Below are positions 1 to 64,000 of a DNA stretch of 64,000 bases, piece by piece. Position numbers and translations under genes: made by a program. The stretch's first letter is position 1; every line of letters starts with the position of its first letter. Source of the stretch: Tenacibaculum sp. Bg11-29 (GTDB lineage: Bacteria > Bacteroidota > Bacteroidia > Flavobacteriales > Flavobacteriaceae); NCBI RefSeq assembly GCF_002836595.1, contig NZ_PJBB01000003.1:3750501-3814500 (forward strand), read 5' to 3'. The notes under the pieces were generated by a model. It worked only from the letters and a program-made list of their open reading frames with translations, searched no databases and was not told the origin of the DNA.

Positions 1-256
1 TTTAAATTCGTTAGCAAATGAGACTATTTACACTTTAAAAATGAATGATGTAGATAACATAGCTGTAAACAATAAAATAGCAACCTTAACCATAAAACAC
101 AACTCTGAAGACGACTATGTTTCTCGTTCTTGTGGTTATAGAATAGTCTTTAAAGATATTAATTTAACACATACTAGTTGGATTGATAATTTATCTACTT
201 CAACAATTACAAATATTAACGATCAAACAAAAGCGCATGTACAAGTATATTATTAG
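1..256 (+). CDS. DUF6452 family protein, C-terminal part (5' end outside window)
   Basis: The reading frame is open from base 2 to the stop at 254-256, so the gene starts upstream of the window; an internal ATG at 41 is not the real start. The visible part is about 84 residues, beta-rich, with an RSCGY motif. A protein of this kind just before a DUF6048 gene is a common flavobacterial pair, and that neighbour is present here, overlapping by 20 bases. Full-length members are usually small lipoproteins of unknown function; the signal peptide is not visible in this window. The family assignment rests on context and the C-terminal motif, so it is moderately certain. Confidence 0.65.
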   Translation, partial: LNSLANETIYTLKMNDVDNIAVNNKIATLTIKHNSEDDYVSRSCGYRIVFKDINLTHTSWIDNLSTSTITNINDQTKAHVQVYY

Positions 257-953
257 TATCTGTTTGCTATTTGTTGGTGCAAATGGTTTTTCTCAGAAAC
301 AAAAACTATCAAAAACTAAAAAAGACACCATAACCTACAAAACAGGTTACGGTTTACGTTTAGGTGTAGATATTAGCAGACCTGTCTTATCAATTGTAGA
401 CAAGAGTTATAGTGGATTAGAATTGGTTGCTGATTATCGTATTTCTAAAAAATGGTATATCGCTACAGAATTAGGGTACGAAGAAGAAAAAACTTTTGAA
501 GATTTTACAACCTCAACATCAAAAGGAAGCTTTATTAGATTAGGAGCTAACTTTAACGCCTATAAAAATTGGTTAGACATGAATAACGAAATTTATGTAG
601 GTATGCGCTATGGGTTTGCCATTTTTGATCATACTTTAAATAGTTACACCCCTAATGTTACTTCTGGAGTAGAAGAAACACTACCATACTTTCCTACTAA
701 CACAATAACAACTCCTTTAACTGAAACAGGATTAACAGCTCATTGGACTGAAATTCAATTAGGTATAAAAGTAGAAGTTTTAAAAAACCTCTTTTTAAGT
801 GGTGGATTTTCTTATAAAATAATGTTAAGTTTAGATGATCAAAAGAACTTTAAAACACTATATGCCCCTGGTTTCAATCGTATTTTTGAAAGTAATACTG
901 GTTTTGGTTTTAATTATACAATATCTTATCTAATCCCTTTTGTTAATAAGTAA
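237..953 (+). CDS. DUF6048 family outer-membrane-type protein
   Basis: The protein is 238 residues from the ATG at 237, which directly begins a signal peptide (MYKYIISICLLFVGANGFSQ). An upstream in-frame start at 183 would put 18 unlikely residues before the signal sequence and was not used. After the signal comes a series of amphipathic beta strands with alternating aromatic residues and a C-terminal strand ending in ISYLIPFVNK, as in small outer-membrane beta-barrels. The start overlaps the end of the preceding DUF6452 gene by 20 bases, so the two are probably translationally coupled. The function of this family is unknown; an outer-membrane location is inferred. Confidence 0.75.
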   Translation: MYKYIISICLLFVGANGFSQKQKLSKTKKDTITYKTGYGLRLGVDISRPVLSIVDKSYSGLELVADYRISKKWYIATELGYEEEKTFEDFTTSTSKGSFIRLGANFNAYKNWLDMNNEIYVGMRYGFAIFDHTLNSYTPNVTSGVEETLPYFPTNTITTPLTETGLTAHWTEIQLGIKVEVLKNLFLSGGFSYKIMLSLDDQKNFKTLYAPGFNRIFESNTGFGFNYTISYLIPFVNK

Positions 954-1013
954 TTTTAAAGCCTATCGTTGATTTCACTAACTTTACACTTTAAATAATT
1001 AAACTTATTAACA

Positions 1014-1961
1014 ATGAATAAAATTCCAAGCGTAAATTTAGCAGACTTTTTATCAGACGATAAAACCAGAAAACAAAAATTCATCAATGAAATTGGTGAC
1101 GCTTATGAGAATATAGGATTCGTAGCTTTAAAAGGTCATTTTTTAGACGATAAACTAGTTGATAATTTATATACTGAAATTAAAAACTTTTTTGACTTAC
1201 CTACTAACATAAAAGAGAAATATGAAATTCCTGGTATTGGTGGTCAAAGAGGCTATGTTTCTTTTGGTAAAGAAAGTGCTAAAGGGAAAAAAGAAGGTGA
1301 TTTAAAAGAATTTTGGCATTTTGGTCAGTATGTAGATGCTGCCTCTAAATACGCAAGTGAATATCCAGACAATGTAAATGTTGAAGAACTTGCTAAGTTT
1401 AACGAAGTTGGTAAACAAACCTACCAAATGCTAGAGAAGACAGCTAAATACGTTTTACGTTCTTTAGCATTACACCTAGACTTGGAAGAAGTTTATTTTG
1501 ATAACTATATTAAAGACGGAAATAGTATATTACGTCCAATACACTACCCTCCTATAAAAACAGAACCAAAAGGAGCTGAAAGAGCAGCTGCCCATGGAGA
1601 CATTAATTTAATTACCTTATTAATGGGAGCTCAAGGAAAAGGATTACAAGTTCAAAATCATAAAGGAGATTGGATTGATGCTATTGCGCAACCTGATGAA
1701 TTAATGATTAATGTTGGAGATATGCTATCACGCCATAGTAACAATAAATTAAAATCAACCATACATAGAGTAACAAATCCTCCAAAAGAATCTTGGGGAA
1801 CATCTCGTTATTCTATTCCCTTTTTTATGCACCCTGTTTCTGATATGAAGTTGGATGTTTTAGAGAACTGTATTAACGAAAACAATCCTAAACAATTTGA
1901 AGATATTACAGCAGGTGAATTTTTAGATGAACGCTTACGTGAGTTAGGATTGAAAAAATAA
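1014..1961 (+). CDS. 2-oxoglutarate/Fe(II) oxygenase, isopenicillin N synthase-like
   Basis: The 315-residue cytosolic protein has the plant-type 2OG-Fe(II) oxygenase layout: an N-terminal DIOX_N region (about 5-120) and a C-terminal double-stranded beta-helix. The iron-binding facial triad is visible as H194 and D196 in the motif HGDINLITLL, and H251 in STIHRVTNPP. The 2-oxoglutarate-binding arginine is R265 in RYSIPFF. The true substrate cannot be read from sequence; bacterial homologues are usually of unknown function and do not make isopenicillin N. The gene is followed four bases later by a SUI1-like gene, suggesting co-transcription. A near-consensus -7 element (TAACTTTA) lies just upstream. 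Confidence 0.85.
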   Translation: MNKIPSVNLADFLSDDKTRKQKFINEIGDAYENIGFVALKGHFLDDKLVDNLYTEIKNFFDLPTNIKEKYEIPGIGGQRGYVSFGKESAKGKKEGDLKEFWHFGQYVDAASKYASEYPDNVNVEELAKFNEVGKQTYQMLEKTAKYVLRSLALHLDLEEVYFDNYIKDGNSILRPIHYPPIKTEPKGAERAAAHGDINLITLLMGAQGKGLQVQNHKGDWIDAIAQPDELMINVGDMLSRHSNNKLKSTIHRVTNPPKESWGTSRYSIPFFMHPVSDMKLDVLENCINENNPKQFEDITAGEFLDERLRELGLKK

Positions 1962-1965
1962 TATT

Positions 1966-2289
1966 ATGGACTTAAAAGACCAATTAAAAAACTTATTTCC
2001 AGATCATAAAGAGACTGAAATTAAGCAAGAGCAGAAAACTGATATTTGGTTACAAGACGCCCCTATACTTTGCAAGTATGAAAAACGCAAAGGAAAACCA
2101 ATTACAATTTTAGATGGTTACACAGGCGCTACTCAAGATTTCAAGAAACTAGCTAAAGAAATTAAAACAAAATTAAGTGTTGGTGGTAGTTTTAAAGACG
2201 ATAAAATAATTATTCAGGGAGATTATCGTGATAAAATAATGCAACTTTTAAAAGACAAAGGCTTTAATGTAAAACGCGTTGGAGGTTAA
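1966..2289 (+). CDS. SUI1/eIF1-type translation factor (YciH-like)
   Basis: The 107-residue protein has a variable N-terminus (about 30 residues) and a C-terminal SUI1 domain. The domain is recognisable from the motif GYTGATQDFKKLAKEIKTKL, the glycine-rich turn VGGSFKDD and the ending IIIQGDYRDKI...KGFNVKRVGG. Family members resemble eukaryotic eIF1 and bacterial YciH and are thought to influence fidelity of translation initiation on the 30S subunit. The ATG is four bases after the oxygenase stop codon, so this is probably the second gene of a two-gene unit, closed by the hairpin at 2298-2329. Confidence 0.85.
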   Translation: MDLKDQLKNLFPDHKETEIKQEQKTDIWLQDAPILCKYEKRKGKPITILDGYTGATQDFKKLAKEIKTKLSVGGSFKDDKIIIQGDYRDKIMQLLKDKGFNVKRVGG

Positions 2290-2297
2290 CTAATATT

Positions 2298-2329
2298 AAA
2301 ACATCAAGAATAAATATTCTTGATGTTTT
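2298..2329. terminator. intrinsic terminator after the SUI1 gene
   Basis: A 15-bp perfect inverted repeat (left arm AAAACATCAAGAATA) with A-tract and T-tract flanks sits nine bases after the stop codon. The T-rich tail on the plus strand fits Rho-independent termination. Confidence 0.85.
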
Positions 2330-2436
2330 TTGTTTTTACTATATTTAAACGTTTTTTAACAAGAAACTAATAATAACGCTAAAAATAGGTCGTTTATTAT
2401 ATATAGATAAGTATAATTAATTTCAATTCCTAAAAT

Positions 2437-3381
2437 ATGACATCCCCAACATTACATATTACAAACGGAGACTACACTACAGAACGTTTAAAAAAATTAA
2501 ATTTTGAAGGTCAAATAATTACATGGCGTGAAATGCTCTGTGAAGGCAAAACTACTGTTGAAGTTGGTAGTGAAGACTTTTGGAAAACTCGTTTCGATTT
2601 TTTTAAATCTTCTTATAAAGTTTCTAAGCAAAAATTTATTGACTATACAGTAAAAGAATATCGGAATCTTTGTAATCAAAAACAACAAGACGAAATTGTT
2701 TTATGGTTTGAATATGATTTGTTTTGTCAAATAAACATGCTTGCTGTTATAAGCTGGCTAAAACGTTACAGAAAAGGCCGTCAAATATCTTTGGTTTGTA
2801 GCGGAAAAATAAAAACACAGGAAAAATTAGCCGGTCTAGGAGAATTATCTGATAATCAGTTAAAACAACATTATAAAAATAAGGTTATTCTAACCCAAAA
2901 TGATATTGAATATGCCGATTATATTTGGCAATTGTATTGTTCAGACAGTCCATTACAATTAGAAAACGCTTCTAAATCAAATAAAAATTCAATTTTCAAT
3001 TATTTAGAAGACGCAATAAAATCTCACCTTCTTCGATTTCCATCAATCAAAAATGGTTTAAATCATATAGAAAATGGTATTTTAAAAACCGTAAAAAACA
3101 ATCAATTTAATACTAAAAATCAACTTGTTGCTAACTTATTAGCAAACCAAGAAAATTACGGTTTTGGCGATACACAATACCTTAATAAAATAGAGCAATT
3201 AAAAAAATTATTCACTTCATTTAACCCCGTTAAACTAAGCAGGGCTGGTAAACAAGTGTTAGAACTGCAAACCAACTATTATGGTAAAATACGTTCTGAT
3301 TTTTCGTATCTTGGCGGAGCTAAAAAATACAGCTATTTATATGTAAACGCTACAGATAAATTGTTGAAAATTACATCATAA
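2437..3381 (+). CDS. DUF1835 domain-containing protein
   Basis: The 314-residue protein has an N-terminal DUF1835 region (about 1-120), recognised from LHITNGD near the start, the WREMLCEG segment, and a later hydrophobic strand with WFEYDLFCQINMLAVISWL. The C-terminal half is helical and lysine/asparagine rich without a motif I can name. There is no signal peptide, so it should be cytosolic. Its biochemical function is unknown. The stop codon is followed immediately by the ATG of a nucleoside phosphorylase, and that gene abuts a third one in the same way, so the three are very likely translated from one message. Confidence 0.8.
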   Translation: MTSPTLHITNGDYTTERLKKLNFEGQIITWREMLCEGKTTVEVGSEDFWKTRFDFFKSSYKVSKQKFIDYTVKEYRNLCNQKQQDEIVLWFEYDLFCQINMLAVISWLKRYRKGRQISLVCSGKIKTQEKLAGLGELSDNQLKQHYKNKVILTQNDIEYADYIWQLYCSDSPLQLENASKSNKNSIFNYLEDAIKSHLLRFPSIKNGLNHIENGILKTVKNNQFNTKNQLVANLLANQENYGFGDTQYLNKIEQLKKLFTSFNPVKLSRAGKQVLELQTNYYGKIRSDFSYLGGAKKYSYLYVNATDKLLKITS

Positions 3382-4251
3382 ATGAACATTAAACATTCTG
3401 AACTCATCTTAAACCCTGATGGAAGTATATATCATCTAAACTTAAGACCAGAACACATAGCTACTGATATTATATTCGTTGGAGATCAAAATCGTGTAGA
3501 TAAAGTCACACAACATTTTGATAGTATTGAATTTACTACCCAAAAACGGGAATTTAAAACCAGTACAGGAACTTATAAAGGAAAACGTATAACGGTAATT
3601 TCTACAGGTATTGGTCCTGATAATATTGATATTGTTTTAAATGAATTAGATGCTTTAGTAAATATCAATTTAAATACACGTCAAGTAAAAAAAACACATA
3701 CATCATTAAATATTACGCGCATAGGTACTTCTGGTTCTTTACAAACAGATATCCCTGTTGATAGTTTTTTACTAAGTTCACATGCCTTAGACTTAAACGG
3801 AATGTTATTATCTTATAAAACAGAAGAAATAACGCATCCTGTTATTGAACAGGCTTTTATTGCACACACCAATTGGTGTTCAAAGAAACCATATCCTTTA
3901 ATCGTTTCAAACGGAAAATACTTGGAAGACAAATTAATGTCTGATAACGTTTTTAAAGGAATTACTGCTACAGCAGGAGGTTTTTACGGTCCACAAGGAC
4001 GTGTATTACGTTTGGCTTTGCAAGATGCTGAATTAAATAAAAAAATAGATAGTTTTAACCATAACGGAAACAGAATTACCAATTTAGAAATGGAAACTTC
4101 TGCTATTTATGGTTTATCAACATTATTAGGTCATAACGCAGCTTCAATGAACGCTATAATTGCCAACAGAGCTAACGGGACATTTAGCGAAAACCCTGGT
4201 AAGGTTGTTGCTGAATTGATTAAATATACATTAGATAAATTAGTAAGATAA
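3382..4251 (+). CDS. nucleoside phosphorylase (PNP/UDP phosphorylase family)
   Basis: The 289-residue protein belongs to the PNP_UDP_1 fold. It has an early phosphate-binding-type segment IIFVGDQNRVDKV, the strand-loop VISTGIGPDNIDIVLNELDAL, the IGTSGSLQ segment, and the NLEMETSAIYGL motif where the glutamates bind ribose. Members cleave the glycosidic bond of purine or uridine nucleosides with phosphate. The exact base preference cannot be decided here; the fold resembles uridine phosphorylase most. The ATG begins directly after the stop codon of the DUF1835 gene (TAAATG), and its own stop abuts the next ATG, indicating tight translational coupling. Confidence 0.85.
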   Translation: MNIKHSELILNPDGSIYHLNLRPEHIATDIIFVGDQNRVDKVTQHFDSIEFTTQKREFKTSTGTYKGKRITVISTGIGPDNIDIVLNELDALVNINLNTRQVKKTHTSLNITRIGTSGSLQTDIPVDSFLLSSHALDLNGMLLSYKTEEITHPVIEQAFIAHTNWCSKKPYPLIVSNGKYLEDKLMSDNVFKGITATAGGFYGPQGRVLRLALQDAELNKKIDSFNHNGNRITNLEMETSAIYGLSTLLGHNAASMNAIIANRANGTFSENPGKVVAELIKYTLDKLVR

Positions 4252-5112
4252 ATGCTAAACTTAAAAGTAGGTGGTGTACCAGAACATTTTAATTACCCTT
4301 GGTATTTAACCCTAAAGAATAAAGAGTATACAAATGAAGGTATTAACCTACGTTGGCAAGATTTTCCTGGAGGTACTGGAGAAATGTGTAAGGCTTTACG
4401 TTCTGGTGATGTTGATATTGCTATTGTGCTAACTGAAGGTATTATTAAAGACATTATAAATGGTAATCCTTCAAAAATAACTCAAGTTTTTGTGCAAAGT
4501 CCTTTAATATGGGGAATTCATGTTGGCGCTACATCTAAATTTAAAAAAATTGAAGATTTAGAAAATGCCACCGTTGCTATAAGTCGTTTTGGATCAGGAT
4601 CGCATTTAATGGCTATTGTAAATGCTCATAATAATGGTTGGAATATTGATAATTTAAAATTTAAAGTTGTTGGTAATTTACAAGGAGGCATAGATGCTTT
4701 AACAAATGGTGAGGCCGATTACTTTATGTGGGAGCACTTTACTACAAAACCATTGGTAGATAATGCTACTTTTAGACGTTTAGGTGATTGCCCTACTCCA
4801 TGGCCTTGTTTTGTTGTAGCTGTACGTAATGAAATACTAGAGAAAAACTTTAGTGAAGTAAAAAAAGTATTAGACATTATTAATAATTGTACTAGTGATT
4901 TTAAAGATCTTAAAAACATTGACGAGACACTAGCTTATAGATATGAACAACAATTAAAAGACATTCAGAAATGGTTATCAATAACCGAATGGAATGATGG
5001 AGAACCTATATCAAAAAATTTAATAACCCGCATACAAAATAAAATGATAGGTTTTAACGTTATTGAAGAGAAGAAAGATTCTGGTGAGTTAATCAGAAAT
5101 ATGTATATTTGA
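4252..5112 (+). CDS. solute-binding-protein-like (SsuA/THI5-type fold), no signal peptide
   Basis: The 286-residue protein looks like a periplasmic substrate-binding domain of the NMT1/THI5/SsuA type. It has the FPGGTGEMCKALRSGDVDIAIVLTEG segment, the domain-crossing IEDLENATVAISRFGSGSHLMAIV segment, and GGIDALTNGEADYFMWEHF in the second lobe. It lacks any signal peptide or lipobox, and no ABC permease or ATPase is adjacent, so it is probably a cytosolic ligand-binding protein or enzyme rather than a transporter component. The gene starts immediately after the phosphorylase stop codon. The ligand is unknown. Confidence 0.75.
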   Translation: MLNLKVGGVPEHFNYPWYLTLKNKEYTNEGINLRWQDFPGGTGEMCKALRSGDVDIAIVLTEGIIKDIINGNPSKITQVFVQSPLIWGIHVGATSKFKKIEDLENATVAISRFGSGSHLMAIVNAHNNGWNIDNLKFKVVGNLQGGIDALTNGEADYFMWEHFTTKPLVDNATFRRLGDCPTPWPCFVVAVRNEILEKNFSEVKKVLDIINNCTSDFKDLKNIDETLAYRYEQQLKDIQKWLSITEWNDGEPISKNLITRIQNKMIGFNVIEEKKDSGELIRNMYI

Positions 5113-5130
5113 TTTTTAAAACCGAAAAAA

Positions 5131-5292
5131 ATGAAAAAAATAGTATTTATTGCAATTTGTGTTGTTAGTTTAGTGGGTTTTTCTTCTTGTGGAAGTACAG
5201 CACCTTGCGGTTTATCTAAAGTTGATAAAACAAAACAAAACAAACATCAACCAGAAATTATTGTTGCTGATGCAACTGAGATTGCTGAATAA
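5131..5292 (+). CDS. small lipoprotein, 53 residues
   Basis: This short gene encodes MKKIVFIAICVVSLVGFSSC followed by GSTAPCGLSK and a charged tail ending in ATEIAE. The lipobox SSC places the lipid-modified cysteine near residue 20, so the mature protein is only about 34 residues, with a further cysteine at the PCGL motif. It is 18 bases after the solute-binding-like gene and in front of a strong hairpin, so it is probably the last gene of that unit. I do not recognise a function; very small lipoproteins like this one occur in related flavobacteria. Confidence 0.7.
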   Translation: MKKIVFIAICVVSLVGFSSCGSTAPCGLSKVDKTKQNKHQPEIIVADATEIAE

Positions 5293-5319
5293 ATTGATGT
5301 TCTTTTAATTCAAATTCAA

Positions 5320-5346
5320 TAAATCCGCTTTTCTTAAGCGGATTTA
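5320..5346. terminator. bidirectional terminator between the small lipoprotein gene and pcm
   Basis: An 11-bp perfect stem (TAAATCCGCTT / AAGCGGATTTA) with a five-base loop fills the space between two convergent genes and touches the pcm stop codon, so it can end transcripts from both strands. Confidence 0.85.
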
Positions 5347-5988
5347 TTAGTTTTTATCCTCTAACATTGGTACAAACTTAAAATCACCCAATTCGTGCTT
5401 TTCAAATTCTTTAGGAGAGTTTCTAATAAACAATGTCATCACCTGTTCTTTATCACCTACAGGTATTAACAACTTACCTCCTACTTTTATTTGCCCCAGC
5501 AATGCTTTAGGAACAAACGGAGCTCCTGCTGTTACAATAATCTTATCAAAAGGTGCTTCTTCTACCAACCCAATATAACCATCACCAAAAATAAACCGTT
5601 TAGGCCTATAACCTATCTTAGGTAAAAACATTGATGTTTTTTTAAACAACTCATGCTGACGCTCTATCGTATAAACTTCAGCCTTTAACTCTAATAAAAC
5701 TGCTGTTTGATAACCTGAACCCGTTCCAATTTCAAGTACTTTTTCTCCTGGTTTTATTTCTAAAACTTGCGATTGAAAAGCAACCGTATATGGATGAGAA
5801 ATTGTTTGCTCTGCTGCAATAGGAAATGCTTTATCTTGATATGCATGCGCTTCAAAGCTACTATCTATAAACAAATGCCTAGGTATTTTACGAACAGCCT
5901 TCAATACATTTTCATTTACAATGCCTTTAGCTTGTAACGTAGTTGCTAACTGATTTCTAAGTCCCTGATGCTTTGTTGTGTCTTTCAT
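5347..5988 (-). CDS. pcm: protein-L-isoaspartate O-methyltransferase
   Basis: The 213-residue enzyme uses S-adenosylmethionine to methylate isoaspartyl residues and so begins repair of aged proteins in the cytoplasm. Family marks are present: PRHLFIDSSFEAHAYQDKAF and the AEQTISHPYTVAFQ loop before motif I, the SAM-binding glycine loop VLEIGTGSGYQ (84-94), and FDKIIVTAGAPFVPKAL. Length matches the family. It is a single gene, convergent with the unit to its left, with which it shares a hairpin terminator, and divergent from the Gfo/Idh oxidoreductase gene. Confidence 0.93.
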   Translation of the reverse strand: MKDTTKHQGLRNQLATTLQAKGIVNENVLKAVRKIPRHLFIDSSFEAHAYQDKAFPIAAEQTISHPYTVAFQSQVLEIKPGEKVLEIGTGSGYQTAVLLELKAEVYTIERQHELFKKTSMFLPKIGYRPKRFIFGDGYIGLVEEAPFDKIIVTAGAPFVPKALLGQIKVGGKLLIPVGDKEQVMTLFIRNSPKEFEKHELGDFKFVPMLEDKN

Positions 5989-6130
5989 TTATGAATACGA
6001 TGCTAATGGTGAATTATTATTTAACCTATTGATTTACAATTCTATTATTTATAACAAATAATCGTGCTATTTTTTTTCTTAGAATATAATTTCAACACGT
6101 CAAAAATAGTAATAAATCTCTATAAAAGTG

Positions 6131-6138
6131 TATCTTTG
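6131..6138 (+). promoter_or_regulatory. promoter -7 element TATCTTTG for the Gfo/Idh gene
   Basis: The sequence matches the Bacteroidota -7 consensus TAnnTTTG. It lies about 126 bases before the ATG, so the transcript would have a leader of roughly 120 bases, unusually long for this window. Confidence 0.55.
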
Positions 6139-6190
6139 TTAGCATTGCTTTTCAAGTTAAAATAGAAAAGCTAAATAGGTTAAAAACAAC

Positions 6191-6244
6191 GTCATTTAAA
6201 GGTTGAATACTCTAGTAATGTACAACCTTCTTGTTAAAAATGAC
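6191..6244 (+). promoter_or_regulatory. two-tier hairpin in the leader of the Gfo/Idh gene
   Basis: Outer arms GTCATTT (6191-6197) and AAATGAC (6238-6244) enclose inner arms AAGGTTG (6199-6205) and CAACCTT (6223-6229) around a 17-base loop. The structure ends 20 bases before the start codon and has no T-tract, so it is not an ordinary terminator. A regulatory or stabilising leader role is inference. Confidence 0.4.
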
Positions 6245-6264
6245 TAAAAAAAATCAAACATATT

Positions 6265-7224
6265 ATGTTAAAAGCTGGAGTTTTAGGTGCAGGTCATTTA
6301 GGTAAAATACACTTGCGTTTGTTACAACAATCTAAAAAATATGATTTAATAGGTTTCTATGATCCTTTTACTGAAAATGCTAAAAAGGTTGCAAAAGAAT
6401 TTGGGTACAAATTATTTAATTCTGTTGAAGAATTAATTAACGCTGTTGATGTCATTGATATTGTTACCCCAACCTTATCTCATTTTGATTGTGCTAAACA
6501 AGCAATTGAAAATGGGAAACATGTTTTTATTGAAAAACCAATAACAAACACATTACAAGAAGCTGAAGCTATAAAAACTTTAGCTAGTCAGAACCACGTT
6601 CATGGTCAGGTAGGGCATGTTGAACGCTTTAATCCTGCGTTTACCGCTGTAAAGGACATGATAGACTCTCCAATGTTTATCGAAACACATAGATTAGCAG
6701 AATTTAACCCAAGAGGAACTGATGTACCTGTTGTTTTAGATTTAATGATTCATGATATTGATATTATTTTATCTGTCGTAAAATCTAAAGTAAAAAAAGT
6801 TCATGCTAGTGGTGTTTCTGTTATTTCTGACACCCCAGATATTGCAAATGCTCGTATTGAATTTGAAAACGGATGTGTTGCTAATTTAACTTCTAGCAGA
6901 ATATCAATGAAAAATATGCGTAAAAGTCGTTTTTTTCAAAAAGACGCCTATATTTCTGTTGATTTCTTAGAGAAAAAATCTGAAGTTGTTAAAATGAAAG
7001 ATGTTCCTGAGAATCCTGATGAATTTGCTATGATTTTACAAAATGCAGAAGGTGTTAAAAAACAGATTTATTTTGATAATCCTGCTGTTGTTGATAATAA
7101 TGCCATTTTAGATGAGCTAGAATCATTTGCTAATGCAATAAATAATAATACAACACCTATTGTTTCATTAACCCAAGGTACAGAAGCCTTACGAGTTGCC
7201 CACTTAATTATAGATTGCTTTTAA
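6265..7224 (+). CDS. Gfo/Idh/MocA family NAD(P)-dependent oxidoreductase
   Basis: The 319-residue cytosolic protein has an N-terminal Rossmann fold with the dinucleotide motif GAGHLGKIH (8-16), the family's EKP signature at 90-92 (VFIEKPIT), and a C-terminal alpha/beta domain with the VGHVERFNP segment and the DLMIHDIDIILS helix, where the histidine and aspartate are typical catalytic-region residues. Members oxidise or reduce sugars and related polyols; the substrate here is not evident. It precedes a 3-hydroxyacyl-CoA dehydrogenase by 29 bases, an order often seen in flavobacteria, although a shared pathway is not obvious. Confidence 0.88.
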   Translation: MLKAGVLGAGHLGKIHLRLLQQSKKYDLIGFYDPFTENAKKVAKEFGYKLFNSVEELINAVDVIDIVTPTLSHFDCAKQAIENGKHVFIEKPITNTLQEAEAIKTLASQNHVHGQVGHVERFNPAFTAVKDMIDSPMFIETHRLAEFNPRGTDVPVVLDLMIHDIDIILSVVKSKVKKVHASGVSVISDTPDIANARIEFENGCVANLTSSRISMKNMRKSRFFQKDAYISVDFLEKKSEVVKMKDVPENPDEFAMILQNAEGVKKQIYFDNPAVVDNNAILDELESFANAINNNTTPIVSLTQGTEALRVAHLIIDCF

Positions 7225-7253
7225 CAAAAAATAATAAAAACACAACAAACAAT

Positions 7254-8141
7254 ATGAAAAACATCGCTGTTATTGGAGCCGGAACTATGGGTAATGGAAT
7301 TGCCCATACATTTGCTCAATTTGGTTACAACGTTCAACTTATTGATATATCTCAAACTGCTTTAGATAAAGGTTTGGCTACTATTACCAAAAATTTAGAC
7401 AGAATGGTGTCTAAAGAAAAAATATCTGAAAACGATAAAAAAACTACTTTAGCTAATATTACAACACATACTTCTATTAAAGATGGTGTGCAATCTGCTA
7501 GTTTAGTTATTGAGGCGGCAACAGAAAATGTAAACTTAAAATTAAAAATATTTAAAGATTTAGATGAAGTTTGTCCTGAAAACACCATTTTAGCTACAAA
7601 TACTTCTTCTATTTCAATAACACAGATTGCTGCCGTAACAAAAAGACCTGATAAGGTAATTGGAATGCATTTTATGAATCCAGTGCCAATCATGAAATTA
7701 GTTGAAATCATTAGAGGTTATAATACTTCTGATGAAGTAATGGATTTTACTGTTGATTTAACTAAGAAAATTAAAAAGGTACCTGTAGAGGTTAACGATT
7801 ACCCTGGTTTTGTAGCAAATCGTATTTTAATGCCAATGATTAATGAATCTATTGAAACCTTATATAATGGCGTTGCTGGTGTTGCTGAGATTGACACAGT
7901 AATGAAATTAGGTATGGCACACCCAATGGGGCCATTACAGTTAGCTGATTTTATTGGTTTAGATGTATGTTTATCTATCTTAAATGTAATGTATGAAGGT
8001 TTTAAAAACCCTAAATATGCTCCATGCCCACTATTAGTAAATATGGTAAATGCAGGTAAATTAGGTAGTAAATCTGGTGAAGGTTTTTACGACTATAGTG
8101 AAAGTAGAAAAGCTGAAAAAGTAGCTAAAATGTTTTCTTAA
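7254..8141 (+). CDS. 3-hydroxyacyl-CoA (3-hydroxybutyryl-CoA) dehydrogenase
   Basis: The 295-residue protein is a short, single-function 3-hydroxyacyl-CoA dehydrogenase. It has an NAD-binding Rossmann motif GAGTMGNG (8-15), the NTSS loop (about 116-119), the catalytic histidine H139 in GMHFMNPVP, and the partner glutamate E151 in LVEIIRG, followed by the helical C-terminal dimerisation domain (from about 185). It oxidises 3-hydroxybutyryl-CoA-type substrates with NAD(P), as in short-chain fatty acid or butanoate metabolism. The ATG at 7254 was chosen because it directly starts the first beta strand (MKNIAVIGAG); an alternative start at 7215 would overlap the upstream gene. Confidence 0.9.
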   Translation: MKNIAVIGAGTMGNGIAHTFAQFGYNVQLIDISQTALDKGLATITKNLDRMVSKEKISENDKKTTLANITTHTSIKDGVQSASLVIEAATENVNLKLKIFKDLDEVCPENTILATNTSSISITQIAAVTKRPDKVIGMHFMNPVPIMKLVEIIRGYNTSDEVMDFTVDLTKKIKKVPVEVNDYPGFVANRILMPMINESIETLYNGVAGVAEIDTVMKLGMAHPMGPLQLADFIGLDVCLSILNVMYEGFKNPKYAPCPLLVNMVNAGKLGSKSGEGFYDYSESRKAEKVAKMFS

Positions 8142-8199
8142 AGTAAAACACTCATTAATTACTCAAAACAGTTCTAAACTTCGGTTTATCAAAATAAGC

Positions 8200-8228
8200 A
8201 AACCCTTCTATTTTATAGAGGGGTTTGT
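8200..8228 (+). terminator. terminator after the hydroxyacyl-CoA dehydrogenase gene
   Basis: The inverted repeat AACCCTTCTA / TAGAGGGGTT, with one G-T pair, sits about 60 bases after the stop codon and runs into a T-rich segment. Confidence 0.7.
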
Positions 8229-8397
8229 TATTTTGCATTTATTGGTTATAAAAAAAAGTATATTGTTGAGTAAAATTCATCATTTATAGTAATTACATTA
8301 TTATACCGTTAGACTTATTGATTACTTTAATTCTCAAAAAATCATTAATACATTTAGTGTTAAATTTTAAATTTCATTATTTTAATAGTTAACTATA

Positions 8398-8405
8398 TAT
8401 ATTTG
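8398..8405 (+). promoter_or_regulatory. promoter -7 element TATATTTG for the ankyrin gene
   Basis: An exact TAnnTTTG match lies 29 bases before the ATG at 8435. The upstream 150 bases are very AT-rich and show no clear -33 element. Confidence 0.5.
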
Positions 8406-8434
8406 TTAGCACCAATTCAAGAAATCAACAAACT

Positions 8435-8902
8435 ATGAAAAATATTTTTACTTTTATATTATATATTGGAATAACCATATCTACTACAACTGCTCAAAAT
8501 AAGAATGAAAAACTTTATCAAGCTGTTGTTCAAAATGACTTAACTAAAACTAAAAAATTAATAAAAAAAGGAGCTGATGTTAACTTTGTCAAACAATCTG
8601 GACCTTGGGTGAAAGTAAATTTACTTATTACAGCTATAAATAATAAGAATTTAGAAATCACAAAAGTATTACTGGAAAATAAAGCTGACGTTAATTGGAA
8701 AGACGGGTTTAAAACTTCTGCAATTCTTTATGGAGCAAATAGTGGAAATGTGGAATTGATAAAATTGCTTCTAAAGTACGGATCGAATATTAATGATAAT
8801 GACGGAAAAAGAAATACAGTTCTTACTGCTGCGAAAGAAAGTAAAAATCTTGAAATGATTAAATTTGTTGAACAAAAAATCAATAAAAAAAGTAAAGAGT
8901 AA
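8435..8902 (+). CDS. secreted ankyrin-repeat protein
   Basis: The 155-residue protein has a signal peptide of about 20 residues ending in TTTAQ and then three to four ankyrin repeats. Repeat marks include LIKKGADVNFV, NLEITKVLLENKADVNWKD and GNVELIKLLLKYGSNINDNDG, the usual pattern of paired helices and an acidic turn. Ankyrin repeats bind other proteins, and secreted ones in bacteria sit in the periplasm or outside; the partner is unknown. It is the first gene of an accessory stretch with mobile elements and broken genes, and is intact itself. Confidence 0.8.
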   Translation: MKNIFTFILYIGITISTTTAQNKNEKLYQAVVQNDLTKTKKLIKKGADVNFVKQSGPWVKVNLLITAINNKNLEITKVLLENKADVNWKDGFKTSAILYGANSGNVELIKLLLKYGSNINDNDGKRNTVLTAAKESKNLEMIKFVEQKINKKSKE

Positions 8903-8936
8903 AACTTACAGTGGTTGAAAATAATATTAAAAATGA

Positions 8937-9411
8937 ATACTTACAGTTATATTTATATTTAGCCTTCTAGGAATTCAAATTGCGAGTTTTAATGATTGAT
9001 TCTTTATCTAACTATACAAGTAATTTGGATAACAATTATTTCGAATAACATAATTAAACTATCGAAATCTAAAAACAGGCTAGATATAAGTATTCGAGAA
9101 ATAAAATATTTATTTAACTTTTAACAACTGATATTGTAATCATCTCTTTATCAATATCATTTGGATTTAGAATCTTATTTGCTTCTTTATACAAACTGAC
9201 GTTTTATGTAAATGGAATTTGTATTATAATTTCAATATTTCGAAACTATTATATAATAATTAATGAACTAATTAAAAGAGAAAACCCTGTAGGGAAGAAA
9301 ATCACATTAATATCATCTTCTTTTATATATCCAATTGGTGTTTACATAATAAAAACTGGTGCTAACTTAAGCCGTATAAAATTAATTCCTAGTTTTAGCT
9401 TATTTAGGTAA
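8937..9411 (+). pseudogene. decayed membrane-protein gene in three frames
   Basis: Three overlapping open segments, 8937-8999, 8996-9124 and 9118-9411, each in a different frame, read as one membrane protein of roughly 155 residues. Segment one gives a hydrophobic TVIFIFSLLGIQIASF helix. Segment two gives TIQVIWITIISNNIIKL followed by a charged stretch. Segment three gives DIVIISLSISFGFRILF, two more hydrophobic stretches and a positive tail. No segment has a convincing start codon. I do not recognise the family. The hand-over points lie close together, which favours a single frameshifted gene over chance open frames, but this remains tentative. Confidence 0.45.
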
Positions 9412-9519
9412 GCCTTGCTAACTTTCTATTTATGGTTTATTTGCTAAATTTAGTATTTAAACCACGCAACTGATCTTACACGTATTCCAAGATCAAATCC
9501 TAATAAAGTTTCTTTTTTT

Positions 9520-10512
9520 TTAAGCTGCATGTTGTTGAAGAACTACATAAGGTGTTCCTCTTTTAACAACTGCAAAAGCTCTTGAGATTAGTTTGTTTCT
9601 AACATTATTTATGGCTAACATTTTATCTTTTCCTTCTGCTAACTTTCTTTTATAATACATTCGTAATTCACTATCATGCTGTATTGCTGAAACACTTGCC
9701 ATACTCAATAAACTCTTCATTTTCCTATCACCTAAATAATGACATTGTTTCCTTCTTCTTATACTTGTTCCTGATTCATGCGCGAAAGGTGCTGTTCCAC
9801 AATAACTCGAAAATGAGCGCCAATTATCAAATCTAGTAAAATTACCTGTATGATAAATCAGTTGACAAGCAACTACAAAACCAACTCCTTTTAAACTAGA
9901 TAATAATTCATAGTTCTTATACATCGAACTATCTTCAAATATTAATTCTTCTATTCTAATTTCTATTGACTTTACTTGTTTGGATAAATAGTCAATACTT
10001 CTTTTTAAACTAATGCAGCCAGCATCTGTGGTAGCACTGGTTAAAAACACTTTCATTTCTTTTAAAGTTTCCTTTAATCCTGCATTGTTTCTAACTAATT
10101 GATCTCTCAAAGCGAGTAATCTTCCAAGCTCTAGATGAGCTGTGCTTTTTACTGTACTTGGACTTAATTCTTCTCTGTAAATCCACCCATAACGGGCTAT
10201 TAAACTTGCATCTAGACGGTCTGTTTTTTCTTTTACAATTCCTGATGATCGCTTTATTTTTAAGGGACTCTCTTCAACATAAACAATCTTCTGACTATGT
10301 AGATAAAGCGCAAATTTTAAAGAATAATATCCTGTATTCTCAAAACAATAAAAAACATCAACCCCTTTTGTTGCTTTTAAAACCCATTTTATTAAACTTT
10401 TATATCCTACGATATCGTTCTTAAACTCCTTGTGAGACTGGGCATGATAACAATAAGCATCAATTTTTTTTTTTGACACATCAATTCCTACGACTTCTTT
10501 GTAATTTTTCAT
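9520..10512 (-). CDS. IS110 family transposase (DEDD recombinase)
   Basis: The 330-residue transposase is complete. The N-terminal RuvC-like DEDD domain shows D11 in GIDVSKKKID, E58 in YCFENTG, and D98/D101 in KEKTDRLDASLIARYG. A coiled-coil region follows (about 130-195), then the C-terminal Transposase_20 domain from about 205 with LKGVGFVVACQL and the serine-bearing segment PFAHESGTSIRRRK (S247, S250), where the family places its catalytic serine. IS110 enzymes recombine DNA guided by a bridge RNA made from the element's own noncoding end; in this orientation that RNA would come from the region 10513-10700. No frameshift or lost catalytic residue is seen, so the element may be active. Confidence 0.93.
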   Translation of the reverse strand: MKNYKEVVGIDVSKKKIDAYCYHAQSHKEFKNDIVGYKSLIKWVLKATKGVDVFYCFENTGYYSLKFALYLHSQKIVYVEESPLKIKRSSGIVKEKTDRLDASLIARYGWIYREELSPSTVKSTAHLELGRLLALRDQLVRNNAGLKETLKEMKVFLTSATTDAGCISLKRSIDYLSKQVKSIEIRIEELIFEDSSMYKNYELLSSLKGVGFVVACQLIYHTGNFTRFDNWRSFSSYCGTAPFAHESGTSIRRRKQCHYLGDRKMKSLLSMASVSAIQHDSELRMYYKRKLAEGKDKMLAINNVRNKLISRAFAVVKRGTPYVVLQQHAA

Positions 10513-10519
10513 ATTTTTA

Positions 10520-10690
10520 CATTTAGTGTGAATAAATTTGTTGCTTTAACTACTTCCTTTATCGGGAGATTTAACTCCTGGTATTCCAAATGGTTCTTGG
10601 CAACTTTATAGAAACAGAGGACTCGTACGTGTACTGGAGCTTGAAATCTAAAACACGTTATAGTTCTCCTCTTTTTCTATCTAAAGATAT
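10520..10690 (-). ncRNA. candidate bridge RNA of the IS110 element
   Basis: The noncoding region just upstream of the transposase start is strongly structured on the minus strand. A closing stem AGAGGA/TCCTCT joins 10616-10621 with 10667-10672 and contains an inner stem ACGTGT/ACACGT (10627-10632 with 10653-10658), leaving internal loops on both sides. Nearer the gene, smaller hairpins pair GGAG (10565-10568) with CTCC (10575-10578), and CCAA (10586-10589) with TTGG (10597-10600). IS110-group elements are known to make a bridge RNA of about 180 bases from exactly this position. The boundaries and the guide loops are not defined here. Confidence 0.5.
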
Positions 10691-10766
10691 TTAATACAAA
10701 CTAAAGAAACACGTTAGCAATAATTATGACCCGTCCTGAAATGACGGCTACATAATTTTAAACATT

Positions 10767-11138
10767 ATGTACAGAAATGACAAAGTAATTAGACGTTACA
10801 GTGAACTTTTTAAATTAAAAATTTTAGCAGAACTTACAATCGGAAAACATACAAAGAGCAAACTTTGTAAGCTCTACTCTATTGCACCTACAACAGTAAA
10901 TGTGTGGATTAAAAAGTACAATCGTAAAGACTTAATGAACACCAGAGTAAAAGTGGAAACTAAAGACGAAATATCTAGAATTAAAGGACTTCAAAAAGAA
11001 ATTGAACAACTAAAAAAGCTACTACTCAAAAAGGATTTAGATGCTATGGTACAGGATTCTTATCTTGAAGTAGCTGCTGAAGATCTTGGCTATAAATCAG
11101 TTATTGAACTAAAAAAAAAGCTAAGTATAAAGCCTTAA
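10767..11138 (+). CDS. IS3 family transposase OrfA
   Basis: The 123-residue protein has an N-terminal helix-turn-helix (about 10-55: RRYSELFKLKILAEL, then SKLCKLYSIAPTTVNVWIKKYN) and a leucine-zipper-like coiled coil (about 70-95: RIKGLQKEIEQLKKLLLKKD). It binds the element ends and oligomerises with OrfB. The gene ends in an A9G run from which a -1 slip enters the orfB frame, the normal way IS3 elements make the full transposase. OrfA itself looks intact, but its partner is broken. Confidence 0.88.
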   Translation: MYRNDKVIRRYSELFKLKILAELTIGKHTKSKLCKLYSIAPTTVNVWIKKYNRKDLMNTRVKVETKDEISRIKGLQKEIEQLKKLLLKKDLDAMVQDSYLEVAAEDLGYKSVIELKKKLSIKP

Positions 11139-11738
11139 TCAAAGCTAAAGAGAAATCTAAGAGATTTGCTTCTTTAACAACTATAACTCATTGTTTTGGG
11201 CTTAAACGTGATGCGTATTATAAATCTAAAGCTGATAAGCGTTTAGAACTGGAACAACAGATTTTAAACATTGTTAGAAAAAGGCGCAAATCTCTTCCTA
11301 GAGAAGGTGTGCGTAAACTTATTAGATCTCTAGATAAAGAGTTTATTAATGATAATATTAAAAGTTGGTAGAGATACTTTATTTAAAGTGCTTAGAAAAC
11401 ACAAAATGCTAACACTTAGAAGAAAAAACAGCGCCAGAACTACTAACTCTTATCATCGTTTTTATAAATATAAGAACATCATAAAAGACTTAGAAGTTAA
11501 TAGAACTAACCAAGTTTGGGTGTCTGACATAACATACATTAGAACAGTAAAAGGCTTTTGTTATCTAGCTTTAATAACAGAAAATGCAATGGCAGAACGT
11601 GTAAACGGAATATTAAAAGACAAGTTTTATCTCGATCAAACCTTTGAAAACGTAGCACATGCAAAGAGAGCTGCAAAAAGTGTAATTAATTTATACAATG
11701 AAGTAAGAATACATTTATCTTTAGGTTATAAATACTGA
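11108..11738 (+). pseudogene. IS3 family transposase OrfB, frameshifted and internally deleted
   Basis: The orfB frame (-1 relative to orfA) opens at 11108 and runs through HCFGLKRDAYYKSK and a helix-turn-helix region (RKSLPREGVRKLIRSLDKE). It then hits a stop near 11369 because of one extra A in the run around 11356-11361; the frame resumes as VGRDTLFKVLRKHKML. The DDE catalytic core keeps the first aspartate (WVSDITYI) and the final glutamate region (ENAMAERVNGILKD). However, the sequence jumps at about 11580 from the first core strand straight to the ENAMAERVNG helix, removing roughly 70 residues including the second catalytic aspartate. The gene therefore cannot make an active transposase. 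Confidence 0.85.
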
Positions 11739-11823
11739 ATATGGTATACAAATTATCAGCGTAAAATAAATTTTAACCTGTAGCCGTATTTCAGTACAAG
11801 ACATTTAAAACTGAATTCTGATA

Positions 11824-12399
11824 ATGATTATTTCACACAAAAAAAAACTAATTTTTATTCATACACATAGAACTGCGGGAACTAGTTTTAGTAATATTTT
11901 AAGGCAAAATTTAGATGACAATTTTGAAACTTTTTCCCAGCACAGTAATGCAATGACTGTAAGTAGTGATTTATTTGATAATTACAATGATTATTACAAA
12001 TTTGGTTTTACGAGAAATCCTTGGGAACGTATTTTTTCATGGTATTCATTGATTCAACTTAACAATCGAAAAAGCCTTGCAGAAGAGAGAATTAGATTTG
12101 AAAAATTCATAGAATGTGATCATGCATCTGACTTTGGCTCATCTTTTTTTCATTATAATTCTCTGGATTACTTTACCAATAAAAAAGGTAAGCTTATAGC
12201 AGATAACATATTTCGTTACGAAAACCTTAATAATGAGATTAGAACAATTGTTAATAAATTCAATATACAATTAACAGAAATCCCTCATGTGAATGCTGCT
12301 AGTCCTAAAGACTATAAAGCATTTTACACAGACAAAAGCCATTATTTAATTGCTGAAAAATGTAAAAAAGACATCGAATACTTTAATTATACTTATTAA
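11824..12399 (+). CDS. sulfotransferase family 2 protein
   Basis: The 191-residue protein has the two PAPS-binding signatures of the Sulfotransfer_2 family: the 5'-phosphosulfate loop IFIHTHRTAGTSFSN (about 11-24) after the first strand, and the 3'-phosphate motif FGFTRNPWERIFSWY (about 60-74). The C-terminal part has an RYENLNNEI strand-helix. It would transfer sulfate from PAPS to a hydroxyl, often on a carbohydrate, in the cytoplasm; the acceptor is unknown. It starts 20 bases after the IS3 right end, so the IS has landed at, or carries, its promoter region. The gene looks intact. Confidence 0.85.
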   Translation: MIISHKKKLIFIHTHRTAGTSFSNILRQNLDDNFETFSQHSNAMTVSSDLFDNYNDYYKFGFTRNPWERIFSWYSLIQLNNRKSLAEERIRFEKFIECDHASDFGSSFFHYNSLDYFTNKKGKLIADNIFRYENLNNEIRTIVNKFNIQLTEIPHVNAASPKDYKAFYTDKSHYLIAEKCKKDIEYFNYTY

Positions 12400-12531
12400 T
12401 AAAAACAAAGTACAACAAGGTATAAACGACATTAAAACAACCGTTTATGCGTAACCTTAGCTAATAATTTAAAGAAACACTGTAACGATTAACTTTTTCA
12501 TTTGTCTTTAGATTGAGTTAAAAACCAATAA

Positions 12532-13569
12532 ATGAAAAATTTACCAATAATTGTTCTCATAATATTCTTATCCTTTTCTTGTACAAAACAGAAAGAAAGG
12601 ATCTTTAGAATAGGCCAAAGATCAGTAACGTTTCTAGATGAATCGAGAAGTCGACCATTGTCTACCGAAATATGGTATCCGACTTTGGCTACTTTAACAA
12701 AAAAAGAACAGAAAAAAAGTCAAAAAAAACTTTTTAAAGCCATCGAAACAATTCCAAACGCAACTATTCCTAATGAAAAATTTCCGTTACTAATAATCTC
12801 ACACGGAACTGGAGGAAACAGATTTTCATTGACTTGGTTTATCGAAAAAATGGTAAAAGAAGGTTACATAGTTGTTTCGCTCGACCATTACGGAAATTCT
12901 ACTTTTAACAAAATACCGAGAGAGTTCGTAAAATGGTGGGAAAGACCAATTGACGTACAATATGTTCTTACGCAAGTTCTAAAAAACAATGAAATTGGAA
13001 CTAAAATAGATACATCAAGAATTGGCGGAGTTGGTTTTTCTTTGGGTGGTTATACCAATATCGCATTGGCAGGTGGTTATGTAGACAGAACAGTTAGGGA
13101 AAATGAAAAATCGAAGGACAGGGAAATGCCTTCCGAATTCCCTAAAACAGAAGAAATTATAGATTTTGAAAATGACAGTCTTATTATTTCATCTTACAAA
13201 AAGTACAAAGACTTCGTAAAAGATGACAGAATAAAGGCATTTTTCGTAATGGCACCAGCAATTGGATTTGGATTCCATTCCAAAGAGCAAACTAACAAAA
13301 TTACTGCACCGGTTTTTATTGTAGCAGGAAAAGGAGATTTGGTAGCACCTGTTAAAAAAAATGCTGAAAAATATCATATTTTAATCAAAACCAGTAAAAT
13401 CTATCTTTTTAACAAGAATGTTGAGCACTATGTGTTTTTAAACCAACCAACAGATTTTGGAAAAGAAATAGCACCTGAAATAACCATTGACAATTCAACC
13501 GTGGACAGAAAGGAAATACACGAAAAAACATTGAAATTAGCATTGAATTTTTTCAAAAGCACGTTATAA
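12532..13569 (+). CDS. alpha/beta hydrolase lipoprotein (dienelactone hydrolase/PAF-acetylhydrolase-like)
   Basis: The 345-residue protein has a lipoprotein signal peptide with lipobox LSFSC (C17). The mature enzyme shows the alpha/beta hydrolase pattern: an oxyanion-region ISHGTGGNRFSL segment (about 89-100), the nucleophile S170 in GVGFSLGGY, the acid D269 in AGKGDLVAP, and the histidine H299 in NVEHYVF. The HGTGGN and GFSLGG arrangement resembles platelet-activating factor acetylhydrolase and dienelactone hydrolase relatives. It should act as an esterase in the cell envelope. It lies in an island between two IS3-type right ends. Confidence 0.8.
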   Translation: MKNLPIIVLIIFLSFSCTKQKERIFRIGQRSVTFLDESRSRPLSTEIWYPTLATLTKKEQKKSQKKLFKAIETIPNATIPNEKFPLLIISHGTGGNRFSLTWFIEKMVKEGYIVVSLDHYGNSTFNKIPREFVKWWERPIDVQYVLTQVLKNNEIGTKIDTSRIGGVGFSLGGYTNIALAGGYVDRTVRENEKSKDREMPSEFPKTEEIIDFENDSLIISSYKKYKDFVKDDRIKAFFVMAPAIGFGFHSKEQTNKITAPVFIVAGKGDLVAPVKKNAEKYHILIKTSKIYLFNKNVEHYVFLNQPTDFGKEIAPEITIDNSTVDRKEIHEKTLKLALNFFKSTL

Positions 13570-13577
13570 AACCTATA

Positions 13578-13589
13578 GCTAACTTAAGC
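13578..13589 (+). repeat. GCTAACTTAAGC motif, copy 2 (copy 1 at 9361-9372)
   Basis: The 12-base palindrome-like word GCTAACTTAAGC is followed by [A/C]GTATA at both places. One copy is at the end of the decayed membrane gene and the other nine bases after the hydrolase stop codon. Both lie only in the accessory island, so a recombination or cassette-end role is possible but unproven. Confidence 0.35.
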
Positions 13590-13622
13590 AGTATATCAAA
13601 ACAGTTATTTTAGTACTTAAAT

Positions 13623-13721
13623 AAAAGATTACATTTATCTTTAGAATACAAAACATCTAATTACATGTATCTAAATGCCGTTTAAATTTAATTAACTGTA
13701 GCTGTATTTTAGGACGAGACA
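13623..13721 (+). mobile_element. orphan right end of a second IS3-type element
   Basis: The segment encodes the last codons of an OrfB-like transposase (KRLHLSLEYKTSNYMYL, stop at 13683-13685), the same C-terminal motif as RIHLSLGYK in the nearby IS3. It is followed by a right inverted repeat at 13697-13721 (TGTAGCTGTATTTTAGGACG then AGACA). That repeat matches the IS3 right end at 11779-11803 in 20 of 25 positions. Nothing else of this second element is present, so it is a remnant left by deletion or recombination. Confidence 0.7.
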
Positions 13722-13761
13722 TTAAAAATAGACCTTTGTGTATTTTAAGAACTAAAAAAAA

Positions 13762-14405
13762 ATGAAAAAAATATTTGCACTAGAAATAGTAGCCTTTTTA
13801 TCTTCTTGTAAAAAATCAAAAAGTTAAAAACACAATAAACAAAAAACGAATTACAAGAAAATAACAATTCTGAATTAGGTTATTGCAAAATAGAATTAGC
13901 TAACAATAAAGGGAAAACGCATAAGTACAGTATGACCAGTTCTGATGTAGTAAAGAAAGGTTTTGTATTTACATCATTTAATGTTGGTCTTGATAATAAG
14001 ATGCCACAAAAAAAGACCTTGAAATTTCATTTTTATTTAATCGTAAAGGCAGTTCTCTTAAACTAAATATAGGAATATATAAGATTAAAAGTATTGGTAC
14101 CAAAGGAGACGATTCAATTGTTTTTTAATTTTTCAGGAGCATTAGGTATGAAAACCTATGAAGAAGCATTAGAATTTAACAGGTTGAAAGACATTAAAGA
14201 CCGTTTTATAGTCGTTCCAAATAAAGGTAATCAAATCACCTTCAAATCTGTTAAAGATTTAGATAATTCTACTAAAATTTATGAAACAGGAGAACAATTA
14301 ATTGAAGGAAACTTAATGATTAACTTATTACAGGTAAAACGAAAAGAGAACTTCACTCTTAAAATATATTTTAAAATAATAAACGATTGGACAATTACTC
14401 AATAA
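13762..14405 (+). pseudogene. decayed lipoprotein gene with several frameshifts
   Basis: A start with a lipobox (MKKIFALEIVAFLSSCKKSK) stops after 18 codons. Further along, NSELGYCKIELANNKGKTHK and TSFNVGLDNKMPQ read in one frame to a stop at about 14065. A neighbouring frame continues with RKGSSLKLNIGIYKIKSIG, and the last piece (14094-14405) gives TYEEALEFNRLKDIKDRF and a beta-rich ending in INDWTITQ. The pieces are in order and together would form a secreted lipoprotein of about 200 residues. Several breaks lie at A-runs. The family is not recognised. Confidence 0.65.
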
Positions 14406-14743
14406 TAATAAATTACATATTTCAAAACTCTAATTAAATTAAGCAGAATACCTTATCAAGGTAAAAAAGTATAATGGCAACACATAAAAATTTCGGATTT
14501 AAAATCAAATCTTCAAATGTAAAAACGTTTGCCAACAAAAAAATAAGCTAAAGAATAATTGGACGTGAATGTGTATTTTATTCAAAAAAAAATCATAATT
14601 CATTTAAAATATTTGCAGAAATGATCGTAAACATCTAGAAAAATAAGTCCCGATTTGTTCATTTTCAACAAATTGAAACCTCAAAAAGTGCCTATTCATA
14701 TAGTTTTGCTTCAAAATAACCTTTAAACAAAACTAAAAAAAGC
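14406..14743. other. AT-rich spacer without a recognisable gene
   Basis: I see no coding frame, RNA gene or clear hairpin in this stretch between two pseudogenes. It may hold further degraded sequence. Confidence 0.5.
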
Positions 14744-15880
14744 ATGAATACTTTAAAACATTACAATTATCAAAAACAATCGATAAAATCATTAAAATTT
14801 ACCTTCTTTTAATAGCTATCTTTTTCATAAGCTGTACTGAAGATCCAATACCTATATCGAGTACATTAAAAAAGGATATTGCTAACCAAGAATATGTAAA
14901 AATAATTGAAGAAAACCTTTCTAACTTACCTTTAAATAGTCGAGTTGCTATTGCAATTATAGACAATGAATCTACTGAATATATAGGTGTAATAAACGAT
15001 AAGAATACTTTAAAAGTAACCAATAATTCGGATAATATTTTTGAAATTAGATCTATTACTAAAATTTTCACAAGCATTTGTTTATCAAAGCTAATTACAA
15101 CAAATGAAGCTATTTTAACAGAAACCCTAAGTAGTCAATTTTATTTTTCAATTCCAACTGGTGGAGATATTACACTACTACAACTAGCAAACCACACTTC
15201 TGGTTTACCTGTTGTACCAACAAACGTTGGTGAAATAAAAGGATACAATGCAAGTGATCCTTATGCTACCTACACATTAGATAACTTAAAAAGTTATTTA
15301 CAAAATGATCTTGTTTTAAGTTCAGAAAGTGGTTTAGAGTATTTATATTCTAATTTAGGGACAGGAATGTTAGGATATATTTTGGCTCAAAAAAGACAAA
15401 AAACATATGAGCAGTTACTACATAATATAATTTTTAAACCTTTGAATATGGACAACTCTACAACATTACTAGAAAATATTGATTCAGATAAATTAATAGA
15501 AGGAAGAGATAAAGGTGGCAACATAGTTCCTTATTGGAATTTAGATGAAGTAGCATCAGGTGTAGGCTCTATTAAATCTTCAGTTAAGGATTTAGAAAAA
15601 TTTGTTCGTAAAAACTTTGAAAACGACATCGTTTACAATTTATCCACAGAAAAAAACATTTGGTAAAGGAAACAACACTTATATTGGCTTAGGTTGGGCT
15701 ATTATTGAAGATGGAAGTTTTACTTTACTTACTCATGATGGAGGTACTGGCGGGTTTACTTCGATATTAATGCTTGATAAAAATCTAAAAAAAGGTATTA
15801 TAGTACTATCTAATGTTGATAAATATACTCAAGAAACTTCTCAATTGTGTAATTCTTTATTTTTAAATAAAGCAAACTAG
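14744..15880 (+). pseudogene. serine beta-lactamase-like hydrolase gene, frameshifted twice
   Basis: The product would be a lipoprotein of about 375 residues in the beta-lactamase/D-Ala-D-Ala carboxypeptidase fold. An ATG at 14744 enters a frame that stops early. One frame over, an open segment from 14737 to 15666 carries the signal region (IYLLLIAIFFISC), the catalytic SITK (SxxK) at 15052-15063, LANHTSGLP, and the YSN motif at 15346-15354. It then meets a stop. The protein continues in a third frame (to 15880) with FGKGNNTYIGLGW and the HDGGTGGF motif (the KTG-box equivalent). The switches occur at A-runs near 14772 and 15655. All catalytic motifs survive, so the damage is recent or reflects sequence error. 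Confidence 0.75.
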
Positions 15881-15900
15881 GATAATTATTTTACAACAAA

Positions 15901-15944
15901 AAAATGACCCTCAAAAAGTTAAATACTCTTTAAGGGTCGTTTTA
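15901..15944. terminator. bidirectional terminator between the hydrolase pseudogene and the THUMP gene
   Basis: The inverted repeat AAAATGACCCT / AGGGTCGTTTT, with one G-T pair, is flanked by A- and T-runs, between convergent genes. Confidence 0.8.
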
Positions 15945-17123
15945 TTATTCATCTATCTCAGACTCTAAATCGTTCTTTATTTTTTTACTCCCTTCATATA
16001 ATTCATATTTTACGAAACGGCAGTTTAAATCAGCATTTTTAAGCGGTATTCTCTTAGATGTTCGTAAACCAACATGTTTTAACGCCTCAGTATCAGAAGT
16101 AATCATCCACGCTGTTGAATCGTGATAATTATGTTTTAAGGTATCACCAATTTTTTTATAAAACTCTTCTACATCAATATTTAAACGTTCACCATAAGGA
16201 GGGTTGAATAAAATTGTTGTTTTACCAAATACTTCTTTTTTAGAGTTAAAAAAGTTTACATGATGTATACCTATAAATTCTTCTAAATTGGCATTAATAA
16301 TATTCTGTTTAGCCTTGGTAACCGCTGATGGAGCTTTATCAAACCCCATAATTTTAAAATGTGAGCTTGTAATTTTTTTCAATAAAGCATCCTGAATTAC
16401 AAAATACAGCTCTTCATCGTAATCTTTCCAATTTTCAAAAGCAAAATGTTTACGATTAATATTTGCAGGTATATTATTAGCAACCATTGCTGCTTCTATT
16501 AATATAGTACCAGAACCACACATTGGGTCAATAAAATTCTCTTCCCCTTTATAACCAGATAATAAAACAAGTCCTGCCGCTAATACTTCGTTAATTGGCG
16601 CAATATTGGTTGCGCTCCTATACCCTCTTTTATGAAGTGAATCACCAGATGAGTCTAATGAAATAGTTAACCATTCGTTATGAATGTGAATATGTATTTT
16701 AACATCTGGGTATTTTAAATCTACATTCGGACGCTTCTTATACTTGTGCATAAAATAATCAGCAATAGCATCCTTTGATTTTAAGCTAATATAATGTGAA
16801 TTCGTTGTAAAGTTTTTAGAATTAACAACTGCTCCAATAGCAAAAGTTCCATCAACATCAATATAACGATCCCATTTTACACGTTGTATTGCTTCGTATA
16901 AATCTTCTTCATCAAAAATTTTACTCTTTTTAATTGGTTTTAAAATACGAATAGCTGTACGTAAAGCAATATTTGCCTTGTACATAAACCCTGTATCTCC
17001 TTTAAAAGTAACATTACGTATTCCTTCTTTAACGTCTTGAGCACCAAGTTTTCTTAGTTCATCTACTAATACTCCCTCTAAACCTGCCATAGTAATAGCA
17101 GTCATTTTAAAATCTTTCTCCAT
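15945..17123 (-). CDS. THUMP-domain SAM-dependent RNA methyltransferase (RlmL N-domain/YpsC-like)
   Basis: The protein is about 392 residues with an N-terminal ferredoxin-like/THUMP region (about 1-160) and a Rossmann methyltransferase domain. The latter has the SAM-binding motif DPMCGSGTILIEAAMVA and the catalytic NPPYGERL, typical of N2-guanine rRNA methyltransferases related to RlmL and YpsC. I chose the start MEKDFKM at 17123 rather than the ATG at 17141, because a -7 element lies at 17144-17151 and transcription would begin at or after the first ATG. It is probably a 23S rRNA modifying enzyme; the position modified is unknown. Confidence 0.85.
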   Translation of the reverse strand: MEKDFKMTAITMAGLEGVLVDELRKLGAQDVKEGIRNVTFKGDTGFMYKANIALRTAIRILKPIKKSKIFDEEDLYEAIQRVKWDRYIDVDGTFAIGAVVNSKNFTTNSHYISLKSKDAIADYFMHKYKKRPNVDLKYPDVKIHIHIHNEWLTISLDSSGDSLHKRGYRSATNIAPINEVLAAGLVLLSGYKGEENFIDPMCGSGTILIEAAMVANNIPANINRKHFAFENWKDYDEELYFVIQDALLKKITSSHFKIMGFDKAPSAVTKAKQNIINANLEEFIGIHHVNFFNSKKEVFGKTTILFNPPYGERLNIDVEEFYKKIGDTLKHNYHDSTAWMITSDTEALKHVGLRTSKRIPLKNADLNCRFVKYELYEGSKKIKNDLESEIDE

Positions 17124-17143
17124 GTAACTGTAAAATTTCATTG

Positions 17144-17151
17144 CAAAAATA
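17144..17151 (-). promoter_or_regulatory. promoter -7 element TATTTTTG for the THUMP methyltransferase gene
   Basis: The exact TAnnTTTG match on the minus strand is only two bases upstream of the first possible ATG (17141), which places the likely transcription start inside or beyond that codon and supports the downstream ATG at 17123. Confidence 0.6.
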
Positions 17152-17213
17152 CAGTTAATTTTGGGTTGATGTTAATCTTTTCTTGTTTCAATATAAAAAA
17201 CGTAAGATTTATG

Positions 17214-17221
17214 TATTTTTG
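17214..17221 (+). promoter_or_regulatory. promoter -7 element TATTTTTG for the SAM methyltransferase gene
   Basis: The exact consensus match lies 14 bases before the ATG at 17236. Together with the minus-strand element at 17144-17151 it forms a compact divergent promoter pair. Confidence 0.6.
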
Positions 17222-17235
17222 CAGACTTTATAATT

Positions 17236-17961
17236 ATGAAAACAACAGACTGGTTTACTTCGTGGTTCGACACCTCATATTATCATACATTATACAAACA
17301 TAGAAATGATGCTGATGCTCAGTTTTTTATGCGAAATATAACTTCGTTTTTAAAATTACCTGCATCAAGCCATATTGCTGATTTACCCTGTGGTAAAGGA
17401 AGACACGCTGTATTTTTAAACTCTTTAGGTTATAAAGTTACAGGTGGTGATTTAAGTAGTAATAGTATTAAACACGCTAAAAAATCTGAAAACGAGTCTC
17501 TTAATTTTGAAGTTTGGGATATGCGTGATCCTATAAAACACAAATACGATGCTATTTTTAACTTATTTACGAGCTTTGGTTATTTTGATGATGACAATGA
17601 AGATATTGCTATTTTAAAAAGTATAAAAAACGGCTTGAATGAAAATGGCGTATTCGTTTTAGATTTTTTGAATGTTGAAAAGGTAAAAGCTACTTTAGTT
17701 ACAGAGGAAGTAAAAACAATAGACGGTATTGAATTTCATATTAAAAGAGAAATTAAAAATGGTTTTATTTTAAAACATATCTCTTTTATTGCTGATGAAA
17801 AAAATCATGTATATACTGAACAGGTAAAATTTTTAACTTTAGATAAAATGCAAACGTATTTTAAAGAATCTAATTTAAAAATAAAACATGTTTTTGGTGA
17901 TTATGGTTTAAATAATTTTGATAAAAACACATCTGATAGATTAATTTTAATTGCTGAATGA
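17236..17961 (+). CDS. class I SAM-dependent methyltransferase
   Basis: The 241-residue cytosolic protein has a Rossmann-fold methyltransferase core: motif I IADLPCGKGRHAVFLNSLGY (about 48-67), the acidic loop GGDLSSNSIKHAK, and NLFTSFGYFDDDNEDIAIL around motif IV, followed by VFVLDFLNVEKV. It resembles the small-molecule methyltransferases often annotated only at family level; the substrate cannot be stated. Its stop codon overlaps the start of the ZIP transporter gene (ATGA), so the two are translationally coupled. Confidence 0.85.
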   Translation: MKTTDWFTSWFDTSYYHTLYKHRNDADAQFFMRNITSFLKLPASSHIADLPCGKGRHAVFLNSLGYKVTGGDLSSNSIKHAKKSENESLNFEVWDMRDPIKHKYDAIFNLFTSFGYFDDDNEDIAILKSIKNGLNENGVFVLDFLNVEKVKATLVTEEVKTIDGIEFHIKREIKNGFILKHISFIADEKNHVYTEQVKFLTLDKMQTYFKESNLKIKHVFGDYGLNNFDKNTSDRLILIAE

Positions 17962-18638
17962 GTTATATTTTATTAATAGTAGCTGTTTTAATAGGTTCTT
18001 TATTTGTTTTAGTTTTAAAACCAAATAATAAATTTGTACGTTTATTATTAGCCTTTAGTGGGGCTTATTTGTTATCGGTTACTATTTTACATTTAGTACC
18101 CGAAGTTTATATATATACACAAAATTCTAAAAAAATTGGAATTTTAATTTTAGTAGGTATTATTATTCAATCTGTTTTAGAATCTTTTTCTAAAGGAGCA
18201 GAACACGGGCATATTCATTTACATTCTGATACTTCAAAATTTCCTTGGCTATTATTTATTAGTTTATGTATTCATGCTTTTTCTGAAGGCTTACCAATAC
18301 ACCACGCTGGAGATAATTTACTTTGGGCTATTATTGTTCATAAAATTCCTATCGCAATTGTTTTAACTACTTTCTTACTACATACAAACTACAGCAAACT
18401 AATTATTATTTTCTTTTTAAGTTTCTTTGCTTTGATGAGTCCTTTAGGAATCTTAGTTTCTGATAAAGTGCCGTTTTTTAATGATTATCACACCGAAATA
18501 ACGGCTTTAATCATTGGAGTATTTCTTCATATTTCTACCATTATACTTTTTGAAAGTTCAGAAAATCATAAATTTAATTTTCAAAAGTTTACAGCAATTC
18601 TTTTAGGTGTTTTGTTAACCATTTTTACCTTATCTTAA
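17958..18638 (+). CDS. ZIP family metal transporter
   Basis: The 226-residue inner-membrane protein has about seven to eight hydrophobic helices. The metal-site motifs of ZIP carriers are visible: HLVPEVYIY in an early helix, HAFSEGLPIHH (with the H-x3-E pair) and HKIPIAIVL in the following helix. A short histidine-rich loop, HGHIHLH, sits between helices and is typical of zinc-handling loops. It probably imports Zn or another divalent cation. At 226 residues it is slightly short for the family but complete. It overlaps the upstream methyltransferase gene by four bases. Confidence 0.85.
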   Translation: MSYILLIVAVLIGSLFVLVLKPNNKFVRLLLAFSGAYLLSVTILHLVPEVYIYTQNSKKIGILILVGIIIQSVLESFSKGAEHGHIHLHSDTSKFPWLLFISLCIHAFSEGLPIHHAGDNLLWAIIVHKIPIAIVLTTFLLHTNYSKLIIIFFLSFFALMSPLGILVSDKVPFFNDYHTEITALIIGVFLHISTIILFESSENHKFNFQKFTAILLGVLLTIFTLS

Positions 18639-18739
18639 TTTCACTTATATTTAGGTAGTTTAAAATACCTATTTGTAAGTAGTTATATCATTTTTTTCTT
18701 ACTCATATTTGTATATTATTAACCTAAAAACATTACAAT

Positions 18740-19183
18740 ATGTGTAATTCAATTACAAAGAAATTTAAATCTATTCCTATTAGTACTCATCAACATTCTG
18801 TGCACAAAAAAAACCTTGATGTTGAAAAAGGAATTAGTTACTTCACTCCTCAAAAAAAAATAATACATATAGAAACTCCTATTGACACTTCTACATTTGA
18901 AGTTTCTGATGCTTTCTATCACAATTTTGGCTTTTACCATATTTTAATATTGCAAATTAAAGATAAAAACAGAAATGATCGTATAAGGAATAACAGCAAA
19001 AAATTTATTCTGAAAGGTGATTTTAATATTGATGATATATCACCTAATTATGATACTCCTTCTTTAGATAATATTGAAATATTACATGTAATAACTTATA
19101 ATAGTGATATTCCATACACACCTAAAACATTTCCTTTTACACCAGAAGAAGCTGGAGGAGGAGTAATTGTTGTTGGGCCATAA
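18740..19183 (+). CDS. hypothetical protein, 147 residues
   Basis: I do not recognise this protein. It starts MCNSITKKF without a signal peptide, has a His/Lys-rich N-terminal part, a central region with aromatic residues (DAFYHNFGFYHILILQI), an acidic DFNIDDISPNYDTPSLDN stretch, and the unusual C-terminus EEAGGGVIVVGP. It lies five bases before a histidine kinase gene and is probably co-transcribed with it, which hints at a signalling or regulated role. A near -7 element (CATATTTG) occurs about 25 bases upstream. Confidence 0.6.
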   Translation: MCNSITKKFKSIPISTHQHSVHKKNLDVEKGISYFTPQKKIIHIETPIDTSTFEVSDAFYHNFGFYHILILQIKDKNRNDRIRNNSKKFILKGDFNIDDISPNYDTPSLDNIEILHVITYNSDIPYTPKTFPFTPEEAGGGVIVVGP

Positions 19184-19187
19184 AAAT

Positions 19188-20894
19188 ATGATTAAAATTA
19201 GAAAAGAATTATTTATAAATACTGTTTTAGTCTTATTTTCTTTAACAGTATTTTCTTCTACAACAAAAATTAAAAAAGACTCTTCTTATATTTACTTTAA
19301 CAAGGGAATTAAAGCTATTAAACTAAATAAAGCTTACCTAGCCTACAAATATATCTTAAAAGCAAAAAAAAAATATTTAAAAAGAGAAAAGTTTGACAGT
19401 GTTTTTATTTGTAACATAAAACTATATGACATTGTTAGATCTCAGAAAAAATTAAATAAAAACCCTTTACAATATTTAAAAGAAAACCTATGCTATAAAA
19501 CAAAAGATACAATAAATATTATTGCAACAAAAAACAGGCTTGCCTCCTATTTTTTCAATCAAAATTCACCAACAAAATCTGCAAAATATTATAAAGAGTC
19601 TTTAAAATTATGTTTAAAAATTAATAGAAGAGACTATGCTCAAAACGCTTATATTAATCTTGGTTTATTATACTCGATTAAAAAACCAGATTCTGCTAAT
19701 CACTTCCTAAACAAAGCTTTAAACTCAACTTCTATAAACAATCCTGATAAATTAGTTAGTATATACATAAACCTTATCAACTTATATCAAAAACAAAAAA
19801 AATACCATAAGGCTATAAAAATGCTTAAAAAAGCAAAAGAATTAAACCTTTCTCAATACAATTTAAAGTATCAAAAAATAATATATAAAAAATTAGCTCA
19901 CTGTTATCAACAGCTAGGTAATTACCCAAAAGCATACAATTACCAACAAGATTACATTTCATATAAAGATAGTTTAAATACAAAACAACAAAATATAGCC
20001 ATTACAGAGCTTGACACAAAACACGAAGTAGTAGAAAAAGAAAAAGAAAATTTACAATTAAAACAAAATAACTTAATCAGTAAACAAAAAATAAGACAAA
20101 GTAAAAATTTATTTTATGGTACATTAGTATTCCTATTTTTAGTAGGAACTACAGGTTTTCTTTTTCTAAAAAACTCCAAAAAGAAACGTTTACTTGCAGA
20201 ACAACAAAAAGAACTTGAAAAGCAAAAAAACTTAACCTTACTTAAAGAACAAGAAATCATGGCTATTAATGCTATGATTAAAGGGCAAGAAAAAGAACGC
20301 ATACGAATTGCCGAAGATTTACATGATAACATTGGTAGTGTATTAGCTACTTTAAAACTGCATTTTGAAAACTTAAAACTGAATAGAGAAAAAAAACATT
20401 TTAATCAAGATGAGCTCTATGAGAAAACTGAAAATTTGATTGACGAAACTTACTTAAAAGTCCGCAGCATTGCCCATGCTAAAAATGCAGGGGTTATTGC
20501 GAATAAAGGTTTATTAGTAGCTATAAAAATTATGGCTGAGAAAATATCAGATGCTAATAAAATTGATATTCATGTTTTAGATTTTGGTTTAAATAAAAGG
20601 TTAGATAACAACTTAGAAATTACCATTTTTAGACTAATACAAGAGCTTATAACCAACATTATTAAGCACGCAAATGCTACTGAAGCAACTATTAATATTT
20701 CTTTATTCGATAAAAACTTAAATATTATTGTTGAAGATAATGGCAAAGGCTTTAACTATAATAAAACAACCTTAAAAGAAGGAATGGGAATTAATTCTAT
20801 TCAAACCAGAATAAAATACTTGAATGGTACTTTTAATGTAGATTCTACTATAAGCAAAGGAACTTCTATAATTATGGATATTCCAGTGATATAA
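19188..20894 (+). CDS. TPR-containing sensor histidine kinase (HisKA_3 type)
   Basis: The 568-residue protein from the ATG at 19188 starts with a signal peptide (VLVLFSLTVFSSTT) and a periplasmic TPR region (about 90-265, for example KSAKYYKESLKLCLKINRRD and NYPKAYNYQQDYISYKDS). A coiled coil and one transmembrane helix follow (about 308-328). The cytoplasmic part has a second coiled coil, the HisKA_3 dimerisation domain with phospho-accepting H379 in AEDLHDNIG, and a HATPase_c domain (N box IQELITNIIKHAN, G1 VEDNGKGF, G2 GMGINSIQTRI). It pairs with the NarL/LuxR-type regulator 67 bases downstream. An earlier TTG at 19167 would overlap the upstream gene and was rejected. Confidence 0.9.
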   Translation: MIKIRKELFINTVLVLFSLTVFSSTTKIKKDSSYIYFNKGIKAIKLNKAYLAYKYILKAKKKYLKREKFDSVFICNIKLYDIVRSQKKLNKNPLQYLKENLCYKTKDTINIIATKNRLASYFFNQNSPTKSAKYYKESLKLCLKINRRDYAQNAYINLGLLYSIKKPDSANHFLNKALNSTSINNPDKLVSIYINLINLYQKQKKYHKAIKMLKKAKELNLSQYNLKYQKIIYKKLAHCYQQLGNYPKAYNYQQDYISYKDSLNTKQQNIAITELDTKHEVVEKEKENLQLKQNNLISKQKIRQSKNLFYGTLVFLFLVGTTGFLFLKNSKKKRLLAEQQKELEKQKNLTLLKEQEIMAINAMIKGQEKERIRIAEDLHDNIGSVLATLKLHFENLKLNREKKHFNQDELYEKTENLIDETYLKVRSIAHAKNAGVIANKGLLVAIKIMAEKISDANKIDIHVLDFGLNKRLDNNLEITIFRLIQELITNIIKHANATEATINISLFDKNLNIIVEDNGKGFNYNKTTLKEGMGINSIQTRIKYLNGTFNVDSTISKGTSIIMDIPVI

Positions 20895-20936
20895 CATATA
20901 CCTAATACTAAGTATATTAAAAAAAACAACATTTAT

Positions 20937-20944
20937 TATCTTTG
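20937..20944 (+). promoter_or_regulatory. promoter -7 element TATCTTTG for the response regulator gene
   Basis: The exact TAnnTTTG match lies 17 bases before the ATG at 20962, so the regulator may have its own promoter besides read-through from the kinase gene. Confidence 0.55.
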
Positions 20945-20961
20945 GGTAAAACACATAAATT

Positions 20962-21603
20962 ATGATAACTATTGCTATGGCCGAAGATCATCAAATGTTG
21001 ATTGATGGTGTTCAATCTTTTTTTGAATACGATGAAGACATCAATATTATTGGAACAGTTAATAATGGTGAAGACTTAGTTAAACTTGTTAGTTTAAAGC
21101 AACCTAAATTGGTTATTACTGATATTCGCATGCCAAGAATGGACGGTATTCAGGCCACTAAGCTAATTAAAACTCAATTCCCGCATATTAAAGTACTCGC
21201 GTTAACTATGTTTGATCAACCTGAAGCAATAAAACAAATGTTAGATGCTGGAGCTTCTGGTTATTTACTTAAAAATTCAGGAATTAAAATGCTATCAAAA
21301 GCAATTGTTACTATAGCTAATGGTGATACTTTTTTTGACCCAAACGTCGCTTTTAATTTCATGAATGATTATATAAATGAAAACGTTACAATAGGTAAAT
21401 CTGAAAAAATTGTATTATCAAATAGAGAAAAAGAAATACTACAATTAATTGCTAACGGTAGTACCTCTAAAGAGATAGCTGAAGCATTATTCATAGCAAA
21501 AACGACGGTAGATACTCATAGAAAAAATATGATTCGTAAACTTAGCTTAAAAGGGGGCAACGAATTGGTGAAATACGCTATTGATAAAAAGTATCAATTT
21601 TAA
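20962..21603 (+). CDS. LuxR/NarL-type response regulator
   Basis: The 213-residue regulator has an N-terminal receiver domain (1-125) with acidic pocket E8/D9, the phosphorylated D54 in VITDIRMPRMDG, T82 in ALTMFD and the conserved lysine in GYLLKNSG. The C-terminal LuxR helix-turn-helix (about 145-205) contains LSNREKEILQLIANG, SKEIAEALFIAKTTVDTHRK and the recognition helix. It is the natural partner of the histidine kinase before it. Target genes are unknown; the secreted protein gene immediately downstream is a candidate on position alone. Confidence 0.92.
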   Translation: MITIAMAEDHQMLIDGVQSFFEYDEDINIIGTVNNGEDLVKLVSLKQPKLVITDIRMPRMDGIQATKLIKTQFPHIKVLALTMFDQPEAIKQMLDAGASGYLLKNSGIKMLSKAIVTIANGDTFFDPNVAFNFMNDYINENVTIGKSEKIVLSNREKEILQLIANGSTSKEIAEALFIAKTTVDTHRKNMIRKLSLKGGNELVKYAIDKKYQF

Positions 21604-21679
21604 ATTACCTATTTATAAGGATAAAAGCACTTCCTTAATATTTATAATTTTGATTCATAACCAATTAAAACTAAATATT

Positions 21680-22945
21680 ATGAAGAAAAACATTTTAACT
21701 TTAGCATTCACACTATTTACCTTATCACTTTCATACGCTCAAATTAGTGGAGCAACGGCTTTAATGGCTTTAGATGAATTAGACAAATCAATAACAAGTC
21801 AAATAAACTCTGTAGATAATTTAATTACAAATAGTATTGGAAATACCGGTAATATGATATTATCAATATCCGCTAGATTAAAAAAAGATATTAACGAAAC
21901 GATTGGTAATACCGATAAAATTTTAAGAGAAAAACAACTCGGTCTTTATAATCAAATCTTATCCCTAAAAGATGATTTTAATAAAGCTATAAAAGAAAAT
22001 ATTGAAAATATTGATGTTATTGCGACACGTGTAACCCAGGTAATTGATGATTTTTTTGGTAAGAACCGAGAACCTAACATTTTCAAATATAATACTGGTG
22101 TATTTGTACTCAATTATGATAAAGATTATTCTTTTAGTGCTACTGGTAAAAACTTTGATAGACCTTATGAAGTTTTCGCAAAAATTAATGGAAATAAAAT
22201 ACTTCCTTCTACTTCAAATAACACTAAACTAAATTTTATTATTGATTCAGCTTTTATAAAAAAAAATGATGATAAAAACTATATAATTGGTGAAATAGTC
22301 TTTAAATGGAAGATAGGATTATTTAAACGTAAAAGAGAAAGACGAGATAAATTTATAATACCGTTAACTCCTTTAAATATAGGAACTGCACAAGCTTTTT
22401 ATGAACAAGAGTTACCTGAAAAAATATTTTATACTCAGCAAAGAACATACAATTGTAGTACCGGTTCGAGTAATTGGAAAGGAGATCAAGAGAGAGAAAG
22501 TACTGCTATAAATATTTTACCTGTTAATGGAAGAAGCTTCGATAAAAACTCAATTGTAATTAACAATTGGTATCAAAGATATGGTGGTGGCTATCGTTTT
22601 ACTTCTAAAACAGAACAGCAAACTATAGGACGTATTAGTTGTAAATCAGATAAAAAACCATATGGTGGAGGTGGTAGGTCTACCTTAACATTTAGTTATA
22701 AAGAATTTGAAATTAAATATGAGGTTAACGATTTAATTACAAATACTCAAAATGTCTCTACAGTTAACCCTACTTTATTTAAACTTCCAGAACCTGTTGA
22801 TGGGAAAAGACCTAATGTAAGTTTTGTGAAAATAAAAACTTTTGATAATAAAGAAATTATATTAACCCCTAATGAGCAGAATAAATATTTTAGTTTAAAA
22901 ATAAACCCAGTAACAGACGATATTAGTATAAATTGGAAAAAGTAA
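21680..22945 (+). CDS. secreted protein with helical N-terminal region, unknown function
   Basis: The 421-residue protein begins with a clear signal peptide (MKKNILTLAFTLFTLSLSYAQ), which fixes the start at 21680 rather than the earlier frame opening. Residues about 25-130 are predicted long helices with heptad-like spacing (LDELDKSITSQINSVDNLITN, then repeated INE/LREK segments). The rest is beta-rich and contains a cysteine pair (YNCSTGSSNW and RISCKSDKKPYGGGGR). No lipobox or T9SS C-terminal domain is visible. I do not recognise the family. It lies 76 bases after the response regulator. Confidence 0.7.
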   Translation: MKKNILTLAFTLFTLSLSYAQISGATALMALDELDKSITSQINSVDNLITNSIGNTGNMILSISARLKKDINETIGNTDKILREKQLGLYNQILSLKDDFNKAIKENIENIDVIATRVTQVIDDFFGKNREPNIFKYNTGVFVLNYDKDYSFSATGKNFDRPYEVFAKINGNKILPSTSNNTKLNFIIDSAFIKKNDDKNYIIGEIVFKWKIGLFKRKRERRDKFIIPLTPLNIGTAQAFYEQELPEKIFYTQQRTYNCSTGSSNWKGDQERESTAINILPVNGRSFDKNSIVINNWYQRYGGGYRFTSKTEQQTIGRISCKSDKKPYGGGGRSTLTFSYKEFEIKYEVNDLITNTQNVSTVNPTLFKLPEPVDGKRPNVSFVKIKTFDNKEIILTPNEQNKYFSLKINPVTDDISINWKK

Positions 22946-23010
22946 ATATTATCTGAATGAATTTTGCTACAATGCTACTTTTAATAGCTATTATTTTTAA
23001 AATTAGCATA

Positions 23011-23042
23011 AAAAAAACCGAAACAAATGTTTCGGTTTTTTT
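23011..23042. terminator. bidirectional terminator
   Basis: A near-perfect hairpin, A-run plus CCGAAACA / TGTTTCGG plus T-run, lies between the convergent secreted-protein and lipoprotein genes. Confidence 0.9.
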
Positions 23043-23045
23043 ATC

Positions 23046-23606
23046 TTAATTAAACCAAATGGTTAGTGATTTTATTTTTGCCAAATCAGGTATTTGTTCT
23101 TTACTTACTTTTTGAGTACTAAAGTCTTTTAAACCTAACTCTTCTTTATCAATAGATACCGTAGCATTTAAATCATCTATAAATAAAGTTGCTGATAAAA
23201 ATGAAGATTCAACCTTACTTATATTATTGTTCGCATTAATTTCTTGGAATGTAGAATTAATGTTTAAACCTGTTTTTGTTTTAAAGCGTTCATCAAAAAT
23301 CTCAATACTTTTTATTGTTGATGTTGAATCTAATTGCTCTTTTGGTATAATTGTTAGTAAATGCTTCCCTCCTTTTTCAAAAATCATATACTTATCATCT
23401 TCTTGAAAAAAATTATTCCCTTTGGCTCCTTCGCTCAATTCTTTTACTATAGAATCTTTAGCAAAAATTCCATCAACCTCTTGCATTGTTGTTTTTATAG
23501 TTAGTGCACCTACTTTACCTTTAGAAATATCGTACGTATTGTTTCCACACTGTATAAATACGACTGAAATTAAAGCGAACACTATGGATTTGGTTATGTT
23601 TTTCAT
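23046..23606 (-). CDS. hypothetical lipoprotein
   Basis: The 186-residue protein has a lipoprotein signal peptide ending in VFIQC (cysteine at about residue 20). The mature part is a mix of short strands and helices with GALTIKTTMQEVDGIFAKD near the start, a KYMIFEKGGKHLLTI strand pair, and a repeat of the first motif in GLNINSTFQEINANNNI. This two-repeat pattern suggests duplicated small domains. I cannot assign a function. It is convergent with the secreted protein gene and shares the same hairpin terminator. Confidence 0.65.
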   Translation of the reverse strand: MKNITKSIVFALISVVFIQCGNNTYDISKGKVGALTIKTTMQEVDGIFAKDSIVKELSEGAKGNNFFQEDDKYMIFEKGGKHLLTIIPKEQLDSTSTIKSIEIFDERFKTKTGLNINSTFQEINANNNISKVESSFLSATLFIDDLNATVSIDKEELGLKDFSTQKVSKEQIPDLAKIKSLTIWFN

Positions 23607-23662
23607 CTTATTGTTGATTGATTGGGTTATTTTTTATTAAACGTTTATATACTCTATTTGTT

Positions 23663-25186
23663 TTACTTTAATACTTTTTTCAAAATTCCAAAAACAGCTC
23701 TTATAAAAGTTGCGCTTGTTAGTACTTTTATTATCGGGTTTTGTCGTGTACTTCTACTTCTTGTTGATGACGATCTCCGTTTTGTTTTATCTTCTTCTTT
23801 TTTACGAGCTTCAGTAGTTTTTTCTTTATTAATTTTTTCTATTTTCTCTTTTAATAGCTCGTAAGCACTTTCTCTATCTACAATATCATTATACTTAGGT
23901 ATTAATCTTGAATTGTCTAAAACCTGCTTAATTTCTCTATCAGTAAGCACATCCATTCTACTCATTGGTGCTCGTAACATAGTTCTTGCTAATGGAGAAG
24001 GAATTCCTTTTTCATTTAATACCGAAACTAAAGCTTCACCAATACCTAACTGTGTTAAAACTTCCTTTGTTTCGTAATATGCTGAATCTGGGTAATTCTC
24101 TGCTGCTAATTTAATCGCTTTTCTATCTTTAGCGGTAAAAGCACGCAATGCATGTTGAATTTTCATTCCTAATTGTGCTAATACATCTTCCGGTACATCT
24201 TTAGGGTTTTGAGTTACAAAATACAATCCAATTCCTTTCGACCTAATTAACTTTACAATACTTTCTATTTGACTTAACAATGCTTTTGAAGCCTCTTCAA
24301 AAACCAAATGTGCTTCATCAATAAAAATAACTAACTCTGGTCTGTCACTATCTCCTTGTTCTGGAAACGTTTCATATACTTCTGCCAATAACTGCATCAT
24401 AAAAGTTGAAAACAATTTTGGTTTATCTTGAATATCTGTTAATCGCAAAATAGATATTAATCCTCGTCCGTTTTCATCTACACGTGTTAAATCATCAACT
24501 TCAAATGATTTTTCACCAAAAAACAAATCTCCTCCTTGTTGCTCGATTTCTACTATTTTTCTAAGAATAGCTCCTGTACTAGCTGTAGAAATTCGTCCGT
24601 ATTCTTCTTGAATTTCCTCTTTTCCTTCATTTGTAACAAATTGAAGAATTTTTTTAAAATCTTTTAAATCTAATAAAGGTAATTTACTATCATCACAATA
24701 TTTAAAAATAATTGCAACAATTCCCGACTGTGTTTCTGTTAAATCTAAAATACGAGATAATAAAACTGGTCCAAATTCTGATACAGTTGCTCTTAAACGC
24801 ACTCCCTCTTGCTCAGATATTGATAAAATCTCTATCGGAAACTTCGTTGCATTAAAAGGAATACCTATTTTTTCATGACGTTCATCAATTTTAGCATGCC
24901 CAGGGCTTGGTTGTGCTAATCCACTTAAATCACCCTTAACATCCATTAACAGTACAGGAATCCCTTTTTCAGACATATTTTCAGCCAATACTTGTAACGT
25001 TTTCGTTTTACCTGTACCTGTTGCTCCTGCAATTAATCCGTGACGATTCAATGTTTTTAAAGGAATATTTACCAAGGCATTAGTTACCGTTTCTTCACCT
25101 AACATACCCGCTCCCAAGGTGATAAAATCTCCCTTACTTTTATATCCTTCGTTTATATAATTAAAAAACTCTTCGGTTTTACTCAT
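23663..25186 (-). CDS. HerA-like helicase/ATPase (DUF853 family)
   Basis: The 507-residue cytosolic ATPase has the N-terminal beta region with LGAGMLGEETV, Walker A GATGTGKT (54-61), VLLMDVKGDLSGLAQP, Walker B LVIFIDEAHLVFEEA and the sensor segment GIGLYFVTQNPKDVPEDVLAQLG. The C-terminal tail from about 440 is rich in Lys, Glu, Ser and Arg and probably disordered. Proteins of this family resemble HerA/FtsK DNA pumps, but the Bacteroidota members stand alone without a NurA nuclease, as here, and their role is not known. The stop is 57 bases upstream of the lipoprotein gene's start, on the same strand. Confidence 0.88.
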   Translation of the reverse strand: MSKTEEFFNYINEGYKSKGDFITLGAGMLGEETVTNALVNIPLKTLNRHGLIAGATGTGKTKTLQVLAENMSEKGIPVLLMDVKGDLSGLAQPSPGHAKIDERHEKIGIPFNATKFPIEILSISEQEGVRLRATVSEFGPVLLSRILDLTETQSGIVAIIFKYCDDSKLPLLDLKDFKKILQFVTNEGKEEIQEEYGRISTASTGAILRKIVEIEQQGGDLFFGEKSFEVDDLTRVDENGRGLISILRLTDIQDKPKLFSTFMMQLLAEVYETFPEQGDSDRPELVIFIDEAHLVFEEASKALLSQIESIVKLIRSKGIGLYFVTQNPKDVPEDVLAQLGMKIQHALRAFTAKDRKAIKLAAENYPDSAYYETKEVLTQLGIGEALVSVLNEKGIPSPLARTMLRAPMSRMDVLTDREIKQVLDNSRLIPKYNDIVDRESAYELLKEKIEKINKEKTTEARKKEEDKTKRRSSSTRSRSTRQNPIIKVLTSATFIRAVFGILKKVLK

Positions 25187-25258
25187 TTTATTGCAATTCT
25201 TTTTATTGATAGAACACGTAAAAGTAACAAAAATGATTCAAAAAATTTTAATGTTAAC

Positions 25259-25266
25259 TATCTTTG
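25259..25266 (+). promoter_or_regulatory. promoter -7 element TATCTTTG for queE
   Basis: The exact consensus match ends only seven bases before the ATG at 25274, so the queE message would be leaderless or nearly so. Confidence 0.55.
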
Positions 25267-25273
25267 CTGCCTT

Positions 25274-25906
25274 ATGTTGAAAAAAGAAGTACAAGAGTTA
25301 ATTAAAAAAGGTGAAATGCTTCCTTTAATGGAAGAGTTTTATACTATTCAAGGAGAGGGATCACATACAGGTACTGCTGCCTATTTTATTAGAATTGGTG
25401 GTTGTGATGTTGGTTGCCATTGGTGCGATGTGAAAGAAAGTTGGGATGCTAATTTACACCCACCTACAAAAACTGACCTAATTGTTGAAAATGCCAAGAA
25501 ATATGCTAAAACAGTTGTTATTACTGGTGGAGAACCTTTAATGTGGAGTTTAGATTATATTACTAAAGAGCTTCAAGATAAAGGAATGAAAACACATATT
25601 GAAACTTCTGGTGCCTATAAGTTTTCTGGTATTTGGGATTGGTTTTGCTTATCACCTAAGAAAACTAAATTACCTACAAAAGAATGTTATAAAGAGGCTG
25701 ATGAGTTAAAAATGATCATTCATAATAAGAATGATTTTCAATTTGCAGAAGAGCAAGCTGAAAAGGTTGGAAAAAAATGTCAACTCTTTTTACAACCTGA
25801 ATGGAGTAAAAAAGAACAAATGACTCCGTTAATTGTAGATTATGTAATGAAACATCCGAAATGGCGCGTTTCTTTACAAACTCATAAATTTTTAAATATA
25901 CCTTAA
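25274..25906 (+). CDS. queE: 7-carboxy-7-deazaguanine synthase
   Basis: The 210-residue radical SAM enzyme converts 6-carboxytetrahydropterin to 7-carboxy-7-deazaguanine, a step towards queuosine. The substrate-entry motif EFYTIQGEGSHTGT is followed by the radical SAM cluster motif with C44, C48 and C51 (GGCDVGCHWCDVK), and the GGEP motif (VVITGGEPLMW) that holds SAM. Length is normal for the family. Its stop codon lies inside the left arm of a 60-bp perfect palindrome. tgt, the tRNA-inserting enzyme of the same pathway, is 4 kb further on the other strand. Confidence 0.93.
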   Translation: MLKKEVQELIKKGEMLPLMEEFYTIQGEGSHTGTAAYFIRIGGCDVGCHWCDVKESWDANLHPPTKTDLIVENAKKYAKTVVITGGEPLMWSLDYITKELQDKGMKTHIETSGAYKFSGIWDWFCLSPKKTKLPTKECYKEADELKMIIHNKNDFQFAEEQAEKVGKKCQLFLQPEWSKKEQMTPLIVDYVMKHPKWRVSLQTHKFLNIP

Positions 25907-25952
25907 TAAAAAAGCAACCTAATTAGGTTGCTTTTTTATTAAGGTATATTTA
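25893..25952. terminator. perfect 60-bp palindrome acting as a two-way terminator
   Basis: Both arms are 30 bp without a mismatch and no spacer: the left arm begins TAAATATACC and the centre is CCTAATTAGG. It overlaps the last four codons and the stop codon of queE and ends six bases before the stop of the convergent DUF2911 gene. A- and T-tracts within the arms fit termination on both strands. Confidence 0.85.
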
Positions 25953-25958
25953 CAGCTT

Positions 25959-26810
25959 CTATATTTTACTTTGCCATTCTTTAATAGATTTTTCACTTAA
26001 ATTAATAGCATTCTTTCCGTTATCACCAACTTTTTTAGATAATTGAATACACTTTTTTGCAGCTATAATTGCTTCTTTATATTTCTTTAATTTTGATAGA
26101 ATAATTGAATATTCTCTATAGTCCCAAAAATGTGGTTTATCTTTTAACGAAATAGCTTGCTCCATCCATCTTTTAGCTTGCTCCAAATCATAACCTCTTT
26201 CATGATAATTTACTGCTGCAATATGAAAATCAATTGCATTTCTTCTTAATTCTTTTTTTGTAATTCTTTCTAACACTTCTTTAAAATGAAATTCGATAGG
26301 AATTGAAATATAAGTTCGTTCCCACATTATTCCGAGGTTCGCTGAAGATTCTTTAATGTTATCTATGTTAATCGTTAGCGTTTCAATATCTCTATTTAAT
26401 TTAAATACAGGTATCGTTATTTTAAGTGCAACTTTATTATTGTCCCATACTTTAGGAACTCCCCAATTTTCTATATCAGTATAAAAAAAAATATCCCAAG
26501 ATTCAATATTTGGTTTAGTATACAAAGCATAAGAACCTGCTTTTAATTCTTTTCCGTCAATTTCTACATTTTCACTAAAAGTTATAATAGTATTTTTATT
26601 GGCTCCTGTTCTCCATATTTTACCATATTTTTCAAGACTTCCAAATATAGTTCTCCCTCTCATAGAAGGGCGGTAATAATTTAATTTAACATCAGTAAGA
26701 CCAACTCGCTGTTCTACATTCTGAAAAAAGCTCTTTTTAGGCCGTCTTACTTGCGATAGGATACTTAAAGGTATTAGAAATATAATAATAAGGATCAATT
26801 TTTTATTCAT
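25959..26810 (-). CDS. DUF2911 domain-containing secreted protein
   Basis: The 283-residue protein has a signal peptide (LILIIIFLIPLSILSQ) followed by the DUF2911 domain (about 25-170). The domain is recognised from VGLTDVKLNYYRPSMRGRTIFG, KYGKIWRTGANKNTIITFS and AGSYALYTKPN. The C-terminal part (about 190-283) has TPR-like helices (YHERGYDLEQAKRWMEQA and KLKKYKEAIIAAKKCIQL). The function is unknown, but the domain is very common in secreted Bacteroidota proteins. It is convergent with queE. Confidence 0.85.
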   Translation of the reverse strand: MNKKLILIIIFLIPLSILSQVRRPKKSFFQNVEQRVGLTDVKLNYYRPSMRGRTIFGSLEKYGKIWRTGANKNTIITFSENVEIDGKELKAGSYALYTKPNIESWDIFFYTDIENWGVPKVWDNNKVALKITIPVFKLNRDIETLTINIDNIKESSANLGIMWERTYISIPIEFHFKEVLERITKKELRRNAIDFHIAAVNYHERGYDLEQAKRWMEQAISLKDKPHFWDYREYSIILSKLKKYKEAIIAAKKCIQLSKKVGDNGKNAINLSEKSIKEWQSKI

Positions 26811-26842
26811 TTTTATTAGTTTTTCAATTAAAAATTAAAACT

Positions 26843-26873
26843 AAAAAAACTTGCCTAAAAGGCAAGTTTTTTT
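26843..26873. terminator. terminator after accA
   Basis: A 13-bp stem (A-run plus CTTGCC / GGCAAG plus T-run) with a TAAAA loop lies downstream of accA on the minus strand and just before the DUF2911 gene. Confidence 0.85.
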
Positions 26874-26905
26874 TTAAAAAAAAATAAAATTAATTTATTT
26901 TACTA

Positions 26906-27859
26906 TTATTCTTTATATACCCCCATGTTTGCATATTTCTCCATACGTTGGGTAACTAGTTCTGTTTCATTTAAATCTTTTAATTCATTAAATGCAGCTA
27001 GTATTTGTTCTTTTACGACCTTAAATGCACCACTTCTATCTCTATGAGCTCCTCCTAAGGGTTCTTCGATAATAGCATCAATTAATGTCATTTTCTTCAT
27101 GTCTTCACCTGTTAACTTCAAGGCTTCAGCTGCTTGTTCCTTGTACTCCCAACTACGCCATAAAATAGATGAACATGATTCTGGTGAAATTACAGTATAC
27201 CAAGTGTTTTCCATCATGTATACTCTATTTCCTACACCAATACCTATTGCTCCACCTGAAGCACCTTCACCAATGATAATTGTTATGATAGGTGTTTTTA
27301 AACGAGTCATTTCAAGAATATTACGAGCAATAGCTTCACCTTGCCCACGTTCTTCAGCTTCTAAACCTGGGTAAGCACCTGGTGTATCTACCAATGTAAC
27401 TACAGGAATTCCGAATTTCTCAGCCATTTTCATTAAACGTAAAGCTTTACGATACCCTTCTGGGTTAGCCATTCCGAAATTACGATATTGACGAGTTTTG
27501 GTGTTATACCCTTTTTGTTGACCAATAAACATAAATGATTGATCTCCGATTTTACCTAAACCACCAATCATTGCTTTATCATCTTTTACATTACGATCAC
27601 CATGTAACTCCATAAAAGTATCACCACAAATAGCCTTAATATAATCTAATGTATATGGACGATTTGGGTGACGTGATAATTGTACACGCTGCCAAGCTGT
27701 TAAGTTTTTATATATGTCTTTTTTAGCCTTTTCAAGCTTTTTCTCAATCTTATTACAGGTTGCAGTAACGTCAACCTCACTTTCTTTTCCTATATCAAAA
27801 CATTTTACCAACTGGTCTTCTAACTCTTTTATTGGTAATTCAAAATCTAAATATTCCAT
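26906..27859 (-). CDS. accA: acetyl-CoA carboxylase carboxyltransferase subunit alpha
   Basis: The 317-residue protein is the alpha half of the carboxyltransferase that moves CO2 from biotin to acetyl-CoA, the first step of fatty acid synthesis. It has the expected helical N-terminus ([13 protein letters not shown]), [14 protein letters not shown], the crotonase-fold core with [43 protein letters not shown], and the oxyanion-hole segment [15 protein letters not shown]. Length is typical. It appears to be transcribed alone, with a -7 element at 27898-27905 and a hairpin terminator. Confidence 0.96.
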
Positions 27860-27897
27860 TATATATAGTTTGATTTTATATTAGTTGTTTTCAAAGG

Positions 27898-27905
27898 CAA
27901 ACATA
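27898..27905 (-). promoter_or_regulatory. promoter -7 element TATGTTTG for accA
   Basis: The minus-strand consensus match lies 38 bases upstream of the accA ATG; a TTTG word about 25 bases further upstream may be the -33 element. Confidence 0.55.
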
Positions 27906-27948
27906 CTAAAAAATTGTAAAGTTTAGCTTTCAAACTTTTCTTAAAACG

Positions 27949-28848
27949 CTATTTTTTCTTAAATTTATTTTTGATTAAACTTGTATTTTTCAAAATACCA
28001 TTTAATATTACGACTAATAAAACAATAAATGCACCGTAATAAAATTCGACACTCATTTGTTCTTTCTCTCCAAAGACTATTAGTGCTAAAATAATAGCAT
28101 AAATTGGTTCTAAATTAATAGTTAGCATTACAGTATATGGTGTTAGATATTTCATAACATACACAGAAGCTATAAAAGCATATGCTGTACAAATACTACT
28201 TAATATGATTAAATAAAACCAATCATTTACTGATATTTGGAAAAATTGAATTGAAAATTTTTGCGTAAATAATAAGTACAATGTTATACCTAGTGCACCA
28301 AATAATAATTGATAAAATGATATAACATTAGCATCATATTTCTTTATAAAAAGACCGTTTAAAACAGCAAATAATGCTGATAAAAAAGCTGATATTAACG
28401 CATAAATAATTCCTAACGTATATTCACTTTGAAAATTAAAAATAATATAAAGTCCTACTATTACCAATAGTCCTAATAAAATTTCAATTGGTTTAATTTT
28501 TCTTTTAAAAAAAACAGGTTCAATAAGTGAAGCAAAAAAAGCGCCTGTACTCATTGTTACTAAAGCAACAGAAACATTTGATACTTTTATTGCTTTAAAA
28601 AAAGTTACCCAATGTATTGCAATAATTATACCTGAAAATACAAATTTTAAGAGTCCTTTTTTATCTACTTTAAATGATTTTTTACTAATAAAGAAATAAA
28701 TAGCAATGAATACTACCGCTAATGACATTCGGTACCATACTAAAGGAACAGCATCAATAGAAATTAGTGCTCCGAGTATTGCTGTAAACCCCCAAATAAA
28801 CACAATGAAATGTAAATGAAGATAATTTTTTAATTTATTTCCTTGCAT
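27949..28848 (-). CDS. EamA/DMT family membrane transporter
   Basis: The 299-residue protein has about ten transmembrane helices arranged as two EamA halves (first about 5-140, second about 150-285), with VTMSTGAFFASLIEPVFFKR ending the first half and LEPIYAIILALIVFGE near the end of the second. Members are exporters of small metabolites; the substrate is unknown. The ATG at 28848 (MQGNKLKNYLHLHF) was chosen because it opens directly into helix one and overlaps the lptG-like gene's end by 14 bases; longer starts would add an unlikely leader inside the upstream gene. Confidence 0.85.
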   Translation of the reverse strand: MQGNKLKNYLHLHFIVFIWGFTAILGALISIDAVPLVWYRMSLAVVFIAIYFFISKKSFKVDKKGLLKFVFSGIIIAIHWVTFFKAIKVSNVSVALVTMSTGAFFASLIEPVFFKRKIKPIEILLGLLVIVGLYIIFNFQSEYTLGIIYALISAFLSALFAVLNGLFIKKYDANVISFYQLLFGALGITLYLLFTQKFSIQFFQISVNDWFYLIILSSICTAYAFIASVYVMKYLTPYTVMLTINLEPIYAIILALIVFGEKEQMSVEFYYGAFIVLLVVILNGILKNTSLIKNKFKKK

Positions 28849-29920
28849 TGATATATAAATAAATTGCGTACCCTCCAAAAACAATATTAGGTGTCCAAAC
28901 ATTTAATAGTGCATTTGCACCTGCTACACCACCAAGTACTTCTGCTACTTTTAAGAAAAACACATAAATAAACATTACTGAAATACCAAGAGCTAAATTT
29001 AAACCTACTCCTCCTCTTCTTTTCTTATGAGCTAAAACTACAGCTATTAGAGTTAAAATATAACAAGCTATCGGTAAGCTAGTACGTTTATATAATTCAA
29101 CTAAATAAACATTTAAGTTTTTAACCCCTCTTTTTTTTGAGATTTCAATAAACTCTATTAATTCAGGAGAGTTCATTTCTTGAGCCATAATATTTTTATA
29201 ATTAAAATCTTTTGGTGTAAAAGCAAAAGTAGTATCTAAGCTATTCCCTGAAAAAATACTATCTCGATCTTTAAATATTTTTCTTTTTTTCCATGTACTT
29301 AATTTAAACGTACTGTCTTTTTCGTTCCATCTAATATTATCAGCCGTTAGTTGATACTTTAACTGAATTCCATCATAAACTTCTGTTGAAAAATAATTAC
29401 CTGAATTACTTTTTAAATTAAATGTTTGAAGAAACATATAAGTGCTATCATTTAGTTGTAAACTAAACTCTCTTATTGATTTGTCTGCATATTTTTTCTT
29501 CTTTAAATATTCTCTCTCAAAAGCTTTTCTTGTTTTACTACTAGAAGGTACAAAAAAGTGATTCATTGATAAAGCCAAAACACAAACAATCGTAGCTCCA
29601 ATGAAATATGGATATAAAAAGCGAGTAAATGATATCTGAGAACTGTTAATAGCTACAACTTCAGTGTTATTTGCTAGTTTTGATGTAAATAAAATTACTG
29701 CAATAAATAATGCCAAAGGCATAAATGTATTTGCGTAATAGATTATAAAATTCTTGTAATAGTCATTTACTACTTCAAAAAGAGTTAAATTTTCTTCACG
29801 TAAAAATTTATCTATTTTCTCAGCAATATCAATAGCTACCGCAATAGGTATTAATATTAGTAAGGTAAATAAAAATGTTACCAAATATCGTTTTAATATG
29901 TACCAATCTAGTATTTTCAA
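28835..29920 (-). CDS. LptF/LptG family lipopolysaccharide transport permease
   Basis: The 361-residue inner-membrane protein has three N-terminal helices (ILDWYILKRYLVTFLFTLLI as the signature start, then two near 55-120), a large periplasmic beta-jellyroll region (about 130-270), and three C-terminal helices. This is the YjgP/YjgQ layout of the LptB2FG exporter that pulls lipopolysaccharide from the inner membrane. Whether it acts as LptF or LptG cannot be settled from sequence here. It lies 11 bases after tgt and overlaps the EamA transporter gene, forming a three-gene operon. Confidence 0.88.
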   Translation of the reverse strand: MKILDWYILKRYLVTFLFTLLILIPIAVAIDIAEKIDKFLREENLTLFEVVNDYYKNFIIYYANTFMPLALFIAVILFTSKLANNTEVVAINSSQISFTRFLYPYFIGATIVCVLALSMNHFFVPSSSKTRKAFEREYLKKKKYADKSIREFSLQLNDSTYMFLQTFNLKSNSGNYFSTEVYDGIQLKYQLTADNIRWNEKDSTFKLSTWKKRKIFKDRDSIFSGNSLDTTFAFTPKDFNYKNIMAQEMNSPELIEFIEISKKRGVKNLNVYLVELYKRTSLPIACYILTLIAVVLAHKKRRGGVGLNLALGISVMFIYVFFLKVAEVLGGVAGANALLNVWTPNIVFGGYAIYLYINARK

Positions 29921-29931
29921 AAGAAAAAATT

Positions 29932-31062
29932 TTATAAACGATTGTCCATTTGTTTAACCATCTTGTCTTTCCATTCTACGAAATCACCAGCCAAAATATG
30001 TTTTCTAGCTTCTCTTGTTAACCATAAATAAAATCCTAAATTATGAATAGAAGCTATTTGTTTTCCTAGCATTTCTTTTGCTGCAAAAAGGTGACGTAAA
30101 TATGCTTTTGAATACATAGTATCTACATACGTAATTGCCATATCATCTATCGGAGAGAAATCATTTTTCCATTTTTCATTCTTAATATTGATAGATCCAT
30201 AAGCTGTAAATAACATTCCATTACGAGCATTTCTTGTTGGCATTACACAATCAAACATGTCAATACCTAAAGCTATATTTTCTAAAATATTAATTGGAGT
30301 TCCAACCCCCATTAAGTAACGTGGCTTGTCTTCTGGTAAAATAGCTGTAACAATTTCTGTCATAGCATATAATTCTTCAGCTGGCTCTCCTACTGAAAGC
30401 CCACCAATAGCATTTCCTTGCGCCCCGACTGAAGCGATATATTCTGCTGATTGTTTTCTTAAATCTTTATAAGTACTTCCTTGTACAATAGGAAAAAACG
30501 TTTGTTCATGACCGTACTTGAAAGGTAATTTTTCTAAATGATTTACACATCGTTTCAACCATCTATGCGTCATATGCATAGAGCGCTTTGCGTAATTATA
30601 ATCACAAGGATAAGGTGTACATTCATCAAATGCCATAATAATATCAGCACCAATTGTACGTTGTGTTTCCATTACATTTTCTGGAGTAAAGAAATGTGTA
30701 GATCCATCAATATGACTTTTAAATTTTACTCCTTCTTCATTAATTTTTCTTCTTCCTGATAAAGAATAAACTTGATATCCTCCACTATCTGTCAGGATAT
30801 TTCGATCCCAATTCATAAACTTATGTAAACCACCTGCCGCTTCTAACGTTTCTAATTTAGGTCGTAAATATAAATGGTAGGTATTTCCTAAAATTACATC
30901 GGGATTTATCTCATTTTTCAACTCAGATTGATGAACACCTTTTACAGTACCTACTGTACCTACAGGCATAAAAATTGGAGTTTCTATAGTTCCGTGATCA
31001 GTCGTTATAACTCCTGCTCGGGCTTTACTTTTTGGGTCGGTTGTTTTTAGATCGAATTGCAT
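29932..31062 (-). CDS. tgt: tRNA-guanine transglycosylase
   Basis: The 376-residue enzyme exchanges guanine 34 of GUN-anticodon tRNAs for preQ1 in the queuosine pathway. Motifs are ILTDSGGYQVYSLSGRR with the first catalytic aspartate, GADIIMAFDECTPYPCDY, GGLSVGEP, and the nucleophile region DMFDCVMPTRNARNG. The usual zinc motif CxCxxC before SRAYLRHL is replaced by ITYVDTMYSKAYLRHL with no cysteine, while the IHNL histidine is kept. The start is the ATG at 31062; a TTG at 31071 lies inside the -7 promoter element and cannot be the start. First gene of the tgt-lptG-EamA operon. Confidence 0.93.
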   Translation of the reverse strand: MQFDLKTTDPKSKARAGVITTDHGTIETPIFMPVGTVGTVKGVHQSELKNEINPDVILGNTYHLYLRPKLETLEAAGGLHKFMNWDRNILTDSGGYQVYSLSGRRKINEEGVKFKSHIDGSTHFFTPENVMETQRTIGADIIMAFDECTPYPCDYNYAKRSMHMTHRWLKRCVNHLEKLPFKYGHEQTFFPIVQGSTYKDLRKQSAEYIASVGAQGNAIGGLSVGEPAEELYAMTEIVTAILPEDKPRYLMGVGTPINILENIALGIDMFDCVMPTRNARNGMLFTAYGSINIKNEKWKNDFSPIDDMAITYVDTMYSKAYLRHLFAAKEMLGKQIASIHNLGFYLWLTREARKHILAGDFVEWKDKMVKQMDNRL

Positions 31063-31068
31063 AAGTGG

Positions 31069-31076
31069 CAAATATA
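31069..31076 (-). promoter_or_regulatory. promoter -7 element TATATTTG for the tgt operon
   Basis: The exact consensus on the minus strand lies six bases upstream of the tgt ATG at 31062, so the leader must be extremely short. Its position decides against the upstream TTG as start. Confidence 0.55.
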
Positions 31077-31186
31077 CGCTTATTTAAGAATTGAAAAAGT
31101 AAATAAAATCATAATAATTATTACTTAGAAGCTCGTGTATCAATTATATTCTATTAAACCCTATGTAAGAATAACTTTTCTTATAA

Positions 31187-32080
31187 CTATTTACGCTTAC
31201 GTCCGAATTTTTGATTTGTACTTTTATTTGATTTTGGAGAATTTTTTCTAAAAGAAGCACTCTTCCGATTAAAATCGTTTGGTTTTTTAACTTCCTTTTT
31301 AATTGTTTGTTTTGGTTTTTTCTTCTTTTCAACCGTAACTGAAGCTTCTTCTGTTTTAGAGGAACTAGAAATCATTTCATTAATCTCTTTCATCTCATCA
31401 ACCGTTAGTTCTCTCCAATCACCAACTTTTAATTTACCTAAAGTTACATTCATAATACGTTCGCGTTTTAATTTAGTTACTTCATAATCTAAATACTCAC
31501 ACATTCTACGTATTTGACGGTTTAACCCTTGTGTTAAAACAATTTGAAAAGTAAAATCATTTATTTTTTTAACCTTACACTTTCGAGTTATAGTCCCTAA
31601 AATAGGAATTCCATTACTCATTTTAGCAATAAACTCTTCAGTAATTATTTTATTAACCGAAACAATATATTCTTTTTCGTGGTTGTTTCCTGCTCGTAAA
31701 ATTTTGTTTACAATATCACCATCGTTCGTAAGAAAAATTAATCCTTCTGATGGTTTATCTAACCTCCCTATTGGAAACAATCTTTCAGGATGACCTACAA
31801 ATTTTACAATATTCTTTTTCTCCTTACTATCTGTTGTACAAACAATACCCACTGGTTTATTTAAAGCTATGTAAAGTATTTTAGGTTTGGCTTCTAATAA
31901 ACGACCATCGACCCTTACTTTATCTCCATCAAAAACCCTGTTACCTAATTGAGCAATATTTTTATTTATTGTAACTCTACCTGCTGCTATAAATTTTTCA
32001 GCTTCTCTTCGAGAACAAACTCCTGTGCTGCTTATAAATTTATTAAGGTTGGTTGATACTTTATTATTATTATTTTCCAT
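31187..32080 (-). CDS. rluF: 23S rRNA pseudouridine synthase, RluF-like
   Basis: The 297-residue protein has an N-terminal S4 RNA-binding domain (about 9-60, [22 protein letters not shown]) and a RsuA/RluB-type pseudouridine synthase domain with the catalytic aspartate in [18 protein letters not shown]. Further marks are [22 protein letters not shown] and the [12 protein letters not shown] strand. The last 60 residues are a lysine/serine/asparagine-rich tail ending KFGRKRK, probably disordered and RNA-binding. The RluF identity follows the N-terminal motif pattern and is likely; the modified position is not proven. Confidence 0.85.
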
Positions 32081-32096
32081 TATTGCAAAGAAAAGA

Positions 32097-32124
32097 AAAT
32101 CCTCAAGTTTTAGCTTGAGGATTT
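32097..32124. terminator. terminator of the spr operon
   Basis: An 11-bp stem AAATCCTCAAG / CTTGAGGATTT with a six-base loop lies directly downstream of the sprF-like stop on the minus strand and just upstream of rluF. Confidence 0.85.
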
Positions 32125-32146
32125 AATTATAATACTATTATTATTT

Positions 32147-33094
32147 TTAAAAAATCATCATTTTTTGAGTACATCTAGCTAAACTAGGTCTTCTTTCATA
32201 ATCAAAACCAAGTGTAATCATGTGAGTTCCATAATTAAAATCTTGTGTTTCATTCATGTTAATACTAAAACCATAAGACATATATAAATTATCCTTTTTT
32301 ATACCCAATAGCGGTGCAATTGCATTAGGTACAAAAAACTGATCATTTAAAAAGGTATAACTTAAACCTGCCCAAACATATCCATCATTAATACCTTTTC
32401 TCACTTTAATGTTTAAATCGGTTCTAGATCTTTTATCAGCTTCATAATATTCAACAAAAATAGAAGGTTCAATTTCTATATTATTTCTAATTCTTGCTAA
32501 AACATATGAAGAATAGGCTGTAAATCTTCTTAACGCTTCTGGTTCATTTGTCGTTAAGTTTTCTACTTTTTTGTTTAATATGTTATTAGCGTTTAAACTA
32601 ATACTAAATCGTTCATAACGATATAACATACCAACATCAAAATTAGAATTCGTTGCTGACCTATTTCCCACAGCTTGTCCTGAGTTATTCTTAGACGTAT
32701 CAATACCAAACTGCGTAAAATTATAACTTAAACCAAAAGATAAAAAACTATCATGAAAATCACTTAAAGTCAAATGACTAGCAAGGGATAATTTAACTCC
32801 TTTTTGAGAGGTAGCTCCATTTTTATCATTAAAAACAGTTATTCCTCCCCCAAATCGATCAGCTATACGAGCTTCAACTACTAATGATTGTGTATCAGGA
32901 GCACCATCAACCCCAATCCATTGACTTACCCCATTTAGCCTAATTTGTAACCCTGGTCCAATACCTGCATAACTAGGAGATATTAAAAAAGGGTTATCAG
33001 CCATGTGACTTATATACTGAGGTAAATTAATTTCTTGAGCTACTGATTTTACACTAAAAATTATGATGCTTATTGTTATTAATATCTTTTTCAT
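32147..33094 (-). CDS. sprF: PorP/SprF family type IX secretion outer-membrane protein
   Basis: The 315-residue protein has a signal peptide (ILITISIIIFSVKSVAQ) and the PorP/SprF beta-barrel pattern: LPQYISHMADNPFLISPSYAGIGPGLQIRLNGVSQWIGVDGAP at the N-terminus, VFNDKNGATSQKG, and a last strand region HMITLGFDYERRP. In Flavobacterium johnsoniae SprF is encoded right after sprB and is needed for SprB secretion to the surface; PorP-type partners are known to accompany type B sorting-domain proteins. The start codon is one base after the sprB-like stop codon, so the two are translationally linked. Confidence 0.9.
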   Translation of the reverse strand: MKKILITISIIIFSVKSVAQEINLPQYISHMADNPFLISPSYAGIGPGLQIRLNGVSQWIGVDGAPDTQSLVVEARIADRFGGGITVFNDKNGATSQKGVKLSLASHLTLSDFHDSFLSFGLSYNFTQFGIDTSKNNSGQAVGNRSATNSNFDVGMLYRYERFSISLNANNILNKKVENLTTNEPEALRRFTAYSSYVLARIRNNIEIEPSIFVEYYEADKRSRTDLNIKVRKGINDGYVWAGLSYTFLNDQFFVPNAIAPLLGIKKDNLYMSYGFSINMNETQDFNYGTHMITLGFDYERRPSLARCTQKMMIF

Positions 33095-33095
33095 T

Positions 33096-36000
33096 TTATC
33101 TATATAATGTAAAGTGTCCCATTAGTTTTTTCTCTTCTCCTGATAATTCATTGTAATAAAGAGTATACCAGTAATCTCCTGCTGGTAATGGTTTACCATC
33201 ATAGGTACCATCCCAACCTTGTTGCATTCCTCTAAACTTAGTTATTTCACGGGCATATCTATCAAATATATATACTTTTAAATTATGGTAGTTCTCTACT
33301 TCTAAAGGATACCAAAAATCGTTAACTCCATCACCATCTGGTGTAAATAAGTTTAATACAGTTATTGTTATATAAACTCCTTCTATAGTTATTGTTACTT
33401 CACATCCTCTAGCATCTGTTACCGTTATCGTATAATCTTTTGTTTGTAAAATTACAATTTCATTTTCATCTTCATAGTCAACTCCATCAACTGTAAAACT
33501 ATAAGGAGGTAAACCAAAATCTACATTTGCTATTAACTTATTTTTCTGAGAATCATCAATTGTCATTGTTAACGCTTGAATATCTTCAATATCAATAGGA
33601 TCTGACACTAAACTTTCTGAACATGAAGTTACAGTATCTGTAGCTGTAACAGTATAACCATTACCTGCGGCTACATCAATAAACTCACCAGTTGTATTTG
33701 TTGTTACTAATGCACCTCCTAGGTATAAACTATAAGACATGTTATTCTTATACTTATCAGCTACAATTGCTTTGATTATATTTCCTGTCGGACAAGTATA
33801 TTCAAAATCTACTGTTAATTCTAAATCTACAGATTCTATGGTTGTTAATGGTGCTATTGATTTTGGTGGGCATCCTCCTCCACTATCTCTTACACTAATT
33901 AAATATGTTGTATTTGCTTCAATTCCTGCTGCAGCACCTATTGTTATTTGATTTTGATTATAAGGTGTTGCGAACTCAACATTATTAATACTAATATAGT
34001 AAGGCTGTGTTCCTCCTTGAACATCAACAGTAATTATTGGTGTTGGACTACTTAAACAAATTTGTTCTGTTACACTAACCAAACTTATTTCTAATTCATC
34101 TGGTTCCAATATCTCTACTCTTATAGGTGCATTTATACAACCTACAATATCTTTAACAGTTACCCAATACACACCAGCTCCTAGATTCTCAAATACACCA
34201 TTTTTCACATATTTGTTTTCTGGGTATTCAGGACTACTTGGTTCAGAAACAATATTGAATTCATAATCTCCATTACCTTCTTGACCTGTTGCTGTAATTA
34301 TACCTGTATTACTACCAAAACATGTTACATTTTGAGTAGCTACAGCGGTTCCAACTAATGGTAGAGGTTGAGTAATTGTATACTGACCTGTTATAATACT
34401 ACAAACCTCTCCTCCTTTTGTGCTTCTTACGTTAATTTTATAAGTTCCTACATCTAAATTTGAAAATGAATTTGATATTTGCCAAGTACCATCTATTGGA
34501 GTATCTGATGCATCTAATAATTGGTATTCATAATTACCAAGACCATTTTCTGCATTTGCACTTAATACTGCATTTGCATCTCCGTTACATGTTATAAATG
34601 CCGATGCTGTATCTAAAGTTGCAGTTAAGCCTATATATGAGCTAATTGTTATTATTCTAGGATTTGAAATACATGACTCTGTATCTCTTACATAAAACTG
34701 ATGTTCACCTGCCCCTACACTAAATATATGATTTGGACCAGCATTTGGTGCTAAGAAATTAACTCCGTCAATACTAAATTCATAAGGCCCTGTTCCTCCT
34801 GCTCCTGATACTTCAACTGTTGCCTGTGTTGTATTACATGTAATATCTGCTGTAATATTTGCTGATGCAATTGTTTTAGTTGGATCAACTATATCAATAG
34901 GTCCTACTCTTCCGTCACAAGAATAACCATCAGACACTATTACTGAATACCCAACTCCTGCTGATAGGTTAGTAAATATTGGTGATGCTTGAGTTGTTGT
35001 TCTAGTTCCGTCAGGATATTCTAAAGCATACATATAATTTATAGGTGCATCTTGTAATTGCCCCCCTAAAACATTTATTGCTTCAATTGTAGCTGTATAC
35101 TCTCCAATACAATCGTTAGGTGTTACGGTATAACTTCCTGTTATTGTAGTACCTGGATCTAATTGAAAAGTTATCACTACTGTACAATTATTAGCATCTC
35201 TAACTGTAGCTTGATAGTTACCTGCTTCTAAACCTGTAATTACATTATTATTACCAAAGTTTTGAATGGTAACACTTGTTGTTGTATTTATCAATTCATA
35301 TTCATAAGCTCCCCAACCTCCTTGTGCTGTTAAGTCAACTTCTCCAGAAGTTAAAACATTACATTTTAAGTATGTTAATTCTTCTGAAAGCGTTAGAACA
35401 CTATCTGGTTCTTCAATAGTAAAATTACCTGATGTAACTGTACAGAAAGGTGTATTTGGCATATTTACAACAATATAATAATCACCTCCTGGTAACGTAT
35501 TTATTGTTGTTACTGCATTTCCAATACCATTACCTATCTGACCTGTTGTTACTCCTCCTACATTGAAAACTTCATATGAATAAATATCAACATATGGTGT
35601 GCTTGGATTAAAAATTAAATCGACACTTCCGTTACCTCCAGAACAAGCTCTTTGAATGTTATTAACTATTAACTCATATTCTGGTGTTTCATTTACAGTA
35701 TAATATTCTGTAAATACACAATTTGTATCAGTATTTTCAATTTCAATTCTATAATTTCCTGTTGCTAGTAAACTAATGAAATCTCCATCAATTGTTCTTA
35801 TTGGTTCCAATAATAAACCTGTTGTATCATTATACAGTCTATACTCTACATTTGCTATTGCTATTGTAGAACTGTATGTTGCAATAATATCTTCACCATT
35901 ATTACAATCAATTGCTTTTTGAGACGTAACTGTTACCCCTGTAATTCTTGCAAAAGGGTTTATAGTTCTTATTATTGTGTCTGAACAATTATTATCGTCA

Positions 36001-39000
36001 AAAACAGTAACTGTTATTTGACCTCCTGCTTCATTTGTAACAGTATAACTAAATACTCCACTATCTTGAGTAAGATCATCTGTGGTATCTCCAGGTGTAC
36101 CATTATCATATACAAATACTGCTCTTACAAAATTACCAGTACCTCCTGCTCCTACAGTATTTACTGACACTACAGCATTATTTGTTTCATTTCCTGTTGT
36201 ACAACCAAACTCACTTATTGTAACTGCTCCAGAAATATCAATATCAGCATTTTCAGTAATTGTTACGTTTCTAATACTTGAACATCCATTAGTCCCTGTT
36301 GCTGTAATTGTATAAATACCAGCTGGTAAATCTTCAAATGTACTTGTTGCAACATCTAAAGTTCCTGCTATTGGAGCTATAGTATAAGTTAATGGTGATA
36401 TACCATTATTAACAGGTGTCATCGTTATTGCACCATCTGAACTACCATTACAAATATCATCAATAACTGCCACAGCTGTAAACATTGGCTGTAATGCTGC
36501 TGCAATATCAATAGTTCTTACTACTGGACAGGCTGCTGGTGATGCATCTTCATCTGTTACTGTTACCGTATAAGTTCCTGCTACTGTTGGACTAAATGTT
36601 TGACCACTTATAAATGCTGTTCCGGCAACAATTACTGCGCTTGGACCTGCAATTTCATAGGTGTAATTATTAGATCCTGATGCTACTGTGATAACAACTG
36701 TTCCTGCCATTGGTATTGAACAAGTTAAATCTTTAGTCGTTGCTAAACTAAATACTAAATCTTCACTTATCGTTATCGCTGCTCCTGCTGGTGCAGCACA
36801 TCCGTTTGAATCGGTTACACTTACTGTGTAAACTTCTGCTGATAAATTAGCAAAAGTATGAGTCGTAGTTGCTATTACTCCTGTATTTCCTACTTCTACT
36901 CCGCCACTATTTGTTAATACATATGTATAGCTTCCTGTTCCTCCTGCTGCTGTTACTTCAATACTTCCGCCTACACTGGTATCACATGAATTATCTAATT
37001 CTGTAACTCCAAACGTTACTGCTACTGGAGCTGCTACTACAACATCTGCCGATGCTCCTTCACATCCATTTACATCACGTACTCGTATTGTGTAATTTCC
37101 TGCTGGTAAACCTGTAAATACATTGTTATTTAAGTTCGTTGCAAAAACATCTCCTGCTCTATAAGGAACGTTTGGTGCTCCTGTTACTTCTAACTGATAT
37201 GTATATCCGCCAAATCCATCTGCTCCTGTTGCTGTAATTGTTGCATCTGAAATTCCTGTACAACTTACTCCTGGATCTACTATTCCGCTTACTGATAAAA
37301 TTGCAGTAGGCTCTACTATTGTAAATTCATTTGTCTGAATCGTACAGAATGGTGTATTTGGACTCATATTAATTGATACATAATATGTTCCTGCTGGTAA
37401 ACCTGCTATCGTTTCTGTTACATTTCCAACTCCACTTCCTGTTACTGCTGGTACTAAAGAGGCTCCTGCTGATGTTAATACTTCATAATCATAACCTAAG
37501 GTATATGGTGTACTTACATCAAAACTTACATCAATACTTCCACCACTTACTCCGAAACAGGTGGTTTGTGGGTTATTTGCGATTGCTGTAAAGGCTGGTT
37601 CAGCATCTACTGTATATTCTTTTGTGAATACACAACCTGTTACTGGGTGTGTTGCTGTTATCTCATAAGTTCCTGTTGGTAAATCTGTAAAACTTGCTGA
37701 ACTTGTACCTAATGCTACTAATTCAACTGTTGATCCTACATAACCTGCTGGTGCACTTATAATGTTATAAGTAACATTTGAAATATCTGTTAATGTTTTA
37801 ACAGTGATATTATCTCCTGTTGTACAATCAATTGCTTTTGCTTGAGTAATTGTAATATCAGTAATAGCATCAAATGCATTAATTATTGTTGATGCTGATA
37901 ATGACATACAACTTGCACTATCTACTACTTCTACATAATAAGATCCTCCTGCAACATCTGTTATTATAAATACATGATCTGTACCTGTTACTGTTACTGT
38001 CGTTACTTCAACATCATCTGCTCTATTGGTTGAGTTATCTGCTGGGTTATCTCCTAGTACATCATGGTAAAGTCTTACCGTTGAATATACCGTAGATCCT
38101 CCTGATACTCCTGATCCATCTAGTGCATTTATACTTAATGTCGCATTCTGTACATTATTTGTATTCGCAGCACAAGCAAATTGAACATCTAATGGTGCCG
38201 TTACCGTTAATAATGGATTGTCTTCTACTAATATATTTAGCTCATCTGTAGAACAGCCATTATCACCTTCAACTGTTACTGTATAGGTTCCCGCTGGTAC
38301 AGCTATAAATGAACTGCTTGCTGCATCCCATGTTGCTTGACCTGCTAATAATCCTGCTCCGGCTGTTTGAATAATACTATAAGTATATGGCGTTAATCCT
38401 GTTGTTACTGAAACTGCTATACTTCCGTTTGCGCCTCCGTTACAGGTCACATCTACTACACTTGTCGTAAACACTGGTTGTAATGCTGCTGCAATATCAA
38501 TAGTTCTTACTACTGGACAGGCTGCTGGTGATGCATCTTCATCTGTTACTGTTACTGTATAAGTACCTGTAACTGTTGGACTAAATGTTTGACCACTTAT
38601 AAATGCTGATCCGGCTGGAATTGCTGTAAATCCTACTGGTCCTGCGACTTCATAAGTATAATTGTTAGATCCTGATGCTACTGTGATAACAACTGTTCCT
38701 GCTGTTGGTGCTGAACATGTTAAATCTTTAGTCGTTGCTAAACTAAATACTAAATCTTCACTTATCGTTATCGCTGCTCCTGCTGGTGCAGCACATCCGT
38801 TTGAATCGGTTACACTTACTGTATAAACTTCTGCTGATAAATTAGCAAAAGTATGTGTCGTAGTTGTTATTACTCCTGTATTTCCTACTTCTACTCCGCC
38901 ACTATTTGTTAATACATATGTATAGCTTCCTGTTCCTCCTGCTGCTGTTACTTCGATACTTCCGCCTACACTGGTATCACATGAATTATCTAATTCTGTA

Positions 39001-42000
39001 ACTCCAAACGTTACTGCTACTGGAGCTGCTACTACAACATCTGCCGATGCTCCTTCACATCCATTTACATCACGTACTCGTATTGTGTAATTTCCTGCTG
39101 GTAAACCTGTAAATACATTGTTATTTAAGTTCGTTGCAAAAACATCTCCTGCTCTATAAGGAACGTTTGGTGCTCCTGTTACTTCTAACTGATATGTATA
39201 TCCGCCAAATCCATCTGCTCCTGTTGCTGTAATTGTTGCATCTGAAATTCCTGTACAACTTACTCCTGGATCTACTATTCCGCTTACTGATAAAATTGCA
39301 GTAGGCTCTACTATTGTAAATTCATTTGTCTGAATCGTACAGAATGGTGTATTTGGACTCATATTAATTGATACATAATATGTTCCTGCTGGTAAACCTG
39401 CTATCGTTTCTGTTACATTTCCAACTCCACTTCCTGTTACTGCTGGTACTAAAGAGGCTCCTGCTGATGTTAATACTTCATAATCATAACCTAAGGTATA
39501 TGGTGTACTTACATCAAAACTTACATCAATACTTCCACCACTTACTCCGAAACAGGTGGTTTGTGGGTTATTTGCGATTGCTGTAAAGGCTGGTTCAGCA
39601 TCTACTGTATATTCTTTTGTGAATACACAACCTGTTACTGGGTGTGTTGCTGTTATCTCATAAGTTCCTGTTGGTAAATCTGTAAAACTTGCTGAACTTG
39701 TACCTAATGCTACTAATTCAACTGTTGATCCTACATAACCTGCTGGTGCACTTATAATGTTATAAGTAACATTTGAAATATCTGTTAATGTTTTAACAGT
39801 GATATTATCTCCTGTTGTACAATCAATTGCTTTTGCTTGAGTAATTGTAATATCAGTAATAGCATCAAATGCATTAATTATTGTTGATGCTGATAATGAC
39901 ATACAACTTGCACTATCTACTACTTCTACATAATAAGATCCTCCTGCAACATCTGTTATTATAAATACATGATCTGTACCTGTTACTGTTACTGTCGTTA
40001 CTTCAACATCATCTGCTCTATTGGTTGAGTTATCTGCTGGGTTATCTCCTAGTACATCATGGTAAAGTCTTACCGTTGAATATACCGTAGATCCTCCTGA
40101 TACTCCTGATCCATCTAGTGCATTTATACTTAATGTCGCATTCTGTACATTATTTGTATTCGCAGCACAAGCAAATTGAACATCTAATGGTGCCGTTACC
40201 GTTAATAATGGATTGTCTTCTACTAATATATTTAGCTCATCTGTAGAACAGCCATTATCACCTTCAACTGTTACTGTATAGGTTCCCGCTGGTACAGCTA
40301 TAAATGAACTGCTTGCTGCATCCCATGTTGCTTGACCTGCTAATAATCCTGCTCCGGCTGTTTGAATAATACTATAAGTATATGGCGTTAATCCTGTTGT
40401 TACTGAAACTGCTATACTTCCGTTTGCGCCTCCGTTACAGGTCACATCTACTACACTTGTCGTAAACACTGGTTGTAATGCTGCTGCAATATCAATAGTT
40501 CTTACTACTGGACAGGCTGCTGGTGATGCATCTTCATCTGTTACTGTTACTGTATAAGTACCTGTAACTGTTGGACTAAATGTTTGACCACTTATAAATG
40601 CTGATCCGGCTGGAATTGCTGTAAATCCTACTGGTCCTGCGACTTCATAAGTATAATTGTTAGATCCTGATGCTACTGTGATAACAACTGTTCCTGCTGT
40701 TGGTGCTGAACATGTTAAATCTTTAGTCGTTGCTAAACTAAATACTAAATCTTCACTTATCGTTATCGCTGCTCCTGCTGGTGCAGCACATCCGTTTGAA
40801 TCGGTTACACTTACTGTATAAACTTCTGCTGATAAATTAGCAAAAGTATGTGTCGTAGTTGTTATTACTCCTGTATTTCCTACTTCTACTCCGCCACTAT
40901 TTGTTAATACATATGTATAGCTTCCTGTTCCTCCTGCTGCTGTTACTTCGATACTTCCGCCTACACTGGTATCACATGAATTATCTAATTCTGTAACTCC
41001 AAACGTTACTGCTACTGGAGCTGCTACTACAACATCTGCCGATGCTCCTTCACATCCATTTACATCACGTACTCGTATTGTGTAATTTCCTGCTGGTAAA
41101 CCTGTAAATACATTGTTATTTAAGTTCGTTGCAAAAACATCTCCTGCTCTATAAGGAACGTTTGGTGCTCCTGTTACTTCTAACTGATATGTATATCCGC
41201 CAAATCCATCTGCTCCTGTTGCTGTAATTGTTGCATCTGAAATTCCTGTACAACTTACTCCTGGATCTACTATTCCGCTTACTGATAAAATTGCAGTAGG
41301 CTCTACTATTGTAAATTCATTTGTCTGAATCGTACAGAATGGTGTATTTGGACTCATATTAATTGATACATAATATGTTCCTGCTGGTAAACCTGCTATC
41401 GTTTCTGTTACATTTCCAACTCCACTTCCTGTTACTGCTGGTACTAAAGAGGCTCCTGCTGATGTTAATACTTCATAATCATAACCTAAGGTATATGGTG
41501 TACTTACATCAAAACTTACATCAATACTTCCACCACTTACTCCGAAACAGGTGGTTTGTGGGTTATTTGCGATTGCTGTAAAGGCTGGTTCAGCATCTAC
41601 TGTATATTCTTTTGTGAATACACAACCTGTTACTGGGTGTGTTGCTGTTATCTCATAAGTTCCTGTTGGTAAATCTGTAAAACTTGCTGAACTTGTACCT
41701 AATGCTACTAATTCAACTGTTGATCCTACATAACCTGCTGGTGCACTTATAATGTTATAAGTAACATTTGAAATATCTGTTAATGTTTTAACAGTGATAT
41801 TATCTCCTGTTGTACAATCAATTGCTTTTGCTTGAGTAATTGTAATATCAGTAATAGCATCAAATGCATTAATTATTGTTGATGCTGATAATGACATACA
41901 ACTTGCACTATCTACTACTTCTACATAATAAGATCCTCCTGCAACATCTGTTATTATAAATACATGATCTGTACCTGTTACTGTTACTGTCGTTACTTCA

Positions 42001-45000
42001 ACATCATCTGCTCTATTGGTTGAGTTATCTGCTGGATTATCTCCTAGTACGTCATGGTAAAGTCTTACTGTAGAATATACCGTAGTTCCTCCTGATACTC
42101 CAAAAGTATCTAGTGCATTTATACTTAATGTCGCATTGTTTACTGTATTTGTATTCGCTGCACATGCAAACTGAACGTCTAATGGGGCTGTTACTGTTAA
42201 TAATGGATTATCATCTACTACGATATTTAATTCGTCTGTAGAACATCCATTATCTCCCGAAACTGTTACAGTATATGTTCCCGCTGGTACATCTATAAAT
42301 GAATTGCTTGTTGCATCCCATGTTGCTAATCCGGCTCCTAAAACTGGTAAATCTGTTTTAACAATACTATAAACATATGGCGTTAAACCTACCGTTACTG
42401 AAACTCCAATACTTCCGTTTGCTGAACCATCACACGTCGCATCAACTACACTTGTCGTAAAAACTGGCTGTAAGGCTGGTTGTACTATAAATGTTTTTGT
42501 TAACGTACAGTTAGGTGTTTCAGCTGTATCTGTTATTATTATTGTATAATCATCTGCAACAGCTGTGCTAAAAGTAAATGGATTACTTGGTAGAGCGGTT
42601 CCTGCTGTTACTACTACTCCACTAACAGTACCTGTTACTTCGTAAGTATATATACCACTACCACTAGTTACATTTACATCATATGTTGCTTCATCTGCTG
42701 GAGATGGAGTATCGCATGTTAAGTTTTTGGTTGATGTTACAGTATACTCTAAACTTGGTTGTATATCAGCATTTGTAGTAACTGTACACCCACTAGCATC
42801 TCTTACTGTTATAATATGATTACCTGGTGTTAAGTTTTCAGCAATAAACTCAGCATATCCTAAACCTCCATCTAATACGACTAAGCTACTGAATGCTCCA
42901 GCATCTACTGAGAACTGATAAGGGCCTGTTCCGCTATTAACTCTCGTGGTAATTGTTTTATTAACACCACAACTATTTGGCGTACTACTTATAACATTAG
43001 GTAATTGACCGACGACGAGAGATTCTGGTCCTACTGTTGTTGTACAACTATTACCATTACTATCTGTTATTGTTATATTAATTCCTGTAACATCTAAAGT
43101 AGGATTTGTTACATCTGCATAAGCAAACTCAATAGTTGTTCCTGAAACTATAGCATCTGCAGGAAGGAAGTTAACAGAAGAAGCTACTGAATATGTATAC
43201 GGTTCTATTCCCCCTGTAGCGTTTATACTTATAACCCCATTAGTACTACATGTTATATCACTTACTACTGTTAAGGTTGCATTTATTGGTGCAGTTTCTA
43301 ATATCTCTATGTTTGGACTCGCAAAAGTACATGTTCCTGCATTATTCTCTATCTCTAAATAATAAGTTCCAGGAGAAAGAGTTCCGTTTCCAGCTGGCAA
43401 TATCGGTGCTAAACTACCTTGTGTTCCTGTTTCTACTGAAGTAGAGACTCCTGTAACAACGTTAAGACTAAAAAGCTCCCAATTAATTGCTGGAACACCT
43501 CCTGTAAGTAAATTTGATGTAGTATCATCAATATCAAACTGTAAACTACCAGTATTTCCTCCATTACAAGATTCACTTAGAATTGAAGGTGTTATTACTA
43601 CATCAATATCAATAATAAAAGTATCATCTACTTTTACACAATCATTATCTCCTAAATCTTTAACAAAGAAATAATAAGTTCTCCCTGGAGTTAACCCATT
43701 AAATGTATAAGTAGTTGCAGCAGTACCAATACCTGCAGGTTGCCATCCACTAGGACCAGGTGCTACTTGTATTGTATTATAAGTATATTGATAATTTCCA
43801 ACACCTCCTGAAACATTTACTACTGCTTCTGCTCCTGTAGTACAATCTGCCGAATTAGTAGTAACATTCACTACTAAAGGACTTACTTCAAAAGGCATTG
43901 TATAAGAGCCTATACTGTTAAAGCAATAGGTTATCAATTCTGTTGCTATATCAGTAATTCTAATAGCAGGAAAAGTTACTGTTCCATAATTAAAATCTGG
44001 ACTCCCATCAGTTCCTCTAAAAATAGGACTGTCTTGCCATGTTACTCCATTATCAACACTAAACTGTAGTTTATTTGGTGCTGAAATTGTAGGAAAACCT
44101 GTAAAATCATATCCGAATAAAGTTTCATTTGTTCCTAAAGCAAATGGTGTACCACAAATAGGTCTTTCTGGAACAATTGAAATTGTTAATGCAGGTGGAT
44201 CAGTTAGTGTTACACTTTGACTATCTGTACATCCTAAATCATCTGTGATTTCTACTGTATATGTTTCTGCTGGTAAATTATCAAAACTAAAACCTGTACC
44301 AATAAAACCTGTTAAAGTTCTTGCTACTATAATACCACCACTATCTGCAATAGTAATAATATGTGGTGATTGACCTGTGTTTACAGTAATTACGCCTTTA
44401 ATACTTCCTGTTCTTCCGTTACAAGTTGGCTGATTACCTGTTATTGTAATTGCTACTGGTGTTATTTGCTCAATTACTACATCTTGGATTATGAATTCAC
44501 AATTTGCATCATCTCTTACATATATATCATAAGTACCTGCTGCTAAATTAGTAATTGGATTTGTTGTTGAAAATACTCCTGCAACACTACCATCAATTAC
44601 TGCTGAAAATTCGTAACCTATCGTAGATCCTCCTGTTGGAAATACTTCTATTTGCCCCGTAGGACTTCCTAATGGTACACAACTAGCATTTGTTGGTATA
44701 GCTGTTGCTACTAATGTATTATTTATTGTAACAGCTGCTGTTTCTATACAACCAGCAATATCTCTAATACTTACTGTGTAGCCTATGTTAGATAAACCTG
44801 TAATACTAAAAGAAGTTGCGTTAGCTGGAGTTGGTGTTTGCCATGTTGCTCCATCTAAACTATATTCATAAGTACCATTACCATTCGTTATGTTTACATC
44901 AATAATACCATTAACTCCGTCATAACATTGTGGAACTGCTGTGAAAATTATAGCTTCTCTAACTGGTACATTTATTAAAAATGGTGTCGAACGACAACTT

Positions 45001-48000
45001 TCTACATCTATTGCTACAACCCAATAATCTCCAGCTATATCAATATCTGTAAATGGTGCGCCTGTTTGAACTGCTGCTCCGGTTGCCGTTGCATTATCAA
45101 ATAATTCATATGTATATGCTGCTCCGTTTCCTCCTGATGTCGTTGGTGTTATTGTTATTGTTGCTCCATCTAAAGTAGGATCTGCATCACATGTAATATC
45201 TTTTGTTACTGTTGCTGCAACGACTATTGGTGATGGATCTGATAAAACAACTGGATCTAACGTAATGTTACAATCTGTGACTGGTGCCCCTGTTGGTTTT
45301 ACTAAAATGTTATAAGTAATGTTATCTAAATTCGGAATCGTAAATGGATTTGCTCCTGATGCAATCCAAGTTCCTCCACCATCTAATGAATAATCAAAAT
45401 CTGTTGGTACTGTTGATGGAAATGAAGCCGTAACCTCTATTGTTCCATTGGTATCTCCAATACAAACAGGATTCGTTTGATTTGTTACTACTGCTGTAAA
45501 TTCTTGATTATCTAAAATCGTAATGTTTACAACATCTACCGTACAATCACTTCCATAATCAACGGTTACTGTATAAGTACCATCTGATAAATCATTGAAA
45601 ATACCTGTCGTATTTGTTGTTGCTCCTAAAGTATAATTATATACTCCTGCTGGTAAAGCTGTTATTGTAATATTTCCTGTCCCATCACAATTATAAGCTA
45701 CTGCACTTGTTAATCCTGGTGCTGTTGGTAATGCTGGTATAACAACTGCTGGTGTTGTTACAAAATTACATGTATTTACATCGCTTATTGTTACCGTATA
45801 ACTTCCATCTGTTAATCCTGTAAATACATGATCAAAAGTTACAGTATCTGTAGTGTGTGTTGTCGTAGTAATTCCATCATCTAATGTATATGTATAAGGT
45901 GGTGTTCCTCCTACTACATTCTCTACTGTAATTTCTCCTAATTGAAGACATGTATAATCTTGTGATTGTCTTGAGTCTCCAGCTATTGCATTTGGTGCGG
46001 TTATTATTACCGTCTCTGGTAATGGATTCGTACATCCATTTGCATCCGTAACTAAAACATCATAAGTTCCTTCGGCTAATGTTCCAAAAGAAATTGCAGC
46101 ATCTGATGAAGGTCCAAACGTATGAACTGTTCCTGGTGCTCCTTGAAGTGTTAATGTTGTTGTATAATTTGAAGTTCCATTACTTATTGCAATATTAACA
46201 GTTCCAGTGCCTCCACTACAATCTGGTTGCACAGCCGTTACTACTACTGTAGGATCTGCTATTCTTGTTATTGTTACATTTTCTGAATATTCACAATATC
46301 CAACTGCGCCTCCTTGGTCTCTTACACTTACACTATAAGTTCCTGCCGCTACATTTATTGGACTTGTTGTTGTGGTTATTACTGCTCCAACTGTTGGTGC
46401 TAATGGTGTTACTACATACTGGTAGTTTCCATCTCCTCCAATTGGTGTAATGGCTATCTGTCCTAATGCACTACAAATCTCATTTGTTAGTACAACAGTC
46501 GCTGTTATTTGTGGGTTAATTGTTGCTGGTTCGGTTGTCGTACATTCAAAACCATCTATAACGGTTACATTATAGGTACCATCTGTTAATCCTGTAAATA
46601 TATTTGATGCCTGTGTAGTTGTTCCACCATCTAAGCTGTATAAATAATTACCATTACCAGTTGTTATATTTACAGTTAATGTTCCGTTTGTTCCATCATA
46701 ACAAACCTCTGGTGTTACTGTAAAAGCTAATACAACTTTATCTGGTACATTTACTAGAACTGGTATCGAACGACAACTTTCTACATCTATTGCTACAACC
46801 CAATAATCTCCAGCTATATCAATATCTGTAAATGGTGCGCCTGTTTGAACTGCTGCTCCGGTTGCCGTTGCATTATCAAATAATTCATATGTATATGCTG
46901 CTCCGTTTCCTCCTGATGTCGTTGGTGTTATTGTTATTGTTGCTCCATCTAAAGTAGGATCTGCATCACATGTAATATCTTTTGTTACTGTTGCTGCAAC
47001 GACTATTGGTGATGGATCTGATAAAACAACTGGATCTAACGTAATGTTACAATCTGTGACTGGTGCCCCTGTTGGTTTTACTAAAATGTTATAAGTAATG
47101 TTATCTAAATTCGGAATCGTAAATGGATTTGCTCCTGATGCAATCCAAGTTCCTCCACCATCTAATGAATAATCAAAATCTGTTGGTACTGTTGATGGAA
47201 ATGAAGCCGTAACCTCTATTGTTCCATTGGTATCTCCAATACAAACAGGATTCGTTTGATTTGTTACTACTGCTGTAAATTCTTGATTATCTAAAATCGT
47301 AATGTTTACAACATCTACCGTACAATCACTTCCATAATCAACGGTTACTGTATAAGTACCATCTGATAAATCATTGAAAATACCTGTCGTATTTGTTGTT
47401 GCTCCTAAAGTATAATTATATACTCCTGCTGGTAAAGCTGTTATTGTAATATTTCCTGTCCCATCACAATTATAAGCTACTGCACTTGTTAATCCTGGTG
47501 CTGTTGGTAATGCTGGTATAACAACTGCTGGTGTTGTTACAAAATTACATGTATTTACATCGCTTATTGTTACCGTATAACTTCCATCTGTTAATCCTGT
47601 AAATACATGATCAAAAGTTACAGTATCTGTAGTGTGTGTTGTCGTAGTAATTCCATCATCTAATGTATATGTATAAGGTGGTGTTCCTCCTACTACATTC
47701 TCTACTGTAATTTCTCCTAATTGAAGACATGTATAATCTTGTGATTGTCTTGAGTCTCCAGCTATTGCATTTGGTGCGGTTATTATTACCGTCTCTGGTA
47801 ATGGATTCGTACATCCATTTGCATCCGTAACTAAAACATCATAAGTTCCTTCGGCTAATGTTCCAAAAGAAATTGCAGCATCTGATGAAGGTCCAAACGT
47901 ATGAACTGTTCCTGGTGCTCCTTGAAGTGTTAATGTTGTTGTATAATTTGAAGTTCCATTACTTATTGCAATATTAACAGTTCCAGTGCCTCCACTACAA

Positions 48001-51000
48001 TCTGGTTGCACAGCCGTTACTACTACTGTAGGATCTGCTATTCTTGTTATTGTTACATTTTCTGAATATTCACAATATCCAACTGCGCCTCCTTGGTCTC
48101 TTACACTTACACTATAAGTTCCTGCCGCTACATTTATTGGACTTGTTGTTGTGGTTATTACTGCTCCAACTGTTGGTGCTAATGGTGTTACTACATACTG
48201 GTAGTTTCCATCTCCTCCAATTGGTGTAATGGCTATCTGTCCTAATGCACTACAAATCTCATTTGTTAGTACAACAGTCGCTGTTATTTGTGGGTTAATT
48301 GTTGCTGGTTCGGTTGTCGTACATTCAAAACCATCTATAACGGTTACATTATAGGTACCATCTGTTAATCCTGTAAATATATTTGATGCCTGTGTAGTTG
48401 TTCCACCATCTAAGCTGTATAAATAATTACCATTACCAGTTGTTATATTTACAGTTAATGTTCCGTTTGTTCCATCATAACAAACCTCTGGTGTTACTGT
48501 AAAAGCTAATACAACTTTATCTGGTACATTTACTAGAACTGGTATCGAACGACAACTTTCTACATCTATTGCTACAACCCAATAATCTCCAGCTATATCA
48601 ATATCTGTAAATGGTGCGCCTGTTTGAACTGCTGCTCCGGTTGCCGTTGCATTATCAAATAATTCATATGTATATGCTGCTCCGTTTCCTCCTGATGTCG
48701 TTGGTGTTATTGTTATTGTTGCTCCATCTAAAGTAGGATCTGCATCACATGTAATATCTTTTGTTACTGTTGCTGCAACGACTATTGGTGATGGATCTGA
48801 TAAAACAACTGGATCTAACGTAATGTTACAATCTGTGACTGGTGCCCCTGTTGGTTTTACTAAAATGTTATAAGTAATGTTATCTAAATTCGGAATCGTA
48901 AATGGATTTGCTCCTGATGCAATCCAAGTTCCTCCACCATCTAATGAATAATCAAAATCTGTTGGTACTGTTGATGGAAATGAAGCCGTAACCTCTATTG
49001 TTCCATTGGTATCTCCAATACAAACAGGATTCGTTTGATTTGTTACTACTGCTGTAAATTCTTGATTATCTAAAATCGTAATGTTTACAACATCTACCGT
49101 ACAATCACTTCCATAATCAACGGTTACTGTATAAGTACCATCTGATAAATCATTGAAAATACCTGTCGTATTTGTTGTTGCTCCTAAAGTATAATTATAT
49201 ACTCCTGCTGGTAAAGCTGTTATTGTAATATTTCCTGTCCCATCACAATTATAAGCTACTGCACTTGTTAATCCTGGTGCTGTTGGTAATGCTGGTATAA
49301 CAACTGCTGGTGTTGTTACAAAATTACATGTATTTACATCGCTTATTGTTACCGTATAACTTCCATCTGTTAATCCTGTAAATACATGATCAAAAGTTAC
49401 AGTATCTGTAGTGTGTGTTGTCGTAGTAATTCCATCATCTAATGTATATGTATAAGGTGGTGTTCCTCCTACTACATTCTCTACTGTAATTTCTCCTAAT
49501 TGAAGACATGTATAATCTTGTGATTGTCTTGAGTCTCCAGCTATTGCATTTGGTGCGGTTATTATTACCGTCTCTGGTAATGGATTCGTACATCCATTTG
49601 CATCCGTAACTAAAACATCATAAGTTCCTTCGGCTAATGTTCCAAAAGAAATTGCAGCATCTGATGAAGGTCCAAACGTATGAACTGTTCCTGGTGCTCC
49701 TTGAAGTGTTAATGTTGTTGTATAATTTGAAGTTCCATTACTTATTGCAATATTAACAGTTCCAGTGCCTCCACTACAATCTGGTTGCACAGCCGTTACT
49801 ACTACTGTAGGATCTGCTATTCTTGTTATTGTTACATTTTCTGAATATTCACAATATCCAACTGCGCCTCCTTGGTCTCTTACACTTACACTATAAGTTC
49901 CTGCCGCTACATTTATTGGACTTGTTGTTGTGGTTATTACTGCTCCAACTGTTGGTGCTAATGGTGTTACTACATATTGGTAGTTTCCATCTCCTCCAAT
50001 TGGTGTAATGGCTATCTGTCCTAATGCACTACAAATCTCATTTGTTGGTACAACAGTCGCTGTTATTTGTGGGTTAATTGTTGCTGATACTGCAGGTATT
50101 GTACATGATAAACCATCTGTAACGGTTACATTATAAGTACCATCCGTTAATCCTGTAAATACATTTGATGTTTGTGTTGTTGTTCCGCCATCTAAACTAT
50201 ATATGTAATTACCATTACCAGTTGTTACGTTTACTGTTAATGTTCCATTTGTTCCATCATAACAAACCTCTGGTGTTACTGTAAAAGCAACTGGTGTTGG
50301 TGCTATTAATGGAATACTAACTGGTATACAATTATTTCTAGCTATCGTAATTTTAACATCATCAATAAAATTACCGACACTTATACTTCCACTTGCAGTA
50401 GATACAGCATCAAAAGCAATAACAGTTGTTGATTGACCTACTGGTACAGTATAAGTTCCTGAATATACTCCCCAAGCAGTTCTTCCATCTGACATTGTTT
50501 CTACTACAGAAGCAGTTGCTAAATCATCTCCTATTTTAACAGTTGCTACATCTGTACCAGATCTACCTCTATGTGCAACAGACCAACTTATTACATCACC
50601 TGGTTGCGTACAATACTCTTGAAATAATGAAGATTCTAAATTTGCATTTAATTCTGCATGAGCTACTCCATCATGAGCTGGTACTCCATTAAAATTATTA
50701 TACCATATTTCTATTCTATTATCACTTGCTGTAGAATCCCAACCTGGAACATTGTTTTCATTATATATTCTAAAGGTTCTTCCTGTTCTAGCAGGTAATT
50801 CAAAACTTCCATTTTCAAATAAATTTGAAGTACAACCGCATTCATTACAGTTTCTACTATCACGAATCATAACAATATAATCAGTAGCTCTTGCTGGTAC
50901 GTTTGAAAATATTGGAGAATTTTGCCATGAGGCACCATTATCTATGCTAAATTCATATGGAGGTACTCCTCCTGATGCTACAGCTGTAATTGTACCTGTT

Positions 51001-54000
51001 GATGGTAGTACACATGTTGGTATTTGAGTTGCTGAAGCTGATAATGTTAATTCATCTGGTTGAGTTATTACTACATTTCCTAAATCTATGACACATGTTT
51101 TTCCTCCATCTGTCTCTCTAATAAATACATTATAAGTATCCGCAGCTAAACCAATTACTCTATATGGATTGTCAGATGTAGCTGACCATGTCGTTCCTCC
51201 GTCAGTCGAGTATTCAAAAGTTGTTCCAACAACATTAGTTGCTCCTATTGTTATTGTTCCGTTATCTGCCCCAAAACATTCACTATCTGACCAACGATCA
51301 ATACTCCCTGAAAAAATATTTCCTGGTTGAACTGTTACAGGTAAATCTAATCTACAATTACCAAAGTAGTTTACTCTAATTATATGATTTCCAACTGCAG
51401 TATTAGCAAATATGTTTGCATTTACTCCTGTTTGAGGTGTTCCACCATCTAAAGTATAACTATATGTTGCGTTAAAAGGAGTTACTGTTATTGTTCCTTC
51501 CCCTTCACAATTATATTCTATAGAATGGTTAAGTGTTGGTGCACCAGGTATCGGATCTATAACAACATCTGTTAAATTTCTTTCACAACCTCTCGCATCC
51601 TCAACTTTCACATTATAAGTACCTGATACTAATCCTGATACTGATACTCCTGTGACTGCAATGAAAGTAGCATCTGTAGAAAGTTTATAATAATAAGTAT
51701 ATGCTCCACTTCCTCCTGTTGGTGGTGTAAAGGTTAAAGTTCCTAAAATTGTATTTCCAGCAGTATTACACTCATAATCGGTTCCGACTACATCACCACC
51801 AGTAAGTGGTGAGGGTTCTGTAATTGCTATATTAGTAATCTCATAATCACATTGATAACCTGTTTTTGATGCTCTTATTGTTATCGTATAATTAGGATTT
51901 GCTGACAAATTGTTAAATACACCTGTAGTGTTCCAAGGGCCTCCGGCTCCATTTATACTATATTCTATAGGAGAAAAACCTAAATCACTACCAACTACAT
52001 TAACATTAATACTACCATCTGTCAATCCATTACATGAAATGTTAGTTGCAGTATGATTAAATTGTAATTCTGGTTCAACATTAATTGTTACTGGAGTTGA
52101 AATAGTAGTACAATTATTACTATCAACTACAATAAAGGTATAAACCCCTTCTTGACCGTTAATAACTTGATGTGTGGTGTTTGTGAAATAAGCTGTTGCA
52201 GGAATATCTGATATATTAGCATACAAAGGTGTTCCATCCTTAGACCAAATAGCAAAAGAATAAACGTCAGATCCACTTAAAACACCTCCAGTAGGATTTA
52301 AAGTTATAATTCCATTAGAAGTTCCACCTAAACATGATATATCTTTTGTTGGTATTGCTGTTAAATTAAGTTCATCAGGTTCAGTAATAACAATATCTTC
52401 TGATGCTATACATAAAACATTAGGTACAGATACAGTTACAGTATAATTACCCCCATCAGTTACATTAAAAGTAAAATCATTATTCGCAGTAGGACCTTCT
52501 GTTGCAATTATACTTGCTCCTTGTGTTAAAACATATGTATAATCTCCTGGTGCCCCACTTACTTGAGTTCTAATTTGTGCAGGTTCATTTGCACATTGCA
52601 TATTAGTTGTTGTAACATTAAGAGCAATTGTTGTTTCTTGAATGTTTATTGCAGGAAATGTATAAATACATGTTGCTGTAGATCCGTTTGCTAATCTAAT
52701 AGATAAATTATAATCTCCTGGTGCTGTTACGGTAAAAGTATTACTCGTCTGAAAAGGCGCGTTAAATCCACCAGGACCTGTTAAGCTATATTCGTATCCG
52801 TTTGGTATATTATTAATAACTATATCTGCTGAATCACCACAAATAAGATCTTCTTTTACAATTGTAGGGGTTAATGGATCATTATAGACATTAAAATAAT
52901 AAGTTTTAGGACACTGTCCATCATATAAAACTTCTAATTTATATTGACCTGCAGCTGTAAACGTTTTTGAAAAATCTGTTCCTAAATCTGTCCAACTACA
53001 ACCTGAATCTACATTTGCACAACCAGTTATTGTTGTTGGGTTAGGACAAGATACTAACTCAAACCATCTTACTGTTGTACCTATTACACCTACAGGAGGA
53101 ACTACAAAAGGTAAATTTATATCTCTCGAACCTGCATTACCACATAAATAAATTTCAGCTAGTTCAATATTATTAGGACATGAATTTAAAACTTGATCGA
53201 CAAAAGGTATTAAAGGATTTGTTACAGTATTAAAAGCCGTTACATGTACAGTTTCAGTAGTACTTACACACCCAGCAGGTGAATTATTTGGAACCGTTTT
53301 AGTAACAATATAAGTACCTCCTTGAGTAACTGTTAAAATTTGATTTGTTCCTATTACAACTCCAAGGTTATTTGTATTCTCCCACGAATAAGATGCGAAA
53401 CCAGCTCCTGCAACTAAATCAGTACTTGCACCACATAATATTTGTGTTCTTTCAAACGTACAACCAGAAGTATCTATTAAAAAATTTGAGGTACCTACAG
53501 CACCTAAATTACATGCATCAACTCCAGAAAAACTTGGTTCATTAATAACTCTAGGTGTTCCTCCTTCATCACTATCATAGTTGGCAAATGCCTGATTCAT
53601 AATTACATTAGAACAAACATCTCTTAAATCATTACAGCTCGATACAACTTGTACTTTTAATTTAATTTCATATTCAGCACCATTTTCAGTAACCATACTA
53701 TTAGGAATATTAAACCTTAACTCCCCTCTAAATCCGTTCCCTATAGCAGGTGGTGTATATGTATAGTCTGCTGCTGTTAAGCCTGTTGGTAGTATTATAT
53801 CTGACTCTATTAAATCTACATTTGTTGGAAGTAAATCTATTAATTCTGTATTTAAAGCATTATCGGTTCCTACATTTTGAAACTTTATTGAATAAAATAT
53901 TTCATCACCAAAATCAACTCCCATATTTGGAGGTACAGGATTTCCTGCAGCATCTTCAATCGTTTTTATTAATTGAATTTTAGGTTCTATTATTTCTACA

Positions 54001-55175
54001 GCTAAAGCGTTTAAAAAGGGCCAGTAAACATCACCACTAGTTGTAAATCGTAAACTTGCACTTGTTTGATTATTCCCAATAACACTATTCCCACTATTGT
54101 TCAAATTATATAAATCAACATCAAACCCTAATGTATTTTGACTGGCAGGGGTCCTATCGGTTAAATAAGCATCATACTCACTAACAGAACCATTAAAAAA
54201 ATTAAATGAAGCTCTCCATTGCCAACCAAAAACAGGGTCCAATACCCAACCTAGAGTTGAAGGATTTACAACTGGTGTAGATTGATCTACATAAGTACCG
54301 CCCGTATCTTGTATTTGAAAACTATCTCCATTAATTGCTCGATCTCCTTCTAATGCTGCAACTAAAACCTTTGCTCTTACAGGTCCAACAGGAATTGTAT
54401 TAAACCCAGTATAAGAAATTGTAGCATTTGTAGTACCGTTTATGGTTGAGAAACCATCAAAAAGAGAAATATTTTTGCTTGATAGTGTTTCATTTTCATA
54501 AATCACTACCATTGTCCATCCCGCAGCACCTCCTAAACCATTAGGATCATTTCCTACTACAGATCTAATATTTGCAGCAAAATAATCACCATTTACTCCT
54601 GTGCCCAAACCGGCAACTATACTCGTTACATCACTGTAACAAACATAAGGTCTTTGAGTAGCTGTACCACCTGTATAAATAGGCGCTCCAGTAATATTTC
54701 TATAATTAACATCCCCTGGTAATTTAAATTTAATTCTATTAAATTGATTACTTCTAGTTTCTTGATTTGCCCATGTTTCATATGGATATACAGCTCCCCA
54801 ATACAAACCTGCATAAACAACTCTTGAACATGTAGGTAATGTTAAGCCAGCTCTAGAAGATGAAAATGTTGAATTATCACTATCAACATCTATATAATCC
54901 ATAAACAAACCACCATTCCCTGAATTACCATTATATGGTACATTAGGTGAATTACTAGCATCAGATCTATTTAAAATATTATTGGCAATAAAAGTGATAT
55001 CTCCTCTTACATTAATACCTCCACTACCTAAACGATTTGTAAATGGCACGTCTGGCCTTAAGCTTTTACCAACTATTTTTTCTAAAATTGGTTTTTCTGG
55101 ACGTGTATTTTTTTGAGCCTGAACTGATACTACCAGAAGTAGTAACGTTACTATAATAAGTATTTTTTTCATCAT
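33096..55175 (-). CDS. sprB: giant SprB-like gliding adhesin, 7359 residues, type B C-terminal domain
   Basis: The signal peptide (ILIIVTLLLLVVSVQAQ) is followed by an N-terminal head of about 390 residues (CSRVVYAGLYWGAVYPYE), a DUF11-like domain (about 400-500, IFYSIKFQNVGTDNALNTELIDLLPTNV), then many SprB repeats of the pattern GTYTVTVTDxNGC with paired cysteines. A lectin-like domain sits at about 1450-1615. Two near-identical tandem blocks follow: about 1697-3397 (unit 593 residues) and about 4380-6231 (unit 665). The end (about 7270-7359) is the gliding-motility type B sorting domain, FTPDGDGVNDFWYP...WDGTYDGKPLPAGDYWYTL. In F. johnsoniae SprB is the mobile surface filament of gliding, exported by the type IX system. 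There are no frameshifts over 22 kb. The start is M1 or M2 (55175 or 55172). Confidence 0.92.
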   Translation of the reverse strand: MMKKILIIVTLLLLVVSVQAQKNTRPEKPILEKIVGKSLRPDVPFTNRLGSGGINVRGDITFIANNILNRSDASNSPNVPYNGNSGNGGLFMDYIDVDSDNSTFSSSRAGLTLPTCSRVVYAGLYWGAVYPYETWANQETRSNQFNRIKFKLPGDVNYRNITGAPIYTGGTATQRPYVCYSDVTSIVAGLGTGVNGDYFAANIRSVVGNDPNGLGGAAGWTMVVIYENETLSSKNISLFDGFSTINGTTNATISYTGFNTIPVGPVRAKVLVAALEGDRAINGDSFQIQDTGGTYVDQSTPVVNPSTLGWVLDPVFGWQWRASFNFFNGSVSEYDAYLTDRTPASQNTLGFDVDLYNLNNSGNSVIGNNQTSASLRFTTSGDVYWPFLNALAVEIIEPKIQLIKTIEDAAGNPVPPNMGVDFGDEIFYSIKFQNVGTDNALNTELIDLLPTNVDLIESDIILPTGLTAADYTYTPPAIGNGFRGELRFNIPNSMVTENGAEYEIKLKVQVVSSCNDLRDVCSNVIMNQAFANYDSDEGGTPRVINEPSFSGVDACNLGAVGTSNFLIDTSGCTFERTQILCGASTDLVAGAGFASYSWENTNNLGVVIGTNQILTVTQGGTYIVTKTVPNNSPAGCVSTTETVHVTAFNTVTNPLIPFVDQVLNSCPNNIELAEIYLCGNAGSRDINLPFVVPPVGVIGTTVRWFELVSCPNPTTITGCANVDSGCSWTDLGTDFSKTFTAAGQYKLEVLYDGQCPKTYYFNVYNDPLTPTIVKEDLICGDSADIVINNIPNGYEYSLTGPGGFNAPFQTSNTFTVTAPGDYNLSIRLANGSTATCIYTFPAINIQETTIALNVTTTNMQCANEPAQIRTQVSGAPGDYTYVLTQGASIIATEGPTANNDFTFNVTDGGNYTVTVSVPNVLCIASEDIVITEPDELNLTAIPTKDISCLGGTSNGIITLNPTGGVLSGSDVYSFAIWSKDGTPLYANISDIPATAYFTNTTHQVINGQEGVYTFIVVDSNNCTTISTPVTINVEPELQFNHTATNISCNGLTDGSINVNVVGSDLGFSPIEYSINGAGGPWNTTGVFNNLSANPNYTITIRASKTGYQCDYEITNIAITEPSPLTGGDVVGTDYECNTAGNTILGTLTFTPPTGGSGAYTYYYKLSTDATFIAVTGVSVSGLVSGTYNVKVEDARGCERNLTDVVIDPIPGAPTLNHSIEYNCEGEGTITVTPFNATYSYTLDGGTPQTGVNANIFANTAVGNHIIRVNYFGNCRLDLPVTVQPGNIFSGSIDRWSDSECFGADNGTITIGATNVVGTTFEYSTDGGTTWSATSDNPYRVIGLAADTYNVFIRETDGGKTCVIDLGNVVITQPDELTLSASATQIPTCVLPSTGTITAVASGGVPPYEFSIDNGASWQNSPIFSNVPARATDYIVMIRDSRNCNECGCTSNLFENGSFELPARTGRTFRIYNENNVPGWDSTASDNRIEIWYNNFNGVPAHDGVAHAELNANLESSLFQEYCTQPGDVISWSVAHRGRSGTDVATVKIGDDLATASVVETMSDGRTAWGVYSGTYTVPVGQSTTVIAFDAVSTASGSISVGNFIDDVKITIARNNCIPVSIPLIAPTPVAFTVTPEVCYDGTNGTLTVNVTTGNGNYIYSLDGGTTTQTSNVFTGLTDGTYNVTVTDGLSCTIPAVSATINPQITATVVPTNEICSALGQIAITPIGGDGNYQYVVTPLAPTVGAVITTTTSPINVAAGTYSVSVRDQGGAVGYCEYSENVTITRIADPTVVVTAVQPDCSGGTGTVNIAISNGTSNYTTTLTLQGAPGTVHTFGPSSDAAISFGTLAEGTYDVLVTDANGCTNPLPETVIITAPNAIAGDSRQSQDYTCLQLGEITVENVVGGTPPYTYTLDDGITTTTHTTDTVTFDHVFTGLTDGSYTVTISDVNTCNFVTTPAVVIPALPTAPGLTSAVAYNCDGTGNITITALPAGVYNYTLGATTNTTGIFNDLSDGTYTVTVDYGSDCTVDVVNITILDNQEFTAVVTNQTNPVCIGDTNGTIEVTASFPSTVPTDFDYSLDGGGTWIASGANPFTIPNLDNITYNILVKPTGAPVTDCNITLDPVVLSDPSPIVVAATVTKDITCDADPTLDGATITITPTTSGGNGAAYTYELFDNATATGAAVQTGAPFTDIDIAGDYWVVAIDVESCRSIPVLVNVPDKVVLAFTVTPEVCYDGTNGTLTVNITTGNGNYLYSLDGGTTTQASNIFTGLTDGTYNVTVIDGFECTTTEPATINPQITATVVLTNEICSALGQIAITPIGGDGNYQYVVTPLAPTVGAVITTTTSPINVAAGTYSVSVRDQGGAVGYCEYSENVTITRIADPTVVVTAVQPDCSGGTGTVNIAISNGTSNYTTTLTLQGAPGTVHTFGPSSDAAISFGTLAEGTYDVLVTDANGCTNPLPETVIITAPNAIAGDSRQSQDYTCLQLGEITVENVVGGTPPYTYTLDDGITTTTHTTDTVTFDHVFTGLTDGSYTVTISDVNTCNFVTTPAVVIPALPTAPGLTSAVAYNCDGTGNITITALPAGVYNYTLGATTNTTGIFNDLSDGTYTVTVDYGSDCTVDVVNITILDNQEFTAVVTNQTNPVCIGDTNGTIEVTASFPSTVPTDFDYSLDGGGTWIASGANPFTIPNLDNITYNILVKPTGAPVTDCNITLDPVVLSDPSPIVVAATVTKDITCDADPTLDGATITITPTTSGGNGAAYTYELFDNATATGAAVQTGAPFTDIDIAGDYWVVAIDVESCRSIPVLVNVPDKVVLAFTVTPEVCYDGTNGTLTVNITTGNGNYLYSLDGGTTTQASNIFTGLTDGTYNVTVIDGFECTTTEPATINPQITATVVLTNEICSALGQIAITPIGGDGNYQYVVTPLAPTVGAVITTTTSPINVAAGTYSVSVRDQGGAVGYCEYSENVTITRIADPTVVVTAVQPDCSGGTGTVNIAISNGTSNYTTTLTLQGAPGTVHTFGPSSDAAISFGTLAEGTYDVLVTDANGCTNPLPETVIITAPNAIAGDSRQSQDYTCLQLGEITVENVVGGTPPYTYTLDDGITTTTHTTDTVTFDHVFTGLTDGSYTVTISDVNTCNFVTTPAVVIPALPTAPGLTSAVAYNCDGTGNITITALPAGVYNYTLGATTNTTGIFNDLSDGTYTVTVDYGSDCTVDVVNITILDNQEFTAVVTNQTNPVCIGDTNGTIEVTASFPSTVPTDFDYSLDGGGTWIASGANPFTIPNLDNITYNILVKPTGAPVTDCNITLDPVVLSDPSPIVVAATVTKDITCDADPTLDGATITITPTTSGGNGAAYTYELFDNATATGAAVQTGAPFTDIDIAGDYWVVAIDVESCRSTPFLINVPVREAIIFTAVPQCYDGVNGIIDVNITNGNGTYEYSLDGATWQTPTPANATSFSITGLSNIGYTVSIRDIAGCIETAAVTINNTLVATAIPTNASCVPLGSPTGQIEVFPTGGSTIGYEFSAVIDGSVAGVFSTTNPITNLAAGTYDIYVRDDANCEFIIQDVVIEQITPVAITITGNQPTCNGRTGSIKGVITVNTGQSPHIITIADSGGIIVARTLTGFIGTGFSFDNLPAETYTVEITDDLGCTDSQSVTLTDPPALTISIVPERPICGTPFALGTNETLFGYDFTGFPTISAPNKLQFSVDNGVTWQDSPIFRGTDGSPDFNYGTVTFPAIRITDIATELITYCFNSIGSYTMPFEVSPLVVNVTTNSADCTTGAEAVVNVSGGVGNYQYTYNTIQVAPGPSGWQPAGIGTAATTYTFNGLTPGRTYYFFVKDLGDNDCVKVDDTFIIDIDVVITPSILSESCNGGNTGSLQFDIDDTTSNLLTGGVPAINWELFSLNVVTGVSTSVETGTQGSLAPILPAGNGTLSPGTYYLEIENNAGTCTFASPNIEILETAPINATLTVVSDITCSTNGVISINATGGIEPYTYSVASSVNFLPADAIVSGTTIEFAYADVTNPTLDVTGINITITDSNGNSCTTTVGPESLVVGQLPNVISSTPNSCGVNKTITTRVNSGTGPYQFSVDAGAFSSLVVLDGGLGYAEFIAENLTPGNHIITVRDASGCTVTTNADIQPSLEYTVTSTKNLTCDTPSPADEATYDVNVTSGSGIYTYEVTGTVSGVVVTAGTALPSNPFTFSTAVADDYTIIITDTAETPNCTLTKTFIVQPALQPVFTTSVVDATCDGSANGSIGVSVTVGLTPYVYSIVKTDLPVLGAGLATWDATSNSFIDVPAGTYTVTVSGDNGCSTDELNIVVDDNPLLTVTAPLDVQFACAANTNTVNNATLSINALDTFGVSGGTTVYSTVRLYHDVLGDNPADNSTNRADDVEVTTVTVTGTDHVFIITDVAGGSYYVEVVDSASCMSLSASTIINAFDAITDITITQAKAIDCTTGDNITVKTLTDISNVTYNIISAPAGYVGSTVELVALGTSSASFTDLPTGTYEITATHPVTGCVFTKEYTVDAEPAFTAIANNPQTTCFGVSGGSIDVSFDVSTPYTLGYDYEVLTSAGASLVPAVTGSGVGNVTETIAGLPAGTYYVSINMSPNTPFCTIQTNEFTIVEPTAILSVSGIVDPGVSCTGISDATITATGADGFGGYTYQLEVTGAPNVPYRAGDVFATNLNNNVFTGLPAGNYTIRVRDVNGCEGASADVVVAAPVAVTFGVTELDNSCDTSVGGSIEVTAAGGTGSYTYVLTNSGGVEVGNTGVITTTTHTFANLSAEVYTVSVTDSNGCAAPAGAAITISEDLVFSLATTKDLTCSAPTAGTVVITVASGSNNYTYEVAGPVGFTAIPAGSAFISGQTFSPTVTGTYTVTVTDEDASPAACPVVRTIDIAAALQPVFTTSVVDVTCNGGANGSIAVSVTTGLTPYTYSIIQTAGAGLLAGQATWDAASSSFIAVPAGTYTVTVEGDNGCSTDELNILVEDNPLLTVTAPLDVQFACAANTNNVQNATLSINALDGSGVSGGSTVYSTVRLYHDVLGDNPADNSTNRADDVEVTTVTVTGTDHVFIITDVAGGSYYVEVVDSASCMSLSASTIINAFDAITDITITQAKAIDCTTGDNITVKTLTDISNVTYNIISAPAGYVGSTVELVALGTSSASFTDLPTGTYEITATHPVTGCVFTKEYTVDAEPAFTAIANNPQTTCFGVSGGSIDVSFDVSTPYTLGYDYEVLTSAGASLVPAVTGSGVGNVTETIAGLPAGTYYVSINMSPNTPFCTIQTNEFTIVEPTAILSVSGIVDPGVSCTGISDATITATGADGFGGYTYQLEVTGAPNVPYRAGDVFATNLNNNVFTGLPAGNYTIRVRDVNGCEGASADVVVAAPVAVTFGVTELDNSCDTSVGGSIEVTAAGGTGSYTYVLTNSGGVEVGNTGVITTTTHTFANLSAEVYTVSVTDSNGCAAPAGAAITISEDLVFSLATTKDLTCSAPTAGTVVITVASGSNNYTYEVAGPVGFTAIPAGSAFISGQTFSPTVTGTYTVTVTDEDASPAACPVVRTIDIAAALQPVFTTSVVDVTCNGGANGSIAVSVTTGLTPYTYSIIQTAGAGLLAGQATWDAASSSFIAVPAGTYTVTVEGDNGCSTDELNILVEDNPLLTVTAPLDVQFACAANTNNVQNATLSINALDGSGVSGGSTVYSTVRLYHDVLGDNPADNSTNRADDVEVTTVTVTGTDHVFIITDVAGGSYYVEVVDSASCMSLSASTIINAFDAITDITITQAKAIDCTTGDNITVKTLTDISNVTYNIISAPAGYVGSTVELVALGTSSASFTDLPTGTYEITATHPVTGCVFTKEYTVDAEPAFTAIANNPQTTCFGVSGGSIDVSFDVSTPYTLGYDYEVLTSAGASLVPAVTGSGVGNVTETIAGLPAGTYYVSINMSPNTPFCTIQTNEFTIVEPTAILSVSGIVDPGVSCTGISDATITATGADGFGGYTYQLEVTGAPNVPYRAGDVFATNLNNNVFTGLPAGNYTIRVRDVNGCEGASADVVVAAPVAVTFGVTELDNSCDTSVGGSIEVTAAGGTGSYTYVLTNSGGVEVGNTGVIATTTHTFANLSAEVYTVSVTDSNGCAAPAGAAITISEDLVFSLATTKDLTCSIPMAGTVVITVASGSNNYTYEIAGPSAVIVAGTAFISGQTFSPTVAGTYTVTVTDEDASPAACPVVRTIDIAAALQPMFTAVAVIDDICNGSSDGAITMTPVNNGISPLTYTIAPIAGTLDVATSTFEDLPAGIYTITATGTNGCSSIRNVTITENADIDISGAVTISEFGCTTGNETNNAVVSVNTVGAGGTGNFVRAVFVYDNGTPGDTTDDLTQDSGVFSYTVTNEAGGQITVTVFDDNNCSDTIIRTINPFARITGVTVTSQKAIDCNNGEDIIATYSSTIAIANVEYRLYNDTTGLLLEPIRTIDGDFISLLATGNYRIEIENTDTNCVFTEYYTVNETPEYELIVNNIQRACSGGNGSVDLIFNPSTPYVDIYSYEVFNVGGVTTGQIGNGIGNAVTTINTLPGGDYYIVVNMPNTPFCTVTSGNFTIEEPDSVLTLSEELTYLKCNVLTSGEVDLTAQGGWGAYEYELINTTTSVTIQNFGNNNVITGLEAGNYQATVRDANNCTVVITFQLDPGTTITGSYTVTPNDCIGEYTATIEAINVLGGQLQDAPINYMYALEYPDGTRTTTQASPIFTNLSAGVGYSVIVSDGYSCDGRVGPIDIVDPTKTIASANITADITCNTTQATVEVSGAGGTGPYEFSIDGVNFLAPNAGPNHIFSVGAGEHQFYVRDTESCISNPRIITISSYIGLTATLDTASAFITCNGDANAVLSANAENGLGNYEYQLLDASDTPIDGTWQISNSFSNLDVGTYKINVRSTKGGEVCSIITGQYTITQPLPLVGTAVATQNVTCFGSNTGIITATGQEGNGDYEFNIVSEPSSPEYPENKYVKNGVFENLGAGVYWVTVKDIVGCINAPIRVEILEPDELEISLVSVTEQICLSSPTPIITVDVQGGTQPYYISINNVEFATPYNQNQITIGAAAGIEANTTYLISVRDSGGGCPPKSIAPLTTIESVDLELTVDFEYTCPTGNIIKAIVADKYKNNMSYSLYLGGALVTTNTTGEFIDVAAGNGYTVTATDTVTSCSESLVSDPIDIEDIQALTMTIDDSQKNKLIANVDFGLPPYSFTVDGVDYEDENEIVILQTKDYTITVTDARGCEVTITIEGVYITITVLNLFTPDGDGVNDFWYPLEVENYHNLKVYIFDRYAREITKFRGMQQGWDGTYDGKPLPAGDYWYTLYYNELSGEEKKLMGHFTLYR
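36482..42036 (-). repeat. tandem repeat block A in sprB, 1995-bp unit, about 2.8 copies
   Basis: Identical landmarks recur every 1995 bases, for example at 37373, 39368 and 41363. The copy nearest the 3' end of the gene differs by a six-base deletion and a few substitutions around 36600-36690. From about 42036 to 42470 the similarity falls to clearly diverged. Even synonymous positions are conserved, so the copies are recent or homogenised. Confidence 0.95.
44983..50085 (-). repeat. tandem repeat block B in sprB, 1779-bp unit, about 2.9 copies
   Basis: Landmarks recur every 1779 bases: the word TCGAACGACAACTTTC follows 44983, 46762 and 48541, and other shared points lie at 46265, 48044 and 49823. 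Only isolated base changes separate the copies. Identity breaks off at about 50085 on the N-terminal side and near 44970 on the other, with a more diverged relative of the unit end continuing to about 50290. Confidence 0.95.
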
Positions 55176-55219
55176 CTTTCTATGGGGATTAATTATGTAT
55201 TTGGGGGTATTATAATTAA

Positions 55220-57061
55220 TTATTTTATATGTACTATTGTTTTAATATCGTAATATGAACCATTTAAATTGCTATTATACAAATCAATAGCCTCTTCTCT
55301 ATTGTCAGTCTTTGCAATATATACGTGCATATAACCAGTCTTGGGATTCACAAAATATCCTGCTTCAATTCCATCATTTACCAGTTCATCTACATTTCTG
55401 TCGGCTAAAGATTTTTTAGAATTCACATAAATTTGAATATAGTAACCAGGAGTAACACCTTGTATATTAGACATTGTTCGCACTCTTGCAGGCGCCTGTT
55501 TCTTAGGCTCCTTATAACTATCTCCGCTACTTCCAATTGTTAATTTCTCTATATATACAGGATCTTTTCCTCCTTTTTTTATCTTAATTGATGATTCATC
55601 GTTTTTATCATTATTCTCATACAAACGTGTTTTATCATTAAATTCATCAATTTTTTCTTCTGCATCTTCTTCTTTTGCAAATCGATCAATATATACATAA
55701 TACCATTTACCTTCTGGTTGATAAATATATTTAGCTTCTACTTTTAATCTCTTCCACTTATCTATTAAAACTTCAGCATTTTCTTTATCTCTAAATTTAT
55801 CTGCTACAATATAATACATTGTACCTCCGCCTCCAGAGTATGTAATGGTACTTTCACGCCATGGTTTATTTGACCTTCGTTTTAAAGAATTATCTTTTCC
55901 TTCTATCTGATTGCTAGGCACTATAGCTTCAGTTGTCTTAACAATATTTGGCGTAGGTTGATTTTTTAATAACCTAAGTATTTCGTCTACTTTTTTGTTT
56001 AAAATATCTATTGAGTCTTGAGCTGTTTGAATTTCATCAGATAAATCATTATGTTCTGGATTCAAGTATTCTTCTTTTTTCTCTGAAATTCTTTCAGGTA
56101 ATACAACGCTAACTTTTCCTGTTCTTCTTTTTGGTCTTTCTCTTCTAAATGATTTTTTACCAAAATTGTAGATTAGACCTATTTCATTGGTCGCTGCAAA
56201 TTTACTCTTCTCATAACTAAAACCTATTGCAATTTTTTCGGAAATATTTACTCCTACTCCTGCCGAAATACCATATGTTTTATCATAACCTACTTTTGCC
56301 CAACCTGCTTTAGGTAAATCTAATATTAAACTACCTCCTATGCTAAATTCATCTTTACCAGGCTTTCTAGCAATAACCAAAGTCCTTAAATCTGCTCCTT
56401 CAAATATTCCTGATGCGTATGTAAACTCACGAGAATACATTGCATGCGCCGAAAAAGTTTTTTCACCAAAAGAAGTAACCATTTCGCTACTCTTTAAATT
56501 AAAATCTATTAAATTTTCGAAAAACACACCAACATCAAACTTACCAAATGATAAAGTAACTGCTGGTTGTAACATAACTATTGGAATATCTTGAAAATTA
56601 CCTAAAAAAGAATCATCAGCATCTTGTACTAGTACTCTTGCCCAATCAATACTACTTCTGCTATATAAAAAATTGAACCCAAAAGTTAAATCCATGTTCT
56701 CATTTAACTGCAATCGCTGTGCATAATTAGCTATAGCACCAAAATCTTTCATAGCACCAACTTCTTGTTGGTATATAGCGAACCCAGCTCCTATATTTTC
56801 CCTCATTTTTCCAGCATACGAAACTAAATGCAATCTTGGGTTATCTTCAAAATCAACATTACTATTACGTACAATAGCAGTTAATGATGTTTTATTTTCT
56901 CGTAAAGCTGAAAAAGTAGGCACTGTTAAAAAACGATTAAACTTCATAAAGTTTCGAGAACTAAAAGAATTATAGTTCTGTCCGCTATCTGAAGTTTGCC
57001 CAAACATTGTTGTACTTAAGCTACTTAGTAAAATAAATAATATAGTTATTTTCCTTATCAT
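55220..57061 (-). CDS. sprD: SprD-like protein: PorP/SprF-type barrel fused to SPOR-like repeats
   Basis: The 613-residue protein has a signal peptide (ILFILLSSLSTTMFGQ), a PorP/SprF-like beta-barrel region (about 25-300: MKFNRFLTVPTFSALRENK, NIGAGFAIYQQEVGAMKDFG, and IAIGFSYEKSKF), a charged linker with a short coiled coil (about 325-365), and two SPOR-like modules (about 405-475, YYIVADKFRDKENAEVLIDKW; and about 535-613, GYYIQIYVNSKKSLADRNVDEL). SPOR modules bind peptidoglycan elsewhere, so it may anchor the adhesin machinery to the wall. Its place between the sprC-like and sprB-like genes matches sprD of F. johnsoniae. It starts five bases after the sprC-like gene and ends 44 bases before sprB. 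Confidence 0.78.
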   Translation of the reverse strand: MIRKITILFILLSSLSTTMFGQTSDSGQNYNSFSSRNFMKFNRFLTVPTFSALRENKTSLTAIVRNSNVDFEDNPRLHLVSYAGKMRENIGAGFAIYQQEVGAMKDFGAIANYAQRLQLNENMDLTFGFNFLYSRSSIDWARVLVQDADDSFLGNFQDIPIVMLQPAVTLSFGKFDVGVFFENLIDFNLKSSEMVTSFGEKTFSAHAMYSREFTYASGIFEGADLRTLVIARKPGKDEFSIGGSLILDLPKAGWAKVGYDKTYGISAGVGVNISEKIAIGFSYEKSKFAATNEIGLIYNFGKKSFRRERPKRRTGKVSVVLPERISEKKEEYLNPEHNDLSDEIQTAQDSIDILNKKVDEILRLLKNQPTPNIVKTTEAIVPSNQIEGKDNSLKRRSNKPWRESTITYSGGGGTMYYIVADKFRDKENAEVLIDKWKRLKVEAKYIYQPEGKWYYVYIDRFAKEEDAEEKIDEFNDKTRLYENNDKNDESSIKIKKGGKDPVYIEKLTIGSSGDSYKEPKKQAPARVRTMSNIQGVTPGYYIQIYVNSKKSLADRNVDELVNDGIEAGYFVNPKTGYMHVYIAKTDNREEAIDLYNSNLNGSYYDIKTIVHIK

Positions 57062-57066
57062 GTTTA

Positions 57067-59346
57067 TTAATGTAATACTGATATTGTACCTGCTTTTAGA
57101 ATTTTCTCATCACGAATAATTTTATAATAAAAAGTTCGCTGACTTCCTACATTCTCTAAAGGCCAATCATTTTTATAATCAGTAGTATTTAAAATTTCTT
57201 TTCCATTTGAATTATATAACTGTATCGTAATCAAGGGCTGAAAGGCATATCTATTCGATATTCTCCATGAATCATTTTTACCATCTCCATTTGGTGTTAC
57301 CACATTAGGCACAATAACTAAATCATCTTGTTCTACAACTTCAATTGTTTTCTCTACGGCACAGCTACCAACTGTAGCTACGACTGTATAAAAACCCAAT
57401 GTATCTACATCTAATGTTTCATTTGTTGATAAAACTGTACCACTAGTATCCTCTCCTTGATACCATATATATGAATCGGCACCTGAAGCTGTTACAGTAA
57501 CTGTTTCCCCTTCCTTCATTACAACTTTTTCTGACGGAGTTACTACAACTATTGATTCATCAAACAAAACAACGTTTATTGGATCAAGTATTTTTTCACA
57601 CCCTAAACCTGACATTTTCAAAACATAACTTCCTATTTCATCTACAACAAAATCTTTAACGTCTGTCGCTAATGGGGTTGTATCTCCATCTTTAAACCAT
57701 TCATATGTATAACCAGCAATCAACGCATTTATTGTATACGTTATTCCACCAGTGTTTGGGCATAGTGAATTTGAATTTGGCAGAGAAGTAACTACAGGTA
57801 ATGCACCTATTAATTTAATATCTAAACTAGCACTAGGTGTATTATCTTTTGTATTTCCTTTAACAGCACCTACACCGCAAGAGCTTATTTCTAAATCATA
57901 TTTACCATTTTCTAAATAAGAGCTTACAGCATGTTCATCTGTAACTTCTCCTGAAATAGCAACATCATCTTTATACCATTGATATTCTATTAATACTGGA
58001 GTATCTGCGCTAATTTGCGCATTTGTTAAATCGTATTTTTCATTATCTGAACCAATTGCTTTTATACCAACTATAGATAATTTTGCCGAAGATGATTCAC
58101 ACTCTGTATAACTTGTCCCTGTACCAATTACAACCTCAAAAGAAGTAGCGGCCAACAATGTTGTCTTTTCAGAATCAACAATATCAGGACATAATCCTGA
58201 TGATGCCTTGGTTACTCTAGCAAAATACACACCTGGTTCTACTGCAAAAATAGTTGCTTGATTTTGCCCTAATATAGCCTCTTCATCCTTATACCACTGA
58301 ATAGTTCCTCCGCTAGGCACATCACTTATTTCAAGCTCCCTAGTTTCACACGGTAATAGTATACTTTTGCCTGGATTTACTGTTGTAATCGTAAAACTAG
58401 CCGTTGTTTTTTGCTTTAACTCAACCTCGTTTGATGTTGTTACACAGTCATCGACTCCGGATCCTGTTATTATTTTTAAAACATATTTACCAAACTGACC
58501 TGCAGCTGGTGTCGTATATTCATTAGAATTTGATGACTGTTTTAATTCACCATCTAAATACCATTCATATACATATAACGGACTATTAACTAAAGCTTTA
58601 AAAGTATGTGTCTCATCTCCACAAATCTCAACCACTGACGAGGTATCAATTTGCGAATCGGCAGTACTAAGACCTGTAATAATAGCATGAATAGACTCAA
58701 CATTAGGACATGCTCCATAATCTATAATCACAAAATAATCTCCCGATTCAGTTATTGTAAATTTAGGTTCTGTTGTTGTTGCTAAAAGAATGTCAACCGC
58801 ACCATTTTCCTTATACCATAAGTACTCACCTACAACAGTCGTATTTAAAAACAATTCACTACTCTCTCCTGCACACGAGGTAAAACTATCTTCACCACTA
58901 CTATTTGCCAAAAACAATTCAAACGCATTAAACATATTTTCATAAGCCTCAAAAGAAGCAGAAACAGATTCCCTTACAGGTGATGTCGTACGAACACGTA
59001 TTTTATAATTTTTACCAAAAGTACCTGGTGGTAATTTAAAACCAACATTTTCTACACTATAGTTCGCATTAAGTGTAGGATCCGTTAATGTTGTTAACAA
59101 AACTGCTGGATCTCCAAAAACACCATTAGCATCTGATAACTCTATAATAAAATGATTATCATTATTAAAAAGTTTAGTAGTAAGCTCTATATCAATAAAA
59201 AAATTGCTAGAAGTAGGTCCATTATCACAAGCAGAGCCACCAAACTGTAACATAGGCGGTTCTAAGACCTGTGCGACCAATGTATATTGAATACAAAAAA
59301 GAAGTACAGCTATAAGTACTTGTAAGCTTCTTGTTATTTTATTCAT
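57067..59346 (-). CDS. sprC: SprC-like surface protein with type B C-terminal sorting domain
   Basis: The 759-residue protein has a signal peptide (LIAVLLFCIQYTLVAQ), a first beta domain (about 25-150), then five to six Ig/PKD-like modules each with a WYKD- or W(Y/F)xDG-type strand (YLWYKENGA, YEWYLDGEL, IQWYKDEEA, YQWYKDDVA, YEWFKDGD, YIWYQGED). It closes with the gliding-motility C-terminal domain (about 675-759: VPNVVTPNGDGKNDSWRISN...FYYKIIRDEKI) used for type IX export. It is the first gene of the four-gene cluster, matching sprC in the F. johnsoniae sprCDBF operon, where it is known to support gliding and SprB function. No clear TAnnTTTG element was found upstream. Confidence 0.8.
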   Translation of the reverse strand: MNKITRSLQVLIAVLLFCIQYTLVAQVLEPPMLQFGGSACDNGPTSSNFFIDIELTTKLFNNDNHFIIELSDANGVFGDPAVLLTTLTDPTLNANYSVENVGFKLPPGTFGKNYKIRVRTTSPVRESVSASFEAYENMFNAFELFLANSSGEDSFTSCAGESSELFLNTTVVGEYLWYKENGAVDILLATTTEPKFTITESGDYFVIIDYGACPNVESIHAIITGLSTADSQIDTSSVVEICGDETHTFKALVNSPLYVYEWYLDGELKQSSNSNEYTTPAAGQFGKYVLKIITGSGVDDCVTTSNEVELKQKTTASFTITTVNPGKSILLPCETRELEISDVPSGGTIQWYKDEEAILGQNQATIFAVEPGVYFARVTKASSGLCPDIVDSEKTTLLAATSFEVVIGTGTSYTECESSSAKLSIVGIKAIGSDNEKYDLTNAQISADTPVLIEYQWYKDDVAISGEVTDEHAVSSYLENGKYDLEISSCGVGAVKGNTKDNTPSASLDIKLIGALPVVTSLPNSNSLCPNTGGITYTINALIAGYTYEWFKDGDTTPLATDVKDFVVDEIGSYVLKMSGLGCEKILDPINVVLFDESIVVVTPSEKVVMKEGETVTVTASGADSYIWYQGEDTSGTVLSTNETLDVDTLGFYTVVATVGSCAVEKTIEVVEQDDLVIVPNVVTPNGDGKNDSWRISNRYAFQPLITIQLYNSNGKEILNTTDYKNDWPLENVGSQRTFYYKIIRDEKILKAGTISVLH

Positions 59347-59522
59347 TTAAGAGAATTCTTTAGAGGTGCTAAAAGTACACTTTTTTTTTAAAAAATTAAC
59401 ATATCACATTAATTAATTAAGGTAATATACAAAAAACAAATTACCTACACAATCACTAACAACAAACACCATAGCTTCATAAGATTATATATTCATGAAT
59501 TACCAATAACATAAATATACCG

Positions 59523-59530
59523 TATATTTG
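59523..59530 (+). promoter_or_regulatory. promoter -7 element TATATTTG for cmk
   Basis: The exact consensus match lies 22 bases before the cmk ATG at 59553, in the 206-base gap that also must contain the divergent sprC promoter. Confidence 0.55.
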
Positions 59531-59552
59531 TTATCCTTTTTAACCATTAAGT

Positions 59553-60242
59553 ATGACACAAAAAATCACCATAGCTATAGACGGTTTTTCTTCTACAGGA
59601 AAAAGTACAATAGCAAAGCAATTAGCAAAAAAACTAGGATACATTTATGTAGATACTGGCGCAATGTATAGAGCTGTTACTTTGTATGCAATACAACAAA
59701 ACTATATTTCAGATACTCACTTCACCCCTGAAGAGTTAATTAATGATCTCCAAAAAATTTCATTATCTTTTGTTTTCAATGAAAAAGTAGGTTTTGCCGA
59801 AATGTATTTAAACAACACCAATATTGAAACAGCTATTAGAACTATTGAGGTTTCTCGATTAGTAAGCAAAATTGCTACGGTTTCTAAAGTTCGTAAAAAA
59901 TTAGTGAGCGAACAGCAAGAAATGGGAAAAAATAAAGGTATTGTTATGGATGGTCGTGATATTGGTACCGTAGTTTTTCCTGATGCTGAATTAAAATTAT
60001 TTATGACAGCTTCTGCTGATAAACGTGCCACTCGTAGATACAAAGAATTATTAGACCGTGGAGATAATGTAAACTACGAAGAAATACTACATAATGTTCA
60101 AGAACGTGATAGAGTAGATTCTACTAGAGACGATTCTCCGCTTACTTTAACTGATGACGCTGTAGAATTTGATAATTCAGATATGGGGTTAAAAGAACAA
60201 TTTGAACGCATTATGAGTTTAGTTAACATGAGGCTAAAATAA
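59553..60242 (+). CDS. cmk: cytidylate kinase
   Basis: The 229-residue enzyme phosphorylates CMP and dCMP in the cytoplasm. The P-loop is GFSSTGKST (11-19), a variant usual in Bacteroidota. The nucleotide-binding segment YVDTGAMYRAVTLYA, the catalytic GIVMDGRDIGTVVFPDAELKLFMTAS stretch and the lid RDRVDSTRDDSPL are all in place. It is transcribed alone between the divergent spr operon and a long palindromic terminator. Confidence 0.95.
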   Translation: MTQKITIAIDGFSSTGKSTIAKQLAKKLGYIYVDTGAMYRAVTLYAIQQNYISDTHFTPEELINDLQKISLSFVFNEKVGFAEMYLNNTNIETAIRTIEVSRLVSKIATVSKVRKKLVSEQQEMGKNKGIVMDGRDIGTVVFPDAELKLFMTASADKRATRRYKELLDRGDNVNYEEILHNVQERDRVDSTRDDSPLTLTDDAVEFDNSDMGLKEQFERIMSLVNMRLK

Positions 60243-60247
60243 AAAAC

Positions 60248-60309
60248 ATTCTTTTATAAAAAACAAAAAACAGCTTTATAAAGCTGTTTTTTGTTTTTTA
60301 TAAAAGAAT
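60248..60309. terminator. perfect 62-bp palindrome acting as a two-way terminator
   Basis: The arms are 31 bp each without mismatch, starting ATTCTTTTATAAAA and centred on CAGCTTTATAAAGCTG. The element lies five bases after the cmk stop and 41 bases before the stop of the convergent rluD-like gene. Confidence 0.85.
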
Positions 60310-60350
60310 AATCCCATTGTTGAGAATCCTATATTTAAAAAATATTTTAT

Positions 60351-61385
60351 TTATTCTTCAAATTTTGAATTCTCAGAGTATGTACGCCATTTTACTAAAC
60401 ACGCTTCTATATCAGCAGGAACTTCAGAATTAAACTGCATAAACTCGCCAGTAGTTGGATGCGTAAATCCTAATGTTTTAGCATGTAACGCTTGCCTAGG
60501 CAATGCTTTAAAACAATTTTGCACAAATTGCTTGTACTTGGTAAAGGTTGTTCCTTTTAAAATATCATCTCCTCCATAACGCTCATCGTTAAAAAGTGTA
60601 TGTCCAATAGATTTAAAGTGCGCCCTAATTTGATGTGTTCTACCTGTTTCTAATTTACATTCTACTAAAGTAACATACGTTAAACGCTCTAAAACCTTAT
60701 AATGTGTTACTGCATGCTTACCATAATCTCCATCAGGGAAAACAGCCATTTGCAAACGATTATTAAAACTACGTCCAATATTACCTTCAATTGTACCTGT
60801 GTCTTCTTTAACATCACCCCAAACCAATGCGTAATACAAACGCTCAGTAGTTCTATCAAAAAACTGTTTTGACAAATGAGACATTGCAAATTCTGTTTTT
60901 GCAACTACTAACAAACCACTCGTATCTTTATCAATACGATGTACTAAACCTGGTCGTTCATTTGAATTTTTAGGTAAATTTTCAATATGATGAATTAATC
61001 CATTAACCAAAGTTCCAGAATAATTTCCATGACCTGGATGCACCACCATACCTGCAACTTTATTAACAACAATCACATCATCATCTTCATAAATAATATC
61101 AATTGGTAAATCTTCAGCTACTAATAAATTTTCAGCTGGCGGGTATGCCAAAACTACACGAACAACATCTTTAGGCTTTACTTTGTAGTTCGGTTTTACA
61201 ACCACTTCATTTACTAAAACATTTCCTGCTTTAGCTGCTTGTTGAATTTTACTTCTAGTTGAATTTTCAATAAAATTCATTAAAAACTTATCAACCCTTA
61301 AAGGTTCTTGACCATCTGTTGCAACAAACCTATGATGTTCGTGTAAATCGTCGTTCTCTACTTCTAAATTTGTATCTTCCTGCAT
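60351..61385 (-). CDS. rluD: RluA/RluD family 23S rRNA pseudouridine synthase
   Basis: The 344-residue enzyme has an N-terminal S4 RNA-binding domain (about 28-95: LRVDKFLMNFIENSTRSKIQQAAKAGNVLVN) and the RluA catalytic domain with the aspartate in PGLVHRIDKDTSGLLVVAKT and the LETGRTHQIRAHFKSIGH motif. S4-containing RluA-family members are generally RluD-like, acting on helix 69 of 23S rRNA; the exact site is not proven here. It follows the PASTA protein by 16 bases on the same strand, a common flavobacterial arrangement. Confidence 0.88.
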   Translation of the reverse strand: MQEDTNLEVENDDLHEHHRFVATDGQEPLRVDKFLMNFIENSTRSKIQQAAKAGNVLVNEVVVKPNYKVKPKDVVRVVLAYPPAENLLVAEDLPIDIIYEDDDVIVVNKVAGMVVHPGHGNYSGTLVNGLIHHIENLPKNSNERPGLVHRIDKDTSGLLVVAKTEFAMSHLSKQFFDRTTERLYYALVWGDVKEDTGTIEGNIGRSFNNRLQMAVFPDGDYGKHAVTHYKVLERLTYVTLVECKLETGRTHQIRAHFKSIGHTLFNDERYGGDDILKGTTFTKYKQFVQNCFKALPRQALHAKTLGFTHPTTGEFMQFNSEVPADIEACLVKWRTYSENSKFEE

Positions 61386-61401
61386 TAATCAATTATATAA
61401 A

Positions 61402-61977
61402 TTAGTTACCATCTCCTAAAACTAGGTTAATGATTGTTTTCTTTGGTAATTTTGTTCCTGGAGTTATTACTTTCCCATTATGCTTTAAACCTCGAACTAC
61501 ATTCTTACCAATATCTCTTACCCACGTTATTTTTTTACCCACTATAAAACCTTGAGATCGTAAATGTGTAGTTGCTTGCCTTTTTGTTCTTCCGTTTAAA
61601 TTAGGAATTTCAATATCTCTATATTTAGATGGATTTAAAGTTAAGTATAGTTTACGTTTTTCTTTTACAAAACCTCCTACTTCAGGATCTTGCTCTATAA
61701 CTGATTTCTTTGGATAATCAGGATTATAAGTTGCACTATCAATTATAATAAAATCTAAATTAAGCGCATCTAACTTTGCTTCTACTTCTGCCAATGACAT
61801 TTTATGCAAATTAGGTACTTGTATTTTTTGATCGTGATTTGTTGTTACTCCTAACCACCATTGCAATATAAATACAACGAGAAATAACGAAACAATCGCA
61901 ATTCCTATTTGCATAAAAAAAGTTTTGCTCTTTATAAATTGAAATAAATTTTTAGATTTTTCGGAAAAAGTATTCAT
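61402..61977 (-). CDS. PASTA-domain membrane protein
   Basis: The 191-residue protein has a short cytoplasmic N-terminus, one transmembrane helix (about 21-43, MQIGIAIVSLFLVVFILQWWL) and two to three PASTA modules outside (VPNLHKMSLAEVEAKLDALNLDFIIID..., IPNLNGRTKRQATTHLRSQGF..., and a partial third near GLKHNGKVITPGTKLPKKTIINLVLG). PASTA modules bind peptidoglycan fragments or beta-lactams in penicillin-binding proteins and kinases; this protein has no kinase or transpeptidase part. Its gene is divergent from ddl, a cell-wall gene, which fits an envelope role. The partner is unknown. Confidence 0.85.
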   Translation of the reverse strand: MNTFSEKSKNLFQFIKSKTFFMQIGIAIVSLFLVVFILQWWLGVTTNHDQKIQVPNLHKMSLAEVEAKLDALNLDFIIIDSATYNPDYPKKSVIEQDPEVGGFVKEKRKLYLTLNPSKYRDIEIPNLNGRTKRQATTHLRSQGFIVGKKITWVRDIGKNVVRGLKHNGKVITPGTKLPKKTIINLVLGDGN

Positions 61978-61999
61978 ATTTTTTTTTTGTAAGATGGCG

Positions 62000-62007
62000 C
62001 AAATTTA
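62000..62007 (-). promoter_or_regulatory. promoter -7 element TAAATTTG for the PASTA-rluD unit
   Basis: The minus-strand match is 22 bases upstream of the PASTA protein ATG. It is identical in sequence to the ddl element on the other strand. Confidence 0.6.
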
Positions 62008-62029
62008 CAGTAAAAATATTACTATTTTT

Positions 62030-62053
62030 AACTCGTGAACTCATAAACGAGTT
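62030..62053. promoter_or_regulatory. inverted repeat between divergent promoters, candidate operator
   Basis: AACTCGT (62030-62036) and ACGAGTT (62047-62053) pair perfectly around a ten-base spacer. The repeat sits between the two TAAATTTG elements and covers the -33 region of the ddl promoter. A T-run follows it on the plus strand, so a terminator reading is also possible. Confidence 0.4.
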
Positions 62054-62060
62054 TTTTTGG

Positions 62061-62068
62061 TAAATTTG
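62061..62068 (+). promoter_or_regulatory. promoter -7 element TAAATTTG for ddl
   Basis: The exact TAnnTTTG match lies 53 bases before the GTG start of ddl. Confidence 0.55.
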
Positions 62069-62121
62069 TATAATTTAAAAATAAATTATTACACAATATA
62101 AAACAATTCAAAAGCTTAAAA

Positions 62122-63096
62122 GTGAAAAAAAACATAGCTATAATTATGGGGGGATACTCTTCTGAAGTAGAGATATCTTTAAAAAGTGGTTCGGTAGTTT
62201 ATAACTATCTTAACAAAGAAAAATACACTCCTTATAAAATTCATATTTTAAATAATAAATGGGTACTTGTTCACAACAACGATGAATACCCTGTAAATAA
62301 ACATGATTTTTCAGTTAAAATAAAAGGTAAAACAATATTTTTTGATTGCGTTTTTAATGCTATTCACGGTATACCTGGTGAAAATGGAGCTATTCTAGCT
62401 TATTTTGATTTAATTGGGCTGAAACACACCTCTGCTCCTTTTTATCAAATGGCATTAACTTCTAACAAACGTGATACTTTAAGTGTTGTAAAAGAATATG
62501 GAATTTCGACTGCCAAATCTGTGTATTTAAACCAAGGGGATTTCGTTGATACTAATAAAATTATTACTAAAGTTGGTTTGCCTTGTTTTGTAAAGCCAAA
62601 CAATGCAGGATCTAGTTTCGGTATTTCGAAAGTTCATACAGAACAAGAATTAATTCCTGCACTAGAAATAGCATATAAAGAAGATTCTGAAGTACTTATT
62701 GAAAGTTTTTTAGACGGAACAGAAGTTTCTATAGGTGTTATTCAATATAAAGGAGAAACAATTGTTTTGCCCATCACAGAGATTATTTCTGAAAATGATT
62801 TTTTTGATTACGAAGCTAAATACGAAGGGAAATCGCAAGAAATTACACCTGCTCGTATCTCTAAAACTCAAGAAAAAAAAGTAACCGAAATAGCAAAACG
62901 TGTATATCAAATTTTAAATATGAGTGGTTTTTCTCGTTCAGAATATATTTTTGTTAACGATGAGCCACATTTTTTAGAAATGAACACCGTTCCTGGCTTA
63001 ACAGAAGCAAGTATTTTACCACAACAAGCAAATTGCGCTGGTATTTCTTTACCCGACTTATTTAGTAACGCAATTGAATCAGCCTTAAACAACTAA
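62122..63096 (+). CDS. ddl: D-alanine--D-alanine ligase
   Basis: The 324-residue ATP-grasp enzyme joins two D-alanines for peptidoglycan synthesis. The start is a GTG at 62122; the first ATG (62146) would remove the first beta strand, so GTG is preferred. Motifs are IIMGGYSSEVEISLKSG, the H-G-I-P-G-E-N-G substrate loop (AIHGIPGENGAILAYFDLIGL), the ATP-binding PCFVKPNNAGSSFGISKV, and the catalytic SRSEYIF...LEMNTVPGLTEASILPQQA. It is followed by coaD after four bases. Confidence 0.94.
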   Translation: MKKNIAIIMGGYSSEVEISLKSGSVVYNYLNKEKYTPYKIHILNNKWVLVHNNDEYPVNKHDFSVKIKGKTIFFDCVFNAIHGIPGENGAILAYFDLIGLKHTSAPFYQMALTSNKRDTLSVVKEYGISTAKSVYLNQGDFVDTNKIITKVGLPCFVKPNNAGSSFGISKVHTEQELIPALEIAYKEDSEVLIESFLDGTEVSIGVIQYKGETIVLPITEIISENDFFDYEAKYEGKSQEITPARISKTQEKKVTEIAKRVYQILNMSGFSRSEYIFVNDEPHFLEMNTVPGLTEASILPQQANCAGISLPDLFSNAIESALNN

Positions 63097-63100
63097 ATTT

Positions 63101-63553
63101 ATGAAAAAAGCAATTTTCCCAGGGTCTTTTGATCCAATAACCTTAGGTCACGTAGATATTATTGAACGTGGTATTACTTTATTTGATGAATTAGTAATTG
63201 CGATTGGTGTAAACTCAGATAAAAAATATATGTTTTCTTTGGAAGAACGTAAGCGATTTATCGAAGAAACCTTTAAACATCAACCAAAAATAAAAGTAGT
63301 TATGTACAGTGGCTTAACTGTAAATTTTTGCAAAGAGGAAAATGCACAATTTATTTTAAGAGGTTTACGAAATCCAGCCGATTTTGAATTTGAAAAAGCA
63401 ATAGCACACACCAATCGTAAACTTTCAGAAATAGAAACTGTTTTTTTATTAACCTCTTCTGGTAAAAGCTACATATCATCTTCAATAGTACGTGATGTTA
63501 TTAGAAATAATGGTGATTACACGGGGCTTGTTCCTAACGCTGTAAGAATATAA
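63101..63553 (+). CDS. coaD: phosphopantetheine adenylyltransferase
   Basis: The 150-residue nucleotidyltransferase makes dephospho-CoA from 4'-phosphopantetheine and ATP. It shows the T/HxGH motif in FPGSFDPITLGHVDII, a central VYSGL/VMYSGLTVNFC-type strand with NAQFILRGLRNPADFEFE, and the ISSSIVRDV ending with the SSS motif. Length is slightly short but normal for Bacteroidota. It lies four bases after ddl and ten bases before a carboxypeptidase gene, so the three form one unit. Confidence 0.95.
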   Translation: MKKAIFPGSFDPITLGHVDIIERGITLFDELVIAIGVNSDKKYMFSLEERKRFIEETFKHQPKIKVVMYSGLTVNFCKEENAQFILRGLRNPADFEFEKAIAHTNRKLSEIETVFLLTSSGKSYISSSIVRDVIRNNGDYTGLVPNAVRI

Positions 63554-63563
63554 CTTGCATTAC

Positions 63564-64000
63564 ATGAAAAGAATAATTACAATACTAATTTTTAGTTGCT
63601 TAATTTCCTGTAAACAAACATCTAAAATTAACAACAAAAACTTTACTACTTTATTTGAAAGATCTAATGGTACGGAAACCCCAGAGTACAATGATGTTAT
63701 TTCTTTTTATAAAGATTTAGCTCAAACGTATAATGAAATTTCTTTATTTGAAATTGGAGATACAGACTCAGGAAAAACACTTCATTTAGCTGTTTTTAAT
63801 AGCAATGGTAGTATTGATTTAAAAGATTTAAAAGATTCGCCAAAAAATAGAGTTTTAATAAATAACGGGATTCATCCTGGAGAATCAGACGGGATTGATG
63901 CTTCTATGTTACTCTTACGTGATATTGTACAAAACGATTCGTTAAAAGACGCTTATAAAAACTCTTTAATTTGCGTGATTCCTGTTTATAATATTGGAGG
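63564..64000 (+). CDS. M14 family zinc carboxypeptidase lipoprotein (3' end outside window)
   Basis: The visible 145 residues start with a lipoprotein signal (ITILIFSCLISC, lipid cysteine at about residue 16). The M14 peptidase fold follows: IGDTDSGKTLHLAVF and the zinc-binding HPGES in NNGIHPGESDGIDASMLLL, then the strand SLICVIPVYNIGG at the window edge. The later zinc histidine and catalytic glutamate lie outside the window. It would trim C-terminal residues from peptides in the envelope. It is the third gene of the ddl-coaD unit. Confidence 0.82.
   Translation, partial: MKRIITILIFSCLISCKQTSKINNKNFTTLFERSNGTETPEYNDVISFYKDLAQTYNEISLFEIGDTDSGKTLHLAVFNSNGSIDLKDLKDSPKNRVLINNGIHPGESDGIDASMLLLRDIVQNDSLKDAYKNSLICVIPVYNIG

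Follow-up and report, generated by a model that had tools for sequence, protein, structure and literature searches.

The numbers of seven-domain units in the two megarepeat blocks of sprB, B and A, are held equal across the Flavobacteriaceae, with known exceptions. Among the parsed intact genes, the unit number of block B (nB) equals that of block A (nA) in 62 of 65, compared with a mean of 24 and a maximum of 38 after shuffling. The gene described in detail here is that of Tenacibaculum sp. Bg11-29. It lies in the window, by which we mean the whole stretch of 64,000 nucleotides that was analysed (contig NZ_PJBB01000003.1, positions 3,750,501 to 3,814,500), and coordinates below are those of the window.

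Identity and neighbourhood of the gene

A single open frame of 7359 codons on the reverse strand (33096–55175) carries both blocks. Both pieces of its translation match the SprB repeat family PF13573 (cut-off 28), the C-terminal one scoring 138.9 bits and the N-terminal one 91.8 bits, and the translation ends in a type B sorting domain of the type IX secretion system (T9SS; TIGR04131, 33099–33359, reverse strand, aa 7273–7359, E = 2.2e-26, 91.8 bits, cut-off 35). Judged from its sequence, the gene is the Tenacibaculum sprB orthologue and is predicted to encode a type IX secreted gliding adhesin; its putative role in gliding on the cell surface is assigned through this SprB identity. The SprB repeats and the sorting domain bear out an earlier note on this DNA, which had spoken of a surface filament. 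With the N-terminus as query, the closest named relative was Tenacibaculum ovolyticum DSM 18103 (95% over 500 aa, in a comparison from which the window's own genome records were possibly excluded). The middle of the T. ovolyticum sprB was not found among the 40 of 122 candidates that were scored; one contig breaks off within the first block-B domain, and the sequence resumes on another contig within the third A unit.

Proteins of the PorP/SprF family flank the orthologue on both sides. Directly downstream and adjoining it is a SprF-like PorP/SprF outer membrane protein (32147–33094, reverse strand). On the other side lie, on the same strand, a sprD-like gene whose product combines a PorP/SprF domain with a SPOR domain (55220–57061) and a sprC-like gene encoding Ig-like domains and a CHU_C C-terminal domain (57067–59346), the latter scoring 30.4 bits against TIGR04131, below the cut-off of 35. 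The names sprC and sprD are presumptive, being taken only from position in the Flavobacterium johnsoniae operon. The neighbourhood looks like the sprC-sprD-sprB-sprF cluster of that species, and the type B C-terminal domain (CTD), the SprB repeats and the SprF-like neighbour are all features of the SprB system. The protein also resembles F. johnsoniae SprB in being giant, the latter being described as a filament-forming gliding adhesin of 6497 aa (PMC9870892).

Organization of the repeat blocks

From the N-terminus, the order is N-flank, a carbohydrate-binding-module (CBM)-like module, block B, spacer, block A, C-flank and type IX CTD, all on the reverse strand. A domain profile built for this analysis, with which SprB/Ig-like domains were counted, detects 71 domains. 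The N-flank holds domains N1–N9 (50844–53459, aa 573–1444) and is followed by the CBM-like module (50286–50843, aa 1445–1630). Block B (44943–50288, aa 1630–3411) comprises three seven-domain units of 593 aa (48507–50288, 46728–48506 and 44943–46727). The spacer (42459–44942, aa 3412–4239) contains eight detected domains and one atypical stretch unmatched by the profile, and block A (36477–42458, aa 4240–6233) comprises three seven-domain units of 665 aa (40464–42458, 38469–40463 and 36477–38468). Domains C1–C12 and the CTD occupy 33099–36476. Both types of unit thus hold seven SprB/Ig-like domains despite their different lengths. Domains seven positions apart are the most similar, and this holds equally for genes that lack near-identical copies (G055, G017, G018 and G008); G126 shows only a weak peak and the short form G013 none. 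Domains N3–N9 resemble a degenerate B-type unit and C1–C7 a degenerate A unit, and label swaps indicate that the N-flank, spacer and C-flank all hold degenerate relatives of the A and B units.

At the DNA level, the claim of two near-identical megarepeat blocks in one gene was confirmed. Block B has a period of 1779 bp (593 codons) and about 2.92 copies, with similarity at lag 1779 extending over 44928–50112 and a perfect run of 3211 bp (46766–49976 and its copy one period on). Block A has a period of 1995 bp (665 codons) and about 2.86 copies, with similarity at lag 1995 from 36628 to about 42386–42481 and a perfect run of 3080 bp (38956–42035 and its copy one period on). In twenty codon shuffles of the gene, identity at these two lags did not exceed 0.41 in any stretch of 600 bp. 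Both periods are divisible by three and lie within one open frame. Differences between copies concentrate near the outer edges of the arrays; the edges of block B are sharp, and the upstream edge of block A fades across about 140 codons. The diverged domains separating the blocks span about 2.5 kb rather than the 2.9 kb first estimated. Between blocks A and B the longest exact match is 17 bp, accompanied by short stretches of partial similarity, for example 62 bp at about 75%.

Satellite DNA higher-order repeats are built from multi-monomer units with a homogenised core and diverged edges. The sprB blocks share this organization; unlike satellite arrays, they are bacterial coding sequence and their number is constrained.

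Coupling of unit numbers

Full-length Flavobacteriaceae orthologues follow the same plan (N-flank, n B units, spacer, n A units, C-flank); n is usually between 1 and 4, and the units are about 560–680 aa long. Domain totals are 43, 57, 71 or 85 in many full genes, the others being off by a missed or extra domain. The occurrence of n = 1, 2, 3 and 4 among related species agrees with the in-frame gain and loss of units that had been suggested from the window.

The two counts agree in 31 of the 34 intact genes with more than one unit. All 15 expanded Tenacibaculum genes fetched whole are equal (2,2 to 4,4, given as nB,nA), as are 16 of 19 expanded genes from other genera, and equality holds for 13 of the 14 expanded genes whose assemblies are complete or nearly so (1 to 5 contigs). 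The unequal intact genes are G534 and G565, which both read 2,1 in draft assemblies, and G438, with two B units and five of seven A domains in an assembly of two contigs. Three of four genes with interrupted frames are also equal, the exception being G072.

A tree built from flanking sequence requires 21 changes in nB, 22 in nA and 23 in the pair, so that at least 20 of the 23 are shared; the maximum in 5000 random placements was 12. When the tree was restricted to 23 complete or near-complete assemblies, there were 10 changes in nB, 10 in nA and 11 in the pair, at least 9 of the 11 being shared (null maximum 7). This restricted result matters because a 1,1 reading in a draft gene with 2,2 relatives could reflect a collapse. 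Adding nine drafts with diverged units to the complete assemblies gave at least 10 shared changes out of 12 (null maximum 7). Among independent pairs differing in nB, nA differed in the same direction in 12–13 of 14 and in the opposite direction in none (sign test, median p = 0.00024). Complete assemblies alone provided four such pairs, too few for significance on their own, of which three changed in the same direction, none in the opposite direction and one not at all (p = 0.25); with the diverged-unit drafts included, five changed in the same direction, with none opposite and none unchanged (p = 0.06). Sister pairs one unit apart in both blocks include G055 (1,1) and G022 (2,2), and G003 (3,3) and G002 (4,4).

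The earlier note had called the blocks independent. This label was wrong, because the copy numbers of A and B go together across species, and independence was rejected on both the tree and the pairs. A cause of the coupling at the DNA level was likewise set aside, the longest exact match between the blocks being 17 bp. Separate length steps of 593 or 665 residues, as previously envisaged, were not supported: A and B mostly vary in concert, so that a typical step comprises a B unit together with an A unit, which amounts to 14 domains or about 1200–1260 aa. Titles and abstract starts in the openly licensed literature yielded no match for coupled or equal seven-domain SprB blocks.

Evolution of the units

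Trees were built from 39 B and 39 A units of 15 Tenacibaculum genes. Among the 13 multi-unit species, units group by species in 10 for block B and in 9 for block A; together with the perfect cores, this accords with the recent duplication or ongoing homogenisation proposed earlier. In three genes of the T. finnmarkense clade, units group by position instead, which indicates that the array is old. The trees indicate that the array has been homogenised or re-expanded in most lineages, one clade being the exception. The A units of G022 are separated by the single A unit of G055, which suggests that G055 has lost a unit.

Predicted structure and the binding module

In the predicted model of the B unit, beta domains follow one another in a string (mean pLDDT 87.3, pTM 0.49). 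The best solved relative found is GhpA, the grappling hook protein of Aureispira (Foldseek E = 1e-17; B-unit profile E = 1e-99), which is likewise a giant chain of homologous Ig-like domains. The GhpA hit list for block B, the part covered by this comparison, contained no seven-domain register matching that of the SprB units. GhpA has been deposited as 56 chains in eight entries (PDB 9flp and others), a number that points to a bundle of seven chains and away from a hairpin.

The module at aa 1445–1630, between N9 and block B, is predicted to adopt a CBM-like beta fold with a mean pLDDT of 76.9. Its best fold matches include CBM4/16/61 alongside bacterial cyclases of similar fold, and it is 57–99% identical to the 16 relatives aligned. 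This module is the likely binding part of the adhesin.

Lateral pairing of the blocks and alternative explanations

Our favoured reading, to which we give about an even chance, is that the gene is a sprB with seven-domain higher-order repeats in which recombination generates units and selection keeps the numbers of B and A equal, the blocks standing side by side, most likely in a hairpin. Identity patterns and unit trees point to homologous recombination between units, which would add, remove and homogenise units within each block. As no long stretch of DNA identity links A and B, a single event should alter one block only, and selection would then be needed to restore or keep nB = nA. The simplest cause of the equality would be that block B adjoins block A laterally, so that the seven domains of a B unit face the seven of an A unit; most likely one chain would double back at the spacer, with the two blocks as its arms. 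Filament length would then shift in matched steps of one B and one A unit. The specific form of this proposal, a single chain in which n B units lie against n A units in a length-adjustable hairpin that grows in paired steps, is plausible but tentative. If each domain spans 4 nm and comprises about 100 aa, as in the present protein, an extended chain of about 6500 aa would measure an estimated 260 nm or so. According to a review, F. johnsoniae SprB, at about 6500 aa, is about 150 nm long (PMC13104615), which is nearer half of 260 nm and indirectly favours a fold-back. Two points weigh against the hairpin: the CBM-like module near the N-terminus would sit at the tip of a linear stalk and near the base of a hairpin, and the multi-chain GhpA entries suggest a different assembly. 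Against the equality itself stand the three unequal intact genes (G534, G565 and G438), G072 at 4,3, G179, which reads 2,1 in five of six parser settings, and the unstable G497.

The blocks could instead be paired between chains, the B block of each SprB molecule in a bundle being flanked by its neighbour's A block, with no fold-back. This arrangement predicts nB = nA as well as the hairpin does and draws on the 56 deposited chains of GhpA, the closest solved relative found; the GhpA match, however, is at the level of domains, and the literature passages available contained no data on SprB oligomers. We regard inter-chain pairing as rather doubtful. A linear stalk, whose A and B units would simply extend the filament with the N-terminal CBM-like module outward and whose equal counts would be a by-product of ancestry and similar turnover, would make good sense of a CBM-like module near the N-terminus and a CTD anchor at the C-terminus. 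In Periscope proteins a repeat stalk separates the anchor from the binding domain, and SprB, with its CTD anchor and predicted CBM-like module, may have such a layout. Periscope proteins are reported to be surface proteins with a variable in-frame repeat number (PMC8201768), comparable to n = 1 to 4 among species here; unlike them, SprB has a seven-domain unit of about 560–680 aa in two blocks with coupled numbers. The linear stalk is nevertheless unlikely, as 5000 random draws never reached the observed numbers of changes common to both blocks, which are at least 20 of 23 overall and at least 9 of 11 when only complete assemblies are counted, and as sister pairs shift by one unit in both blocks (G055/G022 and G003/G002).

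The two remaining explanations bear on the origin of the repeats. Long exact repeats are error-prone in assembly and polishing, and copies might have been created, collapsed or homogenised there. Among 20 draft gene pieces, 17 run into a contig end: 13 do so within block B or at its edge, two in block A and two before block B; these 13 show that the drafts left block B unresolved, and some draft counts of 1,1 or 2,1 may be collapses. The window's contig, however, spans 4.54 Mb, 13 of 14 expanded genes are equal in complete or near-complete assemblies, one of these apparently from the PacBio assembly of T. maritimum NCIMB 2154 (PMC5561996), and all nine drafts whose units have diverged (no 24-mer lag above cut-off) are equal. 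An artefact is therefore an unlikely origin of the repeats, and we give it very little credence as an overall account. Plain recent tandem duplication with an unconstrained unit number would explain the perfect cores and the sharp edges of block B; it is highly improbable in view of the recurrence of the seven-domain unit and two-block layout across the family, the old, position-grouped units of the T. finnmarkense clade and the coupling of nB and nA.

When two unrelated repeat blocks have equal counts throughout a family, this can be read as an evolutionary signature of physical pairing, one that is testable by microscopy, and the range n = 1 to 4 offers a natural length series of one motility adhesin. 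Short-read assemblies often break sprB and may collapse it.

Genomes and unit counts

Searches with the N-terminus matched 60 of 130 Tenacibaculum genomes that were at least 90% complete, and 299 of 396 genomes of the family (150 of 187 genera). The sample took one genome per species and is biased to long genes. Outside Tenacibaculum it comprised 18 genes above 5000 codons among the matches listed, a sample of shorter genes and seven longer genes from one genus; those 18, among the matches listed, divide into 11 expanded and equal, four reading 1,1, two unequal and one irregular. Counts of nB and nA came from a parser with a separate loop for each block, which assumes seven-domain units. It fitted 65 genes with few irregular steps, and all 65 counts were identical under six parser settings.

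Two genes were excluded from the 65 as irregular, G179 and G497, the latter without a stable reading. Also excluded were nine short forms with no full unit of either block (G013, G053, G060, G026, G024, G086, G042, G011 and G146c15), all of which read 0,0 in four of six settings, five and eight of them reading 0,1 in the other two. Further exclusions were G027, with a run of N, and G067, G160 and G088, at contig ends. Genes with interrupted frames were tallied apart and read frame by frame as 4,3 (G072), 4,4 (G045 and G142) and 2,2 (G105, in which part of the first A unit falls outside any listed frame). Additional matches in G107, G002 and G042, with few or no such domains, were set aside, and matches outside the count include G078, G140, G161 and two of G146. 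G259 and G327 are each the sole genome of their respective genera in the set.

Variation and conservation along the adhesin

The C-terminal flank of the adhesin can also vary, since two loci with a single unit in each of blocks B and A (L213 in genome G360 and L214 in G551) nevertheless carry about three additional domains near C9, the ninth domain of this flank. Among Tenacibaculum, the CBM-like module (window 50286-50843) is more conserved than the surrounding repeat units, with 57-99% identity to the window's copy as compared with 30-53% for the unit-like stretches. The sprB frame is broken by stops or frame changes in four genomes, where it is read as pieces L186/L148 (G072), L127/L128/L140 (G045), L188/L176 (G142) and L169/L189 (G105); equal numbers of B and A units can still be read in three of these four genes.

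Other repeat proteins and neighbouring genes

A distant second relative, L185 (4998 aa; G107, contig C1, 1720900-1736800), has repeat periods of 2178, 279 and 1341 bp, which differ from those of the adhesin, and no domains were found in it with the profile of the adhesin's Ig-like domains. In the window's own genome, SprB repeats also occur at four further loci on contig C3, at about 3347000-3351700, 3527300-3527700, 574200-574600 and 1281251-1281355 (contig coordinates), in frames of 1709, 2728, 1890 and 1713 codons. Within the window, pseudouridine synthase genes flank the adhesin cluster on both sides (31187-32080 and 60351-61385), and an IS110-family transposase gene (PF01548 and PF02371 matches) is located at 9520-10512.
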